A stretch of 64,000 bases of DNA, taken from positions 124,001 through 188,000 of the forward strand of contig NZ_JACYTQ010000002.1 in NCBI RefSeq assembly GCF_014841125.1, read 5' to 3'. This document shows, in pieces, positions 1 to 64,000 of the stretch (position 1 is the first letter of the stretch; the number at the start of each line of letters is the position of its first letter). This stretch comes from Echinicola arenosa (GTDB taxonomy: Bacteria > Bacteroidota > Bacteroidia > Cytophagales > Cyclobacteriaceae). The notes below the pieces were generated by a model. That model did not search any database and was not told where the DNA came from. It saw nothing but the letters and a program-made list of their open reading frames with translations. The position numbers and the translations under genes were made by a program.

Positions 1-483
1 TTACGTGCAGAAGCTTATTACTGGAAAGGAGACTTACAAAACGCCGCAGCCGATGTAAACGCGGTTAGAACCCGTGCTAAATGTGATCCTTATACAGCTT
101 CAGACATCAACATTGGGACCATTTTGGATGAGAGAGCGCGAGAGTTATTTTATGAAGAACCCAGGAAAACGGAGCTGACAAGAATTTCCTACATCTTCGC
201 CAAAACCGGAAAAGCGGCGTATAACGGAAAGTCTTACAGTGAAGACAACTTTGCTGATGATAACTTCTATTATGATCGCATGATGGAAAAAACAGATTAT
301 TACAACAAGGGCGTATTCACTATCCATGGTGACACTTATACACTAAGTCCCTACCACGTGCTATGGCCAATTCCTGCTGATGCCATTAATTCAAACACCA
401 GAGGAAGAATCAATCAAAACGAAGGATATGCTGGTTTTGAAAATAATATACCTCCTCTAACCACTATCGAGGAAACAGAATAA
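1..483 (+). CDS. RagB/SusD-family outer-membrane lipoprotein, C-terminal part only
   Basis: The reading frame is open from base 1, so the gene begins before the window and only the last 160 residues are seen. The fragment has the C-terminal SusD signature: an [11 protein letters not shown] helix, an AVRTRAK segment, then [19 protein letters not shown]. SusD proteins are surface lipoproteins that bind glycans and cap a SusC TonB-dependent transporter, so a susC gene probably lies just upstream outside the window. The next gene, an NHL-propeller protein, starts 184 bases later on the same strand, which links this uptake pair to the cytochrome/DUF1501 locus that follows. Family assignment is confident; the substrate is unknown. 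Confidence 0.9.
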
Positions 484-632
484 ATCATCAAATCATAAAC
501 TTGAAACCTCCATTGGCTTAATTTTATTCAGGCCGATGGAGTGTTTTCATTTTAATAGTGGATCAGGTTTAATGCCGCTCACATAAAACATCTTAGTTAT
601 ATTGTAATAAGCTATTAAAAAAATTAATTTGA

Positions 633-646
633 AGGTCTAAAGACCT
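633..646. promoter_or_regulatory. Inverted repeat AGGTCT-AA-AGACCT upstream of the first NHL gene
   Basis: A perfect 6-bp inverted repeat with a 2-bp spacer ends 21 bases before the start codon at 668. Its position suits an operator or a short leader hairpin. No matching copy was noticed upstream of the second module, so a shared regulator is not supported. This is seen in sequence; the function is inferred. Confidence 0.35.
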
Positions 647-667
647 AATATACTATAGACCACTACC

Positions 668-1723
668 ATGTCAAAAGAAAATAACAACAATAGAAGACAG
701 TTTCTTAAATCCAGCTCTCTGTTGATGGCCACAGGGATTCTCTTTCCCAATATCAATTTTGGAAAAGCCCTTGATCCTGCAAGAGAAATCATTGGGCATG
801 GGGATTTTAAGTACCGTGTAAAAAAACAATGGGGTAATCAAGACCCTACAAAAATCCCTGTCAAAGATTGCCATGAGATGGTTCAGGATAAAAAAGGCAG
901 ATTGATTCTCCTGACCAATGAAACAAAGAACAATATTATTTTCTATGACCGTTCAGGAAAAGTGCTTAAAACTTGGGGACATGATTTCCCTGGCGCCCAT
1001 GGCTTAACTTTACACAACGAGGGAGGTGAAGAGTTCCTATATATCACTGACCATGACCGACACCAAGTCTTTAAAACCACATTGGATGGTAAAATCCTAC
1101 TGACACTCAACTATCCTAAAGAAACTGGCGTCTATGAGAAGCCAGAACAATACCGCCCTACCGAAATTGCTATTGGTCCCACTGGAGACATCTATGTAGC
1201 AGATGGATATGGATTAAGTTACATCACCCAGTATTCTCCAAAAGGTGAATATATCCGCCATTTCGGAGGCAAAGGGGAAGATCAAAGCAACCTCAAACAA
1301 GCCCATGGTATCTGTCTAGATACCCGAAAAACTGACCAACCAGAATTGATCATCACTTCCAGATTGGCCCATGAATTCAAAAGGTTTACTTTGGATGGTA
1401 ATCATTTGGAAACTGTTCCTGTAACTGGTTGTTGGATCAACAGGCCAGTGATCAAAGGACAAAACTTATATTTCTCTGTACTACGTACCGTAAGCAGGCA
1501 AGATTATGATGGACTCACCGTCGTCCTCGATAAAAACAACAAAGTTGTCTCTGCACCTGGAGGCTCTGCTCCCGAGTACATTGATGGCAAACTGCAAACC
1601 ATAGTTTACGATGGCCACACATTTATGAACCCTCATGATGTATGTATCGACAATGATGGAAACATCTACGTCCCTCAATGGAACTCTGAGCACACCTACC
1701 CTGTACAACTTGAAAGAGTATAG
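668..1723 (+). CDS. Tat-exported NHL-repeat beta-propeller protein (copy A)
   Basis: A 351-residue protein with a twin-arginine export signal (NRRQFLKSSSLL, residues 8-19) and a six-bladed NHL/SMP-30-like propeller covering most of the rest. It resembles proteins annotated as NHL-repeat or peptidyl-alpha-hydroxyglycine lyase-like. Blade motifs include GDIYVADGYG near residue 172 and NPHDVCIDNDGNIYVPQW near the C-terminus. His/Asp clusters such as FPGAHGLTLH and YITDHDRHQVF could bind metal. A close paralogue lies at 14532-15584. It is followed after 30 bases by the cytochrome gene at 1754 and probably shares a transcript with it. The catalytic role is not known; a secreted or periplasmic enzyme or binding propeller is inferred. 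Confidence 0.8.
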   Translation: MSKENNNNRRQFLKSSSLLMATGILFPNINFGKALDPAREIIGHGDFKYRVKKQWGNQDPTKIPVKDCHEMVQDKKGRLILLTNETKNNIIFYDRSGKVLKTWGHDFPGAHGLTLHNEGGEEFLYITDHDRHQVFKTTLDGKILLTLNYPKETGVYEKPEQYRPTEIAIGPTGDIYVADGYGLSYITQYSPKGEYIRHFGGKGEDQSNLKQAHGICLDTRKTDQPELIITSRLAHEFKRFTLDGNHLETVPVTGCWINRPVIKGQNLYFSVLRTVSRQDYDGLTVVLDKNNKVVSAPGGSAPEYIDGKLQTIVYDGHTFMNPHDVCIDNDGNIYVPQWNSEHTYPVQLERV

Positions 1724-1753
1724 TATAGTTTATTTAAATAACCGATTCTAACC

Positions 1754-4078
1754 GTGATCAACTTTAAGTCCTTCAAACGAATCATTCCCTTCGGCTTTAC
1801 AGGAGCCATGGCCATTTTGGTTTTGGGTCTTTCCTGTAATGATCAGGAAGATGAAAAAGTGGACTTTAATGCCGAAGTGAGGCCAATCATCAATAACAAG
1901 TGCATTTCCTGCCATGGAGGTGTAAAACAATCCGGAAAATTCAGTTTACTTTTTGAATCCGAGGCACTAGCCGCCACCAAATCAGGTGAGCCTGCCATCG
2001 TCCCTGGCCATGCCGATGAAAGTGAGATGATCAAAAGAATTCTCCATGAAGATCCCGAGGTAAGGATGCCACCGGAAGGCCCACCACTTGATCCCAAGGA
2101 AATAGACATTTTAAAAAAATGGATCAATCAAGGAGCCAAATGGGAAGATCACTGGTCTTTCATTCCGCCAACGGATAAAGAAATCCCCGAAATAAGCGAA
2201 TCAGGATGGACAGATAATCCAATCGATGCCTTTGTGTTGGAGAAAATGGAAGAAAAAGGACTATCACCTTCTCCACAAGCTCCCGCAGCGACCCTGGCAA
2301 GAAGACTGAGCTTAGACTTGACGGGGCTCCCGCCTACACCAGAAATGGTAAAAAAATTAGAAGAAAGTCCTGAATTGACGACATATGAAGAATTGGTTGA
2401 TGAGCTATTGGCCAGTCCACAGTACGGTGAACGCTGGGCAGCCATGTGGATGGACCTAGCCCGATATGCTGATACCAAAGGTTACCAAAAAGACCGTCAC
2501 CGCCCTATGTGGAAATTCCGAGACTGGGTTATTGATGCTTTCAATGCTGACATGCCCTTTGATCAGTTTACCATAGAGCAGATTGCAGGTGACTTGCTTC
2601 CAAACCCAAACAAGGATCAATTGATCGCCACTGGCTTCCATCGTAACACCATGACCAATGATGAAAGTGGTACCGACGATGAAGAATTTAGGGTGGCAGC
2701 AGTCCTGGATAGGGTCAACACCACTTGGGAAGTTTGGCAAGGCATTACATTTGCCTGTGTGCAATGCCACAGTCACCCCTATGACCCTATCAAACATGAA
2801 GAGTTCTATGAATTCTATGCCTTCTTCAACAATACGTCAGATGCCGACACCTGGACAGACAGCCCAACCATGCCTGTTTATACCAAAATCGAAGAGCAAG
2901 AACGGGCAAATATCCTACACTGGATTGACTCCGTAAAGAGTGCATCTCCAAAAACCAATTATCAATTTGCCCATCAAATCGAAGAAAAAGAAGCCGAATT
3001 AAAATCCATTCGACCCGACCCCTTGCCTGTCATGGAAGAATTGTCAGCTGATGAGCGACGACAAACCTTTGTCTTTGAAAGGGGCAACTGGATGGAACAT
3101 GGCAAAGAAGTACAACCTGGAGTCCCTGGTTCCATGCCTAAATTTTCAGACACCCTACCCAATAATCGCTTAGGCTTGGCCAAATGGATTGTGAGTGACG
3201 ACAACCCACTTACCGCTAGGGTAACAGTCAATAGAATTTGGGCCCAATTATTTGGACGAGGCATTGTAGAGACCCAAGAAGATTTTGGTTCACAAGGGTT
3301 TGAGCCTACCCATCCTGAACTTTTGGACTGGATGGCGGTCAACTGGATGAAGGAGCAGCATTGGCAACTTAAACCATTGCTGAAAATGATGGTCATGTCG
3401 GCCACCTATCGCCAGTCCTCCGAACTTAGCAAAGAGGCCTTGGATAAAGATGCCGCCAATTACTGGCTCAGCCGTGGCCCAAGAGTGCGCTTGACTGCCG
3501 AGCAAGTCAGGGACCAAGCTCTGGCTGTGAGTGGTTTGCTCAGCAAAAAAATGTTTGGGCCATCTGTAATGCCACCCCAGCCAGATGGTGTTTGGCAAGT
3601 CATCAACAACCCAGAAAAATGGATAGAAAGCAAAGGTGATGACAAGCACCGAAGAGGAATTTATACTTATTGGAGAAGAACAAGCCCCTATCCATCCATG
3701 GTCAGTTTTGATAGCCCCAGTCGTGAGTTTTGCGTCAACCGAAGGATTCGTACCAATACGCCATTACAAGCTTTGGTGACCATGAACGACCCTGTTTATG
3801 TGGAAGCGGCACAGGCCCTGGCCCTCAAAATGAAAGCTGCTGGCAGCACATTGGATGAGCAGCTGAAAGAAGGTTATGAATTGGCCCTGTTCAAGCAGCC
3901 GAAGCCTCAAGTGCTCAACTCTTTGAAAGAGCTCTATCAGACCGCATACCTACATTTTGAGGCCAATGGTGAAGGACTGGAAAACTTAGGAAAGCAAGAA
4001 ACAGATCCATCTATCAATGCCCTGACCATGGTTGCCAATTCCATCCTTAATTTGGACGGTTTCATTACAAAAGATTAA
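1754..4078 (+). CDS. PSCyt1-DUF1549-DUF1553 c-type cytochrome lipoprotein (copy A)
   Basis: A 774-residue protein of the planctomycete-type cytochrome family. The start codon is GTG and the signal peptide ends in a lipobox (GLSC, Cys28), so it is probably a lipoprotein. Domains in order are PSCyt1 (about 38-135, heme motif CISCH at 50-54, then MPPEGP), DUF1549/PSCyt2 (about 150-360, NPIDAFVLEKM... [16 protein letters not shown]), and DUF1553/PSD1 (about 470-770, [36 protein letters not shown]). A second CxxCH, CVQCH at 335-339, lies inside DUF1549. Such proteins are always paired with DUF1501 proteins, and the DUF1501 gene follows after 24 bases. The reaction is unknown; extracytoplasmic electron transfer linked to catabolism is inferred. 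Confidence 0.9.
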   Translation: MINFKSFKRIIPFGFTGAMAILVLGLSCNDQEDEKVDFNAEVRPIINNKCISCHGGVKQSGKFSLLFESEALAATKSGEPAIVPGHADESEMIKRILHEDPEVRMPPEGPPLDPKEIDILKKWINQGAKWEDHWSFIPPTDKEIPEISESGWTDNPIDAFVLEKMEEKGLSPSPQAPAATLARRLSLDLTGLPPTPEMVKKLEESPELTTYEELVDELLASPQYGERWAAMWMDLARYADTKGYQKDRHRPMWKFRDWVIDAFNADMPFDQFTIEQIAGDLLPNPNKDQLIATGFHRNTMTNDESGTDDEEFRVAAVLDRVNTTWEVWQGITFACVQCHSHPYDPIKHEEFYEFYAFFNNTSDADTWTDSPTMPVYTKIEEQERANILHWIDSVKSASPKTNYQFAHQIEEKEAELKSIRPDPLPVMEELSADERRQTFVFERGNWMEHGKEVQPGVPGSMPKFSDTLPNNRLGLAKWIVSDDNPLTARVTVNRIWAQLFGRGIVETQEDFGSQGFEPTHPELLDWMAVNWMKEQHWQLKPLLKMMVMSATYRQSSELSKEALDKDAANYWLSRGPRVRLTAEQVRDQALAVSGLLSKKMFGPSVMPPQPDGVWQVINNPEKWIESKGDDKHRRGIYTYWRRTSPYPSMVSFDSPSREFCVNRRIRTNTPLQALVTMNDPVYVEAAQALALKMKAAGSTLDEQLKEGYELALFKQPKPQVLNSLKELYQTAYLHFEANGEGLENLGKQETDPSINALTMVANSILNLDGFITKD

Positions 4079-4102
4079 GCAAAAAACTCTAAACACCCTG
4101 TC

Positions 4103-5593
4103 ATGAACTTGTTTGAAGAAGTTATTTATAAAAATGCAGAACTGAATACAAGAAGACATTTTCTAAAAAAATGTCTCTCAGGTATGGGAGGATTGGCGCT
4201 TGGTTCACTTTTGGGAAGTTCATTGACTAGTTGTGGCAGCAATGATCCAACAGGTCAAATGGCTGACCTGAACAATCCCATGAAAGCCTTGCCCAGCCAT
4301 TTTATCCCCAAGGCCAAAAGGGTGATTTACCTGCACATGGCTGGAGCCCCATCACAGCTGGAGCTTTTCGACTTCAAACCTGAACTACAGAAACTCAACG
4401 GACTTGATTGTCCTCCTTCCCTTTTGGAAGGAAAAAGGTTCGCCTTTATTCAAGGCACACCCCAAATGTTAGGCCCTCAATATCAGTTCAAGCAATATGG
4501 CCAATCTGGTGCTTGGGTATCTGACCGCTTACCTTACTTTTCCCAAAATGTAGATGATGTGAGCTTTCTAAAGGCCATGCACACTGATGAATTCAACCAT
4601 GCTCCTGCCCAACTTTTGATGCAGACTGGCAGCGCGAGACTAGGCAAGCCAAGTATTGGTTCTTGGGTCACTTATGGGCTGGGATCTGAAAACCAAAACC
4701 TACCGGGCTTTGTGGTTTTTGTATCAGGTGGAACAACCCCTAGTGCGGGTAAAAGTATATGGGGAAGTGGCTTTCTCCCAACTGTTTACCAAGGAGTACA
4801 GTGCAGGTCCAAAGGTGACCCAGTACTCTATCTTTCTGACCCAAAGGGAGTCAGCAGGGAGTTGAGAGAAAAAACCATTGACATCATCAATGATATTAAC
4901 CGTCAGCAATATCAGGAAGTGGGCGATCCAGAAATCATGACCCGAATTTCACAATATGAAATGGCTTTTAAAATGCAAGTGTCTGTCCCCGAAACCATGG
5001 ACATTTCGGATGAGCCGAAATATATCCACGAAATGTACGGTACGGAACCTGGCAAATCATCCTTTGCCAACAACTGCCTTTTGGCAAGAAGGTTGGCTGA
5101 AAAGGGTGTACGTTTTATACAGCTCTACCATTATGGTTGGGATTCCCATGGCTCCAACCAAAAAGAATCCCTCCACCACGGCTTCAATGACCGCTGTCAG
5201 GAGGTGGACAAGCCCATGTCCGCACTGCTACAAGATCTGAAGCAAAGAGGATTGTTGGATGATACCTTGGTGATCTGGGGCGGAGAGTTTGGCAGAACAC
5301 CCATGCGCGAAAACCGTGGCGGGAAAGAAATGAAATTTCAAGGCAGGGATCATCACTTGGAAGCCTTTACCATCTGGATGGCTGGTGGTGGTGTCAAGCC
5401 TGGCCTTTCTTATGGTGAAACAGATGAAATTGGCTATTATGGAATTAAAGACCGCGTCCACGTTCATGACCTACAAGCTACCATACTTCACCTTTTAGGT
5501 ATGGACCATGAAAAATTGACTTACCAATTTCAAGGTAGGGACTTTAGGCTAACTGATGTACATGGAAATGTTGTCGAAAAAATCATTGCCTAG
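4103..5593 (+). CDS. DUF1501 protein, Tat lipoprotein (copy A)
   Basis: A 496-residue DUF1501 protein, a family distantly related to the alkaline phosphatase/sulfatase fold. The N-terminus has NTRRHFLKK (residues 15-23), a hydrophobic stretch and a lipobox-like LTSC (Cys44), indicating Tat export and lipid anchoring. Conserved family segments are [14 protein letters not shown] (about 76-89), [24 protein letters not shown] and [17 protein letters not shown], which supply the Asp/His residues expected of a metal site. It lies 24 bases after its partner cytochrome gene, the usual arrangement for this family. A paralogue lies at 11415. The substrate is unknown. Confidence 0.9.
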   Translation: MNLFEEVIYKNAELNTRRHFLKKCLSGMGGLALGSLLGSSLTSCGSNDPTGQMADLNNPMKALPSHFIPKAKRVIYLHMAGAPSQLELFDFKPELQKLNGLDCPPSLLEGKRFAFIQGTPQMLGPQYQFKQYGQSGAWVSDRLPYFSQNVDDVSFLKAMHTDEFNHAPAQLLMQTGSARLGKPSIGSWVTYGLGSENQNLPGFVVFVSGGTTPSAGKSIWGSGFLPTVYQGVQCRSKGDPVLYLSDPKGVSRELREKTIDIINDINRQQYQEVGDPEIMTRISQYEMAFKMQVSVPETMDISDEPKYIHEMYGTEPGKSSFANNCLLARRLAEKGVRFIQLYHYGWDSHGSNQKESLHHGFNDRCQEVDKPMSALLQDLKQRGLLDDTLVIWGGEFGRTPMRENRGGKEMKFQGRDHHLEAFTIWMAGGGVKPGLSYGETDEIGYYGIKDRVHVHDLQATILHLLGMDHEKLTYQFQGRDFRLTDVHGNVVEKIIA

Positions 5594-5867
5594 ATATTCG
5601 CAACGGGATTATTCAGTACTACAGACTTTATTCCCAACTAATAGAAAAAGAAAGTTTTCAAAAGAAAAATACTTATATTAACTATCGAAAACCCCATACG
5701 AGACTTGCTTATAATATATTTTTGTTAAATTGCTATATCAACCTTTTTGTAGTGTAAGTCACAGGCGTTTGATTGGACTGATTTGACCAAGGGCTTTTAT
5801 CTTGACACGCGTGACTCCACTTCAAAATCATGAAAGTTGAAATGGCTTTTGCAAAGCCCAAATATAC

Positions 5868-8813
5868 ATGAGCAACAAGAAACAAATAACATCCTCTTCT
5901 CCCTACTTAAAGGCTGCGGTTCTTTCTGTACTAAAATGGTGTTTTTGTTTATTCTTCCTTTTTAGTTTCGAAGTCCAAGCTCAAAAACACCTGAACCTGT
6001 ATCAATTGCCCCTGGAAGGCCTGAGCGATGTGGAAGTTCAATCCATTTATCAGGATCATTATGGCTTTCTTTGGTTTGGTACAGCCAATGGGCTCAATCG
6101 ATTTGATGGGCAAAAATACATTCATTTTTCATATCAGGACGGAAATGAAAGCAGCTTATCCAGCAATCAGGTGAATGCCATCATCGAAGATGGAAAAAAC
6201 AACTTGTGGGTTGGGACTAAATATGGTCTCAACAAGTTTGATCGGAACACCAACACCTTTAAAAGGTACTTACCAGCAACCAATGACTCAAGTTCCATTC
6301 CCGGAAAAAACATTAAAGTACTGTTTCTTGACCAGTCCCAAAACCTTTGGATTGGAACCAATGAAGGGCTTTCCCAATATGATGCGGATGCTGATCAATT
6401 CATCAATTATTTCCATCAAGAGGGGAACCCTAACAGCCTGAGTGGCAACAGTGTCAATCAAATCATTCAGGACTCCAAAGGACGGCTTTGGGTTGGAACC
6501 AACTATTCGGGTGTTAGCCTTTTTGAACCCGAAAAGAATATTTTCATCAATTTCAAACATGAACCTTCAGATCCCGAAAGTCTTAGTGGAAACACCATCA
6601 TTTCCCTTTTTGAGGATAGCTATAAAAACATCTGGATAGGCACCATCAGAAATGGACTGAACAGGTTTGATGAAAGCACCCATACTTTCAAACATTATTC
6701 TCAAGGGAGTCACAGAGGAAGCCTTGCTACCAACTCTATCTATTCCATCACAGAAAATATGGATAGGAACCTGATTATTGGTGGAATGCAAGGCGGAATG
6801 AGTATTTATAACCGCAATACGGATACCTTTGTCAGGTACAATACCAAGGGACAAATCAACCTCAAAGGAAACACCGCCAGTGTACTGACCGACTTTATCA
6901 CCAAAGAAAAACAAATACTGATAGCAACCAGCAATGGCGGAGTAAATATCTATGATAACCACCCTAGTAATTTCATTACCTATCAGCAAAACCCAATTAA
7001 TGACCAGGGGTTGAGCATTGATCATGTCACCGCTTTACTGACTGATGATCGTGGACTGGTTTGGATCGGCACCAACGGCGGTGGACTGAACCAATTTGAC
7101 CCTGAAAGTGAAAAGTTTACCCACTTTCTCAAAAGCAACCAAAAGGGTTCATTGATGGATAACACCATCCTTTCCATTTCAAAATTCAATGGTAAAGATA
7201 TTTTATTACTCAACACCCAGTTGAACGGATTGGCCACCTACAACAGGTCCAATGGCCAGTTTAGCAATATCGATATTTCGCTTACTAATGCACAGGAAAC
7301 TAATATCATATCCATCGTGATCGACCAATTAAATAAAATATGGATCAGCACTGCTGAACAACTTTTTGTATTGAAAGATCTCAAGGCAAGTCCTGAAAAA
7401 ATCATTCAGTTAAAAGGAGAAGGAGACGAAACCTTCTCAAGCTTACTGGAAGATAAGAATGGGAACTTACTGGCTACCACCAACCTGGGCATCTACCAGA
7501 TCGAAAACACGTCAGCTTACCCTAGTTCTTTCCTGCCTTTTCCAAAGTCTCCCAATCAAAACTTTAACATAAATGGAATAACAGAAGACCCAAAAGGACA
7601 AATTTGGATCTTCACTCAGCAAGCGGGAATTTGGCGTTTGGAGGAGAAAAAATTCATCCAAATCCCAAGTGGATCCCTTGCCCAAAAACAAATCAGCAAC
7701 CTGTTTTTCATTGATGAGGCCCTATGGGTTACGGCTGACAATGGCTTATTTCGCTGTAAACTTAACAATGACTCCATCAACATTGTCAATCATTATACAC
7801 CTACAGACGGTTTGCCCAATAGTGTTTTTTCCAGAGGAGCGGTGGCCGAAAGTAAAGATGGACATTATTTCTTAGGCAGTTTGGGAGGCTTGAGTTCCTT
7901 TCATCCTGACAGCCTTCAGACCAACCCCAACATTCCTCCCATTGTGCTGACCAGTTTATCCATTGACAATAAAAAAGTCCCACAGGGAACCAAGGGGATA
8001 ATGGAAAGGGAAATCAACCAAATGGAACAGATCATACTTCCAGAAGGCAGCAATGATTTCAGTTTGTCCTTTGCCAGTCTGAACTATATCAAGCCTGAAA
8101 AAAACCAGTATGCGTATAAATTAGAAGGGATTGATGAAGACTGGACATATACTACCCATACTTCGGCCAACTATGTCGATTTACCACCTGGAAGTTATAC
8201 CTTTACAGTCAAAGGCAGCAATAATGATGGTTTGTGGAATGAAAATGGCCGATCCATCATAATCAAAGTCCCGGGAAGCTCCTATTTTAGCTCTTTTTGG
8301 CTGGTAGGTTTATTTATCCTTTTAGTCCTTTCAGGTGCTTTTATCTTTATCACCAAACAAAAACTTTCTCAACCCGACATTATTGTACCTCAAAAACACC
8401 CAGTCCCAAGACCAGTTTTGGAAGAAGGTGAAATAAGATCATTGGAAAGCAAGGAAGAGTCATCAGATGACTTCTTTGAAAGGGCCAAAGCCATTGTTTT
8501 GGACCACCTTCAGGAGGAATCATTTGATGTGAATATGCTGAGTCGGGAACTAGGAACCAGTCGTACCCAGCTTTACAGAAAATTCAAAGAAAACAATGGG
8601 GAAACAGTTTCTTCCTTTATTAAAGAAATCAAACTCAATAAAGCCCATCAGCTCTTAACCACCTGTCAATTTACCATCACGGAAGTATTCCAAATGTCCG
8701 GCTTCAAATCAGCTTCTCACTTCAGTAAATCCTTCCAATCAAGGTTCGGACAATCTCCTTCTGAATTAATGACCCAACACAAAAGAAAAACCAAGCAAAC
8801 AAGCCATTCCTAA
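5868..8813 (+). CDS. Membrane-spanning propeller/Y_Y_Y sensor fused directly to an AraC-type DNA-binding domain
   Basis: A 981-residue regulator. An N-terminal signal/TM segment (about 23-40) precedes two-component-propeller repeats (GFLWFGTANGLNRFD, NNLWVGTKYGLNKFD, KNIWIGTIRNGLNRFD and others). A Y_Y_Y domain (about 745-800) and one TM helix (about 810-828) follow. After a short cytoplasmic linker comes an AraC HTH domain (about 868-970, DVNMLSRELGTSRTQLYRKF). It resembles a hybrid two-component system, but no HisKA, HATPase or receiver domain lies between TM and HTH. It therefore appears to be a one-component membrane regulator sensing a periplasmic ligand. Its place between the two cytochrome/DUF1501 modules suggests it controls them and perhaps the upstream SusCD pair. 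Confidence 0.85.
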   Translation: MSNKKQITSSSPYLKAAVLSVLKWCFCLFFLFSFEVQAQKHLNLYQLPLEGLSDVEVQSIYQDHYGFLWFGTANGLNRFDGQKYIHFSYQDGNESSLSSNQVNAIIEDGKNNLWVGTKYGLNKFDRNTNTFKRYLPATNDSSSIPGKNIKVLFLDQSQNLWIGTNEGLSQYDADADQFINYFHQEGNPNSLSGNSVNQIIQDSKGRLWVGTNYSGVSLFEPEKNIFINFKHEPSDPESLSGNTIISLFEDSYKNIWIGTIRNGLNRFDESTHTFKHYSQGSHRGSLATNSIYSITENMDRNLIIGGMQGGMSIYNRNTDTFVRYNTKGQINLKGNTASVLTDFITKEKQILIATSNGGVNIYDNHPSNFITYQQNPINDQGLSIDHVTALLTDDRGLVWIGTNGGGLNQFDPESEKFTHFLKSNQKGSLMDNTILSISKFNGKDILLLNTQLNGLATYNRSNGQFSNIDISLTNAQETNIISIVIDQLNKIWISTAEQLFVLKDLKASPEKIIQLKGEGDETFSSLLEDKNGNLLATTNLGIYQIENTSAYPSSFLPFPKSPNQNFNINGITEDPKGQIWIFTQQAGIWRLEEKKFIQIPSGSLAQKQISNLFFIDEALWVTADNGLFRCKLNNDSINIVNHYTPTDGLPNSVFSRGAVAESKDGHYFLGSLGGLSSFHPDSLQTNPNIPPIVLTSLSIDNKKVPQGTKGIMEREINQMEQIILPEGSNDFSLSFASLNYIKPEKNQYAYKLEGIDEDWTYTTHTSANYVDLPPGSYTFTVKGSNNDGLWNENGRSIIIKVPGSSYFSSFWLVGLFILLVLSGAFIFITKQKLSQPDIIVPQKHPVPRPVLEEGEIRSLESKEESSDDFFERAKAIVLDHLQEESFDVNMLSRELGTSRTQLYRKFKENNGETVSSFIKEIKLNKAHQLLTTCQFTITEVFQMSGFKSASHFSKSFQSRFGQSPSELMTQHKRKTKQTSHS

Positions 8814-9093
8814 CCAAAAGCTCCCAAAAAGTACATTTGGAACAAATAAACAAGTGATTTGGGACAATAAGGAAAGCATTGAAGGGGAAAATTAAACATA
8901 TTTGTTCTTATATATAAACTGTCAACATCAGGCAAGGTAAGTCCTTTTCTTTTGATGAAAATTGGATATCGAGCTTGGTAACGAGAGTGGCTAATCTTGA
9001 TCATTCAAATTTTAAAATGACTTGACCTGATGCCATTTTCATCAATGTGTAGCAGACCGTTTGTAAAAAAAACATGCATCTTTTTCCCATGAT

Positions 9094-11394
9094 ATGAGAA
9101 GATATTTAATCGTACTGACTTGTTTAATTTATGCAGGAATGCTGAGTATAGCATCTTGTGATCATCAAGAAGAAAAAGTGGACTTTAATGCTGAAGTCCG
9201 CCCTATCCTAAACAGCAAGTGTATTACTTGCCATGGAGGGGTAAAACAATCTGGTGACTTTAGTTTGCTTTTTGAATCTGAAGCTTTGGCAGCCACTAAA
9301 TCCGGACATCCTGCCATCATTCCAGGTGATGCAGAAGGAAGTGAGATGATCAAAAGGATTTTGGAGGATGACCCAGAGCAGCGGATGCCTCCAGAAGGTC
9401 CAGCACTTAGCAAAGATGAAGTCAATATTCTAAAAAAATGGATCAACCAAGGCGCGAAATGGGAAGACCATTGGTCATTTGTCGCACCAGAAAAACCTGA
9501 ATTGCCTAAGGCTGACCTACAAGAATGGGAAGAAAATCCAATTGATCACTTTGTATTGGAAAAAATGGAAGAGAAAGGGCTTTCTCCTTCTCCACAGGCT
9601 GATGCCAACACTTTGGCAAGAAGACTGTCCCTTGACATTATTGGGCTTCCGCCTACTCCAGAGATGGTCCAAAAACTAAATAATGACCCTTCACTGGAGA
9701 ATTATGAAAGTCTAGTGGATGAACTTTTGGATGCCCCACAATTTGGAGAAAAATGGGCTTCCATGTGGTTGGATTTGGCCCGATATGCTGACTCCAAGGG
9801 CTATGAAAAAGATATGCATCGAGATATGTGGAAATACAGGGACTGGGTCATTAAAGCCTTTAATCAAGATATGCCTTTTGATCAGTTTACCATAGAGCAG
9901 TTGGCCGGAGACTTATTGCCCAGCCCAAGCAAAGACCAATTGATCGCCACAGGTTTCCACAGAAACACCATGACCAATGATGAAGGAGGTACTGATGATG
10001 AAGAGTTTCGTGTTGCTGCAGTTTTGGACAGGGTAAACACTACCTGGGAAGTTTGGCAAGGTATCACCTTTGCCTGTGTCCAATGCCATAGTCACCCCTA
10101 CGACCCCATAAAACATGATGAATACTATGAGTTTTATGCCTTTTTCAATAACACCGCCGATGAAGACAGTTATCCCGTTGAAAAACCTGTCATACCAGTA
10201 TATACCGAGGTGGATAACCAAAAAAGGGAAAAGCTTCTCAACTGGATAGACTCAGTCAAATCCCACAAAGTGAATTACCAGTTCGCCTCTACAATCAAAG
10301 AAAAAGAAGCAGAACTCAATGAAATCAAGCAATACACCTTACCGATTATGCAGGAACTTCCCGAGGAAGAAAGAAGGAAAACTTTTGTTTTTGAAAGAGG
10401 AAACTGGACTACCCATGGGAAGGAAGTGACTCCAGGTGTGCCTGGCTCCATGCCCAATTTGGAATCCAATACCAAACCTGACAGGCTTGCCATGGCCAAA
10501 TGGCTGGTGAGTGAAGAAAACCCATTAACTGCTAGGGTGACGGTCAACAGGATCTGGGGACAGTTATTTGGAAAAGGCATCGTGGAAACCCAAGAAGATT
10601 TCGGTTCTCAGGGAATTGAGCCTACCCATCCCGAGTTATTGGACTGGTTGGCCATCGAATGGATGCAAAAAGACCAATGGCACCTGAAGGCATTGATCAA
10701 AAGAATCGTGATGTCAGCCACCTATAGACAATCCTCAGAGGTAAGCCCGAAAACCCTTAAAATGGACGCTGCCAATGACTATTTATCCAGGGCACCAAGG
10801 GTGAGGCTATCTGCTGAGCAAGTCAGGGATCAGGCCTTGGCGGTCAGTGGCTTGTTGAGTGATAAAATGTACGGGCCCTCCGTGATGCCATACCAGCCAG
10901 AAGGTATCTGGCAAGCCGTATACAATGGTAGTTCATGGGAAAAAAGCAAAGGAGAAGACCAATACAGAAGAGCCGTCTACACCTACCTGAGAAGGACCAG
11001 TCCATATCCATCTATGACGGCTTTTGATGGGCCTAGCCGAGAGTTTTGTGTCAATCGAAGAATCGACACCAATACACCCCTACAAGCCTTGGTTACCCTA
11101 AATGATGCTGTATTTGTAGAAGCAGCACAAGAGGTTGCCAAGAAGATGTATAAAGCTGCAGACCAGACCAAAGATCAAATTATCTATGGTTACGAACTCG
11201 CACTTTTCCAATCTCCATCAGAAGAAGACATGAAGATCTTGATGGAACTTTATACCAATGCCCATTCTCATTTTGAGACTACTGGGGAAGGTCTGGAAAA
11301 CATGGACAATAAAACCACTGACCCTGCATTGAACTCGCTTACCGTGGTGGCCAATGCCATATTGAATTTGGACAAGTTCATCACCAAAAACTAA
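9094..11394 (+). CDS. PSCyt1-DUF1549-DUF1553 c-type cytochrome lipoprotein (copy B)
   Basis: A 766-residue paralogue of the protein at 1754-4078, alignable end to end with most residues identical by eye. The signal peptide ends at a lipobox-like IASC (Cys22). The PSCyt1 heme motif is CITCH (43-47), with MPPEGP about 55 residues later. The second CxxCH (CVQCH, about 328-332) is again present in DUF1549, and the C-terminal DUF1553 carries [20 protein letters not shown]. The clearest divergence is the linker near residues 370-420. The DUF1501 partner starts 20 bases downstream. Both heme motifs are kept, so the copy looks functional. Whether A and B differ in substrate or in partner DUF1501 cannot be told from sequence. 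Confidence 0.9.
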
Positions 11395-11414
11395 ACTCGC
11401 TAACAACTGATATC

Positions 11415-12908
11415 ATGAATATATTTGAGGAAGAACAATATAGACAGGCCGAACTCAATACCCGTCGACAATTCCTAAGGAAATGCATCTCAGGAATGGG
11501 AGGAATTGCTTTAGGTTCCTTAATGGGCAGTGCCCTGACCAGCTGTGGAAGCGACTCCACCAGCTCAGGACTGGTTAGAAGCAGTGATAATCCAATGGGA
11601 GCCCTTCCCTCCCACTTTTTACCCAAAGCCAAAAGGGTTATTTACCTCCATATGGCAGGGGCTCCTTCCCAGTTGGAATTATTTGACTACAAGCCTGAAC
11701 TTCAAAAACTGGACGGGCTGGATTGTCCTCCATCTCTTTTGGAAGGAAAAAGATTTGCCTTTATCAAAGGCACTCCTAAGATGCTCGGCCCTCAATTTAA
11801 CTTTGCCCAGCACGGCCAATCAGGGGCTTGGATGTCTGACCGCCTTCCCCATCTTTCAGGCTGTGTGGACGACATGACCTTCCTCAAGGCCATGCACACC
11901 AATGAATTCAACCATGCTCCTGCCCAGCTGCTGCTCCAAACCGGCAGTGCCCGATTGGGTAAGCCCAGCATGGGGTCTTGGGTCACTTATGGGCTAGGTT
12001 CTGAAAACCAAAACCTTCCTGGGTTCATGGTCTTGGTATCCGGAGGGAAAACCCCTAGTGCCGGTAAAAGTATCTGGGGCAGTGGATTCTTACCTACCGT
12101 CTATCAAGGGGTACAATGCCGCTCCAAAGGTGATCCTGTACTTTATCTTTCTGATCCAAAAGGGATGAGCAAGGCTTTGCGAGAGCAGTCCATCCAGGCC
12201 ATCAACAAGCTCAACCAAAAGCAATTTGAGGAGATCGGAGATCCTGAAATCATGACCCGTATTTCGCAGTATGAAATGGCCTTTAAGATGCAAACTTCTG
12301 TACCAGAAACCATGGATATCAAGGACGAACCAGAATACATCCATAAAATGTACGGTACCCAACCTGGCCAATCCTCCTTTGCCAACAATTGTCTTTTGGC
12401 TAGGAGGCTCGCAGAAAAAGGGGTCCGCTTTATCCAGCTTTACCACTGGGGATGGGATGCCCACGGAGCTGCTAAGAGTGAAGCGATCAACCATGGTTTC
12501 AAAGAGCGTTGCCATGAGGTAGATCAACCCATTGCAGCCCTACTGAAAGACCTCAAACAAAGAGGCCTTTTAGATGACACCTTGGTGGTATGGGGTGGCG
12601 AATTTGGCAGAACACCGATGAGAGAAAACCGAGGTGGTAAAGAAATGAAATTTGTAGGTCGTGACCATCACTTGGAAGCTTTCACTACTTGGATGGCCGG
12701 TGGCGGTATCAAACCAGGCATGACCTATGGTGAAACTGATGAAATTGGCTATTATGGTATCAAAGACCGTGTACATGTCCACGACCTTCAAGCAACCATC
12801 CTGCATCAGTTGGGACTGAACCATGAAAAGCTCACCTACCATTTCCAAGGTCGGGACTTTAGGCTGACCGATGTACATGGGGAAGTGGTGAAAAAAATCA
12901 TTGCCTAA
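11415..12908 (+). CDS. DUF1501 protein, Tat lipoprotein (copy B)
   Basis: A 497-residue paralogue of the protein at 4103, with NTRRQFLRK (residues 15-23) and an LTSC lipobox (Cys44). The family segments [38 protein letters not shown] and [17 protein letters not shown] are intact. It is translated 20 bases downstream of its cytochrome partner, and the DUF2231-cytochrome gene follows after 59 bases. Module B therefore has four genes in a row (cytochrome, DUF1501, DUF2231-cyt-LRR, NHL), while module A has three in a different order (NHL, cytochrome, DUF1501). Confidence 0.9.
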
Positions 12909-12967
12909 TTGAACTATAATGACCTTGAATAGTATCTTCATCGACTGATAACAATATTCCCATAAGC

Positions 12968-14488
12968 ATGAGAAAGACCGTTTACCTATTATTGATTTTT
13001 CAACTGATTACCATTCCTATTTTATATGCACAAGGTGTGGGTGCTGCTGCAGAAGAAACTTCAGACCTATGGTTGTTTATCGGCCGCTTCCACCCTTTGA
13101 TCGTACATTTGCCAATTGGTTTTATCATGCTTGCTTTCCTGATGGAAGTCATGGCGAGGTGGCCCAAATTCAAACATTTGGAACAAAGTGTTTCCTTTGT
13201 CCTGACCTTGGGTATATTGAGTTCGGTCGGTGCCGCGGTCTTTGGCTATCTGCTTTCCCTCAGTGGGGAATACCAAGGCAGCACCTTGGATTGGCACCTA
13301 TGGCTGGGCTTGTCCACCTTGGGTTTTGCTATTATTGCCTTGGTGTTAAAAGTAAAGCAGGCCAATACTGCCTACTTCACCTTTCTATCGGCCAGTGTCA
13401 TTTGCCTGACCTTGACAGGTCACCTTGGCGGTAACCTCACCCATGGTTCGGATTATTTGGTACGCTACATGCCCAACAGCCTTAGGGCCATGACGGGTAT
13501 GCCACCCAAGCCAGAGAGCAAGCGCAAACCCATTACCAATCTGGAAGAAGCCATTGTCTTTGATGACCTGATCAAGCCCATCACGGACAACAGCTGCGAA
13601 AGCTGCCACAATGCCGAAAAGACAAAGGGAAACCTTAGGCTGGATACCAAAGAAGGATTCCTTAAAGGGGGTGAAAATGGCCCATCACTGGTGCCCGGAC
13701 AAGCAGCCCACAGTGAGCTGATCAAAAGGGTTAAACTCCCCAAAGACCATGAGGATGTGATGCCTCCTGAAGGTAAAAAGCCCTTGACCAAAGAGGAAAT
13801 TGCCCTGCTGGAATGGTGGATCAATAATGATGCTTCCTTTGACAAAAAAATCGCCGAAGTGGAAGTCCCTGATGATATCAAGGAAATCCTTGATGCCTTG
13901 GTTAATCCACAGCAATCCAGCTTGAGCCCTCTTTATGCCATGGAGATCAAGCCTGCTTCTAAAGATGAGGTAGAAACACTAAAAGATATGGGTTTTTCCG
14001 TTTCTCCTATTTCTGCCGAAAGCCCATTTATCCAAGTGAGTTATTTGATTTCAGGACAACCTCTGAACGAAGAAAGCATAAAGGCCCTAAAAAAGGTGGC
14101 CAAGCAAACCACTTGGCTTAATCTGGGCAAGGCAGCCTTGGCAGATGGGCAGAAATTCACCTTCCTGAAAGACTTCAACCACTTGACCCAGTTGCATTTG
14201 GAAAAAACTGCCATCACGGATGAAGAAGTAAAGAACCTGGTCCAAATGGAATTTCTGGAATACCTGAACCTGTACAACACCGCCATTACGGACAAAAGTG
14301 TGGAACCTCTCACCGCTCTGAAAAGGTTAAGAAAGATCTACCTTTGGGAGACCCAAGTGAGTGAAGATGGAAAATCTTCCCTGCAAAAGGCCATCCCTGA
14401 GTTGGCCATTATCGCTGATGGACTTCCCCAAAACTTTGATGTCCCTTTGGACTCCCTCAATGACAGTACCGTCATTGCCGCCAAATAA
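12968..14488 (+). CDS. DUF2231 membrane domain - cytochrome c (PSCyt1-like) - leucine-rich repeat fusion
   Basis: A 506-residue protein. A signal peptide (about 1-22) is followed by a DUF2231-type membrane domain with about four TM helices (residues 40-155; FHPLIVHLPIGFIML is the diagnostic segment). A cytochrome c domain of PSCyt1 type follows, with CESCH at 210-214 and VMPPEGKKPLT about 50 residues later. The C-terminal part (about 375-480) has leucine-rich repeats (LTQLHLEKTAITDEEV, LEYLNLYNTAITDKSV). The layout suggests a membrane-anchored heme protein whose LRR tail binds a partner. It could pass electrons between the module's soluble cytochrome and the membrane; this is inference. The gene is part of module B and has no counterpart in module A. 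Confidence 0.85.
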   Translation: MRKTVYLLLIFQLITIPILYAQGVGAAAEETSDLWLFIGRFHPLIVHLPIGFIMLAFLMEVMARWPKFKHLEQSVSFVLTLGILSSVGAAVFGYLLSLSGEYQGSTLDWHLWLGLSTLGFAIIALVLKVKQANTAYFTFLSASVICLTLTGHLGGNLTHGSDYLVRYMPNSLRAMTGMPPKPESKRKPITNLEEAIVFDDLIKPITDNSCESCHNAEKTKGNLRLDTKEGFLKGGENGPSLVPGQAAHSELIKRVKLPKDHEDVMPPEGKKPLTKEEIALLEWWINNDASFDKKIAEVEVPDDIKEILDALVNPQQSSLSPLYAMEIKPASKDEVETLKDMGFSVSPISAESPFIQVSYLISGQPLNEESIKALKKVAKQTTWLNLGKAALADGQKFTFLKDFNHLTQLHLEKTAITDEEVKNLVQMEFLEYLNLYNTAITDKSVEPLTALKRLRKIYLWETQVSEDGKSSLQKAIPELAIIADGLPQNFDVPLDSLNDSTVIAAK

Positions 14489-14531
14489 TTGAATACTTTG
14501 AATAGCGCTAATAGCCATTGATTACCAAAAC

Positions 14532-15584
14532 ATGAAGAAGAAAAACCAAGTTGACCGAAGGAATTTTATAAAATCCAGCTCTGCCCTAGTAACCTCCAGC
14601 TTTTTACTGCCCAATATCAATTTTGGAATGAGCAAAAACCCAGAAGATGAAATCATCGGGCATGGTGACTTCAAATACAAAGTCAACAAAAACTGGGGCA
14701 CACAAGACCCCGCCAAGTACCCTGTAAAAGACTGTCATGAGATGGTACAGGACAAGCAGGGCCGATTGATCCTGCTTACCAATGAAACCAAAAACAATGT
14801 CATCTTCTATGACCGCTCCGGTAAAATCCTCAAAACCTGGGGCAATGACTTCCCGGGTGCCCATGGCCTGACCTTGCATGAAGAAGGTGGAGAGGAATTC
14901 CTTTATATCACCGATCATGACCGTCATCAAGTTTTTAAGACGACCTTGGACGGTAGGATCCTTTTGGTATTGGACTACCCCAAAGAGACAGGCATGTATG
15001 AAGGGCCCAGCCAATACAAACCTACCGAAACCGCTATCGGCCCCAATGGCGATATCTATGTCGCAGATGGTTATGGCAAAAGCTACGTCATCCAATACTC
15101 CCCCAAAGGAGAATATATCCGTCACTTTGCCGGACAAGGCAATGGAGAGGCGCAGGTCAAGCAAGCCCATGGCGTATGTTTGGATACCCGAAAAGGAACA
15201 CCTGAGCTTTTGGTCACTTCCCGTGCAGCCCAGGAATTTAAGCGCTTCAACCTGAATGGTGAACATTTGGAAACCATCACCACACCCGGTGCCTGGATCT
15301 GTCGTCCGGTGATCAAAGGAGACAACCTTTACTTTGCCGTGATTGTCTCCAAAAGCTGGGAGAATTACGATGGCTTTGTGATGGTCTTGGACAAAGACAA
15401 TAAAGTGGTGTCTTCACCAGGTGGTACCAAGCCTACCTATGTAGATGGCAAGCTTCAAGTCAGCGAACATGTAGGCCAGACCTTTATGAATCCCCATGAT
15501 GTTTGCATTGACCAAGATGAAAATATCTATGTCCCCCAGTGGGCCTCCGAAAAAACTTACCCGATCCTATTGGAAAGGGTTTAA
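14532..15584 (+). CDS. Tat-exported NHL-repeat beta-propeller protein (copy B)
   Basis: A 350-residue paralogue of the protein at 668-1723, highly similar throughout. The Tat motif DRRNFIKSSS (about residues 7-16) is followed by the same propeller, with FPGAHGLTLHEEGGEEF, YITDHDRHQVFKTTLDG and FMNPHDVCID. It begins 43 bases after the DUF2231-cytochrome gene, and a strong intrinsic terminator follows at 15608, so it closes the module B transcript. In module A the NHL gene is first; here it is last, so the two modules are not a simple tandem duplication. Confidence 0.85.
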   Translation: MKKKNQVDRRNFIKSSSALVTSSFLLPNINFGMSKNPEDEIIGHGDFKYKVNKNWGTQDPAKYPVKDCHEMVQDKQGRLILLTNETKNNVIFYDRSGKILKTWGNDFPGAHGLTLHEEGGEEFLYITDHDRHQVFKTTLDGRILLVLDYPKETGMYEGPSQYKPTETAIGPNGDIYVADGYGKSYVIQYSPKGEYIRHFAGQGNGEAQVKQAHGVCLDTRKGTPELLVTSRAAQEFKRFNLNGEHLETITTPGAWICRPVIKGDNLYFAVIVSKSWENYDGFVMVLDKDNKVVSSPGGTKPTYVDGKLQVSEHVGQTFMNPHDVCIDQDENIYVPQWASEKTYPILLERV

Positions 15585-15607
15585 ACCATTACTTATTAAA
15601 ATAAGTT

Positions 15608-15635
15608 GGTCCTCGCTTGCAGCGAGGACCTTTTT
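15608..15635 (+). terminator. Intrinsic terminator after the second NHL gene
   Basis: A 10-bp perfect stem (GGTCCTCGCT / AGCGAGGACC) with a 3-base TGC loop, followed directly by five T residues. It ends the + strand transcript of the cytochrome/DUF1501 locus. Confidence 0.9.
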
Positions 15636-15673
15636 ATCATTGCGTTTGCAAAATCGGGTGAGAAAAAACCGGT

Positions 15674-16708
15674 TTAGCTTGGAGATACTGCATAGAGGAT
15701 CAAGGGAGCTTCTTTTCCTTTGAGAGGAATACTTCCCATCTGCTCAAAGTGGAAAGTATTAGTTTCCAAGTCTTGCTTTAGCAGGCTTGAAATCAACAGT
15801 TCTTGTCCTAGGACATTGCATTGGCCTTGGATACGGGCGGCGGTGTTGATGGTATCACCGTGAAAGGCAATTTCTTTTTTAAATTTCCCTACCTCGGTCA
15901 TTGTCACCACACCCGCATGAAGACCTGCTTTGAAATGGGGCAGGCAACCGTACTGTCGATGATAATAATCCTGCTTGGTCGCCAGTTGCTGCTTAAAGTT
16001 AAAAAAGGCTTTCAGGCAATTTTGGTATTTAAGCCCATCCTCTAGCTTCCAGAAGAGGATTGCTTCATCACCCACATATTGATAGATCTCCGCATCATTT
16101 TCAGCCACAATGCCCAGGTCATTGAAACAGTCCTGAATTAATTTGCTGTATTGAATATGCCCTAGCCTTTCGGCATGTGTGGTGGACGATTGAAGGTCCA
16201 AAAACATAAAGATCCGTTCTACTTCCCTTGGGGTATAGAATTTTCCCCGAAATAGTTGCCACAGGTTATCCCCTCCAAAATAAAGCTGGACTTGTCGAAG
16301 GGCAAACATCAGCCCATCGACCACCACAATATAAAAGTAGATGGCAAAGCTTCCCGGTTCGAAAGCAAATTCCAAATAGCTGATTTCCTCACCAAAAATC
16401 CAATAGGCCAAGGAAACCATAGCCCAAAGAAATAAGATGACATAACCGAGCCTTGCTGCCAAAAGGCCCTGCAGGGACATTTTCATATAGCCATGCTTTT
16501 CGGTTAAAATCTGGGCAAAACCTGAAAGAGCTCCAAAGATCATCCCACCGATCAAGGACACCCAAATGGCTTTGCCCAACTCAAATTTTACCGAGCCCAA
16601 CTCCTCCGTACCTTCTCCCCGCACAATACTCAAAAAAATAAAGGCCAGACACCACCCCAATATATACTGTCTTTTAATGGCCCACTTTCGTTTGTTTCGA
16701 AATTTCAT
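15674..16708 (-). CDS. Membrane-bound class III adenylate/guanylate cyclase
   Basis: A 344-residue protein. The N-terminal half has about four TM helices (residues 17-30, 48-68, 85-105, 118-138). The C-terminal half is a class III nucleotidyl cyclase domain (about 162-344). Metal-binding aspartates are visible in FMFLDLQSST (Asp171) and YVGDEAILFW (Asp214), and the GDTINTAARIQGQC segment is intact. It should make cAMP or cGMP in the cytoplasm; the substrate cannot be fixed by eye. It converges with the NHL gene upstream and stands alone on its strand. The N-terminal membrane domain resembles those of small Bacteroidota cyclases of unknown signal. Confidence 0.85.
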   Translation of the reverse strand: MKFRNKRKWAIKRQYILGWCLAFIFLSIVRGEGTEELGSVKFELGKAIWVSLIGGMIFGALSGFAQILTEKHGYMKMSLQGLLAARLGYVILFLWAMVSLAYWIFGEEISYLEFAFEPGSFAIYFYIVVVDGLMFALRQVQLYFGGDNLWQLFRGKFYTPREVERIFMFLDLQSSTTHAERLGHIQYSKLIQDCFNDLGIVAENDAEIYQYVGDEAILFWKLEDGLKYQNCLKAFFNFKQQLATKQDYYHRQYGCLPHFKAGLHAGVVTMTEVGKFKKEIAFHGDTINTAARIQGQCNVLGQELLISSLLKQDLETNTFHFEQMGSIPLKGKEAPLILYAVSPS

Positions 16709-16951
16709 TTATTGTTTTTTTGGGTGGAGGAGAATGAAATGGGTTTTTAGTTGAATTTACTTTTAAAACTTTTCACCCCAAACCAGTGACCGTTCTTAAA
16801 AAGGTTTTTTAAATCAGTACATCTGAAAAGCTTCCCCCAGCAGGACACATTAATAATATAAGGATTTAAGCATCCGAGTTGCCAACTTGGGTAAACGAGA
16901 ATGTGCTAGAGATAAGAATCATGGGGAATAATTCTAAATTTTAAACCTTGA

Positions 16952-17524
16952 TCAAATGGACTTCTCATATGCCTCCTTGATCCAGCCCTTCAGTTCTGCA
17001 TCTACCTCCGCCACCTCTAATAGCTGCACACGATGGGTGCACATGGTCCCAAAAGGGCCCGAATCGCCCAACCTCTCGGTGGTGGGCTGATCTTTTAACT
17101 TAAAGCCCAAATCAATTCTGGTTTTGGTAGCAGGCTTGATCAAGATAAATTGTCTTTTTCGAATGATGCTGACACTTCCCTTTTTGGGCGTGATGGTGAC
17201 ATCTTCTCCCAAGGTTTTGACATATTTGATTAGGGCCTGATAAATCGGCAACAATTCCTCTTTGCCTTTGTATTGGGCGGTAACCAAATCGTCTTCGGAT
17301 GCCGCTTCATCTTTTGACAGCGTCACGATAGTATTGGCAAAACCATGTGTCACCTGATGTTCCTTCTTTAAGTATTGGACTGCTTCCGAATGTTTGGAAA
17401 AGGATTTGTCTTTCAAAATCTCCAACCATTCAGTCAGGGATTTGCCTGTTTTTTCAGGCATATTATCGATCATTGTTTGCAGGGCTTTTTCCATTACAGG
17501 TGTTTTTGTGCTACCAAAAGTCAT
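16952..17524 (-). CDS. DUF4287/DUF5655-type protein of unknown function
   Basis: About 190 residues. The N-terminal part (VMEKALQTMIDNMPEKTGKSLTEWLEILKD) resembles DUF4287, and the C-terminal part (about 95-190; YQALIKYVKTLGEDVTITPKKGSVSIIRKRQFILIKP) resembles DUF5655, a predicted transport- or nuclease-related fold without a proven role. I chose the ATG at 17524 because MTFGSTKTP begins the conserved part; an in-frame start 13 codons upstream (17563) is also possible. It is a single gene with no visible partner. Family assignment is moderate and function is unknown. Confidence 0.65.
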   Translation of the reverse strand: MTFGSTKTPVMEKALQTMIDNMPEKTGKSLTEWLEILKDKSFSKHSEAVQYLKKEHQVTHGFANTIVTLSKDEAASEDDLVTAQYKGKEELLPIYQALIKYVKTLGEDVTITPKKGSVSIIRKRQFILIKPATKTRIDLGFKLKDQPTTERLGDSGPFGTMCTHRVQLLEVAEVDAELKGWIKEAYEKSI

Positions 17525-17781
17525 TTTAGGTATATTAAAATTAATGATTTCGGTGAAAACCATAGGCTTTTGTGGTGATTAAAAATTTAAAAAAGCATGC
17601 CAATTCTTCTCTTTAAGATTTCAAAACTGGCCCTCATGAGTAAAAAGGATATTCAAATTTGTGTTTTCTTTTCGTTTCTAGAAAAAATACTGATAATCAA
17701 ATAATTAGACTTCTTAAATTGAGGACTTTCTATTGAATCGATATAGTCTTGCCAATCTTGGTAAGAAAAAAACAACTTATA

Positions 17782-17796
17782 GTGTATTTTTTACAC
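17782..17796. promoter_or_regulatory. Putative arabinose-regulon operator GTGTA-TTTTT-TACAC
   Basis: A palindrome with 5-bp arms and a 5-bp AT spacer, followed by CTTAA. It lies 29 bases upstream of the -7 element of the GH43 gene, as expected for an activator site just above the core promoter. The same palindrome lies at 47196-47210 before the SusC operon, with a near-copy at 21449-21463 before araD. Confidence 0.6.
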
Positions 17797-17825
17797 TTAA
17801 AATTTTATTTTCTCATTTCCTGTGC

Positions 17826-17833
17826 TAATTTTG
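17826..17833 (+). promoter_or_regulatory. Bacteroidota -7 promoter element (TAATTTTG)
   Basis: An exact match to the TAnnTTTG consensus of Bacteroidota primary sigma factors, 47 bases before the GH43 start codon. No TTG was seen at the -33 position, which fits a promoter needing an activator at the adjacent palindrome. Confidence 0.55.
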
Positions 17834-17880
17834 GAAAGGTATTCGATTAACAAACCCCTATTTTCAAATAACCCCTAATC

Positions 17881-18864
17881 ATGAAGATTAAACATTTTCT
17901 GCTTACAAGCTTAGCTGTGGCTGGTTTTTCCTTTCAGGCCACCGCCCAAAAAGCCAGTTTTGAAGTTAATCCTCCTCTTCCTGGCAATCCTGTCATCACT
18001 GAAAAATATACCGCTGACCCAGCTGCCATTGTTTATGGGGATACGGTGTTTCTTTATGTCGGCCATGACCAGGCACCACCAAGAAAAAATTTCTATGAAA
18101 TGCATGAGTGGCTGATCTATTCTTCTACGGACATGGTCAACTGGAAAGAGAGAGCCGCTGTAAATGTAAAGGAAACCTTTGACTGGGCAGCGGATGATGC
18201 CTGGGCTGCGGAAGTCATAGAAAAGAATGGGAAATTTTATTGGTATGTGACTGTTTCCCATAAGGAAATTCACGGCAAGGCCATTGGCATTGCAGTAGCG
18301 GACAGCCCAATAGGGCCTTGGAAGGACGCCCTGGGACATGCTCTGATTACGAATGACATGACTACGGACGCCAAAATAAGTTGGGACGACATTGATCCTA
18401 CGGTCTTTATCGATGACGATGGATCCGCCCACTTATTTTGGGGAAACACCATTTGCTATTATGCCAAGCTTAAGGACAATATGCTGGAATTGGACGGTGA
18501 AATCATGCAGGTTCCATTGCCTAATTTTACCGAAGCCCCATGGGTACACAAAAAAGGCGATAACTATTACCTTTCCTATGCCTATCAATTCCCTGAAAAA
18601 ACGGCCTATGCCATGAGCAAGAGTATCAATGGTCCTTGGGAATATAAAGGCATTCTCAATGAGGTAGCAGGCAACAGCAATACCAACCACCAAGCCATCA
18701 TAGAATACAAAGGAAAGGACTACTTCATCTACCATAATGGCAGTATCCCAACAGATGGTGGAAGTTTTAGAAGATCAGTGTGTGTGGATTATCTCTACTA
18801 TAATCCTGACGGCACCCTGAAGCGGGTCGTTATGACCTCTGAGGGAGTGGAGCCTGTAGAATAA
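17881..18864 (+). CDS. Secreted glycoside hydrolase family 43 (arabinosidase/xylosidase type)
   Basis: A 327-residue protein with a Sec signal peptide (residues 1-22, ending ATA-Q). The GH43 five-bladed propeller shows the three expected acidic residues: Asp46 (YTADPAAIVYGD, catalytic base), Asp172 (DDIDPTVFIDDDG, pKa modulator) and Glu218 (NFTEAPWVHKKGDNYY, catalytic acid). The likely activity is exo-acting alpha-L-arabinofuranosidase or beta-xylosidase on side chains; the shared operator with the arabinan operon favours arabinose release. It is monocistronic, with its own promoter and a terminator just downstream. Confidence 0.88.
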   Translation: MKIKHFLLTSLAVAGFSFQATAQKASFEVNPPLPGNPVITEKYTADPAAIVYGDTVFLYVGHDQAPPRKNFYEMHEWLIYSSTDMVNWKERAAVNVKETFDWAADDAWAAEVIEKNGKFYWYVTVSHKEIHGKAIGIAVADSPIGPWKDALGHALITNDMTTDAKISWDDIDPTVFIDDDGSAHLFWGNTICYYAKLKDNMLELDGEIMQVPLPNFTEAPWVHKKGDNYYLSYAYQFPEKTAYAMSKSINGPWEYKGILNEVAGNSNTNHQAIIEYKGKDYFIYHNGSIPTDGGSFRRSVCVDYLYYNPDGTLKRVVMTSEGVEPVE

Positions 18865-18876
18865 TACTATATTAAG

Positions 18877-18908
18877 GCAGTATCCAAACGGGTACTGCTT
18901 CTTATTTA
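18877..18908. terminator. Terminator between convergent GH43 and NUDIX genes
   Basis: A hairpin with arms GCAGTATCC / GGGTACTGC (one mismatch) around a 4-base loop, followed by a T-rich stretch. It lies 12 bases after the GH43 stop and may serve both converging genes. Confidence 0.6.
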
Positions 18909-19364
18909 TTTGCCTGAAATATATCCATAAATGACACTTTGCTTAAAGTTAGAATTGTCTTCATTGAGCCACTCTTCAAAAAGACGGCGGCAAAAGCCCC
19001 CTAGATCGTAACTCAGGATTTCTTCAGGCTTTACCCATTCAAATTCTTCCGCTTCATCATTCAGCACCACCTCAAAACTATCTGTCCTGCAGGTATAATC
19101 GATAAAAATAAAATGCCTTTCATCCTTAAAATGATCTTGAAGCACACTTTCCTGAATACTTAACAGCCTCAAATCATACACATCCAGACCAGTTTCCTCC
19201 TTGATTTCCCGCTTGAGGGCATCTTCCATCCTTTCCCCTTTTTCAATATGCCCCCCAGGGATCACATATTGGTTGTTCCATTTAGCAGATTTACAAAGTA
19301 AAATCTCATTTTTAGGGTTAATAATCACCGCTCCTACGGTCGGTTCCGGATATATTGACTCCAT
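18906..19364 (-). CDS. NUDIX hydrolase
   Basis: A 152-residue protein with a full Nudix box, GGHIEKGERMEDALKREI followed by KEETGL (residues about 37-60), which supplies the Mg2+-binding glutamates for hydrolysing nucleoside diphosphate derivatives. There is no winged-helix extension, so it is not a NrtR/AraR-type transcription factor despite lying among arabinose genes. It is transcribed alone, converging on the GH43 gene. The substrate is not predictable. Confidence 0.85.
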   Translation of the reverse strand: MESIYPEPTVGAVIINPKNEILLCKSAKWNNQYVIPGGHIEKGERMEDALKREIKEETGLDVYDLRLLSIQESVLQDHFKDERHFIFIDYTCRTDSFEVVLNDEAEEFEWVKPEEILSYDLGGFCRRLFEEWLNEDNSNFKQSVIYGYISGK

Positions 19365-19403
19365 TTTTTATTGGCTTTAATACGCTTGCACAAAGCTAAA
19401 GCT

Positions 19404-19451
19404 TCTCAAAAAGAAAACCACAGCAAGGAGAAATTTATCTCCCTACTGTGG
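19404..19451 (-). terminator. Terminator of the araD-galM operon
   Basis: A stem of CCACAG...CTGTGG and an inner GGAGA...TCTCC around an AT loop. On the minus strand it is followed by a TTTTC-TTTTT run. It lies about 30 bases after the galM stop codon. Confidence 0.75.
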
Positions 19452-19479
19452 CTTATGGTTGGGTGGTTTTAAAAGCGGT

Positions 19480-20646
19480 TTATTTTACACCAAAGTGGTA
19501 TTCGATTCTATGGGTATAAGTTTCTCCCGGATTCAACCTTGCAGAAGGGAAACTCTCTTCATTAGGGGAATTCGGATAAGTTTGTGGTTCCAGGCAAAGT
19601 CCATAATACTGGTCATATGTCACCCCATCTACGGTGATGGTACCATCAAGGAAGTTACCACTATAAAACTGAACTGCTGGAGAATCTGCATATAACTCCA
19701 TTACCCTTCCTGATCCAGCATGATACAATTCCGCCATTTTGGTCATTTGACCATCGCTTTCACTTTTCAAGACAAAGTTATGATCATAACCACCTGGTAC
19801 TTGATCAATACGCTCACCTATCTTATGTGGTGTCGTGAAATCAAAAGGAGTCCCTTCGACCGGAAGCACTTCTCCTGTTGGGATCAAAGTCTCATCCACA
19901 GGCGTATAATGATCTGCCCAGATCGTCAACTCATGGTCAAGGATCGTTTCCTTCAACCCACTAAGGTTAAAATACCCATGGTGTGTCAAATTCACGACAG
20001 TTGCTTTGCTGGTCACTGCTTCAAAATCCACAGACAGCTCATTGTCATTGTTTAACTCAAAGGTGACGATGGTAGTCAATTCACCAGGGTAACCTTCTTC
20101 ACCATCAGCACTCACATAGGTCAAGGTCAAACCTGCCTTGGAATCATCTTTGACTACTTTTGCATCCCAAAAGACTTTGTTAAAACCTTTATCTCCACCA
20201 TGAAGATGATTTTCGCCATCATTGGTGGCCAAGGTATATGCTTCACCGTCTAAGGAAAATTCACCCTTGGCAATTCTATTGGCATATCTTCCTACAGTAG
20301 ATCCGAAATAATTGGTACTGCTGCTGTATCCTTCTAAGTCCTCATAGTGCAGCACTATGTTTTCCAACTTTCCATCCTTGTCAGGAACAACTAACCGTGA
20401 GATGACACCTCCATAATTGGAAATGTCCACTTCGATTCCATTGGCATTTTTCAGGGTATAGATTTGTGCTTCTTTGCCTTCCACAGTGGCATTGGAAACA
20501 CTAACATTCAGGCCACTGACTTGGTCTACCACTTCTTCTTCCGAGGTAGACTCTTCATTTTCAGATGATTTTGGGGAACAGGCGTAAAAAGAAAGTGCTC
20601 CTGCAAGCACCATCACGCCAAGTAAGTTTGACTTTAATAGGTTCAT
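19480..20646 (-). CDS. galM: Aldose 1-epimerase (mutarotase), lipoprotein
   Basis: A 388-residue protein. An N-terminal signal with lipobox (FYAC, Cys23) places it in the periplasm or outer membrane. After a low-complexity Glu/Ser linker (about 24-45) comes a GalM domain with NHLHGGDKGFNKVFWDA, LTHHGYFNLSG and the catalytic-glutamate segment GLCLEPQTYPNSPN. It interconverts alpha and beta anomers of free sugars. It lies 22 bases downstream of araD in one operon, so its likely job is to mutarotate released L-arabinose before uptake. Such export-tagged mutarotases are common in Bacteroidota sugar loci. Confidence 0.9.
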   Translation of the reverse strand: MNLLKSNLLGVMVLAGALSFYACSPKSSENEESTSEEEVVDQVSGLNVSVSNATVEGKEAQIYTLKNANGIEVDISNYGGVISRLVVPDKDGKLENIVLHYEDLEGYSSSTNYFGSTVGRYANRIAKGEFSLDGEAYTLATNDGENHLHGGDKGFNKVFWDAKVVKDDSKAGLTLTYVSADGEEGYPGELTTIVTFELNNDNELSVDFEAVTSKATVVNLTHHGYFNLSGLKETILDHELTIWADHYTPVDETLIPTGEVLPVEGTPFDFTTPHKIGERIDQVPGGYDHNFVLKSESDGQMTKMAELYHAGSGRVMELYADSPAVQFYSGNFLDGTITVDGVTYDQYYGLCLEPQTYPNSPNEESFPSARLNPGETYTHRIEYHFGVK

Positions 20647-20668
20647 AGAGTTTATAAGTTATTGATAA

Positions 20669-21373
20669 TTAACAACCCTGCCCGTAATAGGCATCTTTTC
20701 CATGCTTCCGTTCAAAGTGCTTTTTGATCAAAGCATCTTTCAAACGAGGTGCATTAGGGTTAATTTGAAGGGTAAGATAAGCCATTTTTGCTACTTCCTC
20801 CAAGACTTTGCTATTATAAACTGCCTTATCAGCATTTTTGCCCCAAGTAAAAGGCCCATGGTTTCCTACCAAGATCATTTCCACTTCTTGATAGTCCAGT
20901 CCTTTCTCCGCGAAGCAGTCTAAAATCTGCTTTCCGGTCATGTGTTCGTAATCTCCCGCGATCAGCTCATCAGCCATGGGAGGGGCACACGGAATATCCT
21001 TGGTCAGGTGATCCGCATGGGTGGTACCAAAAATAGGAACGTCCATTTGTGCTTGCGCCCAAGAAACTCCATAAAGTGAATGCGTATGCACTATCCCTCC
21101 GATGTGCTCCCACTCCTTGTACAAGTAAGCGTGAGTTTTCGTATCGGAAGAAGGCCTTAGCACTCCCTCCACTATCTTAGCTTCAAAATCACAAATTACT
21201 ATATCTTCTGCCTTTAGTTTTTCGTAAGGTACGCCACTGGGCTTGATGGCAAATACGCCTTCATTTCTGTCCACTGCACTAACATTTCCAAAAGTATATA
21301 CCACCAAATCCAGCTTGGGCAGCTGCATATTGGCTTCGTAACATTCTCTCTTTAGCTCAATAAATTTACTCAT
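20669..21373 (-). CDS. araD: L-ribulose-5-phosphate 4-epimerase
   Basis: A 234-residue class II aldolase/adducin-fold enzyme of normal length for AraD. Zinc ligands are visible in VHTHSLYG (His96, His98) and VGNHGPFTWGK (about residue 172), and SSDTKTHAYLY carries the aspartate near residue 77. It converts L-ribulose 5-phosphate to D-xylulose 5-phosphate, the last specific step of arabinose catabolism. It is first in an operon with galM. The upstream gap to the divergent histidine kinase gene holds a near-copy of the arabinose palindrome. The ribulokinase lies 17 kb away; araA was not found in the window. Confidence 0.93.
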   Translation of the reverse strand: MSKFIELKRECYEANMQLPKLDLVVYTFGNVSAVDRNEGVFAIKPSGVPYEKLKAEDIVICDFEAKIVEGVLRPSSDTKTHAYLYKEWEHIGGIVHTHSLYGVSWAQAQMDVPIFGTTHADHLTKDIPCAPPMADELIAGDYEHMTGKQILDCFAEKGLDYQEVEMILVGNHGPFTWGKNADKAVYNSKVLEEVAKMAYLTLQINPNAPRLKDALIKKHFERKHGKDAYYGQGC

Positions 21374-21448
21374 TGGTTAATTGGTTTTTATGGGTTAATC
21401 CTGCTGTGAACCAACAGGTCAAACAGATGCTCAATTTAAAAATAATAT

Positions 21449-21463
21449 TTGTATTTATTACAC
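21449..21463. promoter_or_regulatory. Putative arabinose-regulon operator, near-copy (TTGTA-TTTAT-TACAC)
   Basis: It matches the GTGTA-N5-TACAC palindrome with one arm mismatch. It lies between the divergent araD operon and the propeller histidine kinase gene, so it could control either or both. Confidence 0.5.
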
Positions 21464-21613
21464 TTATTAATTTCAAAGATGCTTGCATGAAAGATAAACA
21501 AAATGAGCATTTTTATTTTGATGTGATTAAAACCGTTATCATCATTTAATTTACAGGTATAAATACATTAATTTAGGTATTGATTTTATTGCCTCCAATG
21601 ACAAATTTTACAC

Positions 21614-24600
21614 ATGCTTATAACTTTAAGATTTGGTATCTTTTTTAGCCTTATTCTCTTTTATACTGGTGTACAGGCACAGGAAACTTTTCCTGTATTC
21701 AGAAAATATGGTGTTGATCAAGGTATCAAGCAACCCTTTCCTTATGACATCCTCCATAGCACATCTGGTTACGTCTGGATAGCAGGAGAAAATGGTCTTT
21801 GGAAATTTGATGGTAATTCCTTTCATGCTTATAGCCATGATGTGGAAGACAGCAGCTCCTTGGGCTATGATTTTATCTGGGTACTTTTTGAAGACAGCCA
21901 GCAAAACATCTGGGCAGGGACCTATGGCGGTGGAGTCAGTCGATACAATCCCAAATTGGATAATTTCACAAACTTTTCCTTTGACGAACAGGACTCTACG
22001 AGCATAAGTGATGATCAGGTCCGGGGGATTGCAGAAGATCCTCAGGGAAATATTTGGTTGGGCACGGATAATGGTCTTTCTATGTTTGACACCACCACCC
22101 ATAGATTCACCAGATTTGGTGTAAAAGATGGACTTCTTAGTACTACAGTACGACAAATCAAACTTTCCAAGGACAAAAAGAGACTCTTTATTGCTACGGG
22201 TGGGGGACTGAATATACTGGACCTGAAGTCCAAGGAGTTCTCAAGTGTAATCCATGAAGAAAGCAATCCTAATAGCTTAAGCCACTTTTACCTTTACGAC
22301 CTGCATGAATATCCACAAGGAACCCTATGGTTAGGCACTGGTGATGGCCTTGATAAATTAAACTTACAAAGCGGAAAAATAACACACTATAATTCCAGCT
22401 CCAGCCCAGAGACCATTAGCCATGATGTGATTTTTTCCATTAGTGACCACAATGATCACCCAGACAAACTTTTTGTAGGCACCCTTAGTGGCCTAAATGT
22501 GCTTGACCTAAAATCAGGAAAAACGGAACGCATTGTATCTGAACGAACCAACCCTAACAAACTACAGGGAGATAATATTTACAAAGTAGCTCCAGGAAGA
22601 GATGGCAGTATTTGGGTGGCAGTTTATAATGAAGGGATTTTTCAGTATCATCCCCATTACCATAAGTTCAAATCCGAGAAATTGGTCAAAGAAACTACGG
22701 ACAAGTACTTTTCCAGGGTCAGCAGTATGATCAGGCATGATAAGGATGAATATATTTTTACGACCTATTCTGGTTTATTCGTCAAGAACTTTGATACTGG
22801 AAAGATGACACAATATACCATTCCAACAGGAGATCAAAACAGTGTCAACAGGCTGGCCATGATCACCCGCATTTCAGAGAACACCTACTGGATTTCTACT
22901 TGGGGGCATTTCATCTATGAATGGAACCACCTGACCAAGCAACTGAAACCCCTCCCACATGCAACACCTAAAGAGGATTTCTTGCCAGAATTTAACCTTC
23001 CTATTATGTGCGATAGTCAACAGCGTGTGTGGATAGGGAATTCTGAAAAAGGGCTGTTCCTCTGGAACCCGGAAACCAAAACCGCAGACCCATTTCCCAT
23101 TCGTGAAAATTTGGTCAATGATGGTAACCATGATGAATTTATCTCTTATATATTCGAGGACAGTAAGCAAAGAATTTGGGTAGGCAGCCGTGGAGGGCTC
23201 AACTTGCTAAATGAGGATAAGACCTTTACCAAGTTTATCCACGAAGAGGGTAATTTCAACAGTTTGAGCAGTAATAAAATCAACCATATTTCCGAGGACC
23301 ACAAGGGTAACCTTTGGATAAGTACTGAGCTAGGACTTAGCAAATTGGATTTCCGGGACAGTACCTTTAGCAATTTCTACCTCAAAGATGGGCTTCCCTC
23401 CAATGTTATCAGCTCCACTGTTGAGGACAATTTGGGAAACATTTGGATCGCCACAGCTGAAGGAATTTCCATGCTCAATCAAAATGGAACCTTCAGGAAT
23501 TATAACAGAGAAGATGGTCTGATGGACAACTATTTTATTTTTAGAGCTGCGTATAAGGATACTGAGGGAAAGATTTTCTTTGGCTCTTCCAGTGGTTTGG
23601 AATATTTTGATCCTTTACAAATCCCTGAAAACACTCAAGAAAATAAGGTTAAAATTACAGGTATTGACTTGTTTAACAGCCCACTCTATCCATGTGATTC
23701 CACTGGAGTTTTATCACAAGCAGTTCCTTATACCGATGAAATAACACTGGACCATAAACAGTCCGTAATTTCTTTCCATTTTACAGCCATTAATCATATA
23801 AATGGACACAAAAACAAGTTCCGGTACAGACTCCGAGGCTATGATGAATCCTGGCGCCCTGTCACTGAAAGTCGCTCTACCACCTATACCAACTTACCAT
23901 CAGGTGACTATACTTTCCAAGTGATGGCTTGTAATAATGACGGGATTTGGTCGGAGCAAAGGGCTTCTTTGGGACTCACCATTTTACCCCCCTGGTATGA
24001 TACTTGGTGGTTCAAGACCAGCTTTACCGTTCTTTTTTTAGTGGGGGTTTTATATCAATACCAACGCATCTCAAGACACAAAGAAAGGCTTGAAAACCAA
24101 GTCGCACAGCGAACTTCAGAAATCAAGCTTCAAAAAGAGCAAATTGAAGCGCAACATGCGGTACTCCAAGATAAAAACATAAGGATTGAAAGCCTCTTGA
24201 GGGAGTTAAATCACCGGGTAAAAAACAACCTACAACTCGTTTCAAGCATCCTCAACCTTCAAAGCCGGAGTGTCAAAGACAAAAACGCAAAAGTTGCTTT
24301 GATCGATGGACGGATGAGAATGCAAGCACTTTCCTTGCTTCACCAAAAACTTTACGTTACGGATGTTGACTCACAGGTAAACTGCAAAAACTACATCAAG
24401 GATTTGTTTGACCAGATTGAAGCCGCTTTCAAAAGTCAGTTCAAATCTTTCAGTTATGACTTTGAGGGAGATGACTTTTCACTGGGACTGGACAAAGCTA
24501 TTCCGCTGGGATTGATCCTAAACGAATTGATTACCAATTCTTTCAAGCACGTCCAAAAAGAAGAAATACTCATTTACCTTCGTCTAAAAATCAAAGGCGA

Positions 24601-24778
24601 AGAAATCGTTCATTTTACATTTTCCGATAATGGAGAAGGACTAACAGAACCCATTATCCTACAGTCTGAATCTTTCGGGCTGAGCATGATCCGGTCTTTG
24701 GTAGAACAGCTTAATGGAAAATTGGACATCGCAGAAGGTGATGACACTCAAATTCATATTATATTCAAAAAGGCATAA
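21614..24778 (+). CDS. Two-component-propeller sensor histidine kinase (HisKA_2 type)
   Basis: A 1054-residue membrane kinase. A signal peptide (1-22) precedes two seven-bladed Reg_prop propellers (repeats such as GYVWIAGENGLWKFD, GNIWLGTDNGLSMFD), a Y_Y_Y domain (about 735-795) and one TM helix (about 798-816). A coiled coil follows, then a HisKA_2 phosphoacceptor helix with LNHRVKNNLQLVSSI (His867) and an HATPase domain (LILNELITNSFKHV, FSDNGEGL, FGLSMIRSLV). It likely senses periplasmic oligosaccharide. The response regulator follows after 4 bases. Its position divergent from araD suggests arabinose or arabinan sensing, but this is inferred. Unlike hybrid systems, the receiver is on a separate protein. 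Confidence 0.9.
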   Translation: MLITLRFGIFFSLILFYTGVQAQETFPVFRKYGVDQGIKQPFPYDILHSTSGYVWIAGENGLWKFDGNSFHAYSHDVEDSSSLGYDFIWVLFEDSQQNIWAGTYGGGVSRYNPKLDNFTNFSFDEQDSTSISDDQVRGIAEDPQGNIWLGTDNGLSMFDTTTHRFTRFGVKDGLLSTTVRQIKLSKDKKRLFIATGGGLNILDLKSKEFSSVIHEESNPNSLSHFYLYDLHEYPQGTLWLGTGDGLDKLNLQSGKITHYNSSSSPETISHDVIFSISDHNDHPDKLFVGTLSGLNVLDLKSGKTERIVSERTNPNKLQGDNIYKVAPGRDGSIWVAVYNEGIFQYHPHYHKFKSEKLVKETTDKYFSRVSSMIRHDKDEYIFTTYSGLFVKNFDTGKMTQYTIPTGDQNSVNRLAMITRISENTYWISTWGHFIYEWNHLTKQLKPLPHATPKEDFLPEFNLPIMCDSQQRVWIGNSEKGLFLWNPETKTADPFPIRENLVNDGNHDEFISYIFEDSKQRIWVGSRGGLNLLNEDKTFTKFIHEEGNFNSLSSNKINHISEDHKGNLWISTELGLSKLDFRDSTFSNFYLKDGLPSNVISSTVEDNLGNIWIATAEGISMLNQNGTFRNYNREDGLMDNYFIFRAAYKDTEGKIFFGSSSGLEYFDPLQIPENTQENKVKITGIDLFNSPLYPCDSTGVLSQAVPYTDEITLDHKQSVISFHFTAINHINGHKNKFRYRLRGYDESWRPVTESRSTTYTNLPSGDYTFQVMACNNDGIWSEQRASLGLTILPPWYDTWWFKTSFTVLFLVGVLYQYQRISRHKERLENQVAQRTSEIKLQKEQIEAQHAVLQDKNIRIESLLRELNHRVKNNLQLVSSILNLQSRSVKDKNAKVALIDGRMRMQALSLLHQKLYVTDVDSQVNCKNYIKDLFDQIEAAFKSQFKSFSYDFEGDDFSLGLDKAIPLGLILNELITNSFKHVQKEEILIYLRLKIKGEEIVHFTFSDNGEGLTEPIILQSESFGLSMIRSLVEQLNGKLDIAEGDDTQIHIIFKKA

Positions 24779-24782
24779 TTAG

Positions 24783-25373
24783 ATGACAAGTACCAGAAAA
24801 GTTTTAATCATTGAGGATGAGGTTTTGATCGCCAAGGACCTTTCCTATATACTCGAAGACATAGGCTATGAGAATGTGGGGATTGCCAGTACTGGAGCCA
24901 AAGCTTTGGAGCTTTTTAGAAACCATAAGGTAGACTTGGTCATCAGTGATATCAATATCAATGGGGACATGGACGGTATCGACACGGTGAAGGCCATCCT
25001 TGAATTTAAAGAAGTTCCCATTATCTACATTTCTGCCTTCTCAGATACCAAGACTGTCCAACGTGCCATCGAGACCTCTCCCTCATCCTTTCTTACCAAA
25101 CCCTATAATGAAAGAAGTGTCCAAATTGCCATCGATTTGGCTATGGCGAATTTTAACAAGACCCAACAAAATTTGGAAAACAACGAGGTCTTTCAGCAGC
25201 TCACCCAAAGGGAAAGGGAGATTATTTTGTTGATTGCAGAAGGAAAAACCAGTGCAGAAATAGCCGATCAGCTGTTTATCAGTCCCACCACTGCTGCCAA
25301 GCACCGAAACAATATTCTTGCAAAAACCGGCTGCAACAACACCTCGGAAGTCATTAAATTACTTTACAGTTGA
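24783..25373 (+). CDS. LuxR/NarL-type response regulator
   Basis: A 196-residue response regulator. The receiver domain (about 5-120) has acidic residues at 11-13 (IEDE), phosphoacceptor Asp56 (DLVISDIN), the conserved Thr/Ser region YISAFSD and Lys106 (FLTKPY). The C-terminal LuxR HTH (about 135-196) reads LTQREREIILLIAEGKTSAEI followed by ISPTTAAKHRNNILAKTG. It lies 4 bases after the kinase, so the two are translated together and should form a cognate pair. It is a candidate binder of the GTGTA-N5-TACAC palindromes, because LuxR-type regulators usually bind short inverted repeats; there is no direct evidence for this. Confidence 0.92.
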   Translation: MTSTRKVLIIEDEVLIAKDLSYILEDIGYENVGIASTGAKALELFRNHKVDLVISDININGDMDGIDTVKAILEFKEVPIIYISAFSDTKTVQRAIETSPSSFLTKPYNERSVQIAIDLAMANFNKTQQNLENNEVFQQLTQREREIILLIAEGKTSAEIADQLFISPTTAAKHRNNILAKTGCNNTSEVIKLLYS

Positions 25374-25391
25374 TTGATGTATTAGAAAAAT

Positions 25392-26423
25392 TTACTCCTT
25401 CAACTCCAGCTTCAAATACTTGATACGCTTTCTCTTCCATGTATAACTGATATGAACTTCCCCATTCGCCCCTTGGATAATGGCAGGATAGCTAAATTCC
25501 CCTTCAGCTTCTTTTTCCAAAGTATAGATATCTTCCCAATTCACCCCGTCGTCGGACATTGCCAAGCGAAGTTCATTTCTTCCATCCGACCAGTGTTCTC
25601 CGCTGGCCGTTGGGTTATAAACCAATAAAAACTTACCATTGGATAGGGTAACGGCGTCAGTACCACTGTTGGGGTTAAGGACTTTGGTTTTTTCTAATGG
25701 TGTCCAGGAAGCTCCCTGATCGGAAGACCAAGCTGTGATGATATAATCCTGTTTACTTCTACACAACACCTGCAAGCGACCATCCGCATGTTCTAAAATA
25801 CTGGGCTGGATCACATCATATTCTCCACCTTGGTCAATATCCACCTTCTTCCATCTTTTTCCTAAATCCTTGGAAATTTCAATATGAGCCCTCCATCCCT
25901 TTCCATCCTCCACACTCGATGGCGACAATACAGTCCCATTAGCCAATTGAATGGGCTTATTTTTTATAGGCCCCAGAAATCCATCTGGTAGCTTTACGGA
26001 TTTGGACCAAGTCTTCCCTTGATCTGAGCTGGTTTTATACCTTCCCCACCAGGTTTGAGGAGAAGGTCCCTCTTTATAAAACAACATCAGCTCGTCGGTT
26101 GAAAGCTTAAAAAGGACTGGATTCCAGGTAGGGTAGCTCAAGGTATCATTTACTTTTCCATCTGCTACTTTCTCCGGAAAGGTCCATCCACCTTCTCCCC
26201 TTTTCGCTGTCCAGATAGCTACATTAGGATGACGCTCATATTCACCCCCAAACCATGCAGCCATGATTGCTCCATTGGAGAGTTCCACCAAAGTGGAAGC
26301 ATGGCATTCTTCAAAAGGTACCTGATCAAAAATAAACTCTGAATGTATAATTTTCACTTGACTTTGACTGTAGCCCACTATTGATCCTAAGAAGAACAGC
26401 ACAGTCATTAAATGTTTTTTCAT
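25392..26423 (-). CDS. Secreted BNR/Asp-box (sialidase-like) propeller protein
   Basis: A 343-residue protein with a Sec signal peptide (1-19) and a six-bladed sialidase-like fold. Asp boxes are visible (SSDQGKTWS, SKDLGKRWK, SSDQGASWTP). The segment FEECHASTLVELSNGAIMAAWFGG is typical of the BNR_2 family. True sialidases carry an N-terminal Arg triad and a Tyr nucleophile, which I could not assign, so the substrate may be another sugar. It is the last gene of the aldo/keto reductase, FucP and dehydrogenase operon (59 bases after the dehydrogenase), and may release the sugar that the operon imports. Confidence 0.8.
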   Translation of the reverse strand: MKKHLMTVLFFLGSIVGYSQSQVKIIHSEFIFDQVPFEECHASTLVELSNGAIMAAWFGGEYERHPNVAIWTAKRGEGGWTFPEKVADGKVNDTLSYPTWNPVLFKLSTDELMLFYKEGPSPQTWWGRYKTSSDQGKTWSKSVKLPDGFLGPIKNKPIQLANGTVLSPSSVEDGKGWRAHIEISKDLGKRWKKVDIDQGGEYDVIQPSILEHADGRLQVLCRSKQDYIITAWSSDQGASWTPLEKTKVLNPNSGTDAVTLSNGKFLLVYNPTASGEHWSDGRNELRLAMSDDGVNWEDIYTLEKEAEGEFSYPAIIQGANGEVHISYTWKRKRIKYLKLELKE

Positions 26424-26482
26424 CCTTTAATTTAATATAAATCAGGGAACTACCATCCAAGTCAGTTATTCGGCTTTCTAAA

Positions 26483-27493
26483 TTATAAACTCACCATCGC
26501 TTTGATCACTTTATTGGCAGGGTCTAGCCAAGAGGAAAAATCTTCTTTCACCTGATCAAATGTCACCCTATGAGTAATATAAGAAGCCGCTTTCACCTGT
26601 TGGTCTTTCAAGGCTTTCAACACCGCATCAAAGTCTTCCCTAGTGGCATTTCGGCTACTCATCAAAGTGGACTCTCTTTTATGAAATTCTGGGTGGCTGA
26701 ACTCTATTGGGCCTTTTTGCAGCCCCACCAGCACATACCTTCCTCCATGGGCCATCAGTTCAAATCCATTGTGAATGGCAATAGCGCTGCCAGTAGCATC
26801 AATCACCGACTCTGCAAAGCTTCCACCAGTAATCTTGGCAATTTCGGACTTATAATCTCCTTTGGCATTGACCGTATGGTCTACCCCAAGAACTTCTCTG
26901 CAAAAGGCCAATCGATCCTCATTGATATCCATTGCAATGACTTTTCCTCCTGCAATTCTAGCAAATTCCATCACGCCAAGTCCAATTGGACCTGCTCCCA
27001 TCACAATAACAAACTCCCCTTCAGAGACTCCTGCCCTTCTCACACCATGCGCCCCAATGGCCAAGGGTTCCGCCAAAGCCAATTGATCTAAGTCCAATCC
27101 TTCTTGCTTCACCAATGCAGTAGATGGTACAGTGATAAATTCTTTCATTCCACCATCTTCATGGACCCCAAAAACACTGATTTTGGCACAGCAGTTAGGC
27201 TTTCCTGCTTTACAAGCTACACACTCCCCACAGTTAAAATAAGGAATAATGGTCACCAAATCTCCAGGAGAAAAGCCCTGCACTCCATCAACAGCTACCA
27301 ACTCACCAGCCAACTCGTGCCCTAAAACCCTTGGGTAGCTAAAATAAGGTTGGGTACCTTCAAAGGCATGTAAATCCGTACCACAAATCCCTATTCTTTT
27401 GATCTTAATAATGGCTTTCCCGGGGCTGATTTCAGGCTGAATTCCTTCCCCATACTCAAATTCCCCAGGCTCTGTGCATGTCAAAATTTTCAT
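26483..27493 (-). CDS. Zinc-dependent medium-chain alcohol/polyol dehydrogenase
   Basis: A 336-residue MDR dehydrogenase. Catalytic zinc ligands are Cys37 (GICGTDLH) and His59-Glu60 (VLGHELAG). Structural zinc cysteines are at about 88, 91, 94 and 101-102 (NCGECVACKAGKPNCC). The NAD(P) motif is VMGAGPIGLGVM (about 165-176). It oxidises a sugar, sugar alcohol or aldonate. It lies in the operon between fucP (96-base gap) and the BNR gene. Together with the aldo/keto reductase, its role is probably a non-phosphorylative sugar oxidation, but the substrate is not identified. Confidence 0.88.
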   Translation of the reverse strand: MKILTCTEPGEFEYGEGIQPEISPGKAIIKIKRIGICGTDLHAFEGTQPYFSYPRVLGHELAGELVAVDGVQGFSPGDLVTIIPYFNCGECVACKAGKPNCCAKISVFGVHEDGGMKEFITVPSTALVKQEGLDLDQLALAEPLAIGAHGVRRAGVSEGEFVIVMGAGPIGLGVMEFARIAGGKVIAMDINEDRLAFCREVLGVDHTVNAKGDYKSEIAKITGGSFAESVIDATGSAIAIHNGFELMAHGGRYVLVGLQKGPIEFSHPEFHKRESTLMSSRNATREDFDAVLKALKDQQVKAASYITHRVTFDQVKEDFSSWLDPANKVIKAMVSL

Positions 27494-27589
27494 TTCTGTT
27501 CTTGTTTAATTCTTTCGATTACCTCTTCATCCTTTAACGTGATGCAAAGTTCAGCGAAATTAAAGCAATACTATCCTGTGGCTTCAGGC

Positions 27590-28879
27590 TTATAAAGTAC
27601 CTGAAGCTATTTCTTTCTTGTGTTTATAATGGTAAATCCCATATGCCACCACTACCAAATAACAACAAGCCGGCACAAAAAATGAAAGGTGGATACTGTC
27701 CAAACTATCCGAAACCAAACCTTGGATAACTGGGAAAACGGCCCCTCCAAGAATGGCCATAATCAAGCCAGAACCTCCTAGTTTGGTATCTTTTCCCAAA
27801 CCTTCGGCTCCAAGTCCATAAATAGTAGGGAACATCAAAGACATGCAGCCGGAAATCAATACCAACGCAATAGCACCAACCATTCCATGACCAAAGATCA
27901 CCACTAACGTCAGCGATATGGCCAACAATGCCGAAATCGCCATCAACAAACTAGGCCTCACATATTTCATCAGTGCCGTAAATACAAAACGGTTTACCGT
28001 AAAGAGGATGATTGCTGCCATATAATAATCTGAAGCATCACTTTCATTCAGGTCCAACTCCAGCATAATGTACCTGATCGTGTAAGACCAAACACCGATT
28101 TGCGCCCCTACATAGAAAAACTGGGTAAGCACACCAAAAACATAGTTCTTGTTCGCCATCAATCGCTTAAAACCATCTTTTAAAGAATCCTGTCCCTCAT
28201 TCTCTGAGGCAGTTGGCATTTTAGTGAATTTGATCAGCACCCAAACCAGTACTAAAAAAAGAGCCACTCCAACATAGGTACTCATTACCGCATCCAGCTC
28301 AGCCTGACGCACTTGCTGAAGCTGATCGGCGGTCATTTTACTTCGTTCATCCGCCTCCGCTACATTAAGCTGCGACAGGATAAAAAGCTTGCTGAGCAAC
28401 ACCCCTATGATTGACCCTACTGGATTAAAAGACTGCGCCAAATTCAGTCTCCTGGTAGCAGAAGACTCTGGCCCCATCACCATGATGTATGGATTGGCAG
28501 AAGTTTCCAAAATGGACAAACCACCTGCCAGCACATAAAGGGCGAAAAGGAAGAAACCATAAGACATCAAAATGCTAGCAGGATAGAACAACAATCCTCC
28601 GACAGCGAAAAGCCCTAAGCCTAAAAGGACACCAGACTTATAAGTATATTTTTTGATGTAAATGGCAGCTGGTAAAGCCAGACAGAAATAGGCCCCATAA
28701 AAAGCCATTTGAATCCAGGAAGTCTGGGTATCTGTCATGCTGAGGATTTTCTTAAAAGCCGCCAATAGCGTGTCCGTCATGTTATTGGCTAATCCCCAAA
28801 GTAAGAAGAGACTGGTCAGCAATATAAATGGCCAAAGTGTCGCTTTTGATACTAAAGCCGTTTTTGATTGGTTATTCAT
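27590..28879 (-). CDS. fucP: FucP-family MFS sugar:H+ symporter
   Basis: A 429-residue major facilitator protein with about 12 TM helices. The family motifs are clear: LLWGLANNMTDTLLAAFKK near residue 30, ETSANPYI in the middle (about 125), and SGCMSLMFPTIYGLGAEGLG near residue 345. FucP-type permeases import L-fucose and related deoxy or pento-sugars, and in Bacteroidota also glucose, galactose or arabinose, so the symbol names the family and not a proven substrate. It lies 38 bases after the aldo/keto reductase. It is the only inner-membrane sugar permease in the window, so it could also serve the arabinose pathway. Confidence 0.85.
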   Translation of the reverse strand: MNNQSKTALVSKATLWPFILLTSLFLLWGLANNMTDTLLAAFKKILSMTDTQTSWIQMAFYGAYFCLALPAAIYIKKYTYKSGVLLGLGLFAVGGLLFYPASILMSYGFFLFALYVLAGGLSILETSANPYIMVMGPESSATRRLNLAQSFNPVGSIIGVLLSKLFILSQLNVAEADERSKMTADQLQQVRQAELDAVMSTYVGVALFLVLVWVLIKFTKMPTASENEGQDSLKDGFKRLMANKNYVFGVLTQFFYVGAQIGVWSYTIRYIMLELDLNESDASDYYMAAIILFTVNRFVFTALMKYVRPSLLMAISALLAISLTLVVIFGHGMVGAIALVLISGCMSLMFPTIYGLGAEGLGKDTKLGGSGLIMAILGGAVFPVIQGLVSDSLDSIHLSFFVPACCYLVVVAYGIYHYKHKKEIASGTL

Positions 28880-28917
28880 CGTATAAATTTATAAATGGGT
28901 AGATTGATAATTATAAG

Positions 28918-29952
28918 TTAAACTGGACTGTAATCGTGCAACAAACCTCTATTTTTTAGCTCCGCCCAAAATTCATTAGGAAGCTTATTCATGGTTGAAT
29001 CCACATTTCTCTTCACCTTTTCAGGTTCAGTGGTACTTAAAGCGACGCTTGTAACTCCAGGAGCTGAAAGTCCAAATTGTACGCAGGCATGCGCTGGAGT
29101 AACTCCAAGTTCTTTGCAGGCCGCAAAAAACTTTTCCCTCCATTCAAACTTGGCTATATTTTCAGGGCTATCCGGCTTGATTAACTGATAGTCGTAGTAG
29201 TCTCCTCCAACCAAGAATCCGGATTGGAAGACTGCTGAATTAAGAATTCCAACACCATCATTTGAAAGCTGCTGCATAAAGGCCAAAAGGTCTTGCGGAT
29301 GCGAGATAATGGTCATACTATTGGCAAACATCACCCAATCCAGCTTGATGTGCTGATAGATTCTTGGAATCACCTTCCAATCTTTAGCGCCTACACCGAT
29401 CCCTTTGACCAAGCCTCTTTTCTTCAGATCTTCCAAAGCCCTATAGGCTTCCAGAATATCTTCAAAGAGCGCTTCTTCTTCTTCTTTGTTATTAGCTTTA
29501 GCCAAGTATTCATCTGGATCATGGACAGAGGCCAATTGGGTGGAATAACCTTGCAAAAGTTCATTCCCCTCTTCGAAGCACTCTAAAATACCCTCGTAGC
29601 TGATTTTTTGCACCGCATCATGCTTCAGGTCTCTCCAAATTCCTTTCTCAAACTGGGGTTCATCACCGACCAATGGCGCTCTGACCCAGCCTAATTTATT
29701 GCTTACCACAACCTGATCTTTGGGGACTTCAAGGGCATTCAAAGCTGCTCCCAAGGATTCCAATGCCAGGCCGGCACCATATTTTCCTGCGGAATCAAAA
29801 AATGTCTGGGGTTGCGTATAGCGGATGCTTTCCTTTACAATTTCTTGTTTTACTTCAGGGGCCAATGCTGTAAACAAATTGCCTAATGCACTGGTGCCGA
29901 AAACTATTGCAGGGACTTTTATCCCGGTATTACCTAATGGTTTTAATGTCAT
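28918..29952 (-). CDS. Aldo/keto reductase, D-threo-aldose 1-dehydrogenase (L-fucose dehydrogenase) type
   Basis: A 344-residue AKR with a TIM barrel. The catalytic tetrad residues are visible: Asp53 and Tyr58 in FFDSAGKYGAG, Lys in VVVSNKLGW and His in LASVHDPDEY. The N-terminus MTLKPLGNTGIKVPAIVFGTSALGN and the overall layout match the D-threo-aldose/L-fucose dehydrogenase branch, which oxidises L-fucose, D-arabinose or L-xylose to the lactone. It is the first gene of the four-gene operon, divergent from the LacI regulator across a 151-base promoter region. The lactonase, dehydratase and aldolase of the full pathway are not in the window. Confidence 0.85.
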   Translation of the reverse strand: MTLKPLGNTGIKVPAIVFGTSALGNLFTALAPEVKQEIVKESIRYTQPQTFFDSAGKYGAGLALESLGAALNALEVPKDQVVVSNKLGWVRAPLVGDEPQFEKGIWRDLKHDAVQKISYEGILECFEEGNELLQGYSTQLASVHDPDEYLAKANNKEEEEALFEDILEAYRALEDLKKRGLVKGIGVGAKDWKVIPRIYQHIKLDWVMFANSMTIISHPQDLLAFMQQLSNDGVGILNSAVFQSGFLVGGDYYDYQLIKPDSPENIAKFEWREKFFAACKELGVTPAHACVQFGLSAPGVTSVALSTTEPEKVKRNVDSTMNKLPNEFWAELKNRGLLHDYSPV

Positions 29953-30042
29953 TCTTTTTACTCGTTATCCTGGGAAAAGGAATCCAAGATAAATAATATT
30001 TCCGTCAAAAAAACACTTCTAAATCTTTGCATAAGCCTTACA

Positions 30043-30078
30043 TTACCTGCAAAGGTTTGTGCAAAGCTTTGCAGGTAA
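30043..30078. promoter_or_regulatory. LacI-type operator: long inverted repeat between divergent AKR and lacI-family genes
   Basis: TTACCTGCAAAG and CTTTGCAGGTAA form perfect 12-bp arms separated by 12 bases. The right part also contains the 12-bp palindrome GCAAAGCTTTGC (30061-30072), the typical AANCGNTT-like even palindrome shape bound by LacI proteins. It overlaps the promoter region of both divergent genes, so autoregulation and control of the sugar operon are likely. Confidence 0.75.
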
Positions 30079-30081
30079 AAT

Positions 30082-30089
30082 TAATTTTG
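30082..30089 (+). promoter_or_regulatory. -7 promoter element (TAATTTTG) of the LacI-family gene
   Basis: A perfect TAnnTTTG match 14 bases before the ATG, with a TTG at 30057-30059 (22-base spacer). It sits directly beside the operator, as expected for repression by the encoded protein. Confidence 0.6.
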
Positions 30090-30103
30090 AATTTATTTGA
30101 AAG

Positions 30104-31120
30104 ATGAAAAAGAAAAGGGTCACTTTAAAAGATATTGCTGCTGAACTTAAGGTCAGCATTTCTACAGTGTCCAGGGCACTAAAAGACCATCCGGATATTG
30201 ACAAAACCCTGACAAAAAAAATCAAGGCACTGGCCCAAAAATGGAACTATATCCCCAATCCCTTGGCCATGGGACTATTGAGACAGCAAACTCAGGTCAT
30301 CGGTGTAATCGTGCCTGATTTGGTAACCTATTTCTTTTCCTCAATCATTTCAGGGATAGAAGACGAATTGCAGCAGGCCGGATATTACATTATCATTTCT
30401 TCCTCCAAAGAATCGATGGAAAAGGAAATAGAATGTGTCCACAATCTTTTAAACCTTAGAATAGATGGCTTGATTGTTTGTCTGGCTCAAGACAGTAATG
30501 ATACGGCTCACTTTGAAAAGGTGTTGGATCACGATGTTCCTTTGGTGTTTTTCGACAGGGTTTGTTTGGAAAAAAAGGTATCTACAGTGGTTGTGGACAA
30601 TGTATCCATGGCCAAGGATATCACTACTCACTTGTTTGAGAATGGAGCTAGGAAAATCGCCCATATCACCGGACCAAAGCATTTGAATATTGTGAAGGAA
30701 AGAACTGAAGGATATTTAAAAGGGCTTGAGCAAGTAGGTTTACTACTAGATAAAAAACACCTTATCCATACAGATTTATCTCCAAATAATGCCGCTAAAG
30801 CCATCCGTGGGCTCTTGTCCTTGCCTAGTAGACCTGATGCGATTTTAGGAGTCAATGATACGGTCATCTTCGCAACTATGAAAGAAATCAAAAACCGCAA
30901 TTTGAAAATTCCAAAAGATATTCTTTTAGCTGGCTTTTCTGATGAGTTTCATGCAACCGTAGTTGAACCTAACTTGACTTCTGTGGCTCACCCTACCCAT
31001 GATATCGGCCGCAATGCAGCCAAGTTAATCTTAGAACAAATTCAAGAAGGGAGATCAATCCAGAAAAAAATCATCCTCAATACGGAGCTTCATGTCCGGG
31101 AATCCTCAACTCGGCATTAA
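30104..31120 (+). CDS. LacI-family transcriptional regulator
   Basis: A 338-residue protein. The N-terminal HTH (TLKDIAAELKVSISTVSRAL, residues 6-25) and hinge helix (NYIPNPLAMGLLRQQT) are followed by a periplasmic-binding-protein-like effector domain (about 60-338: VIGVIVPDLVTYFFSSIISG, HITGPKHLNIVKERTEGY, GFSDEFHATVVEPNLTSV). It is transcribed divergently from the aldo/keto reductase-fucP operon. The perfect palindrome between them makes it the probable local repressor, released by the sugar or an oxidised intermediate. Confidence 0.92.
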   Translation: MKKKRVTLKDIAAELKVSISTVSRALKDHPDIDKTLTKKIKALAQKWNYIPNPLAMGLLRQQTQVIGVIVPDLVTYFFSSIISGIEDELQQAGYYIIISSSKESMEKEIECVHNLLNLRIDGLIVCLAQDSNDTAHFEKVLDHDVPLVFFDRVCLEKKVSTVVVDNVSMAKDITTHLFENGARKIAHITGPKHLNIVKERTEGYLKGLEQVGLLLDKKHLIHTDLSPNNAAKAIRGLLSLPSRPDAILGVNDTVIFATMKEIKNRNLKIPKDILLAGFSDEFHATVVEPNLTSVAHPTHDIGRNAAKLILEQIQEGRSIQKKIILNTELHVRESSTRH

Positions 31121-31306
31121 AATAAATCGGGAATAATCCCTCATAATATAACTATTAATAGTCGAAACCAAACTGAACATAAACTACTGAATATCAATAA
31201 ACAAAACCCTATTGAATTTGAGGAATTTTATGTAAATTCAATTGCCTTTTAACCTATGCTTTCATTCTTGTACTAATCGAATTTTCATCCACAAAATGGT
31301 ACAACT

Positions 31307-32020
31307 ATGAAAAAATCACTTTCTCTGATCGGACTTTTACTATACTTCTCTTATGCCCTAGCAGTGGACTTCAGGCCAGGATCAAGCATATTCGTTATTA
31401 ATTATCAAGGAACTGAACTAAAAAATCGACCTAACCAAAATGCCAAATCCATTACATCCCTTCATGTGGGTGATCAAGTGGAAATCATTCAAAACACACT
31501 CAAGTCGGCTGATTCCAGATATTTTGCTATGATGAAACTCAACGGAGTTTGGTTAGAGGTAAAATCAAACAATGGCCTGAAAGGATATATCTTCAGCGGT
31601 GATGTAAGTAACATTCCTCCTATAGTTAAACCTGCAAGCGATGAGCTGCTCAATATTGATTTGCTTGGCCAAATCATCAATACTTACAATGAGATCAATC
31701 AAGTTAATCTATATGGAAAACAATATCAAATTGAAAGTGAAGTGACGCAGTTTGAGCATTGTACATACACTGTTTCCAATTATGATGGCTGCTATTCACT
31801 TATCTATTCTTTCTCTACAATGTCCTTTCATGAGGTGTTTCATCAAATGAGAAATATGTTTTTGGACTATAATCAAGAAACAGGAAAAATCCTCTTCCCC
31901 AAATTGATACGCAGATCGGAGTCAGAGTTTGTTTTTAACCAGCCAGGATCAGCTAATGAAATTAAGATTGTGCTGCAAAAAAATGGAGTGATTGACATTC
32001 AGCAAATTCTATGTTCATGA
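31307..32020 (+). CDS. Secreted protein with SH3-like domain, function unknown
   Basis: A 237-residue protein with a signal peptide (about 1-19, ending LA-VDF). A bacterial SH3-like domain follows (about 27-105: LKNRPNQNAKSITSLHVGDQVEIIQ and VWLEVKSNNGLKGYIFSGDV). The C-terminal half (110-237) contains two or three cysteines and no recognised family. SH3 domains of this type often bind peptidoglycan or act as targeting modules. It is not obviously in an operon: the gap to the next gene is 193 bases and holds an inverted repeat at 32056. Confidence 0.6.
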   Translation: MKKSLSLIGLLLYFSYALAVDFRPGSSIFVINYQGTELKNRPNQNAKSITSLHVGDQVEIIQNTLKSADSRYFAMMKLNGVWLEVKSNNGLKGYIFSGDVSNIPPIVKPASDELLNIDLLGQIINTYNEINQVNLYGKQYQIESEVTQFEHCTYTVSNYDGCYSLIYSFSTMSFHEVFHQMRNMFLDYNQETGKILFPKLIRRSESEFVFNQPGSANEIKIVLQKNGVIDIQQILCS

Positions 32021-32055
32021 TCTAATATTAAGGCTCTACAACCCCCTACCACTGG

Positions 32056-32080
32056 TTCAATATATTTTTTGTATATTGAA
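32056..32080. repeat. Perfect inverted repeat between the SH3 gene and the membrane protein gene
   Basis: TTCAATATA and TATATTGAA, 9-bp perfect arms with a 7-base loop. There is no T run after it on the + strand, so it is a weak terminator candidate. It could be an operator for the gene at 32214. Confidence 0.4.
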
Positions 32081-32213
32081 TCAAAGGACATTGTGTCCTT
32101 TCACCAAACTATTATTTTTCCGCCTGCTTGTTACTTCTCAGGAAGTCTGCTGTATTCAATTGGTCAGTCATCTGATAAATTAAAGCCTGTTTTTTCAATC
32201 ATCACATAAAATC

Positions 32214-32966
32214 ATGAATCATCCAGGTACAAATTCGAATAAGAGTTATGATCAGCAAAAATTGATCAACATGGCCATTGGCTTTGCATTACTGGTGGCT
32301 TTGATCGTTGGGGCATGGCTGTTGTCCAAATATGTAATTGATGCCATAGAAAGCCAAAACATGAATTTACTCTTTAAAATCATTGGCTTTATCGTCTTTT
32401 TGGTACCGGGTATTTTCTTCTATTTGTACTTGGCCAAGGCTGGCAAAAAGGATAACCTGGAGCTTAAAAGTATCCATGAAGAACGGCAGGAAATCAAAGG
32501 AGAAATCAAAGATAAAAGCCAAATCAATGTCATTGACTCCATCAGGTTAAGTTTAAACAGACTTCAGGAATATTATACCATCAACACCAGTCAGGCCAGA
32601 AGGAGCTTTACTTTCATTTTGATAGCCATAGTCACGGGTTTGGGCGTTTTGATCATTGGCATCTTGTATTTCTATGTCGATTCTAAAAATGTAACCCTTA
32701 CCGCCATCAGCTCTATCTCAGGTGTCTTGATCCAGTTTATTGGAGGGGCTTATTTTTTGATGTACAAAAAGAGTCTGGCCCAGCTGAACTATTTCTACCA
32801 GCAATTGATCATCAACCAAAATACCATGTTGGCCATAAACCTAACGGACTCTATTTCTGACGAGGCCAAGTCCATAGAAATGAAACAAAAGATCATTGAG
32901 GCCTTACTCAAAAAAGGTATTGATGAAATTGAAGCGATGAACACTACAACCATGCAAAATAAATAA
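32214..32966 (+). CDS. Four-TM protein with TRADD-N-associated-TM-like domain
   Basis: A 250-residue membrane protein with TM helices at about 20-40, 55-75, 131-153 and 162-184, and a charged loop rich in Lys/Glu (78-105). The central segment LSLNRLQEYYTINTSQARRSF (113-132), followed by two TM helices and a cytoplasmic helical tail, matches by eye the two-TM unit called the TRADD-N-associated membrane domain. In cyanobacteria and other bacteria that unit accompanies conflict/NLR-like systems. Assignment is from memory of the family pattern. No STAND ATPase or death-fold protein is adjacent; the neighbours are an SH3 protein and a VIT1 transporter. Function is unknown. Confidence 0.5.
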   Translation: MNHPGTNSNKSYDQQKLINMAIGFALLVALIVGAWLLSKYVIDAIESQNMNLLFKIIGFIVFLVPGIFFYLYLAKAGKKDNLELKSIHEERQEIKGEIKDKSQINVIDSIRLSLNRLQEYYTINTSQARRSFTFILIAIVTGLGVLIIGILYFYVDSKNVTLTAISSISGVLIQFIGGAYFLMYKKSLAQLNYFYQQLIINQNTMLAINLTDSISDEAKSIEMKQKIIEALLKKGIDEIEAMNTTTMQNK

Positions 32967-33033
32967 TCAAAATATCTTTTTATAATATTAAGATCATTAG
33001 CTCTTTATTTTCCACAGTAGACAAAAAAACTTA

Positions 33034-33774
33034 ATGGAAAAATCCAAAACCCTTGTTCCCCATAAAGATATAGAACATGCAGAACCTTCCAAACTAGAGA
33101 AATACCTAGGCGAATTTGTATATGGGGGAATAGATGGTTGTGTGACTACTTTTGCCGTGGTAGCAGGATCTGTCGGAGCAGGATTGGACAGCGCCATTAT
33201 TATCATCTTGGGTTTTGCCAACTTATTGGCAGATGGATTCTCCATGTCAGTGGGAGCCTATCTATCCTCCAAATCTGAACGGGACAATTATTCTAAACAT
33301 CGCAAGCGAGAATATTGGGAAATCAAACATATGCCAGAAGACGAAAAAGAAGAAATCCGGGTCATCTACCAAGAAAAAGGTTTTGATGGAGAATTACTGG
33401 ACCAAGTAGTAGAAACCATCACCAGTGACCGGGACCGCTGGGTCGATGTCATGATGAAGGATGAGCTAGGGATGATGAAAGACCATAAATCACCTTTGAT
33501 CATTGGTTTTGTCACTTACATTTCATTTATTTCTATTGGGCTAATTCCCTTATTATTTTATGTCTGGGATTATTTCCAGCCGATTGAACAAGACTTATTC
33601 CTACTGACTTCGTTGCTCACGGGACTTGGGTTTATTATTATTGGCTTACTCAAAACCTATGTCAACGAAACCAAAATGTGGAAAGGAGCATTGGAGACCC
33701 TATTTCTAGGCGCCATTGCAGCTGTAGTTGCTTATTACGTAGGGGACATTTTAGAGCAGCTTCTCTCTAAATAA
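33034..33774 (+). CDS. VIT1/CCC1-family iron/manganese transporter
   Basis: A 246-residue protein with the CCC1/VIT1 signature: [20 protein letters not shown] (residues 27-46) in TM1 and [19 protein letters not shown] (about 61-79) in TM2. A long cytoplasmic metal-binding loop rich in Glu/Met (about 85-145) and three more TM helices follow. The family exports Fe2+ or Mn2+ from the cytoplasm. It lies 67 bases after the TRADD-N-like membrane gene and could be co-transcribed. Length and motifs are normal. Confidence 0.92.
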
Positions 33775-33886
33775 ATAACAGCCAGCGCTAAATTCACTCC
33801 TCTTGAGCTAGGATATGGGTTATGCTTGCTAAGATTAGTAAAGGAGGATAAATCAACCACAAAGACTGAGTGTGGGCTTTTTTTGA

Positions 33887-33894
33887 TACCTTTG
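33887..33894 (+). promoter_or_regulatory. -7 promoter element (TACCTTTG) for the DEAD-box helicase
   Basis: An exact TAnnTTTG match 161 bases before the chosen helicase ATG. It implies a transcript start near 33901 and an untranslated leader of about 155 bases, typical of cold-shock genes. It also argues against an upstream GTG start at 33870, which would lie before the transcript start. Confidence 0.5.
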
Positions 33895-34055
33895 CATGTT
33901 GGTCATTTCCATTATCAAGCGATGCTTTTTTCTATAGACAAAAAAGCTCCCAAACTCCTAGGATTTTGTTGATTCAAACACAAAAATGGAAGTTGCCCAC
34001 TACTATTATTATACATCAACGGAGAATCTTTAAGATCCTCCCTATATCAAAAAGC

Positions 34056-35306
34056 ATGAAATTTGACGACCTGAGGATCATTCCTCCCATATTAAAAGCA
34101 TTAAAAGAAAAAAACTATTCTGAGCCTACTTCTATCCAAGAACAGGCCATTCCATTGATCCTAAATGGAAATGATGTCTTGGGCTGTGCGCAAACCGGAA
34201 CCGGAAAAACCGCCGCTTTTGCAATCCCAATTATCCAACACATCCACCAAGCACCCTATGCGACCGACCCATGGCCTAAGATTCGCTCCCTAATAGTAAC
34301 GCCTACCAGAGAACTTGCGATCCAAATTGGAGAAAATATTGATCAATACGCCAAACATACCAAAGTCAAGCATGCGGTAATATTTGGTGGGGTCAAACAA
34401 GGTAAGCAAGTAGAAAAACTAAAAAAAGGAGTTCATATATTGATTGCAACTCCAGGTAGGCTACTTGACCTCATTGACCAAGGGCATATCAGTCTAAAAT
34501 CCATTGACCTGTTTGTGCTTGATGAAGCTGACCGAATGTTGGACATGGGATTTATCAATGACATTAAGAAGCTGTTGAAAATCCTGCCTACCAAAAGACA
34601 GTCCCTCTTCTTCTCGGCCACGATGCCGGACAATATTTTGAGTTTGTCCAAACAGATTTTGCAGCAACCTCAAAAAGTAGAAGTTACTCCTGTCTCAAGC
34701 ACCGCAGAGACTATTCAACAATACATTTACTACACCAACAAAAGCAGCAAAAAAGCCCTTCTTCTACACATTTTGGAAGAAAAAGAAATGAACCAAGTGC
34801 TGCTATTCTCAAGGACAAAACATGGTGCAGACAGGATTGTAAAAGACCTTAAAAAGAAAGATATACATGCCGCAGCCATCCATGGCGACAAGGCCCAAAA
34901 CCAAAGACAGAAAGTCCTCAAGGATTTTAAAGGGGGCAAAATCAGGGTTTTGGTGGCCACAGATATCGCTGCTAGGGGCATTGATATTGATAAACTCAAA
35001 TATGTGATCAACTTTGATATTCCTGATGCTGCTGAAACTTATATTCACAGAATCGGCCGATCAGGCAGAGCCGGAGAAGAAGGGATCGCCATTTCAATGA
35101 GTGAGCCAGAAGAGAACGGCTATGTGAAAGACATTGAGAAATTGGCCAATATGCGCATCAAGGTGATCGATAAACATCCATTCCCGCAAACGGAAAAGCC
35201 CATGTCGGCCCAAGAGAAAAAAGAATTCAATAAAGAAAAACAAAGACGAAAGCAGGAATTCTTTGCCAACCGTAAAAAGAGTGGTGGAGGTTCTGGAAGA
35301 AGATAA
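34056..35306 (+). CDS. DEAD-box ATP-dependent RNA helicase (RhlE-like)
   Basis: A 416-residue helicase when started at the ATG at 34056, where homologues begin (MKFDDLRIIPPILKAL). The reading frame runs 62 codons further upstream to a GTG, but that part has no family similarity and precedes the likely promoter. Motifs in order are Q (PTSIQEQAIPLI), I (AQTGTGKTAAF), Ia (PTRELAIQ), II (DEAD), III (SAT), V (ATDIAARGIDI) and VI (HRIGRSGRAG). A short basic tail (RRKQEFFANRKKSGGGSGRR) probably contacts RNA. It unwinds RNA in ribosome assembly or decay, often under cold stress. A strong terminator follows. Confidence 0.93.
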   Translation: MKFDDLRIIPPILKALKEKNYSEPTSIQEQAIPLILNGNDVLGCAQTGTGKTAAFAIPIIQHIHQAPYATDPWPKIRSLIVTPTRELAIQIGENIDQYAKHTKVKHAVIFGGVKQGKQVEKLKKGVHILIATPGRLLDLIDQGHISLKSIDLFVLDEADRMLDMGFINDIKKLLKILPTKRQSLFFSATMPDNILSLSKQILQQPQKVEVTPVSSTAETIQQYIYYTNKSSKKALLLHILEEKEMNQVLLFSRTKHGADRIVKDLKKKDIHAAAIHGDKAQNQRQKVLKDFKGGKIRVLVATDIAARGIDIDKLKYVINFDIPDAAETYIHRIGRSGRAGEEGIAISMSEPEENGYVKDIEKLANMRIKVIDKHPFPQTEKPMSAQEKKEFNKEKQRRKQEFFANRKKSGGGSGRR

Positions 35307-35337
35307 ACAATAGACATGCTTCTACGCAAAAGTCAAG

Positions 35338-35379
35338 GGCTAGTCCTTTCGAACTTTATCGATTGGACTAGCCTTTTTT
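35338..35379 (+). terminator. Intrinsic terminator after the DEAD-box gene
   Basis: Perfect 9-bp arms GGCTAGTCC / GGACTAGCC around an 18-base loop, followed by six T residues. Confidence 0.85.
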
Positions 35380-35482
35380 AGTTTCACTGACTCCATAAAC
35401 GATGGTCTAAAGATAATTTCAAGTATAATCTACCCTCCTTTTTCCAAAAAAACATTACATTAGGTTAAGCTAGCAAAAACCT

Positions 35483-36394
35483 ATGAATCAAGAAGAAGGA
35501 GACATTTCTACGATTTTATCATCCCTCCAGAAATCCTGGGAAAACTTTCTAGAAAACATTCCAGGAATCATTCTAGGGCTCATCATTATTATTTTAGGTT
35601 ACCTCATTGCAAAAAAAATCGGCATACTGACCCAACAAAAAATCTCCCGAAAATCCAGCGACCCCTTGATGAGTAAATTTTTGGGCAATGCGGTCAAGCT
35701 TGGTTTATTTACATTGGCCATCGTTTGGGCCATGAACATTGCTGGACTTGGGGCAGTCACCACTTTCTTGCTGACCTCCCTGGGAGCTTCTGCGATTATC
35801 ATTGGCTTTGCTTTCAAAGACATCGGTGAAAATTTCATCAGTGGTATCATCCTCGCTTTTAACCGCCCCTTCAATGTCAACGATACGGTAGAAATCGGTG
35901 AACTCTTTGGCAAAATCAAATCACTGGAATTCCGGTACACTAAACTAAAGACCTTTGATGGTCGTGATGTTTATATTCCCAATAGCGATGTGCTCAAAAA
36001 GCCCGTGATCAACTACACTGAGGACGGTTTCTTCAGATGGGATTTTGTGGTGGGCATTGCCTATGAAGATGATGTAGACCGAGCCAAAACCATCATCATG
36101 GAAACTGTCAACAGCCATCCTTCCATTGTGCAGGATGGTGTTCATGAAAATTACGTCGCAGAAGATGCCTTGGCCACCAGCACTGTAAACCTCAAAGTCT
36201 TTTTTTGGGTCAACACTTTTGAATTTAGAAAAGAGGCCGTTATGGTCAAAGGAGAAATCATCAAGCGTGTCAAGCAGGCATTAGAGGCCAATGGATTCTC
36301 GCTGCCAAGCGATATTATTGAAGTGAAATTATACGGCAGTCAAAAAGAGCTGCCTATCAAACTGCTAAAAGACGAAAACGGCAAGTCAATTTAA
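35483..36394 (+). CDS. Small-conductance mechanosensitive channel (MscS family)
   Basis: A 303-residue channel. TM helices lie at about 25-45, 68-88 and 95-125, the last being the Ala/Gly-rich pore helix (TSLGASAIIIGFAFKDIGEN). The beta domain follows (FNVNDTVEIGELFGKIKSLEF, YIPNSDVLKKPVINYT) and then the alpha/beta C-terminal domain. It releases osmolytes on hypo-osmotic shock at the inner membrane. It is monocistronic. A second, much larger MscS lies at 55741. Confidence 0.92.
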   Translation: MNQEEGDISTILSSLQKSWENFLENIPGIILGLIIIILGYLIAKKIGILTQQKISRKSSDPLMSKFLGNAVKLGLFTLAIVWAMNIAGLGAVTTFLLTSLGASAIIIGFAFKDIGENFISGIILAFNRPFNVNDTVEIGELFGKIKSLEFRYTKLKTFDGRDVYIPNSDVLKKPVINYTEDGFFRWDFVVGIAYEDDVDRAKTIIMETVNSHPSIVQDGVHENYVAEDALATSTVNLKVFFWVNTFEFRKEAVMVKGEIIKRVKQALEANGFSLPSDIIEVKLYGSQKELPIKLLKDENGKSI

Positions 36395-36448
36395 CCTCTT
36401 TATGCAATAGGAATCGTTATAACCTGTCCCGTTCACTGTCGGTAAGAA

Positions 36449-36600
36449 CTGAAACCACAAGAAAATCAGGCTGTTTGGAGATTGAATCATCCGCCGCGGC
36501 GGATGGTGAACCTGTCCACCACTAGGCATAATCGAAAACAGCAGCAAAGCGACTGATTTTGAAGTAGTTTCAGATCGAAATACTTGTACGCCGCGGCGTA
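36449..36600. repeat. MITE-like structured repeat with CCGCGG-centred palindromes
   Basis: The arms CTGAAACCACAAGAAAATCAG and, on the other strand, CTGAAACTACTTCAAAATCAG are 21 bases long with a few mismatches, separated by 83 bases. The loop contains a perfect 18-bp palindrome CATCCGCCGCGGCGGATG, and a perfect 14-bp palindrome TACGCCGCGGCGTA lies just outside the right arm. Both palindromes share the core CGCCGCGGCG and are far more GC-rich than the surroundings. This is consistent with an interspersed non-autonomous element; a genome search is needed to show repetition. Confidence 0.5.
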
Positions 36601-36655
36601 GATAGGCTAATGCTCAATGCAGATTTAAAAAAGAATAACCCATCTTGATTAAAAA

Positions 36656-36693
36656 TAAAAATCCCATTGCTTCAAACACAACGGGATTTTTTT
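36656..36693. terminator. Bidirectional terminator between mscS and araB
   Basis: AAAATCCCATTG and CAACGGGATTTTTT form a stem with one mismatch. There is a T run on either strand, so it can end both convergent transcripts. Confidence 0.75.
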
Positions 36694-36721
36694 ACTATTT
36701 GGCGAGCAAAAGTCATTAATT

Positions 36722-38407
36722 TTAATTGACCAATGCTTCTGACTTTTTACCTTCCACAAAGTCACCGAAATCTGCATATTGTTGATACAGTTTTTCGTAC
36801 ACTTTTACATTTTCCGCAATAGGCTCATAGACTGCATCGAATCCATTGGTCATCGCCGCAATTGCCGCTTCGGTGGTAGGATGAATACCTGCAGCTACAG
36901 CAGCATACATCGCTGCGCCTAAAGCAGGGGCCTGATCAGAAGTCGCAATTTTAATAGGCATGTTCAAGACATCCGCCATGGTCTGCATAACCAATTTGGA
37001 CTTTTTGGCCACACCGCCCATACCGATGACCGCATCGATTTGTACACCTTCTTCCCGGAAACGGTCTACTATCTTTTTGGATCCAAAACAGATAGACTCT
37101 ACCAAAGCTTTGAACACCCTAGCCGCGTCAGTTCCCATACTCAATCCCATCAAAGCTCCTTTCAATCCTTGATTGGCATCAGGAGTCCTTCGGCCATTGA
37201 CCCAATCCAAAGCTACTGGAGCCGTATCAGTCAAAGGGATTTTCAATGCTTCTTCGGAAAGTTTGATCAGTAATTGACTGTAAATTTCTTCAATTAATGC
37301 CTCTTTTTGTTCTTGATCCAATTGTTTACTCTCAAGGATCAGATCCGCGGTAGGCTTTACCACCAAATTCTTGAACCATGCCAAGACATCTCCAAAGCCA
37401 GACTGTCCCGCTTCCAAACCAACCGTACCGGGAACCACAGAGCCATCCACTTGGCCACAAATCCCCTTTACCAAATTATCTCCTATCGCATCATAGGAAG
37501 CTACCATAATATCACAGGTAGAAGTACCCATTACTTTTACCAAAGTATTCTCCGTCACTTCTCCACCAACTGCTCCTGCATGGGCATCGAAAGTCCCTAC
37601 TGCCACCACAGTATCAGTATTTAAGCCCAATTTCTTAGCCCATTCAGCACTGAGCTTTCCAGCTGGTAAATCAGATGTATAAGTTTCGGTGTAAAGCCTA
37701 TCTCTCAACTCTGCTAATCTCGGATCCAATTTGCCCAAAAACTCTTTGGGAGGCAATCCGTTCCAGCTTTCATGCCATAAGGCTTTGTGACCCGCCGCAC
37801 ATCTGCTTCTCATAAAGGTCAATGGATCGTCCGAACCAATCAATTCCGCAGTAATTACATCGCAATGCTCCATCCAAGAGTAGGCTGCCTTGGCAACTGC
37901 CTCATCCTCTCGAATGACATGTAGAATTTTTGCCCAAAACCACTCTGATGAATAAATACCACCTTCGTACTTGGTGTAGTCTTCTCCTCCCCAAGTTCTC
38001 GCCAACTCATTGATTTCATTAGCCTCTTTAATGGCAGTATGGTCCTTCCAAAGCACCATCATGGCATTCGGGTTTTCTGCAAAATCGGGAGTAAATGCCA
38101 GCGGCTTTCCCTTTGAATCCACCGCCATTGGTGAAGAGCCGGTTGTATCTACACAAATCCCTTTAATTTGAGAGGCAGGGACAGCAGACTCTTTTACTAC
38201 TTGCTTAATGGTTTCTTCCAAACCCTCCAGATGATCCAATGGGTGTTGGCGAAATTGGTTGTGCACCGGATCGCAATATTTTCCTTCTTTCCAACGTGGA
38301 TACCAGAATACATGACTGGCCTTCACTTCACCGTTTGCCGTATTGACAATCACTGCCCTGACAGAATCAGATCCATAGTCCAGGCCAATGACAAAATTTT
38401 CACTCAT
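36722..38407 (-). CDS. araB: Ribulokinase (FGGY family)
   Basis: A 561-residue kinase if begun at the ATG at 38407 (MSENFVIGLDYGSDSVRAV); nine further in-frame codons upstream are not conserved. Both FGGY domains are present, with the phosphate-binding DYGSDSVRAV at the N-terminus, GVCVDTTGSS-like ICVDTTGSSPMAV, and the C-terminal GMGGVAKKSKLVMQTMADVLNMP and ATSDQAPALGAAMYAA segments. It phosphorylates L-ribulose to L-ribulose 5-phosphate. It is the last gene of the arabinan operon, 89 bases after the GH51 gene. araA is not next to it, which is unusual for Bacteroidota araBDA sets. Confidence 0.93.
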   Translation of the reverse strand: MSENFVIGLDYGSDSVRAVIVNTANGEVKASHVFWYPRWKEGKYCDPVHNQFRQHPLDHLEGLEETIKQVVKESAVPASQIKGICVDTTGSSPMAVDSKGKPLAFTPDFAENPNAMMVLWKDHTAIKEANEINELARTWGGEDYTKYEGGIYSSEWFWAKILHVIREDEAVAKAAYSWMEHCDVITAELIGSDDPLTFMRSRCAAGHKALWHESWNGLPPKEFLGKLDPRLAELRDRLYTETYTSDLPAGKLSAEWAKKLGLNTDTVVAVGTFDAHAGAVGGEVTENTLVKVMGTSTCDIMVASYDAIGDNLVKGICGQVDGSVVPGTVGLEAGQSGFGDVLAWFKNLVVKPTADLILESKQLDQEQKEALIEEIYSQLLIKLSEEALKIPLTDTAPVALDWVNGRRTPDANQGLKGALMGLSMGTDAARVFKALVESICFGSKKIVDRFREEGVQIDAVIGMGGVAKKSKLVMQTMADVLNMPIKIATSDQAPALGAAMYAAVAAGIHPTTEAAIAAMTNGFDAVYEPIAENVKVYEKLYQQYADFGDFVEGKKSEALVN

Positions 38408-38496
38408 GGTTTTATTATTTGAGATTATTACCAATTGATGGATAACAGATGAATCGAGCCTTAAGCATTTCCATCTATTTACTGATCCAAATTAAC

Positions 38497-40044
38497 CTAT
38501 TTTACACGAAGCACTATCACGGACTTTGCTGGTACTTTTACTTTAAGTACATCTTTACTCCATTTAAAATCATCAAAGGCCTTGATGCTAACAACCTCTG
38601 TTTTCTCAAAAGAATTATGAGAACTTAATGCAGGAGCAGTCAAATATCTTCCGCTAACATCCTTCGCATCGGTTCCGTGAAGGAATACATCCAAATCTAT
38701 AGCCTTGTCCGGGTCTATGTTTGCAATGCTGATATTTACGGTTCCATCTTCTGAAAGTGAAGAGGAAACATTCAAGGCTTCCATCTTAGTATTTCCTGCT
38801 TCAACCATATCTGACTGCACATAACTAGGTAATAATGTAGCGTCCATGTGTGGCTTGTACAAATCAAAAACATGATAGGTTGGTGTAAGCAACATCTTAT
38901 CTTCCTCTGTTAGGATAACAGCCTGAAGTACATTTACCGTTTGAGCCAGATTGGCCATATGGACGCGGTCAGCATGCTTGTTAAACGTATTCAGGGTAAT
39001 TGCAGCGACAAAAGCATCCCTTAAGGTGTTTTGTTGATACAGGAAACCAGGATTGGTGTTAGGTTCCACATTATACCAAGTGCCCCACTCATCCACGATC
39101 AACTTAACTCGCTTACGCGGGTCATATTTGTCCATGATCGTTTCATGTCTGTTCAGCAACTCATCCATAAAGGCTGCTTTTTGCAAGGTCACCAAGTATT
39201 CCTCCTTGGAGAAATCGGTAGAAGAACCTTTGTCCCCCCAGCTGCCTGGAACAGTATAATAGTGCAATGACATGGCATCCATCATGTGCAATGGGATATT
39301 TTGCATCAATACTTCTGTCCAGTTGTAATCTGTTGAATTGGCACCGCCCGCTATTTTATACAGATCGGCTCCTGGATAGTCTCTTGCAAAGGTAGCGTAC
39401 CTTCTGTATTCATTGGCATAATATTCTGGCGTCATATTACCTCCACAGCCCCAACTTTCATTCCCAACGCCCCAGTATTTGATTTGCCATGGTTCTTCTC
39501 TTCCATTTTTCTTTCGTAAATCTGCCATTGGACTTACTCCATCGAAGTTGATATATTCTACCCATTTCGACATTTCTTCTACTGATCCGCTTCCGACATT
39601 ACCGGTGATGTATGGTTCAGTTCCTAAAAGTTCTACAAACCCAAAAAATTCATGGGTTCCGAAAGAGTTGTCTTCTGTAACGCCTCCCCAATGCGTATTG
39701 ATCATTTTTGGTCTTTCACTTTTCGGGCCAATGCCGTCCGTCCAATGGTACTCATCAGCAAAACAGCCTCCAGGCCATCTCAGATTGGGGATATCCAAAT
39801 TTTTCAGGGCTTCAAAAACATCCTTTCTGTAGCCATTGATATTTTCAATTTCCGAGTCCGGCCCTACCCAGATCCCACCGTAAATACATCGACCCAAGTG
39901 CTCACTAAAGTGGCCATAAATATGCCGGCTTATTTGGGTTTTTCCCTGGTCAGCATTAATGACCAGCTTGTTTTGAGCCAATACTGTGAGACCAGGCAGC
40001 ATCATTGTTGCCATCATCAGTCCTCCAAGTAATGTTTTCTTCAT
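38497..40044 (-). CDS. Alpha-L-arabinofuranosidase, glycoside hydrolase family 51
   Basis: A 515-residue enzyme with a Sec signal peptide (1-23, ending VLA-Q), so it acts in the periplasm or outside. The GH51 TIM barrel carries the acid/base Glu196 ([13 protein letters not shown]) and nucleophile Glu319 ([11 protein letters not shown]), followed by a C-terminal beta domain. [15 protein letters not shown] and [15 protein letters not shown] are classic family segments. It removes arabinofuranosyl residues from arabinan or arabino-oligosaccharides. Within the operon it follows GH43 after 196 bases, a gap with a degenerate operator and a small hairpin, so it may also have its own promoter. Confidence 0.93.
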
Positions 40045-40071
40045 GATATTATGAGGTTTATTGGTTATTAA

Positions 40072-40086
40072 GTGTCTAAATTACAT
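40072..40086. promoter_or_regulatory. Degenerate copy of the arabinose palindrome (GTGTC-TAAAT-TACAT)
   Basis: It matches GTGTA-N5-TACAC at eight of ten arm positions and lies 27 bases before the GH51 start codon. It could support an internal promoter, but with two mismatches it may be chance. Confidence 0.25.
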
Positions 40087-40106
40087 TTTTTATTTTAATT
40101 GAAAAA

Positions 40107-40122
40107 GTACTCTTCAGAGTAC
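40107..40122 (-). terminator. Short intercistronic hairpin between GH43 and GH51
   Basis: 6-bp arms GTACTC / GAGTAC with a 4-base loop, followed on the minus strand by a T-rich run. The stem is short, so it is a weak or partial terminator at best. Confidence 0.4.
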
Positions 40123-40240
40123 CATTCAAAAACAATAGGGATATCTGTGTAAAATCATCCCATTAAATAGGCTTCGTAATTTCTATCAGCCTATTCTCTC
40201 AAGGTCAAATTTTAAAGAGAATTGTAACAAGCCATAACGA

Positions 40241-41221
40241 TCAATCAAAAGAAACCTTAGGCCAACCCTCATCATCCCAAGAAATGGACTTGATAAATAA
40301 CCGTGGACGACCATTTTCCTTTGCATCATAGCCATGAAAAACCAAGTAGTCTTTGTCTCCAAAAGTATAGGTTGAATTGTGTCCCACACCATACCAGTTA
40401 TCATTCCCCTCCAACAAAAGTGATCCTCCACCATTATACATACTTCTCCCCTCTTTATCCAAATAAGGTCCTTTGATGTCTTTTGATCTTCCTACCACCA
40501 TTTTATAGGTACTCTTTTCACCTCTACAGCATAGATCAAATGATACGAAGAGGTAATAATAACCATTTTTTTTAAAGATAAAAGGCGCTTCTGCTGCCGC
40601 GTCTCCGGGATCTCTTTCATCCATTTCAAAGGTTCTTTGCCTTCTCACCAAGGTGTACCAGTCCTCTGGTCCATTTTTCATAGACAACATGTCTTCACTA
40701 AGCTTTACCAATTTCAACCCTTCCCAAAAAGAGCCAAAAGTCATCCATCTATCACCTTGCTCATCCGCAATGATATTCGGATCTATGGCATTCCACATAT
40801 CACGTCCGGGTACACTTTCAATCACAATTCCATGGTCTTCCCATTTGAAATCCGAAGCATCAGGATCCAGGGTTTTAGTGGTGGCCACACCGATGGCAGA
40901 AGTATTCTTGGCAAAAGAAGAAACTGAATAATACAAGTAATACTGCCCATTGTGAAAGGATATATCTGGGGCCCAAATGTGGTTTCTAAAATCTGGGACA
41001 ACATCATTGGCCCAAGTAGGTGCTTCTGCAAAAACCGACTCCCTTCTTTCCCAGTTTTCCATATCTTTTGAAGACCATACAGCAATACCCCTTCCGGTAC
41101 AGAAAAGATAAAAAGTATCCCCTTCTTTGATCATGACCGGATCATGCACCGATATCGTCTGGGCATTTGCATTAAAAAAGGTCAATACGACCCAAATCAT
41201 TCCTAAAATATACTGTTTCAT
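40241..41221 (-). CDS. Secreted GH43 endo-arabinanase-type glycoside hydrolase
   Basis: A 326-residue protein with a Sec signal peptide (1-20, ending ANA-Q). GH43 catalytic acids are recognisable: Asp27 (SVHDPVMIKEGDTFYLF, base), the Asp in NAIDPNIIADEQGD, and the Glu in AAAEAPFIFKKNGYYYLF. GRGIAVWSSKDMENWERR and TFGSFWEGLKLVKL resemble arabinan endo-1,5-alpha-L-arabinosidases. It cuts the alpha-1,5-arabinan backbone, giving oligosaccharides for SusCD or further cutting in the periplasm. It lies downstream of the DUF3823 gene across a gap with a strong intercistronic hairpin. Confidence 0.88.
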   Translation of the reverse strand: MKQYILGMIWVVLTFFNANAQTISVHDPVMIKEGDTFYLFCTGRGIAVWSSKDMENWERRESVFAEAPTWANDVVPDFRNHIWAPDISFHNGQYYLYYSVSSFAKNTSAIGVATTKTLDPDASDFKWEDHGIVIESVPGRDMWNAIDPNIIADEQGDRWMTFGSFWEGLKLVKLSEDMLSMKNGPEDWYTLVRRQRTFEMDERDPGDAAAEAPFIFKKNGYYYLFVSFDLCCRGEKSTYKMVVGRSKDIKGPYLDKEGRSMYNGGGSLLLEGNDNWYGVGHNSTYTFGDKDYLVFHGYDAKENGRPRLFIKSISWDDEGWPKVSFD

Positions 41222-41241
41222 ATCATTAACTTTTAAAAAAG

Positions 41242-41275
41242 GAATTCAGCCCCTCAATAAAAAGAGACTGAATTC
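41242..41275 (-). terminator. Intercistronic hairpin after the SusC-SusD-DUF3823 genes
   Basis: Perfect 8-bp arms GAATTCAG / CTGAATTC with an 18-base loop, followed on the minus strand by CC then six T residues. It lies inside the arabinan operon, after the transport genes and before the hydrolase genes, so it probably causes partial termination and a step-down in expression. Confidence 0.65.
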
Positions 41276-41311
41276 TTCATTGGTTAAATAGGTATGTACA
41301 ATGGTTGACAT

Positions 41312-41989
41312 TTATAGTCCAACATTTCCCACCTGAGAATAAAGTTGCTCTTGAATACCTATGGTTTTCACCCCTACCCGTACGTAAACATCGCTACGAC
41401 CTGCTAAGCCACCGGGTATGGGCACATCAACACTTACTGGAGTACCTAACGTTATATCTCCTCCAGCAACGATGGATGCCCCTTCATTTCTCACGGCGTC
41501 AGTCAGGGAAGTTCTTCCCAAATATATCCCAGCAAATTCCAAAGCATTATTGGTATTGACACCATTCACTGTAAAATTCACCGTCATGGTACTTCCATTG
41601 ACGGTATAAGTAGGCTCTGAAACAGTATAGTAGGGATCCACCTCTACATCAATCATTTGTGAACCTCTCACCTGCACATCAATGGAATCCGTTCTATCCA
41701 ACCACGGTCCATTGCCCCGTATCAAAGTCATTTTGTAATCACCATCAAACAAAACGGCCGAAAACGTGCCATCTTGCGCTACATAAACTGGAATCTTTTG
41801 GAAAAGATCATATCCATGTTGCCACAGTTCTAGCTGTACACCTTGGCTTCTTAGGCCCAAAGGCTCTCCTTCATAAACGATTCTTCCGCTCAAAGTAGAC
41901 TTGGGTTCTTCAAAGTTGTCATAATCACAGCTGATGGCTACAATGCCCAAGAATAGCAGAAGGCATGATTTTATTATATTTAATTTCAT
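41312..41989 (-). CDS. DUF3823 surface glycan-binding-type lipoprotein
   Basis: A 225-residue lipoprotein (lipobox AISC, Cys21). The N-terminal beta domain (TLSGRIVYEGEPLGLRS, QDGTFSAVLFDGDYKMTLI) is a carboxypeptidase-regulatory-like fold typical of DUF3823. The rest (about 130-225) is a second beta domain. Proteins of this family stand in the third position after SusC and SusD, the place of SusE/SusF-like glycan-binding proteins, and it lies 12 bases after SusD. It probably binds arabinan chains at the cell surface. Confidence 0.85.
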   Translation of the reverse strand: MKLNIIKSCLLLFLGIVAISCDYDNFEEPKSTLSGRIVYEGEPLGLRSQGVQLELWQHGYDLFQKIPVYVAQDGTFSAVLFDGDYKMTLIRGNGPWLDRTDSIDVQVRGSQMIDVEVDPYYTVSEPTYTVNGSTMTVNFTVNGVNTNNALEFAGIYLGRTSLTDAVRNEGASIVAGGDITLGTPVSVDVPIPGGLAGRSDVYVRVGVKTIGIQEQLYSQVGNVGL

Positions 41990-42001
41990 AGTTTCTACGG
42001 T

Positions 42002-43852
42002 TTAGTGGAATGGATTTCTAACTAGTTTTGGATTGGCATCGATCAAGTTCTGGCCAATAAGAGAATAGTAATTCCCTAATTGAAAGAATCTAGGAGCCCT
42101 AAACCTTGGTGCCACTGATTTCACAAAGATATATTGACCATCCCTTGCATCTCCAGGTCTTATCACCCTATAAGGATACAAACTGTAAATCATACTTTCT
42201 GGATTGGAGGTATTTCCAGACCATTTTTCATGGGCTACTCTCCATCGTTTGTAATCCCAGACTACATGATCCTCGAATGCCAGTTCCACTCTTCGTTCAT
42301 GTCGGATATCTTCCATGGTCAAACTTGTTAAACTATTCGCACCAAAACCAGCTCTTACTCTCAAAGTATTGATGTATCCCAATGCTTCTGCAGACTCTCC
42401 TAATTCAAACGCAGCTTCTGCCCCATTGAGGTAAATTTCAGCCAAACGGAATCTAACCCACCACACATCACTTCGGATACCTCTTGTACTTGCCCCCGCA
42501 GCATTATCCACATATTTTCTCAAGTAGAAGCCTGTGTTGGTGACTTCTTGAATGGATCGGTGGGGACCACCTGCCGCAGTAAACAATTCACCATCGGAAT
42601 ATTCAGTACCCAATCCACTTGACTCCATCAAATCATATCCACTTCCATTCCACACAGCCACACCTGCTTGCATAAACACTTCCTGACCTCTAAAGCTAGC
42701 GCCTGGATAAATGATGGTTCCATAAAGCCGTGCATCCTTATTGGCAAAGATATCTTCTACATTATCATAATAAATATAATCCGAATCGTCATTGGTCCTA
42801 GTTCTCAATTCTCCAGAACTTCCATCCAAATATTCATAATCCTCCACTAAATTCAATGAAGGAGTTATCGCTGAAGACCCTAGGTTATCCTCCCGTACAG
42901 AACGAGCAATATTATCATAGGTAAAGCCGTGTCTTTTGTCAGCAGCAATCAGGAAGTCTTGTGCCCAAATTACTTCTGGGTTACCATTCTTATTGATAAT
43001 GGCCTCGTAGAAATTTTCACCCAAATCTGGATTGGCATTGTAAAGGCTATAGCCACCTTGTTGGAGTATCTCTCGAGAAGCATCCAGAGACTTGCCAAAA
43101 TACTCGTTTGCTCTACTTGGAGAAATACCTACCTCTCCACCAGGCAAGGTAATAGGAGTAGGCATTTGCCCATTGTATTTCGCCAATGACCCAGCGTACA
43201 AAGCGGCCCTACTGATTACAGACAATGCTGTAAACCTATTTGCCCTGGTAGCTGAACCACCATTACCGATAGTGGGAAGAATCGCTTCCATTTCACTAAT
43301 TATAAAGTCATAAACTTCCTCTTCTTTGTTTCGAGGAAATTGCAAATAGCTTGGATCTCCACTAAAATCATAAATTAGTTCTTCGGTGATAATCGGCACG
43401 CCGCCCATCCTTTTAACATGTTCAAAATAAACATAGGCTCGGATGAATCGAAGTTCGCTGATAAATTGGTTCTTTTGATCTTCTGGTAGTTCGGAAAGTT
43501 CTTGAAGTTTATCTATAGCCAGGTTAATGTCCCGGATAAAACCGTAATCCCATAAGCCCCATCGACCATAATCATAAGTCACCAAGTTATTCAACCAGTC
43601 ATTACCGGAATAGCCTGACCACATGGCTTCATCATAAGCGGCATAATCTACCCATCCTCCCGTCAAAGTAGTATGGGCGGGCAATCTGTCGTAATAATTT
43701 GAAATTACCCCCAACACCAAGTTGCCGTCATTCCATACTTGATCATCTGTCAAGATATTGGTCGGCTCGCGATCTAACCAATCTGTTTCACATGAGGTAA
43801 GCAGTAATCCAACCATTACCGCCGCCAGTGTATATAATTTAATTATTTTCAT
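42002..43852 (-). CDS. RagB/SusD-family arabinan-binding lipoprotein
   Basis: A 616-residue lipoprotein (lipobox LTSC, Cys21). The TPR-rich SusD fold is evident from the N-terminal DWLDREPTNILTDDQVW segment, FIRAYVYFEHVKRMGGVPII, and the C-terminal EIYLNGAEAAFELGESAEALGYINTLRVRAGFG. It caps the SusC channel and captures oligosaccharides, here most likely arabino-oligosaccharides because of the GH43, GH51 and araB genes downstream. It starts 11 bases after the SusC stop, so the pair is translated together. Confidence 0.93.
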   Translation of the reverse strand: MKIIKLYTLAAVMVGLLLTSCETDWLDREPTNILTDDQVWNDGNLVLGVISNYYDRLPAHTTLTGGWVDYAAYDEAMWSGYSGNDWLNNLVTYDYGRWGLWDYGFIRDINLAIDKLQELSELPEDQKNQFISELRFIRAYVYFEHVKRMGGVPIITEELIYDFSGDPSYLQFPRNKEEEVYDFIISEMEAILPTIGNGGSATRANRFTALSVISRAALYAGSLAKYNGQMPTPITLPGGEVGISPSRANEYFGKSLDASREILQQGGYSLYNANPDLGENFYEAIINKNGNPEVIWAQDFLIAADKRHGFTYDNIARSVREDNLGSSAITPSLNLVEDYEYLDGSSGELRTRTNDDSDYIYYDNVEDIFANKDARLYGTIIYPGASFRGQEVFMQAGVAVWNGSGYDLMESSGLGTEYSDGELFTAAGGPHRSIQEVTNTGFYLRKYVDNAAGASTRGIRSDVWWVRFRLAEIYLNGAEAAFELGESAEALGYINTLRVRAGFGANSLTSLTMEDIRHERRVELAFEDHVVWDYKRWRVAHEKWSGNTSNPESMIYSLYPYRVIRPGDARDGQYIFVKSVAPRFRAPRFFQLGNYYSLIGQNLIDANPKLVRNPFH

Positions 43853-43863
43853 TATTTCGGGGT

Positions 43864-46800
43864 TTATAGGGTGATGCTAAATCCAAAGTTAAACAAACGC
43901 TGCTGAGGATATACCAAACCATTGGCTGCTCCAATTTCCGGATCTACACCAAATTCCTTGGTATTATCAATTGAGAAAAGATTGGTTCCATTGGCATACA
44001 CTCTCAATGCATTGATTCCATACTTTTCAAGGAACGATTCCGGCACTCTGTAACCAATTTCAAGATTACGCAACCTTAGGTATTTCACATTGGTCAACCA
44101 GAATGTATTATGTCTGTACAAGTGATCTGCGCCAAATCTTCTGATGGCAGGATAAGTACCGGGCACCCACTCGCTATCAGCATTATAAAGGTCTTCATGA
44201 TGCCATCTGTCCTCAAACATAAAATCAGGTGAAACACCATTGTTTTGGAAAGGATACCTCAACTCCCAGTTTCTGGTAAAAGTCTGCATGGAAGCTCCAG
44301 CAAAGCTAAAGTACAACTCAAAGCCCTTATAGCTCGCTGAACCATTCATACCAAAACTCACATAGGGATTGGATCCTTCTGCGTAACCTATTGGTCGCTC
44401 GTCCATACCATTAATCAAACCGTCACCGTTAACGTCTTCATAGATAAAATCGCCCGGTAATACATTTCTGTTTCCTTGACCATCAATATCCACGGGATAG
44501 TTTTCGATCTGCTCTTGACTTTCAAATCTGCCCATCACTTGATAGCCCCAATTGATATTGGCCCACCTACCTTCCTGATCAGTTCGATATTCATTCCAGG
44601 AATTACCAAATCTAGGTTTATACCTTTCGATAATTTTTAGCCTGGAGATAGTTCCATTGGCACTTAAAGAGAAATCTACTGCTCCCGCTTTTCCAGTATA
44701 GGTAACGATACCTTCTATACCTCTGTGCGCATCTGATTCTAAGTTTTCGGAGGGAAGGGTATACCCTACCTCTGCAGGTAAAAGCACATCATACCGGCCT
44801 GCTGGAAGCCCCGTTCTTCTCCTTTCAAAAACATCACCTTGAACAAAGAGTTTACTATTGAATAAATAAGCATCCAGTCCAAAGTTAATGTTGGTATTGG
44901 TAATCCAGGAGAGGTTCGTCACCGGTAAGCCCCTTGGATCAACACCCGGCACAAACGAACCATTCAATACCGCACTACCACCGGCAGTCGGAATAAAGTT
45001 GTAGCCCGCATAATAGCTAAAAGGATCTACGATAAAGTTATTGCTGCCAATAAATCGATCATTACCCGTTTGACCATAAGAGGCCCTTATTTTTAAATCG
45101 CTTAATACTTTTCCTTTGGCATTGGTCATGAAAGATTCGTCAGAGATTTTCCATCCTGCTGAAATACCTGGAAAGAAGCCAAAGCGTTTTCCCTCAGCAA
45201 ACAAAAAGGATCCATCATACCTACCCAAAAGCTCAACCAAGTATTTTTCTTTGTAGTCATAGTTAATCTTTGCCAAATAACCCTCTCTAGCTTCCTGATA
45301 AATTTCATCGATCAACAGATCCTGATCGGCAAATGACATGATCGGAATATAGTTGTTTGGTGGCACCGTATGAACAACCATATAATGTGACTGCTGATCC
45401 CAACGTTCGTAACCAGCAATAGCGGAAACACTATGATCTCCAAAGTTCTTTCCATAATTAATTTGGAACTGGCCGACGCGGTCTACCGTATTACGCTTTC
45501 TTCTTTCCCTCCATGGGTTTTGGTTTCCCCACTCAGGACGGGTTTCATAGATACCTGTATCTTCATTATAGATATACCCATCATAGGTATACTCAAAACC
45601 ATCAAAATCCAAAGTGGTGTAATTGTAGGAATAAGTTCCCTTCATGGACAGCCCAAAATCAAATTCGTACTGCGCATAGAAATTACCTTTGATTCCTCTC
45701 CAAATTTCGTCTACATACCCCGTGACATCTTTAGTGTAGGTAGCAGGATTCACATTGATGTTATGAACATCCCCGTTCACATAATTTGGATTGTCATTGG
45801 CATAAGGACGTTCGGTTGGCCACATGGTGAAAATACTTAGGAACGGATTGAAATAATCATCCAACCCTGGTACTCCCACTTGCTCCCTATTTTCAATTCT
45901 ACCACTGATCTGTGTGCCTACTGTTAAACCATCGGCCAAAGTCATGTCGATGTTCGACTGAAAGTTCGTTCTTTGGAACAAATAATCATCGATCAAGGCA
46001 TCCTGGTTCAAATGGGACAAAGAGAAGTAATACTTCGTGTTTTCAGAGCCTCCTATTGCACTACCATTTAGGGAATACTGAGGCACATTTGGTTTCATGA
46101 TAAAATCATAAAAATCAAAACTCTGGTAACCTTTCTCTGTTCCTTGTTGCCACTTCTGTAATTCCTCTGGCGTGATGCTCGGCGAACCTCCCAGATTTAC
46201 TTCTGACTCTGCATTAGCACGTAAAAACTGGTAAGCATTGGCTGGCTGAGGATATCTGGTAAAATTCTGAAGGCCATAATAACCTGATAAGTTGATCTCT
46301 GCTTTTTGGTTGACCTTACCCTTTTTTGTGGTTACCAAAACCACACCATTAGCTGCTCTCATTCCGTAAATGGCGGCAGAAGCATCCTTTAGCACGGTGA
46401 TACTTTCTATATCGCTCTGCCCGAGGTTGTTGAATTGAGCTGCATCGGAAGGAATCCCATCAATCACAAATAAAGGTTGCCCCATATTCCGGATTTGGAT
46501 GGAAGCACTGGAACCTGGCCGGGCATCACCTTGCCTTGCCGTCACACCTTGGATTTTACCTACCAAAGCCTCAGAGGTAGTTACTGATGGGGTCTTGATC
46601 AGATCATCAGCTTTCACTTCACCAACAGCACCTGTAATGGTACCCTTTTTCTGTACACCGTAACCTACTACCACTACCTCACCCAAATCACTTAGGTTTT
46701 CGACCAAGGTAATGTTAATGTTACTTCGATTACCGACTACTGCATCTTGAGGTTCAAATCCCAAATAGGAGAATACTAAAACACTTTCTGTAGAGGGCAC

Positions 46801-47067
46801 ATCCAATTGGAAATTACCATCCAAATCAGTGGCTACTCCAATGGTTGTACCTTTGACAATCACTGATACTCCAGGTATTGCATTGCCTTGTTCATCCACC
46901 ACGGTACCTGAGACAGTGATTTCTGCCGATTCTTTGAAAGTAAGTTTTGATTTTGAAACGAAGGAATTGTCGACGGACGTCGACCCAAAAGCTGGTACTT
47001 GCTGGAACAAGAAAATGCTCAGCAAAAGAAACACAGCAAGATTTCTGTGTAAATCTTCATAATTCAT
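43864..47067 (-). CDS. SusC/RagA-family TonB-dependent transporter
   Basis: A 1067-residue outer-membrane transporter. A signal peptide (about 1-29) precedes a carboxypeptidase-regulatory-like domain (about 50-125: ISGTVVDEQGNAIPGVSVIV with one shift, VATDLDGNFQLDVP). The TonB box/plug begins at EVVVVGYGVQKKGTITGAVG, followed by plug motifs (GKIQGVTARQGDARPGSSAS, IYGMRAANGVVLVTTKKG) and a 22-strand barrel ending in aromatic RLFNFGFSITL. It imports oligosaccharides across the outer membrane using TonB energy. It is first in the arabinan operon; its upstream region holds the arabinose palindrome at 47196. Confidence 0.95.
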   Translation of the reverse strand: MNYEDLHRNLAVFLLLSIFLFQQVPAFGSTSVDNSFVSKSKLTFKESAEITVSGTVVDEQGNAIPGVSVIVKGTTIGVATDLDGNFQLDVPSTESVLVFSYLGFEPQDAVVGNRSNINITLVENLSDLGEVVVVGYGVQKKGTITGAVGEVKADDLIKTPSVTTSEALVGKIQGVTARQGDARPGSSASIQIRNMGQPLFVIDGIPSDAAQFNNLGQSDIESITVLKDASAAIYGMRAANGVVLVTTKKGKVNQKAEINLSGYYGLQNFTRYPQPANAYQFLRANAESEVNLGGSPSITPEELQKWQQGTEKGYQSFDFYDFIMKPNVPQYSLNGSAIGGSENTKYYFSLSHLNQDALIDDYLFQRTNFQSNIDMTLADGLTVGTQISGRIENREQVGVPGLDDYFNPFLSIFTMWPTERPYANDNPNYVNGDVHNINVNPATYTKDVTGYVDEIWRGIKGNFYAQYEFDFGLSMKGTYSYNYTTLDFDGFEYTYDGYIYNEDTGIYETRPEWGNQNPWRERRKRNTVDRVGQFQINYGKNFGDHSVSAIAGYERWDQQSHYMVVHTVPPNNYIPIMSFADQDLLIDEIYQEAREGYLAKINYDYKEKYLVELLGRYDGSFLFAEGKRFGFFPGISAGWKISDESFMTNAKGKVLSDLKIRASYGQTGNDRFIGSNNFIVDPFSYYAGYNFIPTAGGSAVLNGSFVPGVDPRGLPVTNLSWITNTNINFGLDAYLFNSKLFVQGDVFERRRTGLPAGRYDVLLPAEVGYTLPSENLESDAHRGIEGIVTYTGKAGAVDFSLSANGTISRLKIIERYKPRFGNSWNEYRTDQEGRWANINWGYQVMGRFESQEQIENYPVDIDGQGNRNVLPGDFIYEDVNGDGLINGMDERPIGYAEGSNPYVSFGMNGSASYKGFELYFSFAGASMQTFTRNWELRYPFQNNGVSPDFMFEDRWHHEDLYNADSEWVPGTYPAIRRFGADHLYRHNTFWLTNVKYLRLRNLEIGYRVPESFLEKYGINALRVYANGTNLFSIDNTKEFGVDPEIGAANGLVYPQQRLFNFGFSITL

Positions 47068-47195
47068 ATTAAAGGGGTTTATTGATAATTAATTTTAACG
47101 AATAAAATCACTCACCTGCCTAAAGCAGATACCGGACGCAACGAACTTAACACTAACCACTTATATGTCTTGTCCAGAAACAAAAAAACGGTTAA

Positions 47196-47210
47196 GTGTA
47201 TTAATTACAC
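47196..47210. promoter_or_regulatory. Putative arabinose-regulon operator GTGTA-TTAAT-TACAC
   Basis: A palindrome with perfect 5-bp arms, 129 bases upstream of the SusC start codon. Read on the minus strand it is followed by CTTAA, as in the copy before the secreted GH43. No consensus -7 element was found downstream of it. Confidence 0.6.
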
Positions 47211-47460
47211 CAATTAATTTTTCGAATATTAGACAATAATCAGCATCAATGCAAAATTTAAATGTAAATTTTACACTAAATACTACTGGACATTAAAAAC
47301 AAGGATTTCAAAAAAGAAATTAAAACCGGCTTATTGCATTATAATCATTAAAAAAAACTTTAAATTTTAACAATAACCTATCACACAGGGCCATATATTG
47401 AAAAAACATAAAACAGATTCATTTCCGCAATCGATTGAAAAAATCATTTTTTTAAAGCTC

Positions 47461-47487
47461 AAAAAAGAGCAGGAAAAATTCCTGCTC
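47461..47487 (-). terminator. Second terminator after the M1 peptidase gene
   Basis: Perfect 9-bp arms GAGCAGGAA / TTCCTGCTC with a 3-base loop, followed on the minus strand by six T residues. Confidence 0.8.
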
Positions 47488-47499
47488 CAAGAAAATGAA

Positions 47500-47525
47500 A
47501 TAAAAAAGGGAGCTAAAAGCTCCCT
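47500..47525 (-). terminator. First terminator after the M1 peptidase gene
   Basis: Perfect 7-bp arms GGGAGCT / AGCTCCC with a 3-base loop, followed on the minus strand by TTTTTTA. It begins about 6 bases after the peptidase stop codon. Confidence 0.8.
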
Positions 47526-47530
47526 AAATA

Positions 47531-49486
47531 TTACTCTTCAGAGTAAATCTGACTCGGCCATTTATCATTGCTGATGTTGATGTCCGGTATCACTTTATCT
47601 GGGTCAATTTCAATGCTCTTAACCTCTTTATCGGTTTTGTACAAATGGTTCCACTGGTCACCTCTTTGCCAAATCTCTACAGGAAGGGTAAATCTTTCCG
47701 TGCTATTATCTACAAACGTCACTTCTATAACCACTGGCATTGGGATTCCGCCTTTGCTTGACAATGCTAACACATAGTTTCCTCCGTAAGGATAGACACC
47801 GTCTAATGACAAGTCAATATTTTCATTTCCATAGAACCAACCTTTCCAGAACCAGTTCAAATTCTCTCCAGCTACATTCTCCATATGATTAAAGAAATCA
47901 GTCGGCTGTGGGTGCTTGAACGCCCAAGTGTTGATGTATGATTTGAATGCATTGTCAAATCTCTCATGTCCCAAGATATATTCTCTTAACATGATCAAAC
48001 CAATACCAGGTTTCATGTAAGCTGTCATACCAAGATTATTGACATTTACCACATCTGGATAAGTATCTATCCCCTCTCTGGTTTCTCTGTTGAAATAAGC
48101 GATGTACTTTCTGGTTTGATTCAGGTCTGAAGGATATTCTCCGTCATTGAAAGCCAAAGTACTGTAATGGTTGATAAAGGTATTGAAACCTTCATCCATC
48201 CATGGGTACAATCTCTCATTGCTTCCTACAATCATCGGGAACCAATTGTGACCAAACTCATGGTCAGTCACACCCCAAAGAGACTCTCCTTTGCTTTTAT
48301 ATCCACAAAAGTTAAAGCCAGGATATTCCATTCCTCCGATATCAGCCGCTACGTTGGTTGCAGTTGCGTAAGGGAATTCATACCACATTTCGGAATAATG
48401 CTCGATTGAAGCTTTGCTGTATTCTGTGGACCTTGTCCAAGCTTCAATGCCATCACTTTCCTTTGGATAAGCAGATTGAGCGAGAATGGTTTTTCCACTT
48501 GGCAAGTTGATTCTTGCCGCATCCCAAATAAACGCTTTAGAAGAAGCAAAGGCTACATCTCTTGAATTCTCAATTTTAAACTTCCAAGTCAATGTACCAT
48601 CCTGCTTCAACCTTGTAGATGGGTCAGCAACTTCCTCCGGCTTCAAGATATAAACAGTAGTATCACTCTTCATGGCTTGATCCATCCTGTTCTGCATTTC
48701 CTTTGACATTACCTCAGACGGATTCAACAGCTTACCAGAACCTACTACGATATGATCGGCTGGAGCAGTAACTGCATATTCAAAATCCCCATATTCTAGA
48801 TAGAACTCGCCTGCACCCAAATACGGTTCTGTATTCCATCCTTTTACATCATCAAAGACTGCCATTCTTGGATACCATTGAGCCAAAGCATAAATAGTTC
48901 CTTCCTCCACGTCCAATCTCCCCATTCGATCCATTCCTTTTACAGGGATTTTGAAGCTGAAGTCCATTTTAATGGTAGCTTCACCGCCTTTGGCAGGTAG
49001 TGGCTCCGAAAAGAAAACCTGCATCCTGGTGTCACTAACCAAATACTTATCAGAAGCAGCTCCTCTTTTACCAACTGTGGCAGACACATTGGTAAGCTCA
49101 TAACCTCCATCTGTATCTCCATTGTATCGGTTGCCTTGGATTGGCGTAGTCAATGTTCCTCTAGAGTCCTCAGTAAACCTATTTTGCTCAAGCTGCAACC
49201 AAACAAAGTCCAATGCTTCAGGGCTATTGTTGGTATAGTGAATGGCTATGCTCCCTGTAATGGTATGCTCTTCGTCATCAAGGGTTACATTAATCTTGTA
49301 ATCAGCTCCGTTTTGCCAATAGTTTGGACCTGGTTTTCCAGTTGCTGATCGATAAATATTTCCTCTGCGGTAGGTAAAATCATTAAATTCTCCTTGGTTG
49401 TTTTCTTCTACCTGTTGTGCACCCGCAAAATGCACTAAAAACAGTCCTAAAAACAGGAAAGAAAGTTTCTCTAAAGTATATCTCAT
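47531..49486 (-). CDS. Secreted M1-family zinc metallopeptidase
   Basis: A 651-residue peptidase begun at the ATG at 49486, where a signal peptide starts (MRYTLEKLSFLFLGLFLVHF, cleaved near GAQ). The frame stays open 39 codons further upstream, but that part is not signal-like and includes the -7 element. The zinc motif HEFGH (409-413) with downstream WMDEGFNTF (the third ligand Glu about 20 residues later) is intact. It removes N-terminal residues from peptides in the periplasm or outside. The GxMEN motif of aminopeptidase N is replaced by GGMEYPG. It is monocistronic with two terminators. Confidence 0.88.
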   Translation of the reverse strand: MRYTLEKLSFLFLGLFLVHFAGAQQVEENNQGEFNDFTYRRGNIYRSATGKPGPNYWQNGADYKINVTLDDEEHTITGSIAIHYTNNSPEALDFVWLQLEQNRFTEDSRGTLTTPIQGNRYNGDTDGGYELTNVSATVGKRGAASDKYLVSDTRMQVFFSEPLPAKGGEATIKMDFSFKIPVKGMDRMGRLDVEEGTIYALAQWYPRMAVFDDVKGWNTEPYLGAGEFYLEYGDFEYAVTAPADHIVVGSGKLLNPSEVMSKEMQNRMDQAMKSDTTVYILKPEEVADPSTRLKQDGTLTWKFKIENSRDVAFASSKAFIWDAARINLPSGKTILAQSAYPKESDGIEAWTRSTEYSKASIEHYSEMWYEFPYATATNVAADIGGMEYPGFNFCGYKSKGESLWGVTDHEFGHNWFPMIVGSNERLYPWMDEGFNTFINHYSTLAFNDGEYPSDLNQTRKYIAYFNRETREGIDTYPDVVNVNNLGMTAYMKPGIGLIMLREYILGHERFDNAFKSYINTWAFKHPQPTDFFNHMENVAGENLNWFWKGWFYGNENIDLSLDGVYPYGGNYVLALSSKGGIPMPVVIEVTFVDNSTERFTLPVEIWQRGDQWNHLYKTDKEVKSIEIDPDKVIPDINISNDKWPSQIYSEE

Positions 49487-49512
49487 AACTCGAGTTTTGT
49501 ATAATATTTCGC

Positions 49513-49520
49513 CAAATTTA
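49513..49520 (-). promoter_or_regulatory. -7 promoter element of the M1 peptidase gene
   Basis: On the minus strand it reads TAAATTTG, an exact TAnnTTTG match, 26 bases before the chosen ATG. It implies a short leader of about 20 bases and supports the downstream start. Confidence 0.45.
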
Positions 49521-49687
49521 CATAAAGATTGATGAAGAAGAAACTGAATTATTTTAACGGTAACATTTTCACCATTCTTTCTTCTGTAAATTATCCAAAC
49601 CACAACTCATAATTCAGATTTATTTTTTTTTTACACTTCATTATCAACCACTTAATATTTCATTACATATTTTTTTGAAAATAATAT

Positions 49688-49717
49688 TTGCACCTAAAGT
49701 TTTTACACCTACCTTTG
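49688..49717 (+). promoter_or_regulatory. Promoter of the tandem tRNA-Val genes
   Basis: A -33 TTG (49688-49690) and a -7 TACCTTTG (49710-49717) are separated by exactly 19 bases, the Bacteroidota consensus. The tRNA begins about 26 bases after the predicted start site. Confidence 0.8.
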
Positions 49718-49750
49718 CAATCCAATTAAACGATAAAAGATCGTCAAAAT

Positions 49751-49825
49751 GGGAATTTAGCTCAGTTGGTTCAGAGCATCTGCCTTACAAGCAGAGGGTC
49801 GGGGGTTCGAATCCCTCAATTCCCA
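49751..49825 (+). tRNA. tRNA-Val (anticodon TAC), copy 1
   Basis: A 75-base cloverleaf: acceptor GGGAATT/AATTCCC with discriminator A, D arm GCTC/GAGC, anticodon arm TCTGC-CTTACAA-GCAGA giving anticodon TAC, and T arm around TTCGAAT. The CCA end is not encoded. Confidence 0.97.
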
Positions 49826-49874
49826 CAAAAGTTTTTGAAAGCTTTTCAAAGACTTAAGTGGTTTAAAATTTATC

Positions 49875-49949
49875 GGGAATTTAGCTCAGTTGGTTCAGAG
49901 CATCTGCCTTACAAGCAGAGGGTCGGGGGTTCGAATCCCTCAATTCCCA
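49875..49949 (+). tRNA. tRNA-Val (anticodon TAC), copy 2
   Basis: A 75-base copy identical to copy 1, 49 bases downstream. It has no consensus promoter of its own and is probably processed from the same transcript, which ends at the hairpin starting at 49956. Confidence 0.97.
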
Positions 49950-49955
49950 CTTTTA

Positions 49956-49987
49956 AAAAGCTAATCCAAATGGATTAGCTTTTTTTA
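49956..49987 (+). terminator. Terminator of the tRNA-Val transcript
   Basis: AAAAGCTAATCC and GGATTAGCTTTT pair perfectly around a 4-base loop and are followed by a T run. Confidence 0.85.
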
Positions 49988-50163
49988 TTTAGCAAGAGCT
50001 CAAAAAGAAATTCAAAACCACAGAAAAATGGATAAGAACACACTTTAGATTATAAATCCAAGCTCACCTTTTTCATCTGTGGTTTGAAATAATTTTAGGT
50101 CCATGACTTCATTAAGCCCACACCTAACCCTACCTTTAACTCGACAATAAACTATCTTTATAA

Positions 50164-51708
50164 TCAAATATCAAACTTTATCCCCTGTGCCAGCGGAAGT
50201 TCAGCACTGTAATTAATGGTATTGGTTTGCCTTCTCATATAAGCCTTCCAAGCATCAGAACCAGACTCTCTACCTCCACCTGTCTCTTTTTCACCACCAA
50301 AGGCCCCTCCGATTTCAGCACCTGAAGTACCGATATTTACATTGGCAATCCCGCAATCAGAGCCCTCTACCGACAAGAAATATTCCGCTTCCCTCATATT
50401 CATCGTCATCATAGCAGATGACAAGCCCTGAGGAACACCATTTTGACAGGAAACAGCTTCCTCGAGCTCGTTGTATTTTATAAGATAAAGTATGGGTGCA
50501 AAAGTCTCTTGCTGAACTACCTGAAAATGATTTTCTACTTCAAAGACACATGGCTTCACATAGCAACCAGACTCAAAACCTTCTCCATTCAACACTCCTC
50601 CTTCAACCAATTCTTTTCCCCCTTCTGCCTTGACTCTTTCAATGGCTGATAGGTAATTATCAACCGCATCTACATCAATCAAAGGCCCAATATGATTCTT
50701 TTCATTCAATGGATCTCCAATCACCAATTTGCTATAGGCCGACACCAACCGCTCTTTAACCTCTTCATAAACTGAATCATGAATAATCAATCTTCGGGTA
50801 CTTGTACAGCGTTGCCCTGCAGTTCCGACCGCACCAAACAACGCACCCCGAATGGCCACATCCAAATCCGCGTTTTCTGTAATAATGATGGCATTATTAC
50901 CCCCTAGCTCCAACAACACCCTACCTAGCCGACCTCCAACAACCTCCCCTACGGATTTACCCATTCTTGTGGAACCTGTGGCCGAAACCAATGCCACCCT
51001 TGGGTCCTGAGCCAAAAATGCCCCCACATTGGCATCACCAATTAACAAACAAGATATACCTTCTGAAAACCCATTTTTATTGAATACTTCTGCTGCAATA
51101 TTTTGACAAGCCAAGGATGTCAATGGCGTTTTCTCTGATGGCTTCCACACACACACATCTCCACAAACCCACGCGATCATAGTATTCCAAGACCACACTG
51201 CCACTGGAAAATTAAAAGCTGAAATAACCCCAACAATCCCCAAGGGATGCCATTGCTCATACATTCTATGGCCAGGGCGTTCAGAATGCATTGCCAAACC
51301 ATATAGCTGCCTCGAAAGTCCGACTGCAAAATCACAGATATCTATCATTTCCTGCACTTCCCCTAAGCCCTCTTGGTAAGATTTCCCCATTTCATAGGAA
51401 ACCAACTTACCTAAGGCCTCTTTTTTCTCCCTTAAAGCAATACCAATTTGCCTCACCACTTCCCCCCTTTGTGGAGCGGGAACCTTCCTCCAAACCTTAA
51501 AAGCCTTTTCAGCCTTCTCCATTACCAACTCATAAGCCTCTCTGGAGGTCACTTGCACCTTCCCAATTTCCTTTCCATCCACTGGAGATTTACTCACCAG
51601 CCATTCTCCCTTTAAATCGATATATTCAACGCCTGTCCACGTTCCTTTATTTACCTCATTTATTCCTAGTTGCTCCAAAAGTGCTTTTACTTCAAATTTC
51701 TCTTCCAT
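50164..51708 (-). CDS. Aldehyde dehydrogenase, ALDH7 type (aminoadipate-semialdehyde / piperideine-6-carboxylate dehydrogenase)
   Basis: A 514-residue NAD(P)+-dependent dehydrogenase. Catalytic Glu267 (LLELGGNNAII) and Cys301 (GTAGQRCTSTRRLIIH) are present, as is the cofactor motif VSATGSTRMGKSV (about 241-253). The N-terminal LLEQLGINEVNKGTWTG and the GQRCT-TRR segment are characteristic of ALDH7/antiquitin, which oxidises alpha-aminoadipate semialdehyde in lysine catabolism. Piperideine-6-carboxylate dehydrogenase is the likely role. It is monocistronic. Its promoter overlaps the terminator of the htrA gene upstream. Confidence 0.88.
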   Translation of the reverse strand: MEEKFEVKALLEQLGINEVNKGTWTGVEYIDLKGEWLVSKSPVDGKEIGKVQVTSREAYELVMEKAEKAFKVWRKVPAPQRGEVVRQIGIALREKKEALGKLVSYEMGKSYQEGLGEVQEMIDICDFAVGLSRQLYGLAMHSERPGHRMYEQWHPLGIVGVISAFNFPVAVWSWNTMIAWVCGDVCVWKPSEKTPLTSLACQNIAAEVFNKNGFSEGISCLLIGDANVGAFLAQDPRVALVSATGSTRMGKSVGEVVGGRLGRVLLELGGNNAIIITENADLDVAIRGALFGAVGTAGQRCTSTRRLIIHDSVYEEVKERLVSAYSKLVIGDPLNEKNHIGPLIDVDAVDNYLSAIERVKAEGGKELVEGGVLNGEGFESGCYVKPCVFEVENHFQVVQQETFAPILYLIKYNELEEAVSCQNGVPQGLSSAMMTMNMREAEYFLSVEGSDCGIANVNIGTSGAEIGGAFGGEKETGGGRESGSDAWKAYMRRQTNTINYSAELPLAQGIKFDI

Positions 51709-51738
51709 AGGGCCTATATTAGTTTATGTCGCTTTAAC

Positions 51739-51767
51739 CAAAGCTAGCAAAAAAAAAGGCCATCCAA
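51739..51767 (-). promoter_or_regulatory. Promoter of the aldehyde dehydrogenase gene
   Basis: On the minus strand TTG and TAGCTTTG are spaced by 18 bases, close to the consensus. The -33 TTG lies in the loop of the htrA terminator hairpin, so termination and initiation signals overlap. Confidence 0.6.
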
Positions 51768-51785
51768 AATGGATGGCCTTTTTAA
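51747..51785 (-). terminator. Terminator of the htrA-family gene
   Basis: AAGGCCATCC and GGATGGCCTT pair around a short AT loop. On the minus strand the stem is followed by about ten T residues. It lies 30 bases after the htrA stop codon. Confidence 0.9.
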
Positions 51786-51813
51786 CACATACATAAACCA
51801 ACTAAACACTATA

Positions 51814-53310
51814 CTATTTGTCTATCTCTATTTCGAAGTAAGATTTCTGGCCGTTAGGATAGATTCCCAACACCATCACTTCTTCTCCTTTATTTCTTTT
51901 CAAAGTTGCTATTAAATCATTAGCTCCTTTGATTTTGTCTCTTCCAACATGAGTCACCACAAATCCTTCACGGGCACCGGCCTCTTCCCACTTGTCATTA
52001 TCTATCTCATCGATAACAGCCCCACCATCTACATCAAGGCGTCGCTGTAAAGACAATTCAAGATCTTTGAAAGTTACAGATTCAAATTCAGCCAACTTAG
52101 GCGCTTCTTTTTTCACTATTTTCGTAGTACCGGATATATTTTTTAGAGTGGCATCCACTTCATTCTCTTTACCATCTCTTAGGTATTTCACGGACACTTT
52201 ATCACCGGGACGTTTTCTGGCGACCATTTCCTGGAGTTTGGATACTGTATTGGTGGCCACACCGTCAATTCCAATGATAATATCACCCTCTTGCAAGCCA
52301 GCATCTTCACCTCCACTTCCTTCATTCACCTCGGCTACATAAACCCCTTGGGAAACACCTAGGTCTTTACCAAGATACTCCTCAAATTCAGGACTCACAT
52401 CCTGAATAGAAACTCCCAACAAACCTCTTTGCACAGTACCATACTCCAATAAATCATCCATCACTTTTTTCACGATACTGCTTGGCACCGCAAAGGCATA
52501 TCCACTGAAAACACCTGTTTGGCTAGCAATGGCTGTATTGATACCTATCAACTCTCCTGACAAGTTCACAAGAGCACCTCCCGAGTTACCCCTGTTCACC
52601 ACCGCATCAGTCTGGATAAAGGATTCAATCTGGAGGTTGTTATTGCTTTCATTCCGCAAGATTCCAATATTCCTTGCCTTGGCACTCACAATACCAGCAG
52701 TGACCGTAGATGTCAAATCAAACGGGTTGCCCACTGCTAGGACCCACTCACCTACTTGGGTTTGATCGGAATCTCCAAATGGCACAAACGGCAAGTTATC
52801 CGCCTCTATTTTCAACAATGCTAAATCGGTAGTCGGGTCAGTCCCTATCAACTTGGCTTTGTAGTTTGTATTATCATAAAGTGTGATTTCAATATCCTTG
52901 GCATCTTCGATCACGTGATTATTCGTCACCACATAACCATCTTCTGAAATGATCACGCCAGATCCCGAACTTACTCCTTCTCTTGGGCGTCCCTGCCCTC
53001 CATTGTCCGGATACCGGAATTCAAAAAACTCCTCCAAAGGATTTCCTCCACGGCTGGAGCTTTGCATGGTTACTTTACTTTTGATATGCACCACAGCGGG
53101 TGTCACTTGTGAGGCTGAAGCGACAAAGTTTATCCCATCAGGAACATTAAACTTGTCATCCTTGAGCCAATTAACAAGACTAGTATTCTGCTTTTCTTCA
53201 AAAGTGACAACTTTATCTCCTGGAGACAAAATACTCACCCCTGCTAAAGCCACCAAGCCACCAATTACAGAGGCAAGGATAATACTGAGGAAGAATTGCT
53301 TTCTATTCAT
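51814..53310 (-). CDS. Periplasmic serine protease/chaperone, Do/DegQ (HtrA) family
   Basis: A 498-residue protease begun at the ATG at 53310, where the signal anchor starts (MNRKQFFLSIILASVIGGLV); 15 in-frame codons upstream are not signal-like. The trypsin-like triad is His132 (VVTNNHVIED), Asp162 (TTDLALLKI) and Ser243 (VNRGNSGGALVN). Two PDZ domains follow (about 290-385, with GLQEGDIIIGIDG, and 400-498). It degrades or refolds damaged envelope proteins. The Hsp20 gene lies upstream on the same strand with its own terminator, so the two are neighbours but probably not one transcript. Confidence 0.93.
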   Translation of the reverse strand: MNRKQFFLSIILASVIGGLVALAGVSILSPGDKVVTFEEKQNTSLVNWLKDDKFNVPDGINFVASASQVTPAVVHIKSKVTMQSSSRGGNPLEEFFEFRYPDNGGQGRPREGVSSGSGVIISEDGYVVTNNHVIEDAKDIEITLYDNTNYKAKLIGTDPTTDLALLKIEADNLPFVPFGDSDQTQVGEWVLAVGNPFDLTSTVTAGIVSAKARNIGILRNESNNNLQIESFIQTDAVVNRGNSGGALVNLSGELIGINTAIASQTGVFSGYAFAVPSSIVKKVMDDLLEYGTVQRGLLGVSIQDVSPEFEEYLGKDLGVSQGVYVAEVNEGSGGEDAGLQEGDIIIGIDGVATNTVSKLQEMVARKRPGDKVSVKYLRDGKENEVDATLKNISGTTKIVKKEAPKLAEFESVTFKDLELSLQRRLDVDGGAVIDEIDNDKWEEAGAREGFVVTHVGRDKIKGANDLIATLKRNKGEEVMVLGIYPNGQKSYFEIEIDK

Positions 53311-53512
53311 ATTGCTCTCCTTATTTTTTTGGTTGATTAAACTAATTGAATACACGATTTGCCATTACAATTGTTTTCAAATATCGTCCAAAGATCGATA
53401 TCTGACACATCATTTAACACCTTTTAACAAAGCAGTGGCAAAGCACCATTTTCACCAATTATTCTTTCGAGAAAAACCTTATCGTTACCAATAAAGGATT
53501 CCTTTATAAGTT

Positions 53513-53547
53513 AACACAAAAAAGATAAGTGGGTTTCCCCACTTATC
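53513..53547 (-). terminator. Terminator of the Hsp20 gene
   Basis: Perfect 10-bp arms GATAAGTGGG / CCCACTTATC with a 4-base loop, followed on the minus strand by six T residues, immediately after the stop codon. Confidence 0.9.
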
Positions 53548-53549
53548 AA

Positions 53550-53978
53550 TTATTTTACTTGAATGGTTGATTTAAGCACCTTTTTCTCACTTTTTGGCAA
53601 AACGACTTTCAGTATTCCATCCTCGTATTTTGCTTCGATAGATTCGTGACTCACATCTTCAGGCAAGAAAAATGACCTGCTAAAGGAGCCATACTGCGTC
53701 TGAACAGTATGATAATTCTTTCCTTCCTTGGTCTCCTTCTGTTTTCTTTCACCGGAGATTGTCAGCTTTCCATCTAACAAATCAATCTTGAAATCTTCTT
53801 TTTTCACTCCTGGAATTGCCAGCTCTATCTCATAAGCATTTTCATCTTCGGACACATCCACCGAAGGAGAGAACTTTTGAACATTCCCATTAAGAGAATC
53901 ATTGAAGAATTTATCCAACAAACCACTGAATGATGAAGGATAATTCGGCTCGAAGTTGTTATATCTCACAAGTTTCAT
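53550..53978 (-). CDS. Hsp20/alpha-crystallin-family small heat-shock protein
   Basis: A 142-residue chaperone of normal size. The alpha-crystallin domain (about 38-135) carries DVSEDENAYEIELAIPGVKKE, LTISGERKQKE and YEDGILKVVLPK. The C-terminus KSTIQVK has the IxV anchor (IQV) for oligomer assembly. It is an ATP-independent holdase in the cytoplasm. It lies near the htrA gene, giving a small stress-gene neighbourhood. A -7-like element occurs about 110 bases upstream, so the leader may be long. Confidence 0.93.
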   Translation of the reverse strand: MKLVRYNNFEPNYPSSFSGLLDKFFNDSLNGNVQKFSPSVDVSEDENAYEIELAIPGVKKEDFKIDLLDGKLTISGERKQKETKEGKNYHTVQTQYGSFSRSFFLPEDVSHESIEAKYEDGILKVVLPKSEKKVLKSTIQVK

Positions 53979-54086
53979 AATAGTATGATTTTTAAGTTTT
54001 ATTGTTTACATCGATACTATAGTGAATATCGTACCAAGCCCAAAAACGACTCAAAAACATGCCATTATGACTTAAATCGCCCGTGT

Positions 54087-54094
54087 CAAATCTA
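54087..54094 (-). promoter_or_regulatory. Possible -7 element for the Hsp20 gene
   Basis: It reads TAGATTTG on the minus strand, an exact TAnnTTTG match about 109 bases before the ATG. No -33 TTG was found, and heat-shock genes may use another sigma factor, so this is tentative. Confidence 0.3.
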
Positions 54095-54121
54095 AAAAAC
54101 CGCCATTATGGCTGTTTTCAG

Positions 54122-54154
54122 TAAAAAAATAAGGGGCTAGCCTAGCCCCTTATT
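54122..54154 (-). terminator. Terminator of the GH29 fucosidase gene
   Basis: A near-continuous palindrome with arms AATAAGGGGCTAG / CTAGCCCCTTATT. On the minus strand it is followed by a T run. Confidence 0.85.
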
Positions 54155-54176
54155 GTCTATGATATAAAAATATCTA

Positions 54177-55511
54177 TCAATTGCTTTCAATCACATGCCC
54201 TTCCTCTCTGTACAAATCCACTTCACCATCGAGCAAAACAGCAAGGACAGTGATGTCTTTGTCATATACACTTTCCGGGATATCTATGTATTTTAAACCT
54301 GGAACTTTACTCCAATACATTTTACCAACCTCCCTGTGTTCCAACTTGGTCCCATCACCAACTACCCAAATCCTATTGATTTTATTTTTCAAGCCCTTGA
54401 TCACCAACGACTCATTTACCTTATAGTCCAAGTAAATATAAAGGATGGTTTTATCCTTGGATAAGGTAGTCGGAGCAAACACATGCCCTTCCGGAATTCC
54501 TGCTTGTGTATCATAAATAGCAGATGCATGCTTAGAGGTCCAGCGACCAAACTCTTTTAAAATATTTTCAGCCTCTTCAGGAATAGTCCCGTCAGGCTTT
54601 GGCCCCACATCCAACAGCAAATTACCCCCCATATGAAGACAGTCAACAAAAATCCTCAACAGCTCATTGGGAGTTTTGTAAGCATGGTCATTGTGCTGAT
54701 AGCCCCAACTATTGTTCATCGTTAAACAGAGTTCCCAGTATTTACTATTGGGTCTTGCTACTGGCACTCCTTGCTCCGGAGTTGCATAATCACCCAAGCC
54801 TCCACCAATTCTGGAATTAACAATTATGTTCGGGTTCCACTTGATTAATTGTTCCTTGAGCTCTTTGCTCTTCCACTCTTCGGCCTTATGCTCCCAATCT
54901 CCATCAAACCAATACAGATCAGGATGGTAACTTAAAGAAAGTTCTTCCAACTGCTTGAAGTTAAAATCCACAAACTTCTGAAAACGCTCAGGGTCGTTTT
55001 TATATCGGTACTTCACCCTAGTCTGTCGATCATAGTCAGGATGAGACCAATCTAAAACAGAATAGTACAATCCTTTTTTTACTCCCTGCTCTTCCAAAGC
55101 TTCCATAAATGGACCTATCAAATCCCGTTTGGCAGGAGTTTTCTTCACAACCGTCAAATCACTCACTTTACTATCCCACAGAGCCACACCGTCATGGTGC
55201 TTTGCAGTAATTACCGCATATTTTGCCCCTGACTCACTGATCAGCTCGGCCCATTTCTGAGGATCATAGTTGGCAGCAGTAAAACCATCAAGCTGCTTCA
55301 TATAATCTTCATAGGAAATGTAGTCATTAAAAAAAGACCAAGACTCATCTATCCCGTTCACAGCATATATGCCCCAATGCAAAAAAATACCTAGCTTGGC
55401 ATCTTGAAACCAATCCATCTTGGCCTCTTCTTTTGATTCTTGACCAAAAACACTTCCAAGCATCAGCCAGCCTGTCAAGAGCAACACGATCTCCGTTTTC
55501 CAATTCTTCAT
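54177..55511 (-). CDS. Secreted alpha-L-fucosidase, glycoside hydrolase family 29
   Basis: A 444-residue enzyme with a Sec signal peptide (1-23, ending VFG-Q). The GH29 TIM barrel has WFQDAKLGIFLHWGIYAVNG (34-53), AVITAKHHDGVALWDSKVSD (99-118) and the nucleophile Asp203 in PDLYWFDGDWEH. The C-terminal beta domain runs from about residue 350. It removes terminal alpha-L-fucose from glycans. It is monocistronic, well away from the FucP-type permease operon at 25-30 kb, but could supply fucose to it. Confidence 0.92.
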   Translation of the reverse strand: MKNWKTEIVLLLTGWLMLGSVFGQESKEEAKMDWFQDAKLGIFLHWGIYAVNGIDESWSFFNDYISYEDYMKQLDGFTAANYDPQKWAELISESGAKYAVITAKHHDGVALWDSKVSDLTVVKKTPAKRDLIGPFMEALEEQGVKKGLYYSVLDWSHPDYDRQTRVKYRYKNDPERFQKFVDFNFKQLEELSLSYHPDLYWFDGDWEHKAEEWKSKELKEQLIKWNPNIIVNSRIGGGLGDYATPEQGVPVARPNSKYWELCLTMNNSWGYQHNDHAYKTPNELLRIFVDCLHMGGNLLLDVGPKPDGTIPEEAENILKEFGRWTSKHASAIYDTQAGIPEGHVFAPTTLSKDKTILYIYLDYKVNESLVIKGLKNKINRIWVVGDGTKLEHREVGKMYWSKVPGLKYIDIPESVYDKDITVLAVLLDGEVDLYREEGHVIESN

Positions 55512-55740
55512 TCTAAATACTTTGTTAGTAAATTATGTAGTCTTCAAATTTACAAATTTTAAAATATTAAACTATCCATTCACATATCTTGCATTTTTTT
55601 ATAAATCCAATAATTGAATATCCTATTTTTTCAACACCAATTCTCCGCCCAACTTTATAAATCTGATCAACTATACTTTCAACCAGCCCTAGGTCTCAAA
55701 TATTATTTTTAATTTTATCAAAACCCAAGTACAATTCTGT

Positions 55741-58260
55741 ATGAAACTCAAGCAGCTTATAAGACTAAGTCTTTTAATCTCATTTTTGCTCTCCCCTTAT
55801 ATTGCACAGCAGGCATGTGCTATACAAACTGCAGGTGACATATTATCTTTAGGAGACTCATTGCTTAGCACTAACACAGATAGCGCCTCACAAAAAAAGA
55901 CTAAAAAAGATACGGTCGTCCAAGAACGCTCGATTAACAACATCATATATGCACTCCAAGACTACATCATCACCACCAACCATATCAATAAAGTACTAGA
56001 AAGAGACATTGACACCCTAGAATTAAGCATCAACCTCCCAACCACAGAGAGAAGGTTGGACCTGGTGCGAAACAGGCTTGAAGAAAGGGATAATGACATC
56101 AACCTTAGATACCTCAGCGCCCTCAAGAATTTCACCAATTACCAGACCCGGCAACTCGCTCAATGGAAAGAAAAAATCGACGCCAAAGACTATGAAATTT
56201 CGGCTGCAAAGGATTCCTTAAGAAAAATAAAAAACGATGAAATTCTTAACCTATCCATCAAGGACCCTGAAACCCTCCCTACATTTCAAAACCTTCTAAG
56301 TGAACTAAATACACGAATAAAAACTGCAGACAGCCTCTACCTTAATCAACAATTAATATTGGCCGGATACCAAAGCAGATTGTCCCGAGCCATAATCGAG
56401 ATCAATGATTTCAAAGAAGAAATTGAAGAAAGGGAAAACATTCTGGAGCGAGCACTATTCAACAAGGAGGTTAACTACATCTGGGAGCCAAAATCAGTTG
56501 AAACCAAAAAGAAAATATGGGATGTCATCTCCCATTCCTATCTTATCAACCGTGTAATCCTCAGTGGATATGGAGAAGTCAATAAACCGACGCACATACT
56601 GGTCTTTTCTTTGGTCATTTTGGCATTTCTTTGGATCAGGTACTTGCTGAGACACATTAAATCAGAAAAAGAATTTTCTGAGATTATTTTACAAAGGACA
56701 AGGTTTATTCCTAAACATCCTTTTTCTTCAGCACTGATCATTATTCTACCTATCACCCCTTTCTTCTACCGGTCTCCCCCGGTAATTCTAACAGTAAGTG
56801 TACTGGCATTGATGATGATTGTCACGACAATTTTGATCAGAGCAATTGTAAGCAAAAAGGTTTTTGTTTTTTGGTTAATTTTCCTGACCATCTTTATCGT
56901 TTACTCCTTAAGCAATCTTTATATAGAAACGGCATTTGAAGAAAGATGGAGCTTATTTATACTGAGCATCCTGAGCATTGCTTTAGGCTATCATATTATC
57001 AGTTCTATCAGGAATTCCACCCTCACCCACCCAAAATACATTATATTCTTGATTCAACTTTTTTTAATCATTCAAGGACTTTCTGCTTTTGCCAATATAA
57101 TGGGTCGCTACAGTCTGTCCAAAATATTGGGAATAGCGGCTACCACCTCTTTGATGCAGGCCATCGGACTATATGTATTTGTCTTAGTCATTCTGGAAGC
57201 CATCTACCTTCAAATTGAAATGAGCAAAAAAAGCTCTAAAGATTACACTGCCTACTTTGATTTTCAAGACATCCAGGAAAAAGTCCAAAAGATTTTTGTT
57301 TTCATTGCTTCAGCCATTTGGTTCTATTATTTAGCCGTTAACCTGACCGTTTATGACTATATATACGCTAACATATCATTGTTCCTATCTGAAGAGAGAA
57401 AAATAGGAAACTCTGTTTTCACTTTTGGAAGTGTATTGACCTTCATCATCATCATTTGGATTTCAGCCATCATCTCCAAGTATATTTCCTATTTTGCAGA
57501 GGCCAAGGACCAAAAGTTAGCTGCCAACCGAAAACAAAGATTAGGTTCCTCCATCCTGCTGATCAAACTTGCCATCTTCACCATAGGTTTCCTACTCGCT
57601 GTCACTGCAGCTGGAATACCCCTGGACAGTGTAGCCATTGTCCTAGGCGCCCTTTCAGTGGGTATTGGCTTTGGTCTCCAAACGATCATCAACAACTTGG
57701 TATCCGGGGTAATTTTAGCATTCGAACGGCCTATCCAAATTGGTGATGCCATCGAAGTCGGTGGCCGAAGCGGAGTAGTGAAGGATGTAGGGATCAGGGC
57801 TAGTAAAATACAAGCCTATGACGGCTCGGAAGTCATCCTTCCCAATGGAGACCTACTCTCCCAACACCTGATCAACTGGACCCTTTCCAATAAAAGAAGA
57901 AGAATAGAATTAATTATAGGAGTGGCATATGGGAGTGATTCGGATCAGGTGGAATCCATACTCACAGTCATCTTGGAAAGGGAAGGTATTCTCAAAAACC
58001 CTAAACCAAATGTTTACCTCCAAAATTTTGCGGACAGTGCTGTGGAATACCGACTTCTTTTCTGGGTGAATGATTTCGACACTTGGGTAGACATGAGGAA
58101 CGAAGTCATGAAAGAGATTTATAAAACCTTCGGTAAAGAAAACATTGAAATCCCATTCCCTCAACGTGACCTTTACATCAAATCCATGCCCGACTTCCCT
58201 ACCAAAAACAGCCCCAAAACAGATTCAACAGGGGATAGTAGGAAAAAAGAAGAAAATTAA
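55741..58260 (+). CDS. Large mechanosensitive channel (MscS superfamily, MscK/YnaI-like with periplasmic domain)
   Basis: An 839-residue protein. A signal peptide (about 1-28) is followed by a coiled-coil periplasmic domain (about 60-250, many Glu/Lys/Leu heptads), about 10-11 TM helices (290-640), and the MscS core (about 610-800). The core includes the pore helix DSVAIVLGALSVGIGFGLQT, the beta domain RPIQIGDAIEVGGRSGVV and the C-terminal segment NGDLLSQHLINWTL. It responds to membrane tension in the inner membrane, and the extra domains probably tune gating. The basic, Ser/Lys-rich tail is short. It is monocistronic, followed by the tRNA-Asn promoter. Confidence 0.9.
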   Translation: MKLKQLIRLSLLISFLLSPYIAQQACAIQTAGDILSLGDSLLSTNTDSASQKKTKKDTVVQERSINNIIYALQDYIITTNHINKVLERDIDTLELSINLPTTERRLDLVRNRLEERDNDINLRYLSALKNFTNYQTRQLAQWKEKIDAKDYEISAAKDSLRKIKNDEILNLSIKDPETLPTFQNLLSELNTRIKTADSLYLNQQLILAGYQSRLSRAIIEINDFKEEIEERENILERALFNKEVNYIWEPKSVETKKKIWDVISHSYLINRVILSGYGEVNKPTHILVFSLVILAFLWIRYLLRHIKSEKEFSEIILQRTRFIPKHPFSSALIIILPITPFFYRSPPVILTVSVLALMMIVTTILIRAIVSKKVFVFWLIFLTIFIVYSLSNLYIETAFEERWSLFILSILSIALGYHIISSIRNSTLTHPKYIIFLIQLFLIIQGLSAFANIMGRYSLSKILGIAATTSLMQAIGLYVFVLVILEAIYLQIEMSKKSSKDYTAYFDFQDIQEKVQKIFVFIASAIWFYYLAVNLTVYDYIYANISLFLSEERKIGNSVFTFGSVLTFIIIIWISAIISKYISYFAEAKDQKLAANRKQRLGSSILLIKLAIFTIGFLLAVTAAGIPLDSVAIVLGALSVGIGFGLQTIINNLVSGVILAFERPIQIGDAIEVGGRSGVVKDVGIRASKIQAYDGSEVILPNGDLLSQHLINWTLSNKRRRIELIIGVAYGSDSDQVESILTVILEREGILKNPKPNVYLQNFADSAVEYRLLFWVNDFDTWVDMRNEVMKEIYKTFGKENIEIPFPQRDLYIKSMPDFPTKNSPKTDSTGDSRKKEEN

Positions 58261-58314
58261 CCACCTGAAATCGAGCACAAAAGAAAAATCAAACAACTTT
58301 TTTCTACCCCATAT

Positions 58315-58345
58315 TTGGAAAAAAATAAACAACCTGCTATGTTTG
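58315..58345 (+). promoter_or_regulatory. Promoter of tRNA-Asn
   Basis: A -33 TTG (58315-58317) and a -7 TATGTTTG (58338-58345) with a 20-base spacer, close to the Bacteroidota consensus. The tRNA begins 40 bases downstream. Confidence 0.7.
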
Positions 58346-58385
58346 CATCACGTTAAACAAACGGGTTAGCGAAAACAACAAAAAT

Positions 58386-58459
58386 TCCTCCTTAGCTCAG
58401 TTGGTTAGAGCATCTGACTGTTAATCAGAGGGTCCTTGGTTCGAGCCCAAGAGGAGGAG
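58386..58459 (+). tRNA. tRNA-Asn (anticodon GTT)
   Basis: A 74-base cloverleaf: acceptor TCCTCCT/AGGAGGA with discriminator G, D arm GCTC/GAGC, anticodon arm TCTGA-CTGTTAA-TCAGA giving GTT, and T arm CTTGG-TTCGAGC-CCAAG. The accessory-looking region begins immediately downstream, and tRNA genes are common integration sites. Confidence 0.97.
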
Positions 58460-58468
58460 CTGAAAATC

Positions 58469-58505
58469 AGCCACTTACAATTAAAAATAGTAAGTGGCTT
58501 TTTTA
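58469..58505 (+). terminator. Terminator of tRNA-Asn
   Basis: Perfect 10-bp arms AGCCACTTAC / GTAAGTGGCT with an 11-base loop, followed by a T run. Confidence 0.9.
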
Positions 58506-58614
58506 TTTGCAAAAAATTTGCAAAATATTGACGCTATTCGATCCCTCATTTGCAAAAGGAATTCCAAAAGAAGATAATTATCTAAAAATCAATAAGTAAA
58601 GTAACAATAGACTA

Positions 58615-58956
58615 TTAAACTTTTTTGAGTTTCCGGTCTTTGAACTTTCTTCTAGGATTAAAGCTAACCCCTTCGATTTTTTCACTTTTATTCCCAGATT
58701 TGATCCACTCTTTAATTTCCTGTCTAAAGAAATAAAGTTTGCCTGCCTTTTTATGATAAGGAATCAGTTCCCTGGATACATAACTGTAGATGGTTTGCCT
58801 TTTCAATTCCAATAAATCACATATCCTGCTTAAGGTTAATACCTCTTCAGTCTGATTTTCTGAACAGCCGTTTTCATGGATAGCATTTAAAATCAATTTG
58901 TTTTGCTCGGTTAACTGTGATACTGCCAGAGGAAGGTCTTCAAATTTTAAGTCCAT
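58615..58956 (-). CDS. Excisionase/MerR-like helix-turn-helix protein
   Basis: A 113-residue protein. A central HTH_17-type domain (about 40-90: LTLSRICDLLELKRQTIYSY and LIPYHKKAGKLYFFRQEIKEWI) is the kind found in excisionases and regulatory proteins of Bacteroidota integrative and conjugative elements. The C-terminus is strongly basic (RRKFKDRKLKKV). It begins 160 bases after the tRNA-Asn terminator on the opposite strand. No integrase gene is seen in the window. Its divergent promoter region contains the 11-bp inverted repeat at 58994/59082. Confidence 0.75.
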   Translation of the reverse strand: MDLKFEDLPLAVSQLTEQNKLILNAIHENGCSENQTEEVLTLSRICDLLELKRQTIYSYVSRELIPYHKKAGKLYFFRQEIKEWIKSGNKSEKIEGVSFNPRRKFKDRKLKKV

Positions 58957-58993
58957 GGATGATTGGTTTAGTTTATAGAAAAGCCGATGCTAA

Positions 58994-59092
58994 TGATTTC
59001 AGTGAGAAAATATTCACCAGTAGGACCGTAGTGGGGTGAAATATTTTTGGTAATTTAAATTTGGGAGACAGAAAACAGTCACACTGAAATCA
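58994..59092. repeat. 11-bp perfect inverted repeat pair flanking a promoter
   Basis: TGATTTCAGTG (58994-59004) and CACTGAAATCA (59082-59092) are exact inverse copies, 77 bases apart. They lie in the divergent region between the HTH gene and the small gene at 59169, with a TAAATTTG -7 element between them. They could be paired operators or recombination arms. Confidence 0.5.
59056..59063 (+). promoter_or_regulatory. -7 element (TAAATTTG) upstream of the small gene/nucleotidyltransferase pair
   Basis: An exact TAnnTTTG match about 105 bases before the ATG at 59169. No TTG is at the ideal -33 distance. Confidence 0.4.
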
Positions 59093-59168
59093 GTATTAGG
59101 AACCCTTATAAAGTGCCGTATGGGGGTCAAATTATGAAAAAACCTAAACCTAAGCTAAATTAGTCAGT

Positions 59169-59390
59169 ATGAAACCTTCTGATAAAAAGATATATTTCAT
59201 TGAGGACAATGAAGATATTATAGATCTTATGGTCAAAAATGCCCTTTCCTCCACAATGGAGGACAACTTAAAAAAGTATTGTCAGCATTTAGCTTTTAAC
59301 TTTTCCTTATCTGGTGTGGACATCCAAAATCATAAAATGGAAAAGAAAATTTATTTTATAGAGGATAACAATGTCAGGAAAGAAAAATAA
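59169..59390 (+). CDS. Small protein preceding the nucleotidyltransferase (possible antitoxin-like partner)
   Basis: A 73-residue protein. The middle part (NALSSTMEDNLKKYCQHLAF then SLSGVDIQNHKMEKKIYFIE) resembles short proteins often encoded just before Bacteroidota nucleotidyltransferases. The segment KKIYFIEDN occurs twice, at residues 6-14 and near 59-67. The second copy is the usual C-terminal ending; the first looks like a duplication, and translation might instead begin at Met24. Its last 20 bases overlap the nucleotidyltransferase start, so the two are coupled. A toxin-antitoxin role is inferred only. Confidence 0.5.
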   Translation: MKPSDKKIYFIEDNEDIIDLMVKNALSSTMEDNLKKYCQHLAFNFSLSGVDIQNHKMEKKIYFIEDNNVRKEK

Positions 59391-59892
59391 CAGCCTTCCA
59401 GATAATTTTTCGGAATTCATAAAGGCACTGAACGCGAATAACGTGGAATACTTAGTAATCGGAGGATTCGCAATGGGCGCCTATGGATATATTCGGAGCA
59501 CTGGTGACCTTGATATTTTTATTAATGCAACAACAGACAATGCTAAAAGAGCTATTAAGGCATGTACCGACTTTGGGATTGATAAAGAAGACGTTACCGA
59601 AGAAATGTTTTTAATCCCCAAAATGGTAGGAATCGGACAACCTCCCTTAAGGATAGAAATCTTAAAAAAGCTGGATGTTGTAGACTTTAACTTAGCCTAC
59701 AAAAGAGCTGAAAAAAAACATATCGATGACCAAATAATCCCAGTTGTTTCCTTAGACGATCTTATCCTGCTAAAACAGGCCGCTGTTAAAGACCGAAGCA
59801 AGGAAAGAGATATTGAAGATTTAAATTATCTTAAAAAGCTAAAGGCTACTCTCAAAGGACCAAACAATAAGAAAAGATGGAAGTTTTGGTAG
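59371..59892 (+). CDS. Nucleotidyltransferase-fold protein (MNT/AbiEii-like)
   Basis: A 173-residue protein. The catalytic core LVIGGFAMGAYG (28-39) and GDLDIFINAT (45-54, metal-binding Asp46 and Asp48) is typical of minimal nucleotidyltransferases. A third acidic residue is in LRIEILKKLD, and VSLDDLILLKQAAVKDRSKERDIEDL resembles the C-terminal helices of AbiEii/DUF6036-type proteins. Such proteins transfer nucleotides to protein or tRNA targets and often act in toxin-antitoxin or phage-defence pairs. It overlaps the 73-residue gene by 20 bases. The basic tail KKRWKFW is unusual. Confidence 0.7.
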   Translation: MSGKKNNSLPDNFSEFIKALNANNVEYLVIGGFAMGAYGYIRSTGDLDIFINATTDNAKRAIKACTDFGIDKEDVTEEMFLIPKMVGIGQPPLRIEILKKLDVVDFNLAYKRAEKKHIDDQIIPVVSLDDLILLKQAAVKDRSKERDIEDLNYLKKLKATLKGPNNKKRWKFW

Positions 59893-60073
59893 CATTACCT
59901 TTTCAAGCAAAACCCAATTTCAGATTCTCCTCAACCCACTGATTTAAAGAATTTTTGAATAACGTAGGATTTAATTATTATAGGGCTAAACTTTACTTTT
60001 ACGCCAGGAACGACTCTACTATGTCGGAAAAATCCATTACAGAAGGATACCATTCACTTTTAATAGTTCAGCA

Positions 60074-60174
60074 AAAATCCGACTACGAAGGATTTTGTTC
60101 CCACGAATTCAAATGGAACTTCAAGGTGGGATTGTGGCACAATCCTACATCTTGCTCATCGCTTGGATGCGATG
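60074..60174. repeat. Cluster of three consecutive hairpins
   Basis: AAAATCC/GGATTTT (loop 9), GGATTGTG-G-CACAATCC (8-bp arms, one central base) and CATCGC-TTGGAT-GCGATG (6-bp arms) follow one another within about 100 bases. The arrangement suggests a structured RNA or extragenic repeat. Confidence 0.4.
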
Positions 60175-60450
60175 CCGTACTTTGACTAATTATCTGCCTT
60201 TCATTGTAAAATGGATGCTTGCGTTGATCTACATTTGCAACCTGTATCCTCAAATTTCGGGCATTTACAATGCCTAAATCAGATTTCGATATGAAGCCAT
60301 CAAACTGATTCAATTTTTTAACCTTAGGCTTGTCCACTGAAGTTTTCAAAATGGCCCACTTTAACAATATCTCGATTAGAGCACCAACCTAAACGAATAA
60401 CCATCTAACTTATAAAACAACTATACATCTTCTACATCATAGTGGTACCA

Positions 60451-60493
60451 AAGCTAGGGCAAAGCTGGGGTAAAGCTGGGGTAAAGCTGGGTA
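60451..60493 (+). repeat. 11-bp tandem repeat, four units
   Basis: Units AAGCTAGGGCA, AAGCTGGGGTA, AAGCTGGGGTA and a shorter AAGCTGGGTA follow head to tail. They are directly followed by TATACCC and the inverted repeat TGACCC-TT-GGGTCA. Confidence 0.8.
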
Positions 60494-61240
60494 TACCCTG
60501 ACCCTTGGGTCAATGATTTTCCCAAAAAGTACAATTTAGCATAAAACAATATCCCAGAAACAACATTTATCATCATCCACTTCTCCCTGCCTTATTGCTC
60601 TATTGAAATATTATGAGTTGTGACCACACTAGTCCATTCACTCCTCTTGGATGCCACCTTATAACGGGAAGGAATAAAGGTCAAGGGTGCTGACGGCAGG
60701 AAGCATTCACTTGCCCTTGATCGTTTTCCTGACCGGAATATATTTGCAGAAAGGTGGAGTGGATCCCCATGAAACCGTCATTAGGAACAACAAGTTATCC
60801 CGGCTCCTCCCAACCTGCTTTAACAGGTATACTTGACTTTTTGTTAAGATCAACAACAACACCTTTCAACCCTTATGATCAGAATTTACCTCCATCAAAG
60901 GCTGCGAGTCCCGAGCACCTTTCCCCCGACTTTGGAGGCTGAAAAGAGGGTTTTGTATACAAAACTACATCTTGCTGTTACTTTTTCAGTACCCTAATTA
61001 GAATAAGTCTTCCATATTATTAATCCAATGCTTATTATTTCTTTCAGGCCCCAACCCTGTCTTTTTAACTCAAACCAATACCATTACCCCAAGCATTTAA
61101 GCATCAAATATTGAAATTTAATTAATAACATGTTTTATAAAAATGATCATTATATATTGTACTTTCTTAAAAGAAACAATTTCTTTTTCACTAATTTATT
61201 TCTATAATTTTTGTTAAAGGAAATTTGATATTCTCCTGAA

Positions 61241-62167
61241 TCAGTTGTTACACAAAAAGTCCTCATTTTTTTCAAAAACCATCCTATAGTGATCCATGAT
61301 TCCTTTTTCAAAACACCTTTTATTGGGACTCGTCGAAAATATAGTAAATCGGTCTTTTAGTTGTCCTTTAAACAAAAACTTGAACAATAGCGATAAGTAA
61401 ATCGCATACTTATATATGCTGAAAGCCCTGAATCTTATCCTCCATTGCCTGATAGTTTCTATATAATCCAGTCGGCCGCTATTTTTAGAAATGAGCCTAA
61501 AATAGGGAGCTGCACTTCTAGAAATCATTTTTGTTCCATAAGGCAACCAAGAACCTGGGAATTCCTTGATCATCAATGCCATTAAATGGCTTGGAGTATC
61601 CTTTTTAGCCGTGATCTTAATATCTTTATAATCAATCATGTTTTCACCAAAGACCATAGATTGGATATATACCTTACCACCTGGTAATAATAAATCATAA
61701 ACAGTTTTAAAAAATTCACGGTAAATTCTTTCCTGGTTCCCTTCTTTCCATTCTTCTATCGAACAAAAATGTTCCAGGGCCCCAATGCAGACAATACTAT
61801 CAAACTTACCTATTTCATCCACTGTAACCTTTCGGCAGTCTTTAACCAGGACATCAAAGCCATTCCTTTCACACGCAAGGGCTTGTCCCCTGGACATAGT
61901 GAGACCAAGGCAACTTGCCCCAATTTCCTCTTTTATAAAATTCATAAAACCTCCCCATCCACATCCCATATCCAGTACCCTACTATCTTTTGTTATATTA
62001 AGGCTTTTAGCTACATACCGATGCTTTTCATGCTGAGCATATTCCAGGGACCTGGAAAAATCGCCATCATATTTTGCCCCGCTGAAATCTGCCATTTCCC
62101 CAATACTCAACCGGAAAATTCGATCGATTGCTGTATAGGTCTGATCTAAATCTTTCTTATTGGCCAT
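61241..62167 (-). CDS. CFA-synthase-like SAM-dependent methyltransferase
   Basis: A 308-residue class I methyltransferase. SAM motif I is RVLDMGCGWGGFMNFI (63-78), followed by CLGLTMSRGQA (87-97), the position of GxTLSxEQ in cyclopropane-fatty-acyl-phospholipid synthases, and CIGALEHFCSIEEW (about 131-144). The C-terminal part (YIETIRQWRIRF) matches the family. It lacks the N-terminal domain of E. coli CFA synthase, so it is a short form. The likely action is methyl or methylene transfer to a lipid double bond. It lies 157 bases downstream of the small gene/desaturase pair, on the same strand. Confidence 0.8.
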   Translation of the reverse strand: MANKKDLDQTYTAIDRIFRLSIGEMADFSGAKYDGDFSRSLEYAQHEKHRYVAKSLNITKDSRVLDMGCGWGGFMNFIKEEIGASCLGLTMSRGQALACERNGFDVLVKDCRKVTVDEIGKFDSIVCIGALEHFCSIEEWKEGNQERIYREFFKTVYDLLLPGGKVYIQSMVFGENMIDYKDIKITAKKDTPSHLMALMIKEFPGSWLPYGTKMISRSAAPYFRLISKNSGRLDYIETIRQWRIRFRAFSIYKYAIYLSLLFKFLFKGQLKDRFTIFSTSPNKRCFEKGIMDHYRMVFEKNEDFLCNN

Positions 62168-62324
62168 AATTCAATCCATTAATAAAATTAGAGAATATTA
62201 GAATGTCATAAAAAGTACCGTTGCTTTACTCAACCCATATCTTTAATAAAAAGTTATACTGCCCGTAAATACACACTTACCTTTAAGGTAGTATTGTTGA
62301 CCTACGAAGTGTTTATTATGAAGA

Positions 62325-62597
62325 CTAGAAACTACTGAATTTCTTTTCAACTCCTTTCTCATAAAAACTCCTATGAAATTCATTTCTAAGGACATGCCAT
62401 TTCCCACCCATGCTATGCTCCATTCTTACCTCCTTAACAACCGTAAAGTCTTCCTTATTCTTGAGGCTTTTTTGGATCATCTTATCGTAAATAACCACAT
62501 CCAATTCCTCATTATTTAGATAGTAGTTCCTTTGTGTAAACCTATTGTCCAAACGCTCATCATAAATCTGCCTCGTAATTTCCAGAAATGTCTTCAT
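62325..62597 (-). CDS. Small protein translationally coupled to the desaturase
   Basis: A 90-residue protein, not recognised. It is rich in charged and aromatic residues (RQIYDERLDNRFTQRNYYL, VVIYDKMIQKSLKNKED), with no signal peptide or TM segment. Its start codon overlaps the desaturase stop codon by ATGA, so the two are translated together. Being between a desaturase and a lipid methyltransferase, it may be a partner or electron-transfer/assembly factor; this is speculation. Confidence 0.6.
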   Translation of the reverse strand: MKTFLEITRQIYDERLDNRFTQRNYYLNNEELDVVIYDKMIQKSLKNKEDFTVVKEVRMEHSMGGKWHVLRNEFHRSFYEKGVEKKFSSF

Positions 62598-63679
62598 ATT
62601 TGTTGAATTCCTAACTGCCTGAGCATTTTTATATGATCCAAAAGGGCCTCAAAAAAAGACTTTTTCACATTATAAGGTAAATTATATTCCTTTGCTGTTC
62701 TAGAAACAATCCCTGACAGCTTTTTGTAATGGACATGGCAAATATTGGGAAATAAGTGGTGTTCGACCTGAAAATTTAATCCCCCAATTAACCAGGAGAA
62801 CAGGGTACTTTTTGGAGCATAGTTACTAGTAGTTGCCAATTGATGTAATGTCCATTCATTATGAATTTGACCCTTTTTATCAGCATGAATAAATTCAGTA
62901 CCCGGAACAATATGGGCCGTTTGAAAAACAAGGCTTATGCAAATTCCGGTGACAAAATGCATGCCTAAAAAGGCCAAAACCACAATATAAGCAGGTAGTG
63001 GTACCATTATTAATGGCAGGAACAGGGCGTATGAATAATAAATGATTTTCCAAACCGCAATTTTTAACAATTCTTTTGTAAAACTACTTTTTCTATCAAA
63101 AAAGCCCATTTTATTATAGCGACAAGCTCTTACAAAATCCTTTAATGTAATCCATGAAATAGTAGAAAGTCCATAAAACAACCAAACATATAGATATTGA
63201 AAACGGTGTATCCAATAATGCTTAGCATGAGGAGAAAATCGCAAAAAAAATGGCACATTAATATCATCGTCTCCTTCTTCTATATTTGTGTAAGTATGAT
63301 GAAGGACGTTATGTTGTATTTTCCAAACATCGGAATTAGCTCCTATTAAATTCATAGTATATCCTAAATACCGATTGACAGCACGGCTCTTAGAATAGGA
63401 ACCGTGAATAGCGTCATGCATTACCCCCATTCCTACACCAGCCATTCCAAATCCACTTGTAATATATAAAGTGAACAGAAGAGCAGTATTTTCTACCATT
63501 CCTGAACCAATAAAAATAAGCGGAATAAAGAAAATAGAAAGCATAATTACAGTTTTCACTATCATATTTCCATTTCCATATCTGCTAATATTATTTTTTT
63601 CAAAATAGTTATTCACTTTAGTTCTCAAAGTTTTGTCGAATCCAGACCTGATGCTATGTGTAAATTTCAAATTTTTCAT
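62594..63679 (-). CDS. Membrane fatty acid/acyl-CoA desaturase (DesA/linoleoyl-CoA desaturase type)
   Basis: A 361-residue di-iron membrane desaturase with all three histidine boxes: HDAIH (88-92), HNVLHH (123-128) and QVEHH (304-308). The Q in the last box is typical of front-end or acyl-CoA desaturases. About four TM helices lie in pairs (45-80 and 205-250). There is no cytochrome b5 domain, so an external electron donor is needed. It introduces a cis double bond into an acyl chain at the inner membrane. It is first in a cassette with the 90-residue gene and, further down, the CFA-like methyltransferase. Confidence 0.9.
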   Translation of the reverse strand: MKNLKFTHSIRSGFDKTLRTKVNNYFEKNNISRYGNGNMIVKTVIMLSIFFIPLIFIGSGMVENTALLFTLYITSGFGMAGVGMGVMHDAIHGSYSKSRAVNRYLGYTMNLIGANSDVWKIQHNVLHHTYTNIEEGDDDINVPFFLRFSPHAKHYWIHRFQYLYVWLFYGLSTISWITLKDFVRACRYNKMGFFDRKSSFTKELLKIAVWKIIYYSYALFLPLIMVPLPAYIVVLAFLGMHFVTGICISLVFQTAHIVPGTEFIHADKKGQIHNEWTLHQLATTSNYAPKSTLFSWLIGGLNFQVEHHLFPNICHVHYKKLSGIVSRTAKEYNLPYNVKKSFFEALLDHIKMLRQLGIQQI

Positions 63680-64000
63680 TGGGCATTATTTATATAAATC
63701 TCTCCTCAATTAGCATCGCTAGCAATTCTGTATTTTGAAGCAATATCTAGTGCAATATTGAAGCGTATTACTAAGTTGGTGTTTTTATTACCATATTCCC
63801 TTACATAATGATGAATAGAGTTTGTATATATCACACCTAGAACCAAAAAATCATTTTTTTGTATTAAATCCTTCTTATTATTCTTAGTAAAAGAAAGGAA
63901 CCCATTTCGGATACCTAGTGAAACTGGGTCCTTTAGAACTAAATATGCTCACAATAATTTAATTCAGTGTAAACCTGTCTTCCACTAGATAGATCCGTGG
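63680..64000. other. AT-rich region upstream of the desaturase gene
   Basis: No gene with a usable start was found. On the minus strand a frame is open for 80 codons (63706-63948) but has no ATG, GTG or TTG near its beginning, and it ends 27 bases before the desaturase start codon. It may be a gene fragment or chance. Confidence 0.4.

Follow-up and report, generated by a model that had tools for sequence, protein, structure and literature searches.

A two-copy PSCyt/DUF1501 cassette with predicted diheme proteins beside arabinosidase-type genes in Echinicola arenosa

Results

Gene content and layout of the cassette

The window analysed here is a stretch of 64,000 nucleotides from Echinicola arenosa (contig NZ_JACYTQ010000002.1, positions 124,001 to 188,000), and the features at its start are as follows.

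1-483 (+): 3' end of susD (PF07980, 118 bits), a facultative neighbour outside the cassette
503-547 (+): terminator-like hairpin right after susD, with a weak U-run (z -4.57; absent from the list of the consensus terminator scan)
633-646 (+): perfect palindrome of 14 bp, AGGTCTAAAGACCT, within the NHL gene 1 leader, a candidate operator
668-1723 (+): NHL protein 1, PAL-like, with a twin-arginine-type leader
1754-4078 (+): PSCyt1-PSCyt2-PSD1 protein A, with a lipoprotein-type leader and CxxCH at residues 50 and 335
4103-5593 (+): DUF1501 protein A, with a twin-arginine-type leader and a lipobox-like Cys
5868-8813 (+): one-component regulator with propeller, Y_Y_Y and AraC-type HTH (Pfam) and a hydrophobic stretch at about 810-833
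9094-11394 (+): PSCyt1-PSCyt2-PSD1 protein B, with a lipoprotein-type leader and CxxCH at residues 43 and 328
11415-12908 (+): DUF1501 protein B, its model like alkaline-phosphatase/sulfatase folds
12968-14488 (+): DUF2231-PSCyt1-LRR membrane cytochrome, with CxxCH at residue 210 and an LRR match below cut-off
14532-15584 (+): NHL protein 2, PAL-like, with a twin-arginine-type leader
15608-15630 (+): strong terminator-like hairpin at the cassette end (z -4.44; listed by the terminator scan)

All genes that the initial annotation had placed on one strand between 1 and 15584 are present, open and on the plus strand, and the duplication it described is real, as the two copies share 71% (PSCyt), 81% (DUF1501) and 72% (NHL) protein identity. 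Intergenic gaps measure 184, 274 and 280 nt at three sites, compared with 20-59 nt elsewhere in the set, and the cassette therefore probably comprises several transcription units. The exported heme proteins and Tat-type export of that annotation agree with the leaders predicted on the PSCyt, DUF1501 and NHL proteins, and TatC and cytochrome c assembly genes are present in the genome.

The cassette also has the membrane regulator of its own that had been proposed. Only propeller-type, Y_Y_Y and AraC HTH families exceeded the cut-offs in this protein, and a Pfam scan found no kinase or receiver domain in it, which distinguishes it from hybrid two-component regulators (HTCS), with their histidine kinase and receiver domains. 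Membrane regulators of this type are often tied to glycan sensing. The core of the palindrome is similar in four other Echinicola.

Conserved features of the cassette proteins

Both PSCyt copies carry the Pfam domains PSCyt1, PSCyt2 and PSD1 in that order, with one CxxCH heme-c motif in each of PSCyt1 and PSCyt2, and are thus predicted to bind heme. Among 62 aligned homologues (59 of 78 fetched proteins of 700-1100 aa, after removal at >85% identity, and three of our own), heme site 1 is intact in 60, the other two being gapped, and heme site 2 in all 62. The PSCyt2 site reads CxxCHxH throughout and comes with many charged residues that are likewise invariant. Of 23 long homologues, eight contain CBM6, one Laminin_G_3 and one an F5/8 type C domain; where positions could be seen (L051 and L074), these domains lie between PSCyt2 and PSD1, in the same place as the inserts of long relatives. 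Because CBM6 is inserted in these PSCyt relatives, we suggest a carbohydrate substrate.

A Foldseek search of the PDB with the confident AlphaFold model of PSCyt protein B returned no match, MauG included; the cytochrome c domain was likewise not recovered, so a new fold is unproven. By sequence, the best PDB match was the tail of the FoxE cytochrome (E 0.034), and a viral fold library gave no matches at E ≤ 0.001. Homology to fatty acid cis/trans isomerase (PF06934) was rejected, as the match covers only residues 86-146, the cytochrome tail; a PF06934 search of 296 Bacteroidota genomes at E 1e-20 gave no matches and was uninformative, its controls giving none either.

The DUF1501 proteins match PF07394 over its full length, from position 1 to 390 of 390, with scores of 523 and 532 bits. 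With the model of DUF1501 protein B, which is of middling confidence, Foldseek found 130 PDB chains at E ≤ 0.001, and the best 50 of these 130 were sulfatases, LtaS-type and related proteins, with E values down to 2e-6 and probability 1.00 but TM-scores of only 0.26-0.45. The modelled fold thus resembles those of the alkaline-phosphatase superfamily (sulfatases, LtaS), from which the low TM-scores set it apart, as does the placement of Gly395-Glu396 opposite the Asp-His metal-ligand pair of LtaS in a weak alignment (E 0.02-0.04). Glu396 is invariant in 43/43 sequences, and an altered active site is possible.

The NHL proteins recall peptidyl-alpha-hydroxyglycine alpha-amidating lyase (PAL), with which they share the NHL propeller. 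His585, Tyr654, His786 and Asp787 of PAM align with His111, Tyr181, His322 and Asp323 of NHL protein 2, to which NHL protein 1 is 72% identical, all four residues being invariant in 13/13 homologues; the similarity is remote (41 bits), and the His786/Asp787 segment contributes at most 0.7 bits alone. In PAL, His585 and His786 bind zinc, Asp787 binds calcium and Tyr654 is catalytic; His690, Arg533 and Arg706, which also have roles there, fall beyond the aligned region, and His213 and Arg231 of NHL protein 2 are candidate counterparts by position only. Unlike PAL, the NHL proteins here are bacterial, exported and in a glycan context, and lyase activity is a prediction. The DUF2231-cytochrome has several hydrophobic helices, and its His42, His47 and His110, at membrane helices, never vary in an alignment of 19 homologues, of which 17 were taken from 30 non-redundant fetched proteins and two are our own.

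SusCD as an optional neighbour

Reading upstream of base 1, a check proposed in the initial annotation, revealed a complete susD gene (L001:16645-18483) that starts about 1.36 kb before base 1, preceded by susC (L001:13512-16613; TIGR04056, 744 bits). A susC-susD pair with glycosidases nearby qualifies the region as a SusCD polysaccharide utilization locus. The cassette resembles such Bacteroidota loci in having SusCD, GH43-type enzymes and regulators around it, and departs from them in being separable from the local SusCD and in bringing redox proteins instead of hydrolases.

The initial annotation united SusCD and cassette in one operon for polymer import and oxidation, and the two are indeed adjoining and co-directional, both here and in G002, G005 and G008. 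In those three genomes a strong hairpin of different sequence occupies the same place after susD, so that a hairpin is found in 4/4 Echinicola genomes with an orthologous susD adjoining the cassette. The 88 nt 5' of the first cassette gene are identical between one species with susD and one without. Orthologous SusD adjoins the cassette in four of the eight non-pacifica Echinicola cassette loci and is missing or distant in the other genomes (4/8, or 5/9 with E. pacifica). Hairpin, shared leader and half-occupied susD position together correspond largely to what the annotation had itself named as contrary to its proposal, an operon that stops at 483, with a terminator of its own and separate regulation. 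Read-through from susD into the cassette is possible, as only a weak U-run follows the hairpin, and in the other type of cassette that the genus has (the second type, that of contig C4) a SusC-like gene lies in the same 20-kb stretch in 9/9 genomes, an observation that counts against separating SusCD from the cassette. With the leader kept where susD is absent and SusD scarce in the wider phylum, we nevertheless consider a single operon distinctly unlikely, and by sequence susCD appears to be an optional neighbour, separable from the cassette.

SusCD as a general cassette partner was rejected. In the wider Bacteroidota, SusD occurs in 5/49 cassette loci (own model, at least 40 bits) and a SusC-like gene in 8/49, counts from models built from a few of our own proteins that may miss distant members; in 13 genomes, SusD was found in 3/13 loci (L012, L046, L052), compared with 1.2 expected by chance. 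The co-occurrence of SusCD with PSCyt and DUF1501 that the annotation had suggested searching for therefore exists but is uncommon.

Arabinan-type surroundings

Upstream of base 1, at distances of 4.9-10.6 kb, there are five GH43/arabinosidase-type genes, and further genes follow the cassette.

17881-18864 (+): GH43 arabinofuranosidase/xylosidase-type hydrolase
19480-20646 (-): aldose 1-epimerase (galM type)
20669-21373 (-): L-ribulose-5-phosphate 4-epimerase AraD (PRK08193, 360 bits, cut-off 257)

The earlier statement that nothing here is a classical hydrolase or lyase thus holds within 1-15584 and fails for the surroundings, where GH43/arabinosidase-type genes stand on both sides. An arabinosidase-type gene upstream and the GH43 gene downstream accompany the cassette in 8/8 non-pacifica Echinicola cassette genomes, which are not eight independent events, as a small number of ancestral loci gave rise to the Echinicola cassettes. 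Epimerase and AraD follow wherever the stretches extend that far; AraD is present in 6/8, the stretches of the other two (G008 and G009) ending inside galM. These surroundings point to arabinan/arabinose. In 6/9 Echinicola, GH29 is no more than about 3 kb away from the second cassette type. It also occurs in 3/35 other Bacteroidota loci versus 0.54 expected (P ~0.016), a comparison made after the excess had been noticed. Since the second cassette type adjoins a fucosidase, arabinose would be the substrate of the present cassette copy only.

The cassette across phyla

PSCyt is followed by DUF1501 in 46/49 Bacteroidota, 4/5 Acidobacteriota and 15/26 PVC/other loci (20 with room for the next gene), phyla being assigned by hand from record titles and L020 (uncultured bacterium) counted under PVC/other. 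The wider Bacteroidota core is PSCyt then DUF1501, often with the DUF2231-cytochrome and sometimes with a PAL-like NHL protein. The spread is wide, with 57/98 sampled genomes positive in one Bacteroidota family; a single genome of that family has up to 14 PSD1 matches, most with surroundings beyond the neighbour survey. G004, G007 and G009 have two PSCyt proteins beside one DUF1501. Trees were quick, with SH-aLRT support only and long branches flagged. Around 19 other Bacteroidota loci, a family scan of 83 of the 246 listed neighbour proteins gave, among the best 25 of 155 families, fucosidase (4), GH20 (2) and SusD-type (2-3) proteins; carbohydrate genes are present, not dominant.

A study of planctomycete PSCyt1/PSCyt2/PSD1 genes described CBM fusions and sulfatase neighbours and proposed a carbohydrate role (He et al. 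2017, PMC5615132). The two systems are alike in joining PSCyt and PSD in one protein, in CBM fusions among relatives, in a neighbouring uncharacterised family and in the suspected role; ours differs in belonging to Bacteroidota, in being doubled, in its PAL-like NHL and DUF2231-cytochrome partners, in its arabinan locus and in its own regulator.

Proposed function

Our preferred reading, to which we assign a probability of about 40%, is that the cassette may be a two-copy, cytochrome-linked oxidative module acting on arabinose-containing glycan fragments, accessory to a GH43 arabinan/arabinose locus and with its own regulator and transcription. It builds on the gene content, the duplication, the two heme-c motifs per PSCyt protein, the conserved order, the arabinan-type surroundings and the separability of susCD, each established at the level of sequence. 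Of the oxidative catabolic locus first proposed, the catabolic setting is thus retained and SusCD as the importer of the unit is not. The PSCyt lipoprotein and DUF1501 would work together as a single enzyme pair, either periplasmic or on the cell surface, with the PSCyt2 heme site as reactive centre and the PSCyt1 heme as electron exit. Electrons would then pass through the DUF2231 membrane cytochrome to respiration, the PAL-like NHL protein may act on an oxidised intermediate or product, and the GH43 enzymes, epimerase and AraD would use the freed sugar. As the annotation had stated, we know of no established reaction for PSCyt/PSD1 or DUF1501 proteins; that no member has a known reaction weighs against an oxidative module, as does the lack of any classical sugar oxidoreductase domain in a Pfam scan of the cassette proteins. 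The many PSD1 matches per genome and the non-dominance of carbohydrate genes around other Bacteroidota loci count against it as well.

The cassette could instead be a general respiratory or electron-export module with a non-glycan substrate that merely happens to lie in an arabinan locus, as its wide spread, mixed neighbours and helix-rich DUF2231-cytochrome would allow. The constant arabinan surroundings within the genus, the GH29 excess, the CBM insertions and a regulator of a type often tied to glycan sensing all speak against this, and several sets per genome are easier to reconcile with enzymes specific for different substrates than with a single respiratory chain; we hold it to be somewhat doubtful. 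A dedicated maturation pair, in which diheme PSCyt would be a MauG-like oxidase modifying DUF1501, itself a sulfatase/phosphatase-like enzyme on a decorated glycan, would account for the frequent pairing, the two heme motifs and the DUF1501 fold with its possibly altered active site. The loci with two PSCyt proteins by one DUF1501 fit it poorly, the PSCyt model matched neither MauG nor any other structure in a search that also missed the cytochrome domain, and CBM6 in relatives suggests that PSCyt itself meets sugar, which makes such a pair unlikely. Very unlikely, and drawn by analogy with PHM/PAL on peptides, is a bolder version of glycan oxidation in which a diheme enzyme of new fold would oxidise the sugar, the PAL-like zinc propeller would split a hemiacetal-type intermediate and DUF1501 would remove or transfer a substituent; if true, such oxidative-lyase breakdown would stand apart from the action of hydrolases, polysaccharide lyases and copper LPMOs.

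Proteins of the PSCyt/PSD1 and DUF1501 kinds are abundant, and an arabinose-linked cassette with its own regulator would supply a defined substrate class and partner set for testing. Some of the Echinicola species are named public records.

Organisation of the cassette

Re-reading the first 15,584 nucleotides of the window (C12:124001-188000 of a 5.39-Mb genome in 20 contigs) recovered every gene that the initial annotation had named there. The features of the cassette and its downstream flank are as follows.

633-646, AGGTCTAAAGACCT, a perfect palindrome of 14 bp within the NHL1 leader
1754-4078 (+), PSCyt A, a PSCyt1-PSCyt2-PSD1 diheme protein
4103-5593 (+), DUF1501 A
5868-8813 (+), regulator
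9094-11394 (+), PSCyt B
11415-12908 (+), DUF1501 B
15608-15630, strong terminator-like hairpin closing the PSCytB-DUF1501B-DUF2231-NHL2 unit
15674-16708 (-), adenylate/guanylate cyclase catalytic domain gene (PF00211), convergent to the cassette
17881-18864, GH43
36722-47067 (-), second arabinan-type set: FGGY kinase, alpha-L-arabinofuranosidase C-terminal domain protein, GH43 and SusD (these four at 36.7-43.9 kb), then a SusC-sized gene

At the protein level, the two cassette copies are 71% (PSCyt), 81% (DUF1501) and 72% (NHL) identical. As read from their sequences, the leaders of PSCyt A and B show acidic residues after a lipobox-like Cys, and those of the DUF1501 and NHL proteins are of the RR-x-F type; the same genome encodes TatC and cytochrome c assembly proteins. 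Intergenic gap sizes suggest a division into three transcription units, namely NHL1-PSCytA-DUF1501A, the regulator, and PSCytB-DUF1501B-DUF2231-NHL2. The proposal that the cassette has its own membrane regulator holds up, as the 5868-8813 product, which combines propeller, Y_Y_Y and AraC HTH domains with a hydrophobic stretch near residues 810-833 and in which a domain scan found no kinase domain, looks like a one-component membrane type. The palindrome at 633-646 is a possible operator for this neighbouring AraC-type regulator. A similar core occurs in four other Echinicola, and with two mismatches permitted its matches across the window are not above chance. A homologue of the cyclase-domain gene lies at the same place in four other genomes (G002, G005, G006 and G008).

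Relationship of the cassette to SusCD

DNA upstream of base 1 confirms that SusC and a full SusD precede the cassette. A stable hairpin follows the susD stop (z -4.57, 0 of 200 shuffles as good), with a weak U-run and outside the calls of a consensus terminator scan; the three other genomes with susD beside the cassette (G002, G005 and G008) have a strong hairpin of different sequence at the same site. Across the source genome (G000) and ten further Echinicola genomes, PSD1 proteins occur in 9 of 11 and an orthologous SusD in 6 of 11 (E <= 1e-100). This SusD adjoins the cassette in G000, G002, G005 and G008, lies away from it in G003 and G007 (3 Mb off in the latter), and was not found at that threshold in G004, G006 or G009. 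G005, which has susD, and G006, which lacks it, share the 88 nt ahead of the first NHL gene without a single difference; the cassette therefore carries its own leader. Taken together, the hairpins, the scattered distribution of the SusD orthologue and the susD-independent leader argue for the most part against the initial view that SusCD and the cassette form a single import and oxidation unit. The off-cassette SusCD pairs of G003 and G007 (loci L100 and L108), orthologous to the pair at base 1, adjoin a protein of 866-869 residues, whose only match in G007 is a sub-threshold one to PhoD.

A conserved arabinan-type neighbourhood and a proposed role

All eight non-pacifica Echinicola cassette genomes have an arabinosidase-type gene upstream of the cassette (at 12117-13115 in L001, the source-genome stretch that includes the DNA before base 1) and the GH43 of 17881-18864 downstream. 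AraD, assigned by PRK08193 (360 bits vs a cut-off of 257), is present in six of the eight, the stretches from G008 and G009 ending inside the epimerase gene. The nearest solved structure to the downstream GH43 is the xylosidase/arabinofuranosidase gly43N (E 2e-129). The genes upstream have matches to gly43N, to a solved endo-arabinase (5c0p) or, far under the cut-off, to the alpha-arabinofuranosidase model BAD1527. E. pacifica departs from this pattern: both of its cassettes of this type lie on other contigs, and one of them is preceded by a GH43-CBM6 gene and a regulator.

The location of the cassette is thus conserved, and we infer that it may act as a cytochrome-linked oxidative module for arabinose-containing glycans. 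The diheme PSCyt protein and DUF1501 would form the enzyme pair, electrons would leave through the DUF2231-cytochrome, and the PAL-like NHL protein would assist by acting on an oxidised intermediate. A carbohydrate role for PSCyt genes has already been proposed (PMC5615132). We found no paper in the open-licence literature that treats DUF1501, NHL/PAL and DUF2231 proteins together; judged by that literature only, which is not proof that it is unpublished, the combination is apparently new.

Upstream of the window, at L001 370-6007 (-), lies another SusCD pair, with a protein carrying a 3-keto-disaccharide hydrolase domain (PF06439) after it; the arrangement is kept in G005 and G006. One possibility is that a 3-keto pathway supplies the cassette with electrons.

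Related cassettes within and beyond Echinicola

Among named relatives, those nearest to the PSCyt proteins come from Echinicola salinicaeni (85%), E. shivajiensis (81%) and E. pacifica (66%). In quick trees, PSCyt A and B fall in separate clades (SH-aLRT 93 and 86), and because each clade holds one E. pacifica protein, the duplication seems to predate the sampled species. The cassette is rearranged in G004, G007 and G009 (loci L101, L106 and L113) to PSCytB - NHL - PSCytA - one DUF1501 - DUF2231, leaving a single DUF1501 beside two diheme-type proteins.

A second cassette type, on contig C4 of the source genome, has a 42% identical PSCyt protein and a GH29 fucosidase alongside. Among nine genomes with this type, a close GH29 homologue lies within about 3 kb in six, and the stretches read contain a SusC-like gene in all nine, with FecR in seven. 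These SusC-like genes count in favour of a connection with TonB-dependent import, though the nine genomes represent one ancestral locus.

We also surveyed loci from named records, taking the best 80 of 167. Within this set, PSCyt is followed directly by DUF1501 in 46/49 Bacteroidota, 15/26 PVC/other and 4/5 Acidobacteriota loci; 30 of the 49 Bacteroidota loci have a DUF2231-cytochrome and 13, three being Echinicola, an NHL protein. In Chitinophagaceae/Saprospiraceae loci (e.g. L009, L013, L016, L022 and L023) the NHL gene sits between DUF1501 and the DUF2231-cytochrome and is therefore a true part of the set in those loci. GH29 genes were found in 3 of 35 loci vs 0.54 expected (P about 0.016), and in 3 of 10 NHL-bearing loci vs 0.17 expected (both Poisson, post hoc). 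Of 98 genomes sampled from the family of the source organism, 57 have PSD1 proteins, a single genome having as many as 14 matches; the label 'planctomycete-specific' is a misnomer.

Structural features of the cassette proteins

The DUF1501 B model (pLDDT 79, pTM 0.79) resembles the alkaline-phosphatase/sulfatase fold, with 130 PDB chains at E <= 0.001 and TM-scores of 0.26-0.45 among the 50 matches listed; in a weak alignment, the Asp-His pair of LtaS falls on Gly395-Glu396. PAM residues His585, Tyr654, His786 and Asp787, which have roles in PAL, align with His111, Tyr181, His322 and Asp323 of NHL protein 2, invariant in 13 homologues; taken by itself, the segment with His786 reaches no more than 0.7 bits. 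The DUF2231-cytochrome has His42, His47 and His110 at membrane helices and CxxCH at 210, all invariant in 19 aligned sequences, and our guess is that the membrane histidines would hold a b-heme.

Modelled by AlphaFold from 62 sequences, PSCyt B reaches a mean pLDDT of 90.7 and a pTM of 0.91. Foldseek against the PDB returned no chain at E <= 0.001 (best E 1.4; query-normalised TM-scores <= 0.10), and the predicted fold may be new, although this is not proof, because the search likewise missed the cytochrome c domain. All 62 aligned sequences keep the second heme site, C328-x-x-C-H332-x-H334, unchanged, together with Met98 and many charged residues. Inserts of 41-262 residues separate PSCyt2 from PSD1 in 25 of 61 relatives, and 8 of 23 long relatives match CBM6, which in the protein of locus L051 spans residues 420-547, between PSCyt2 and PSD1.
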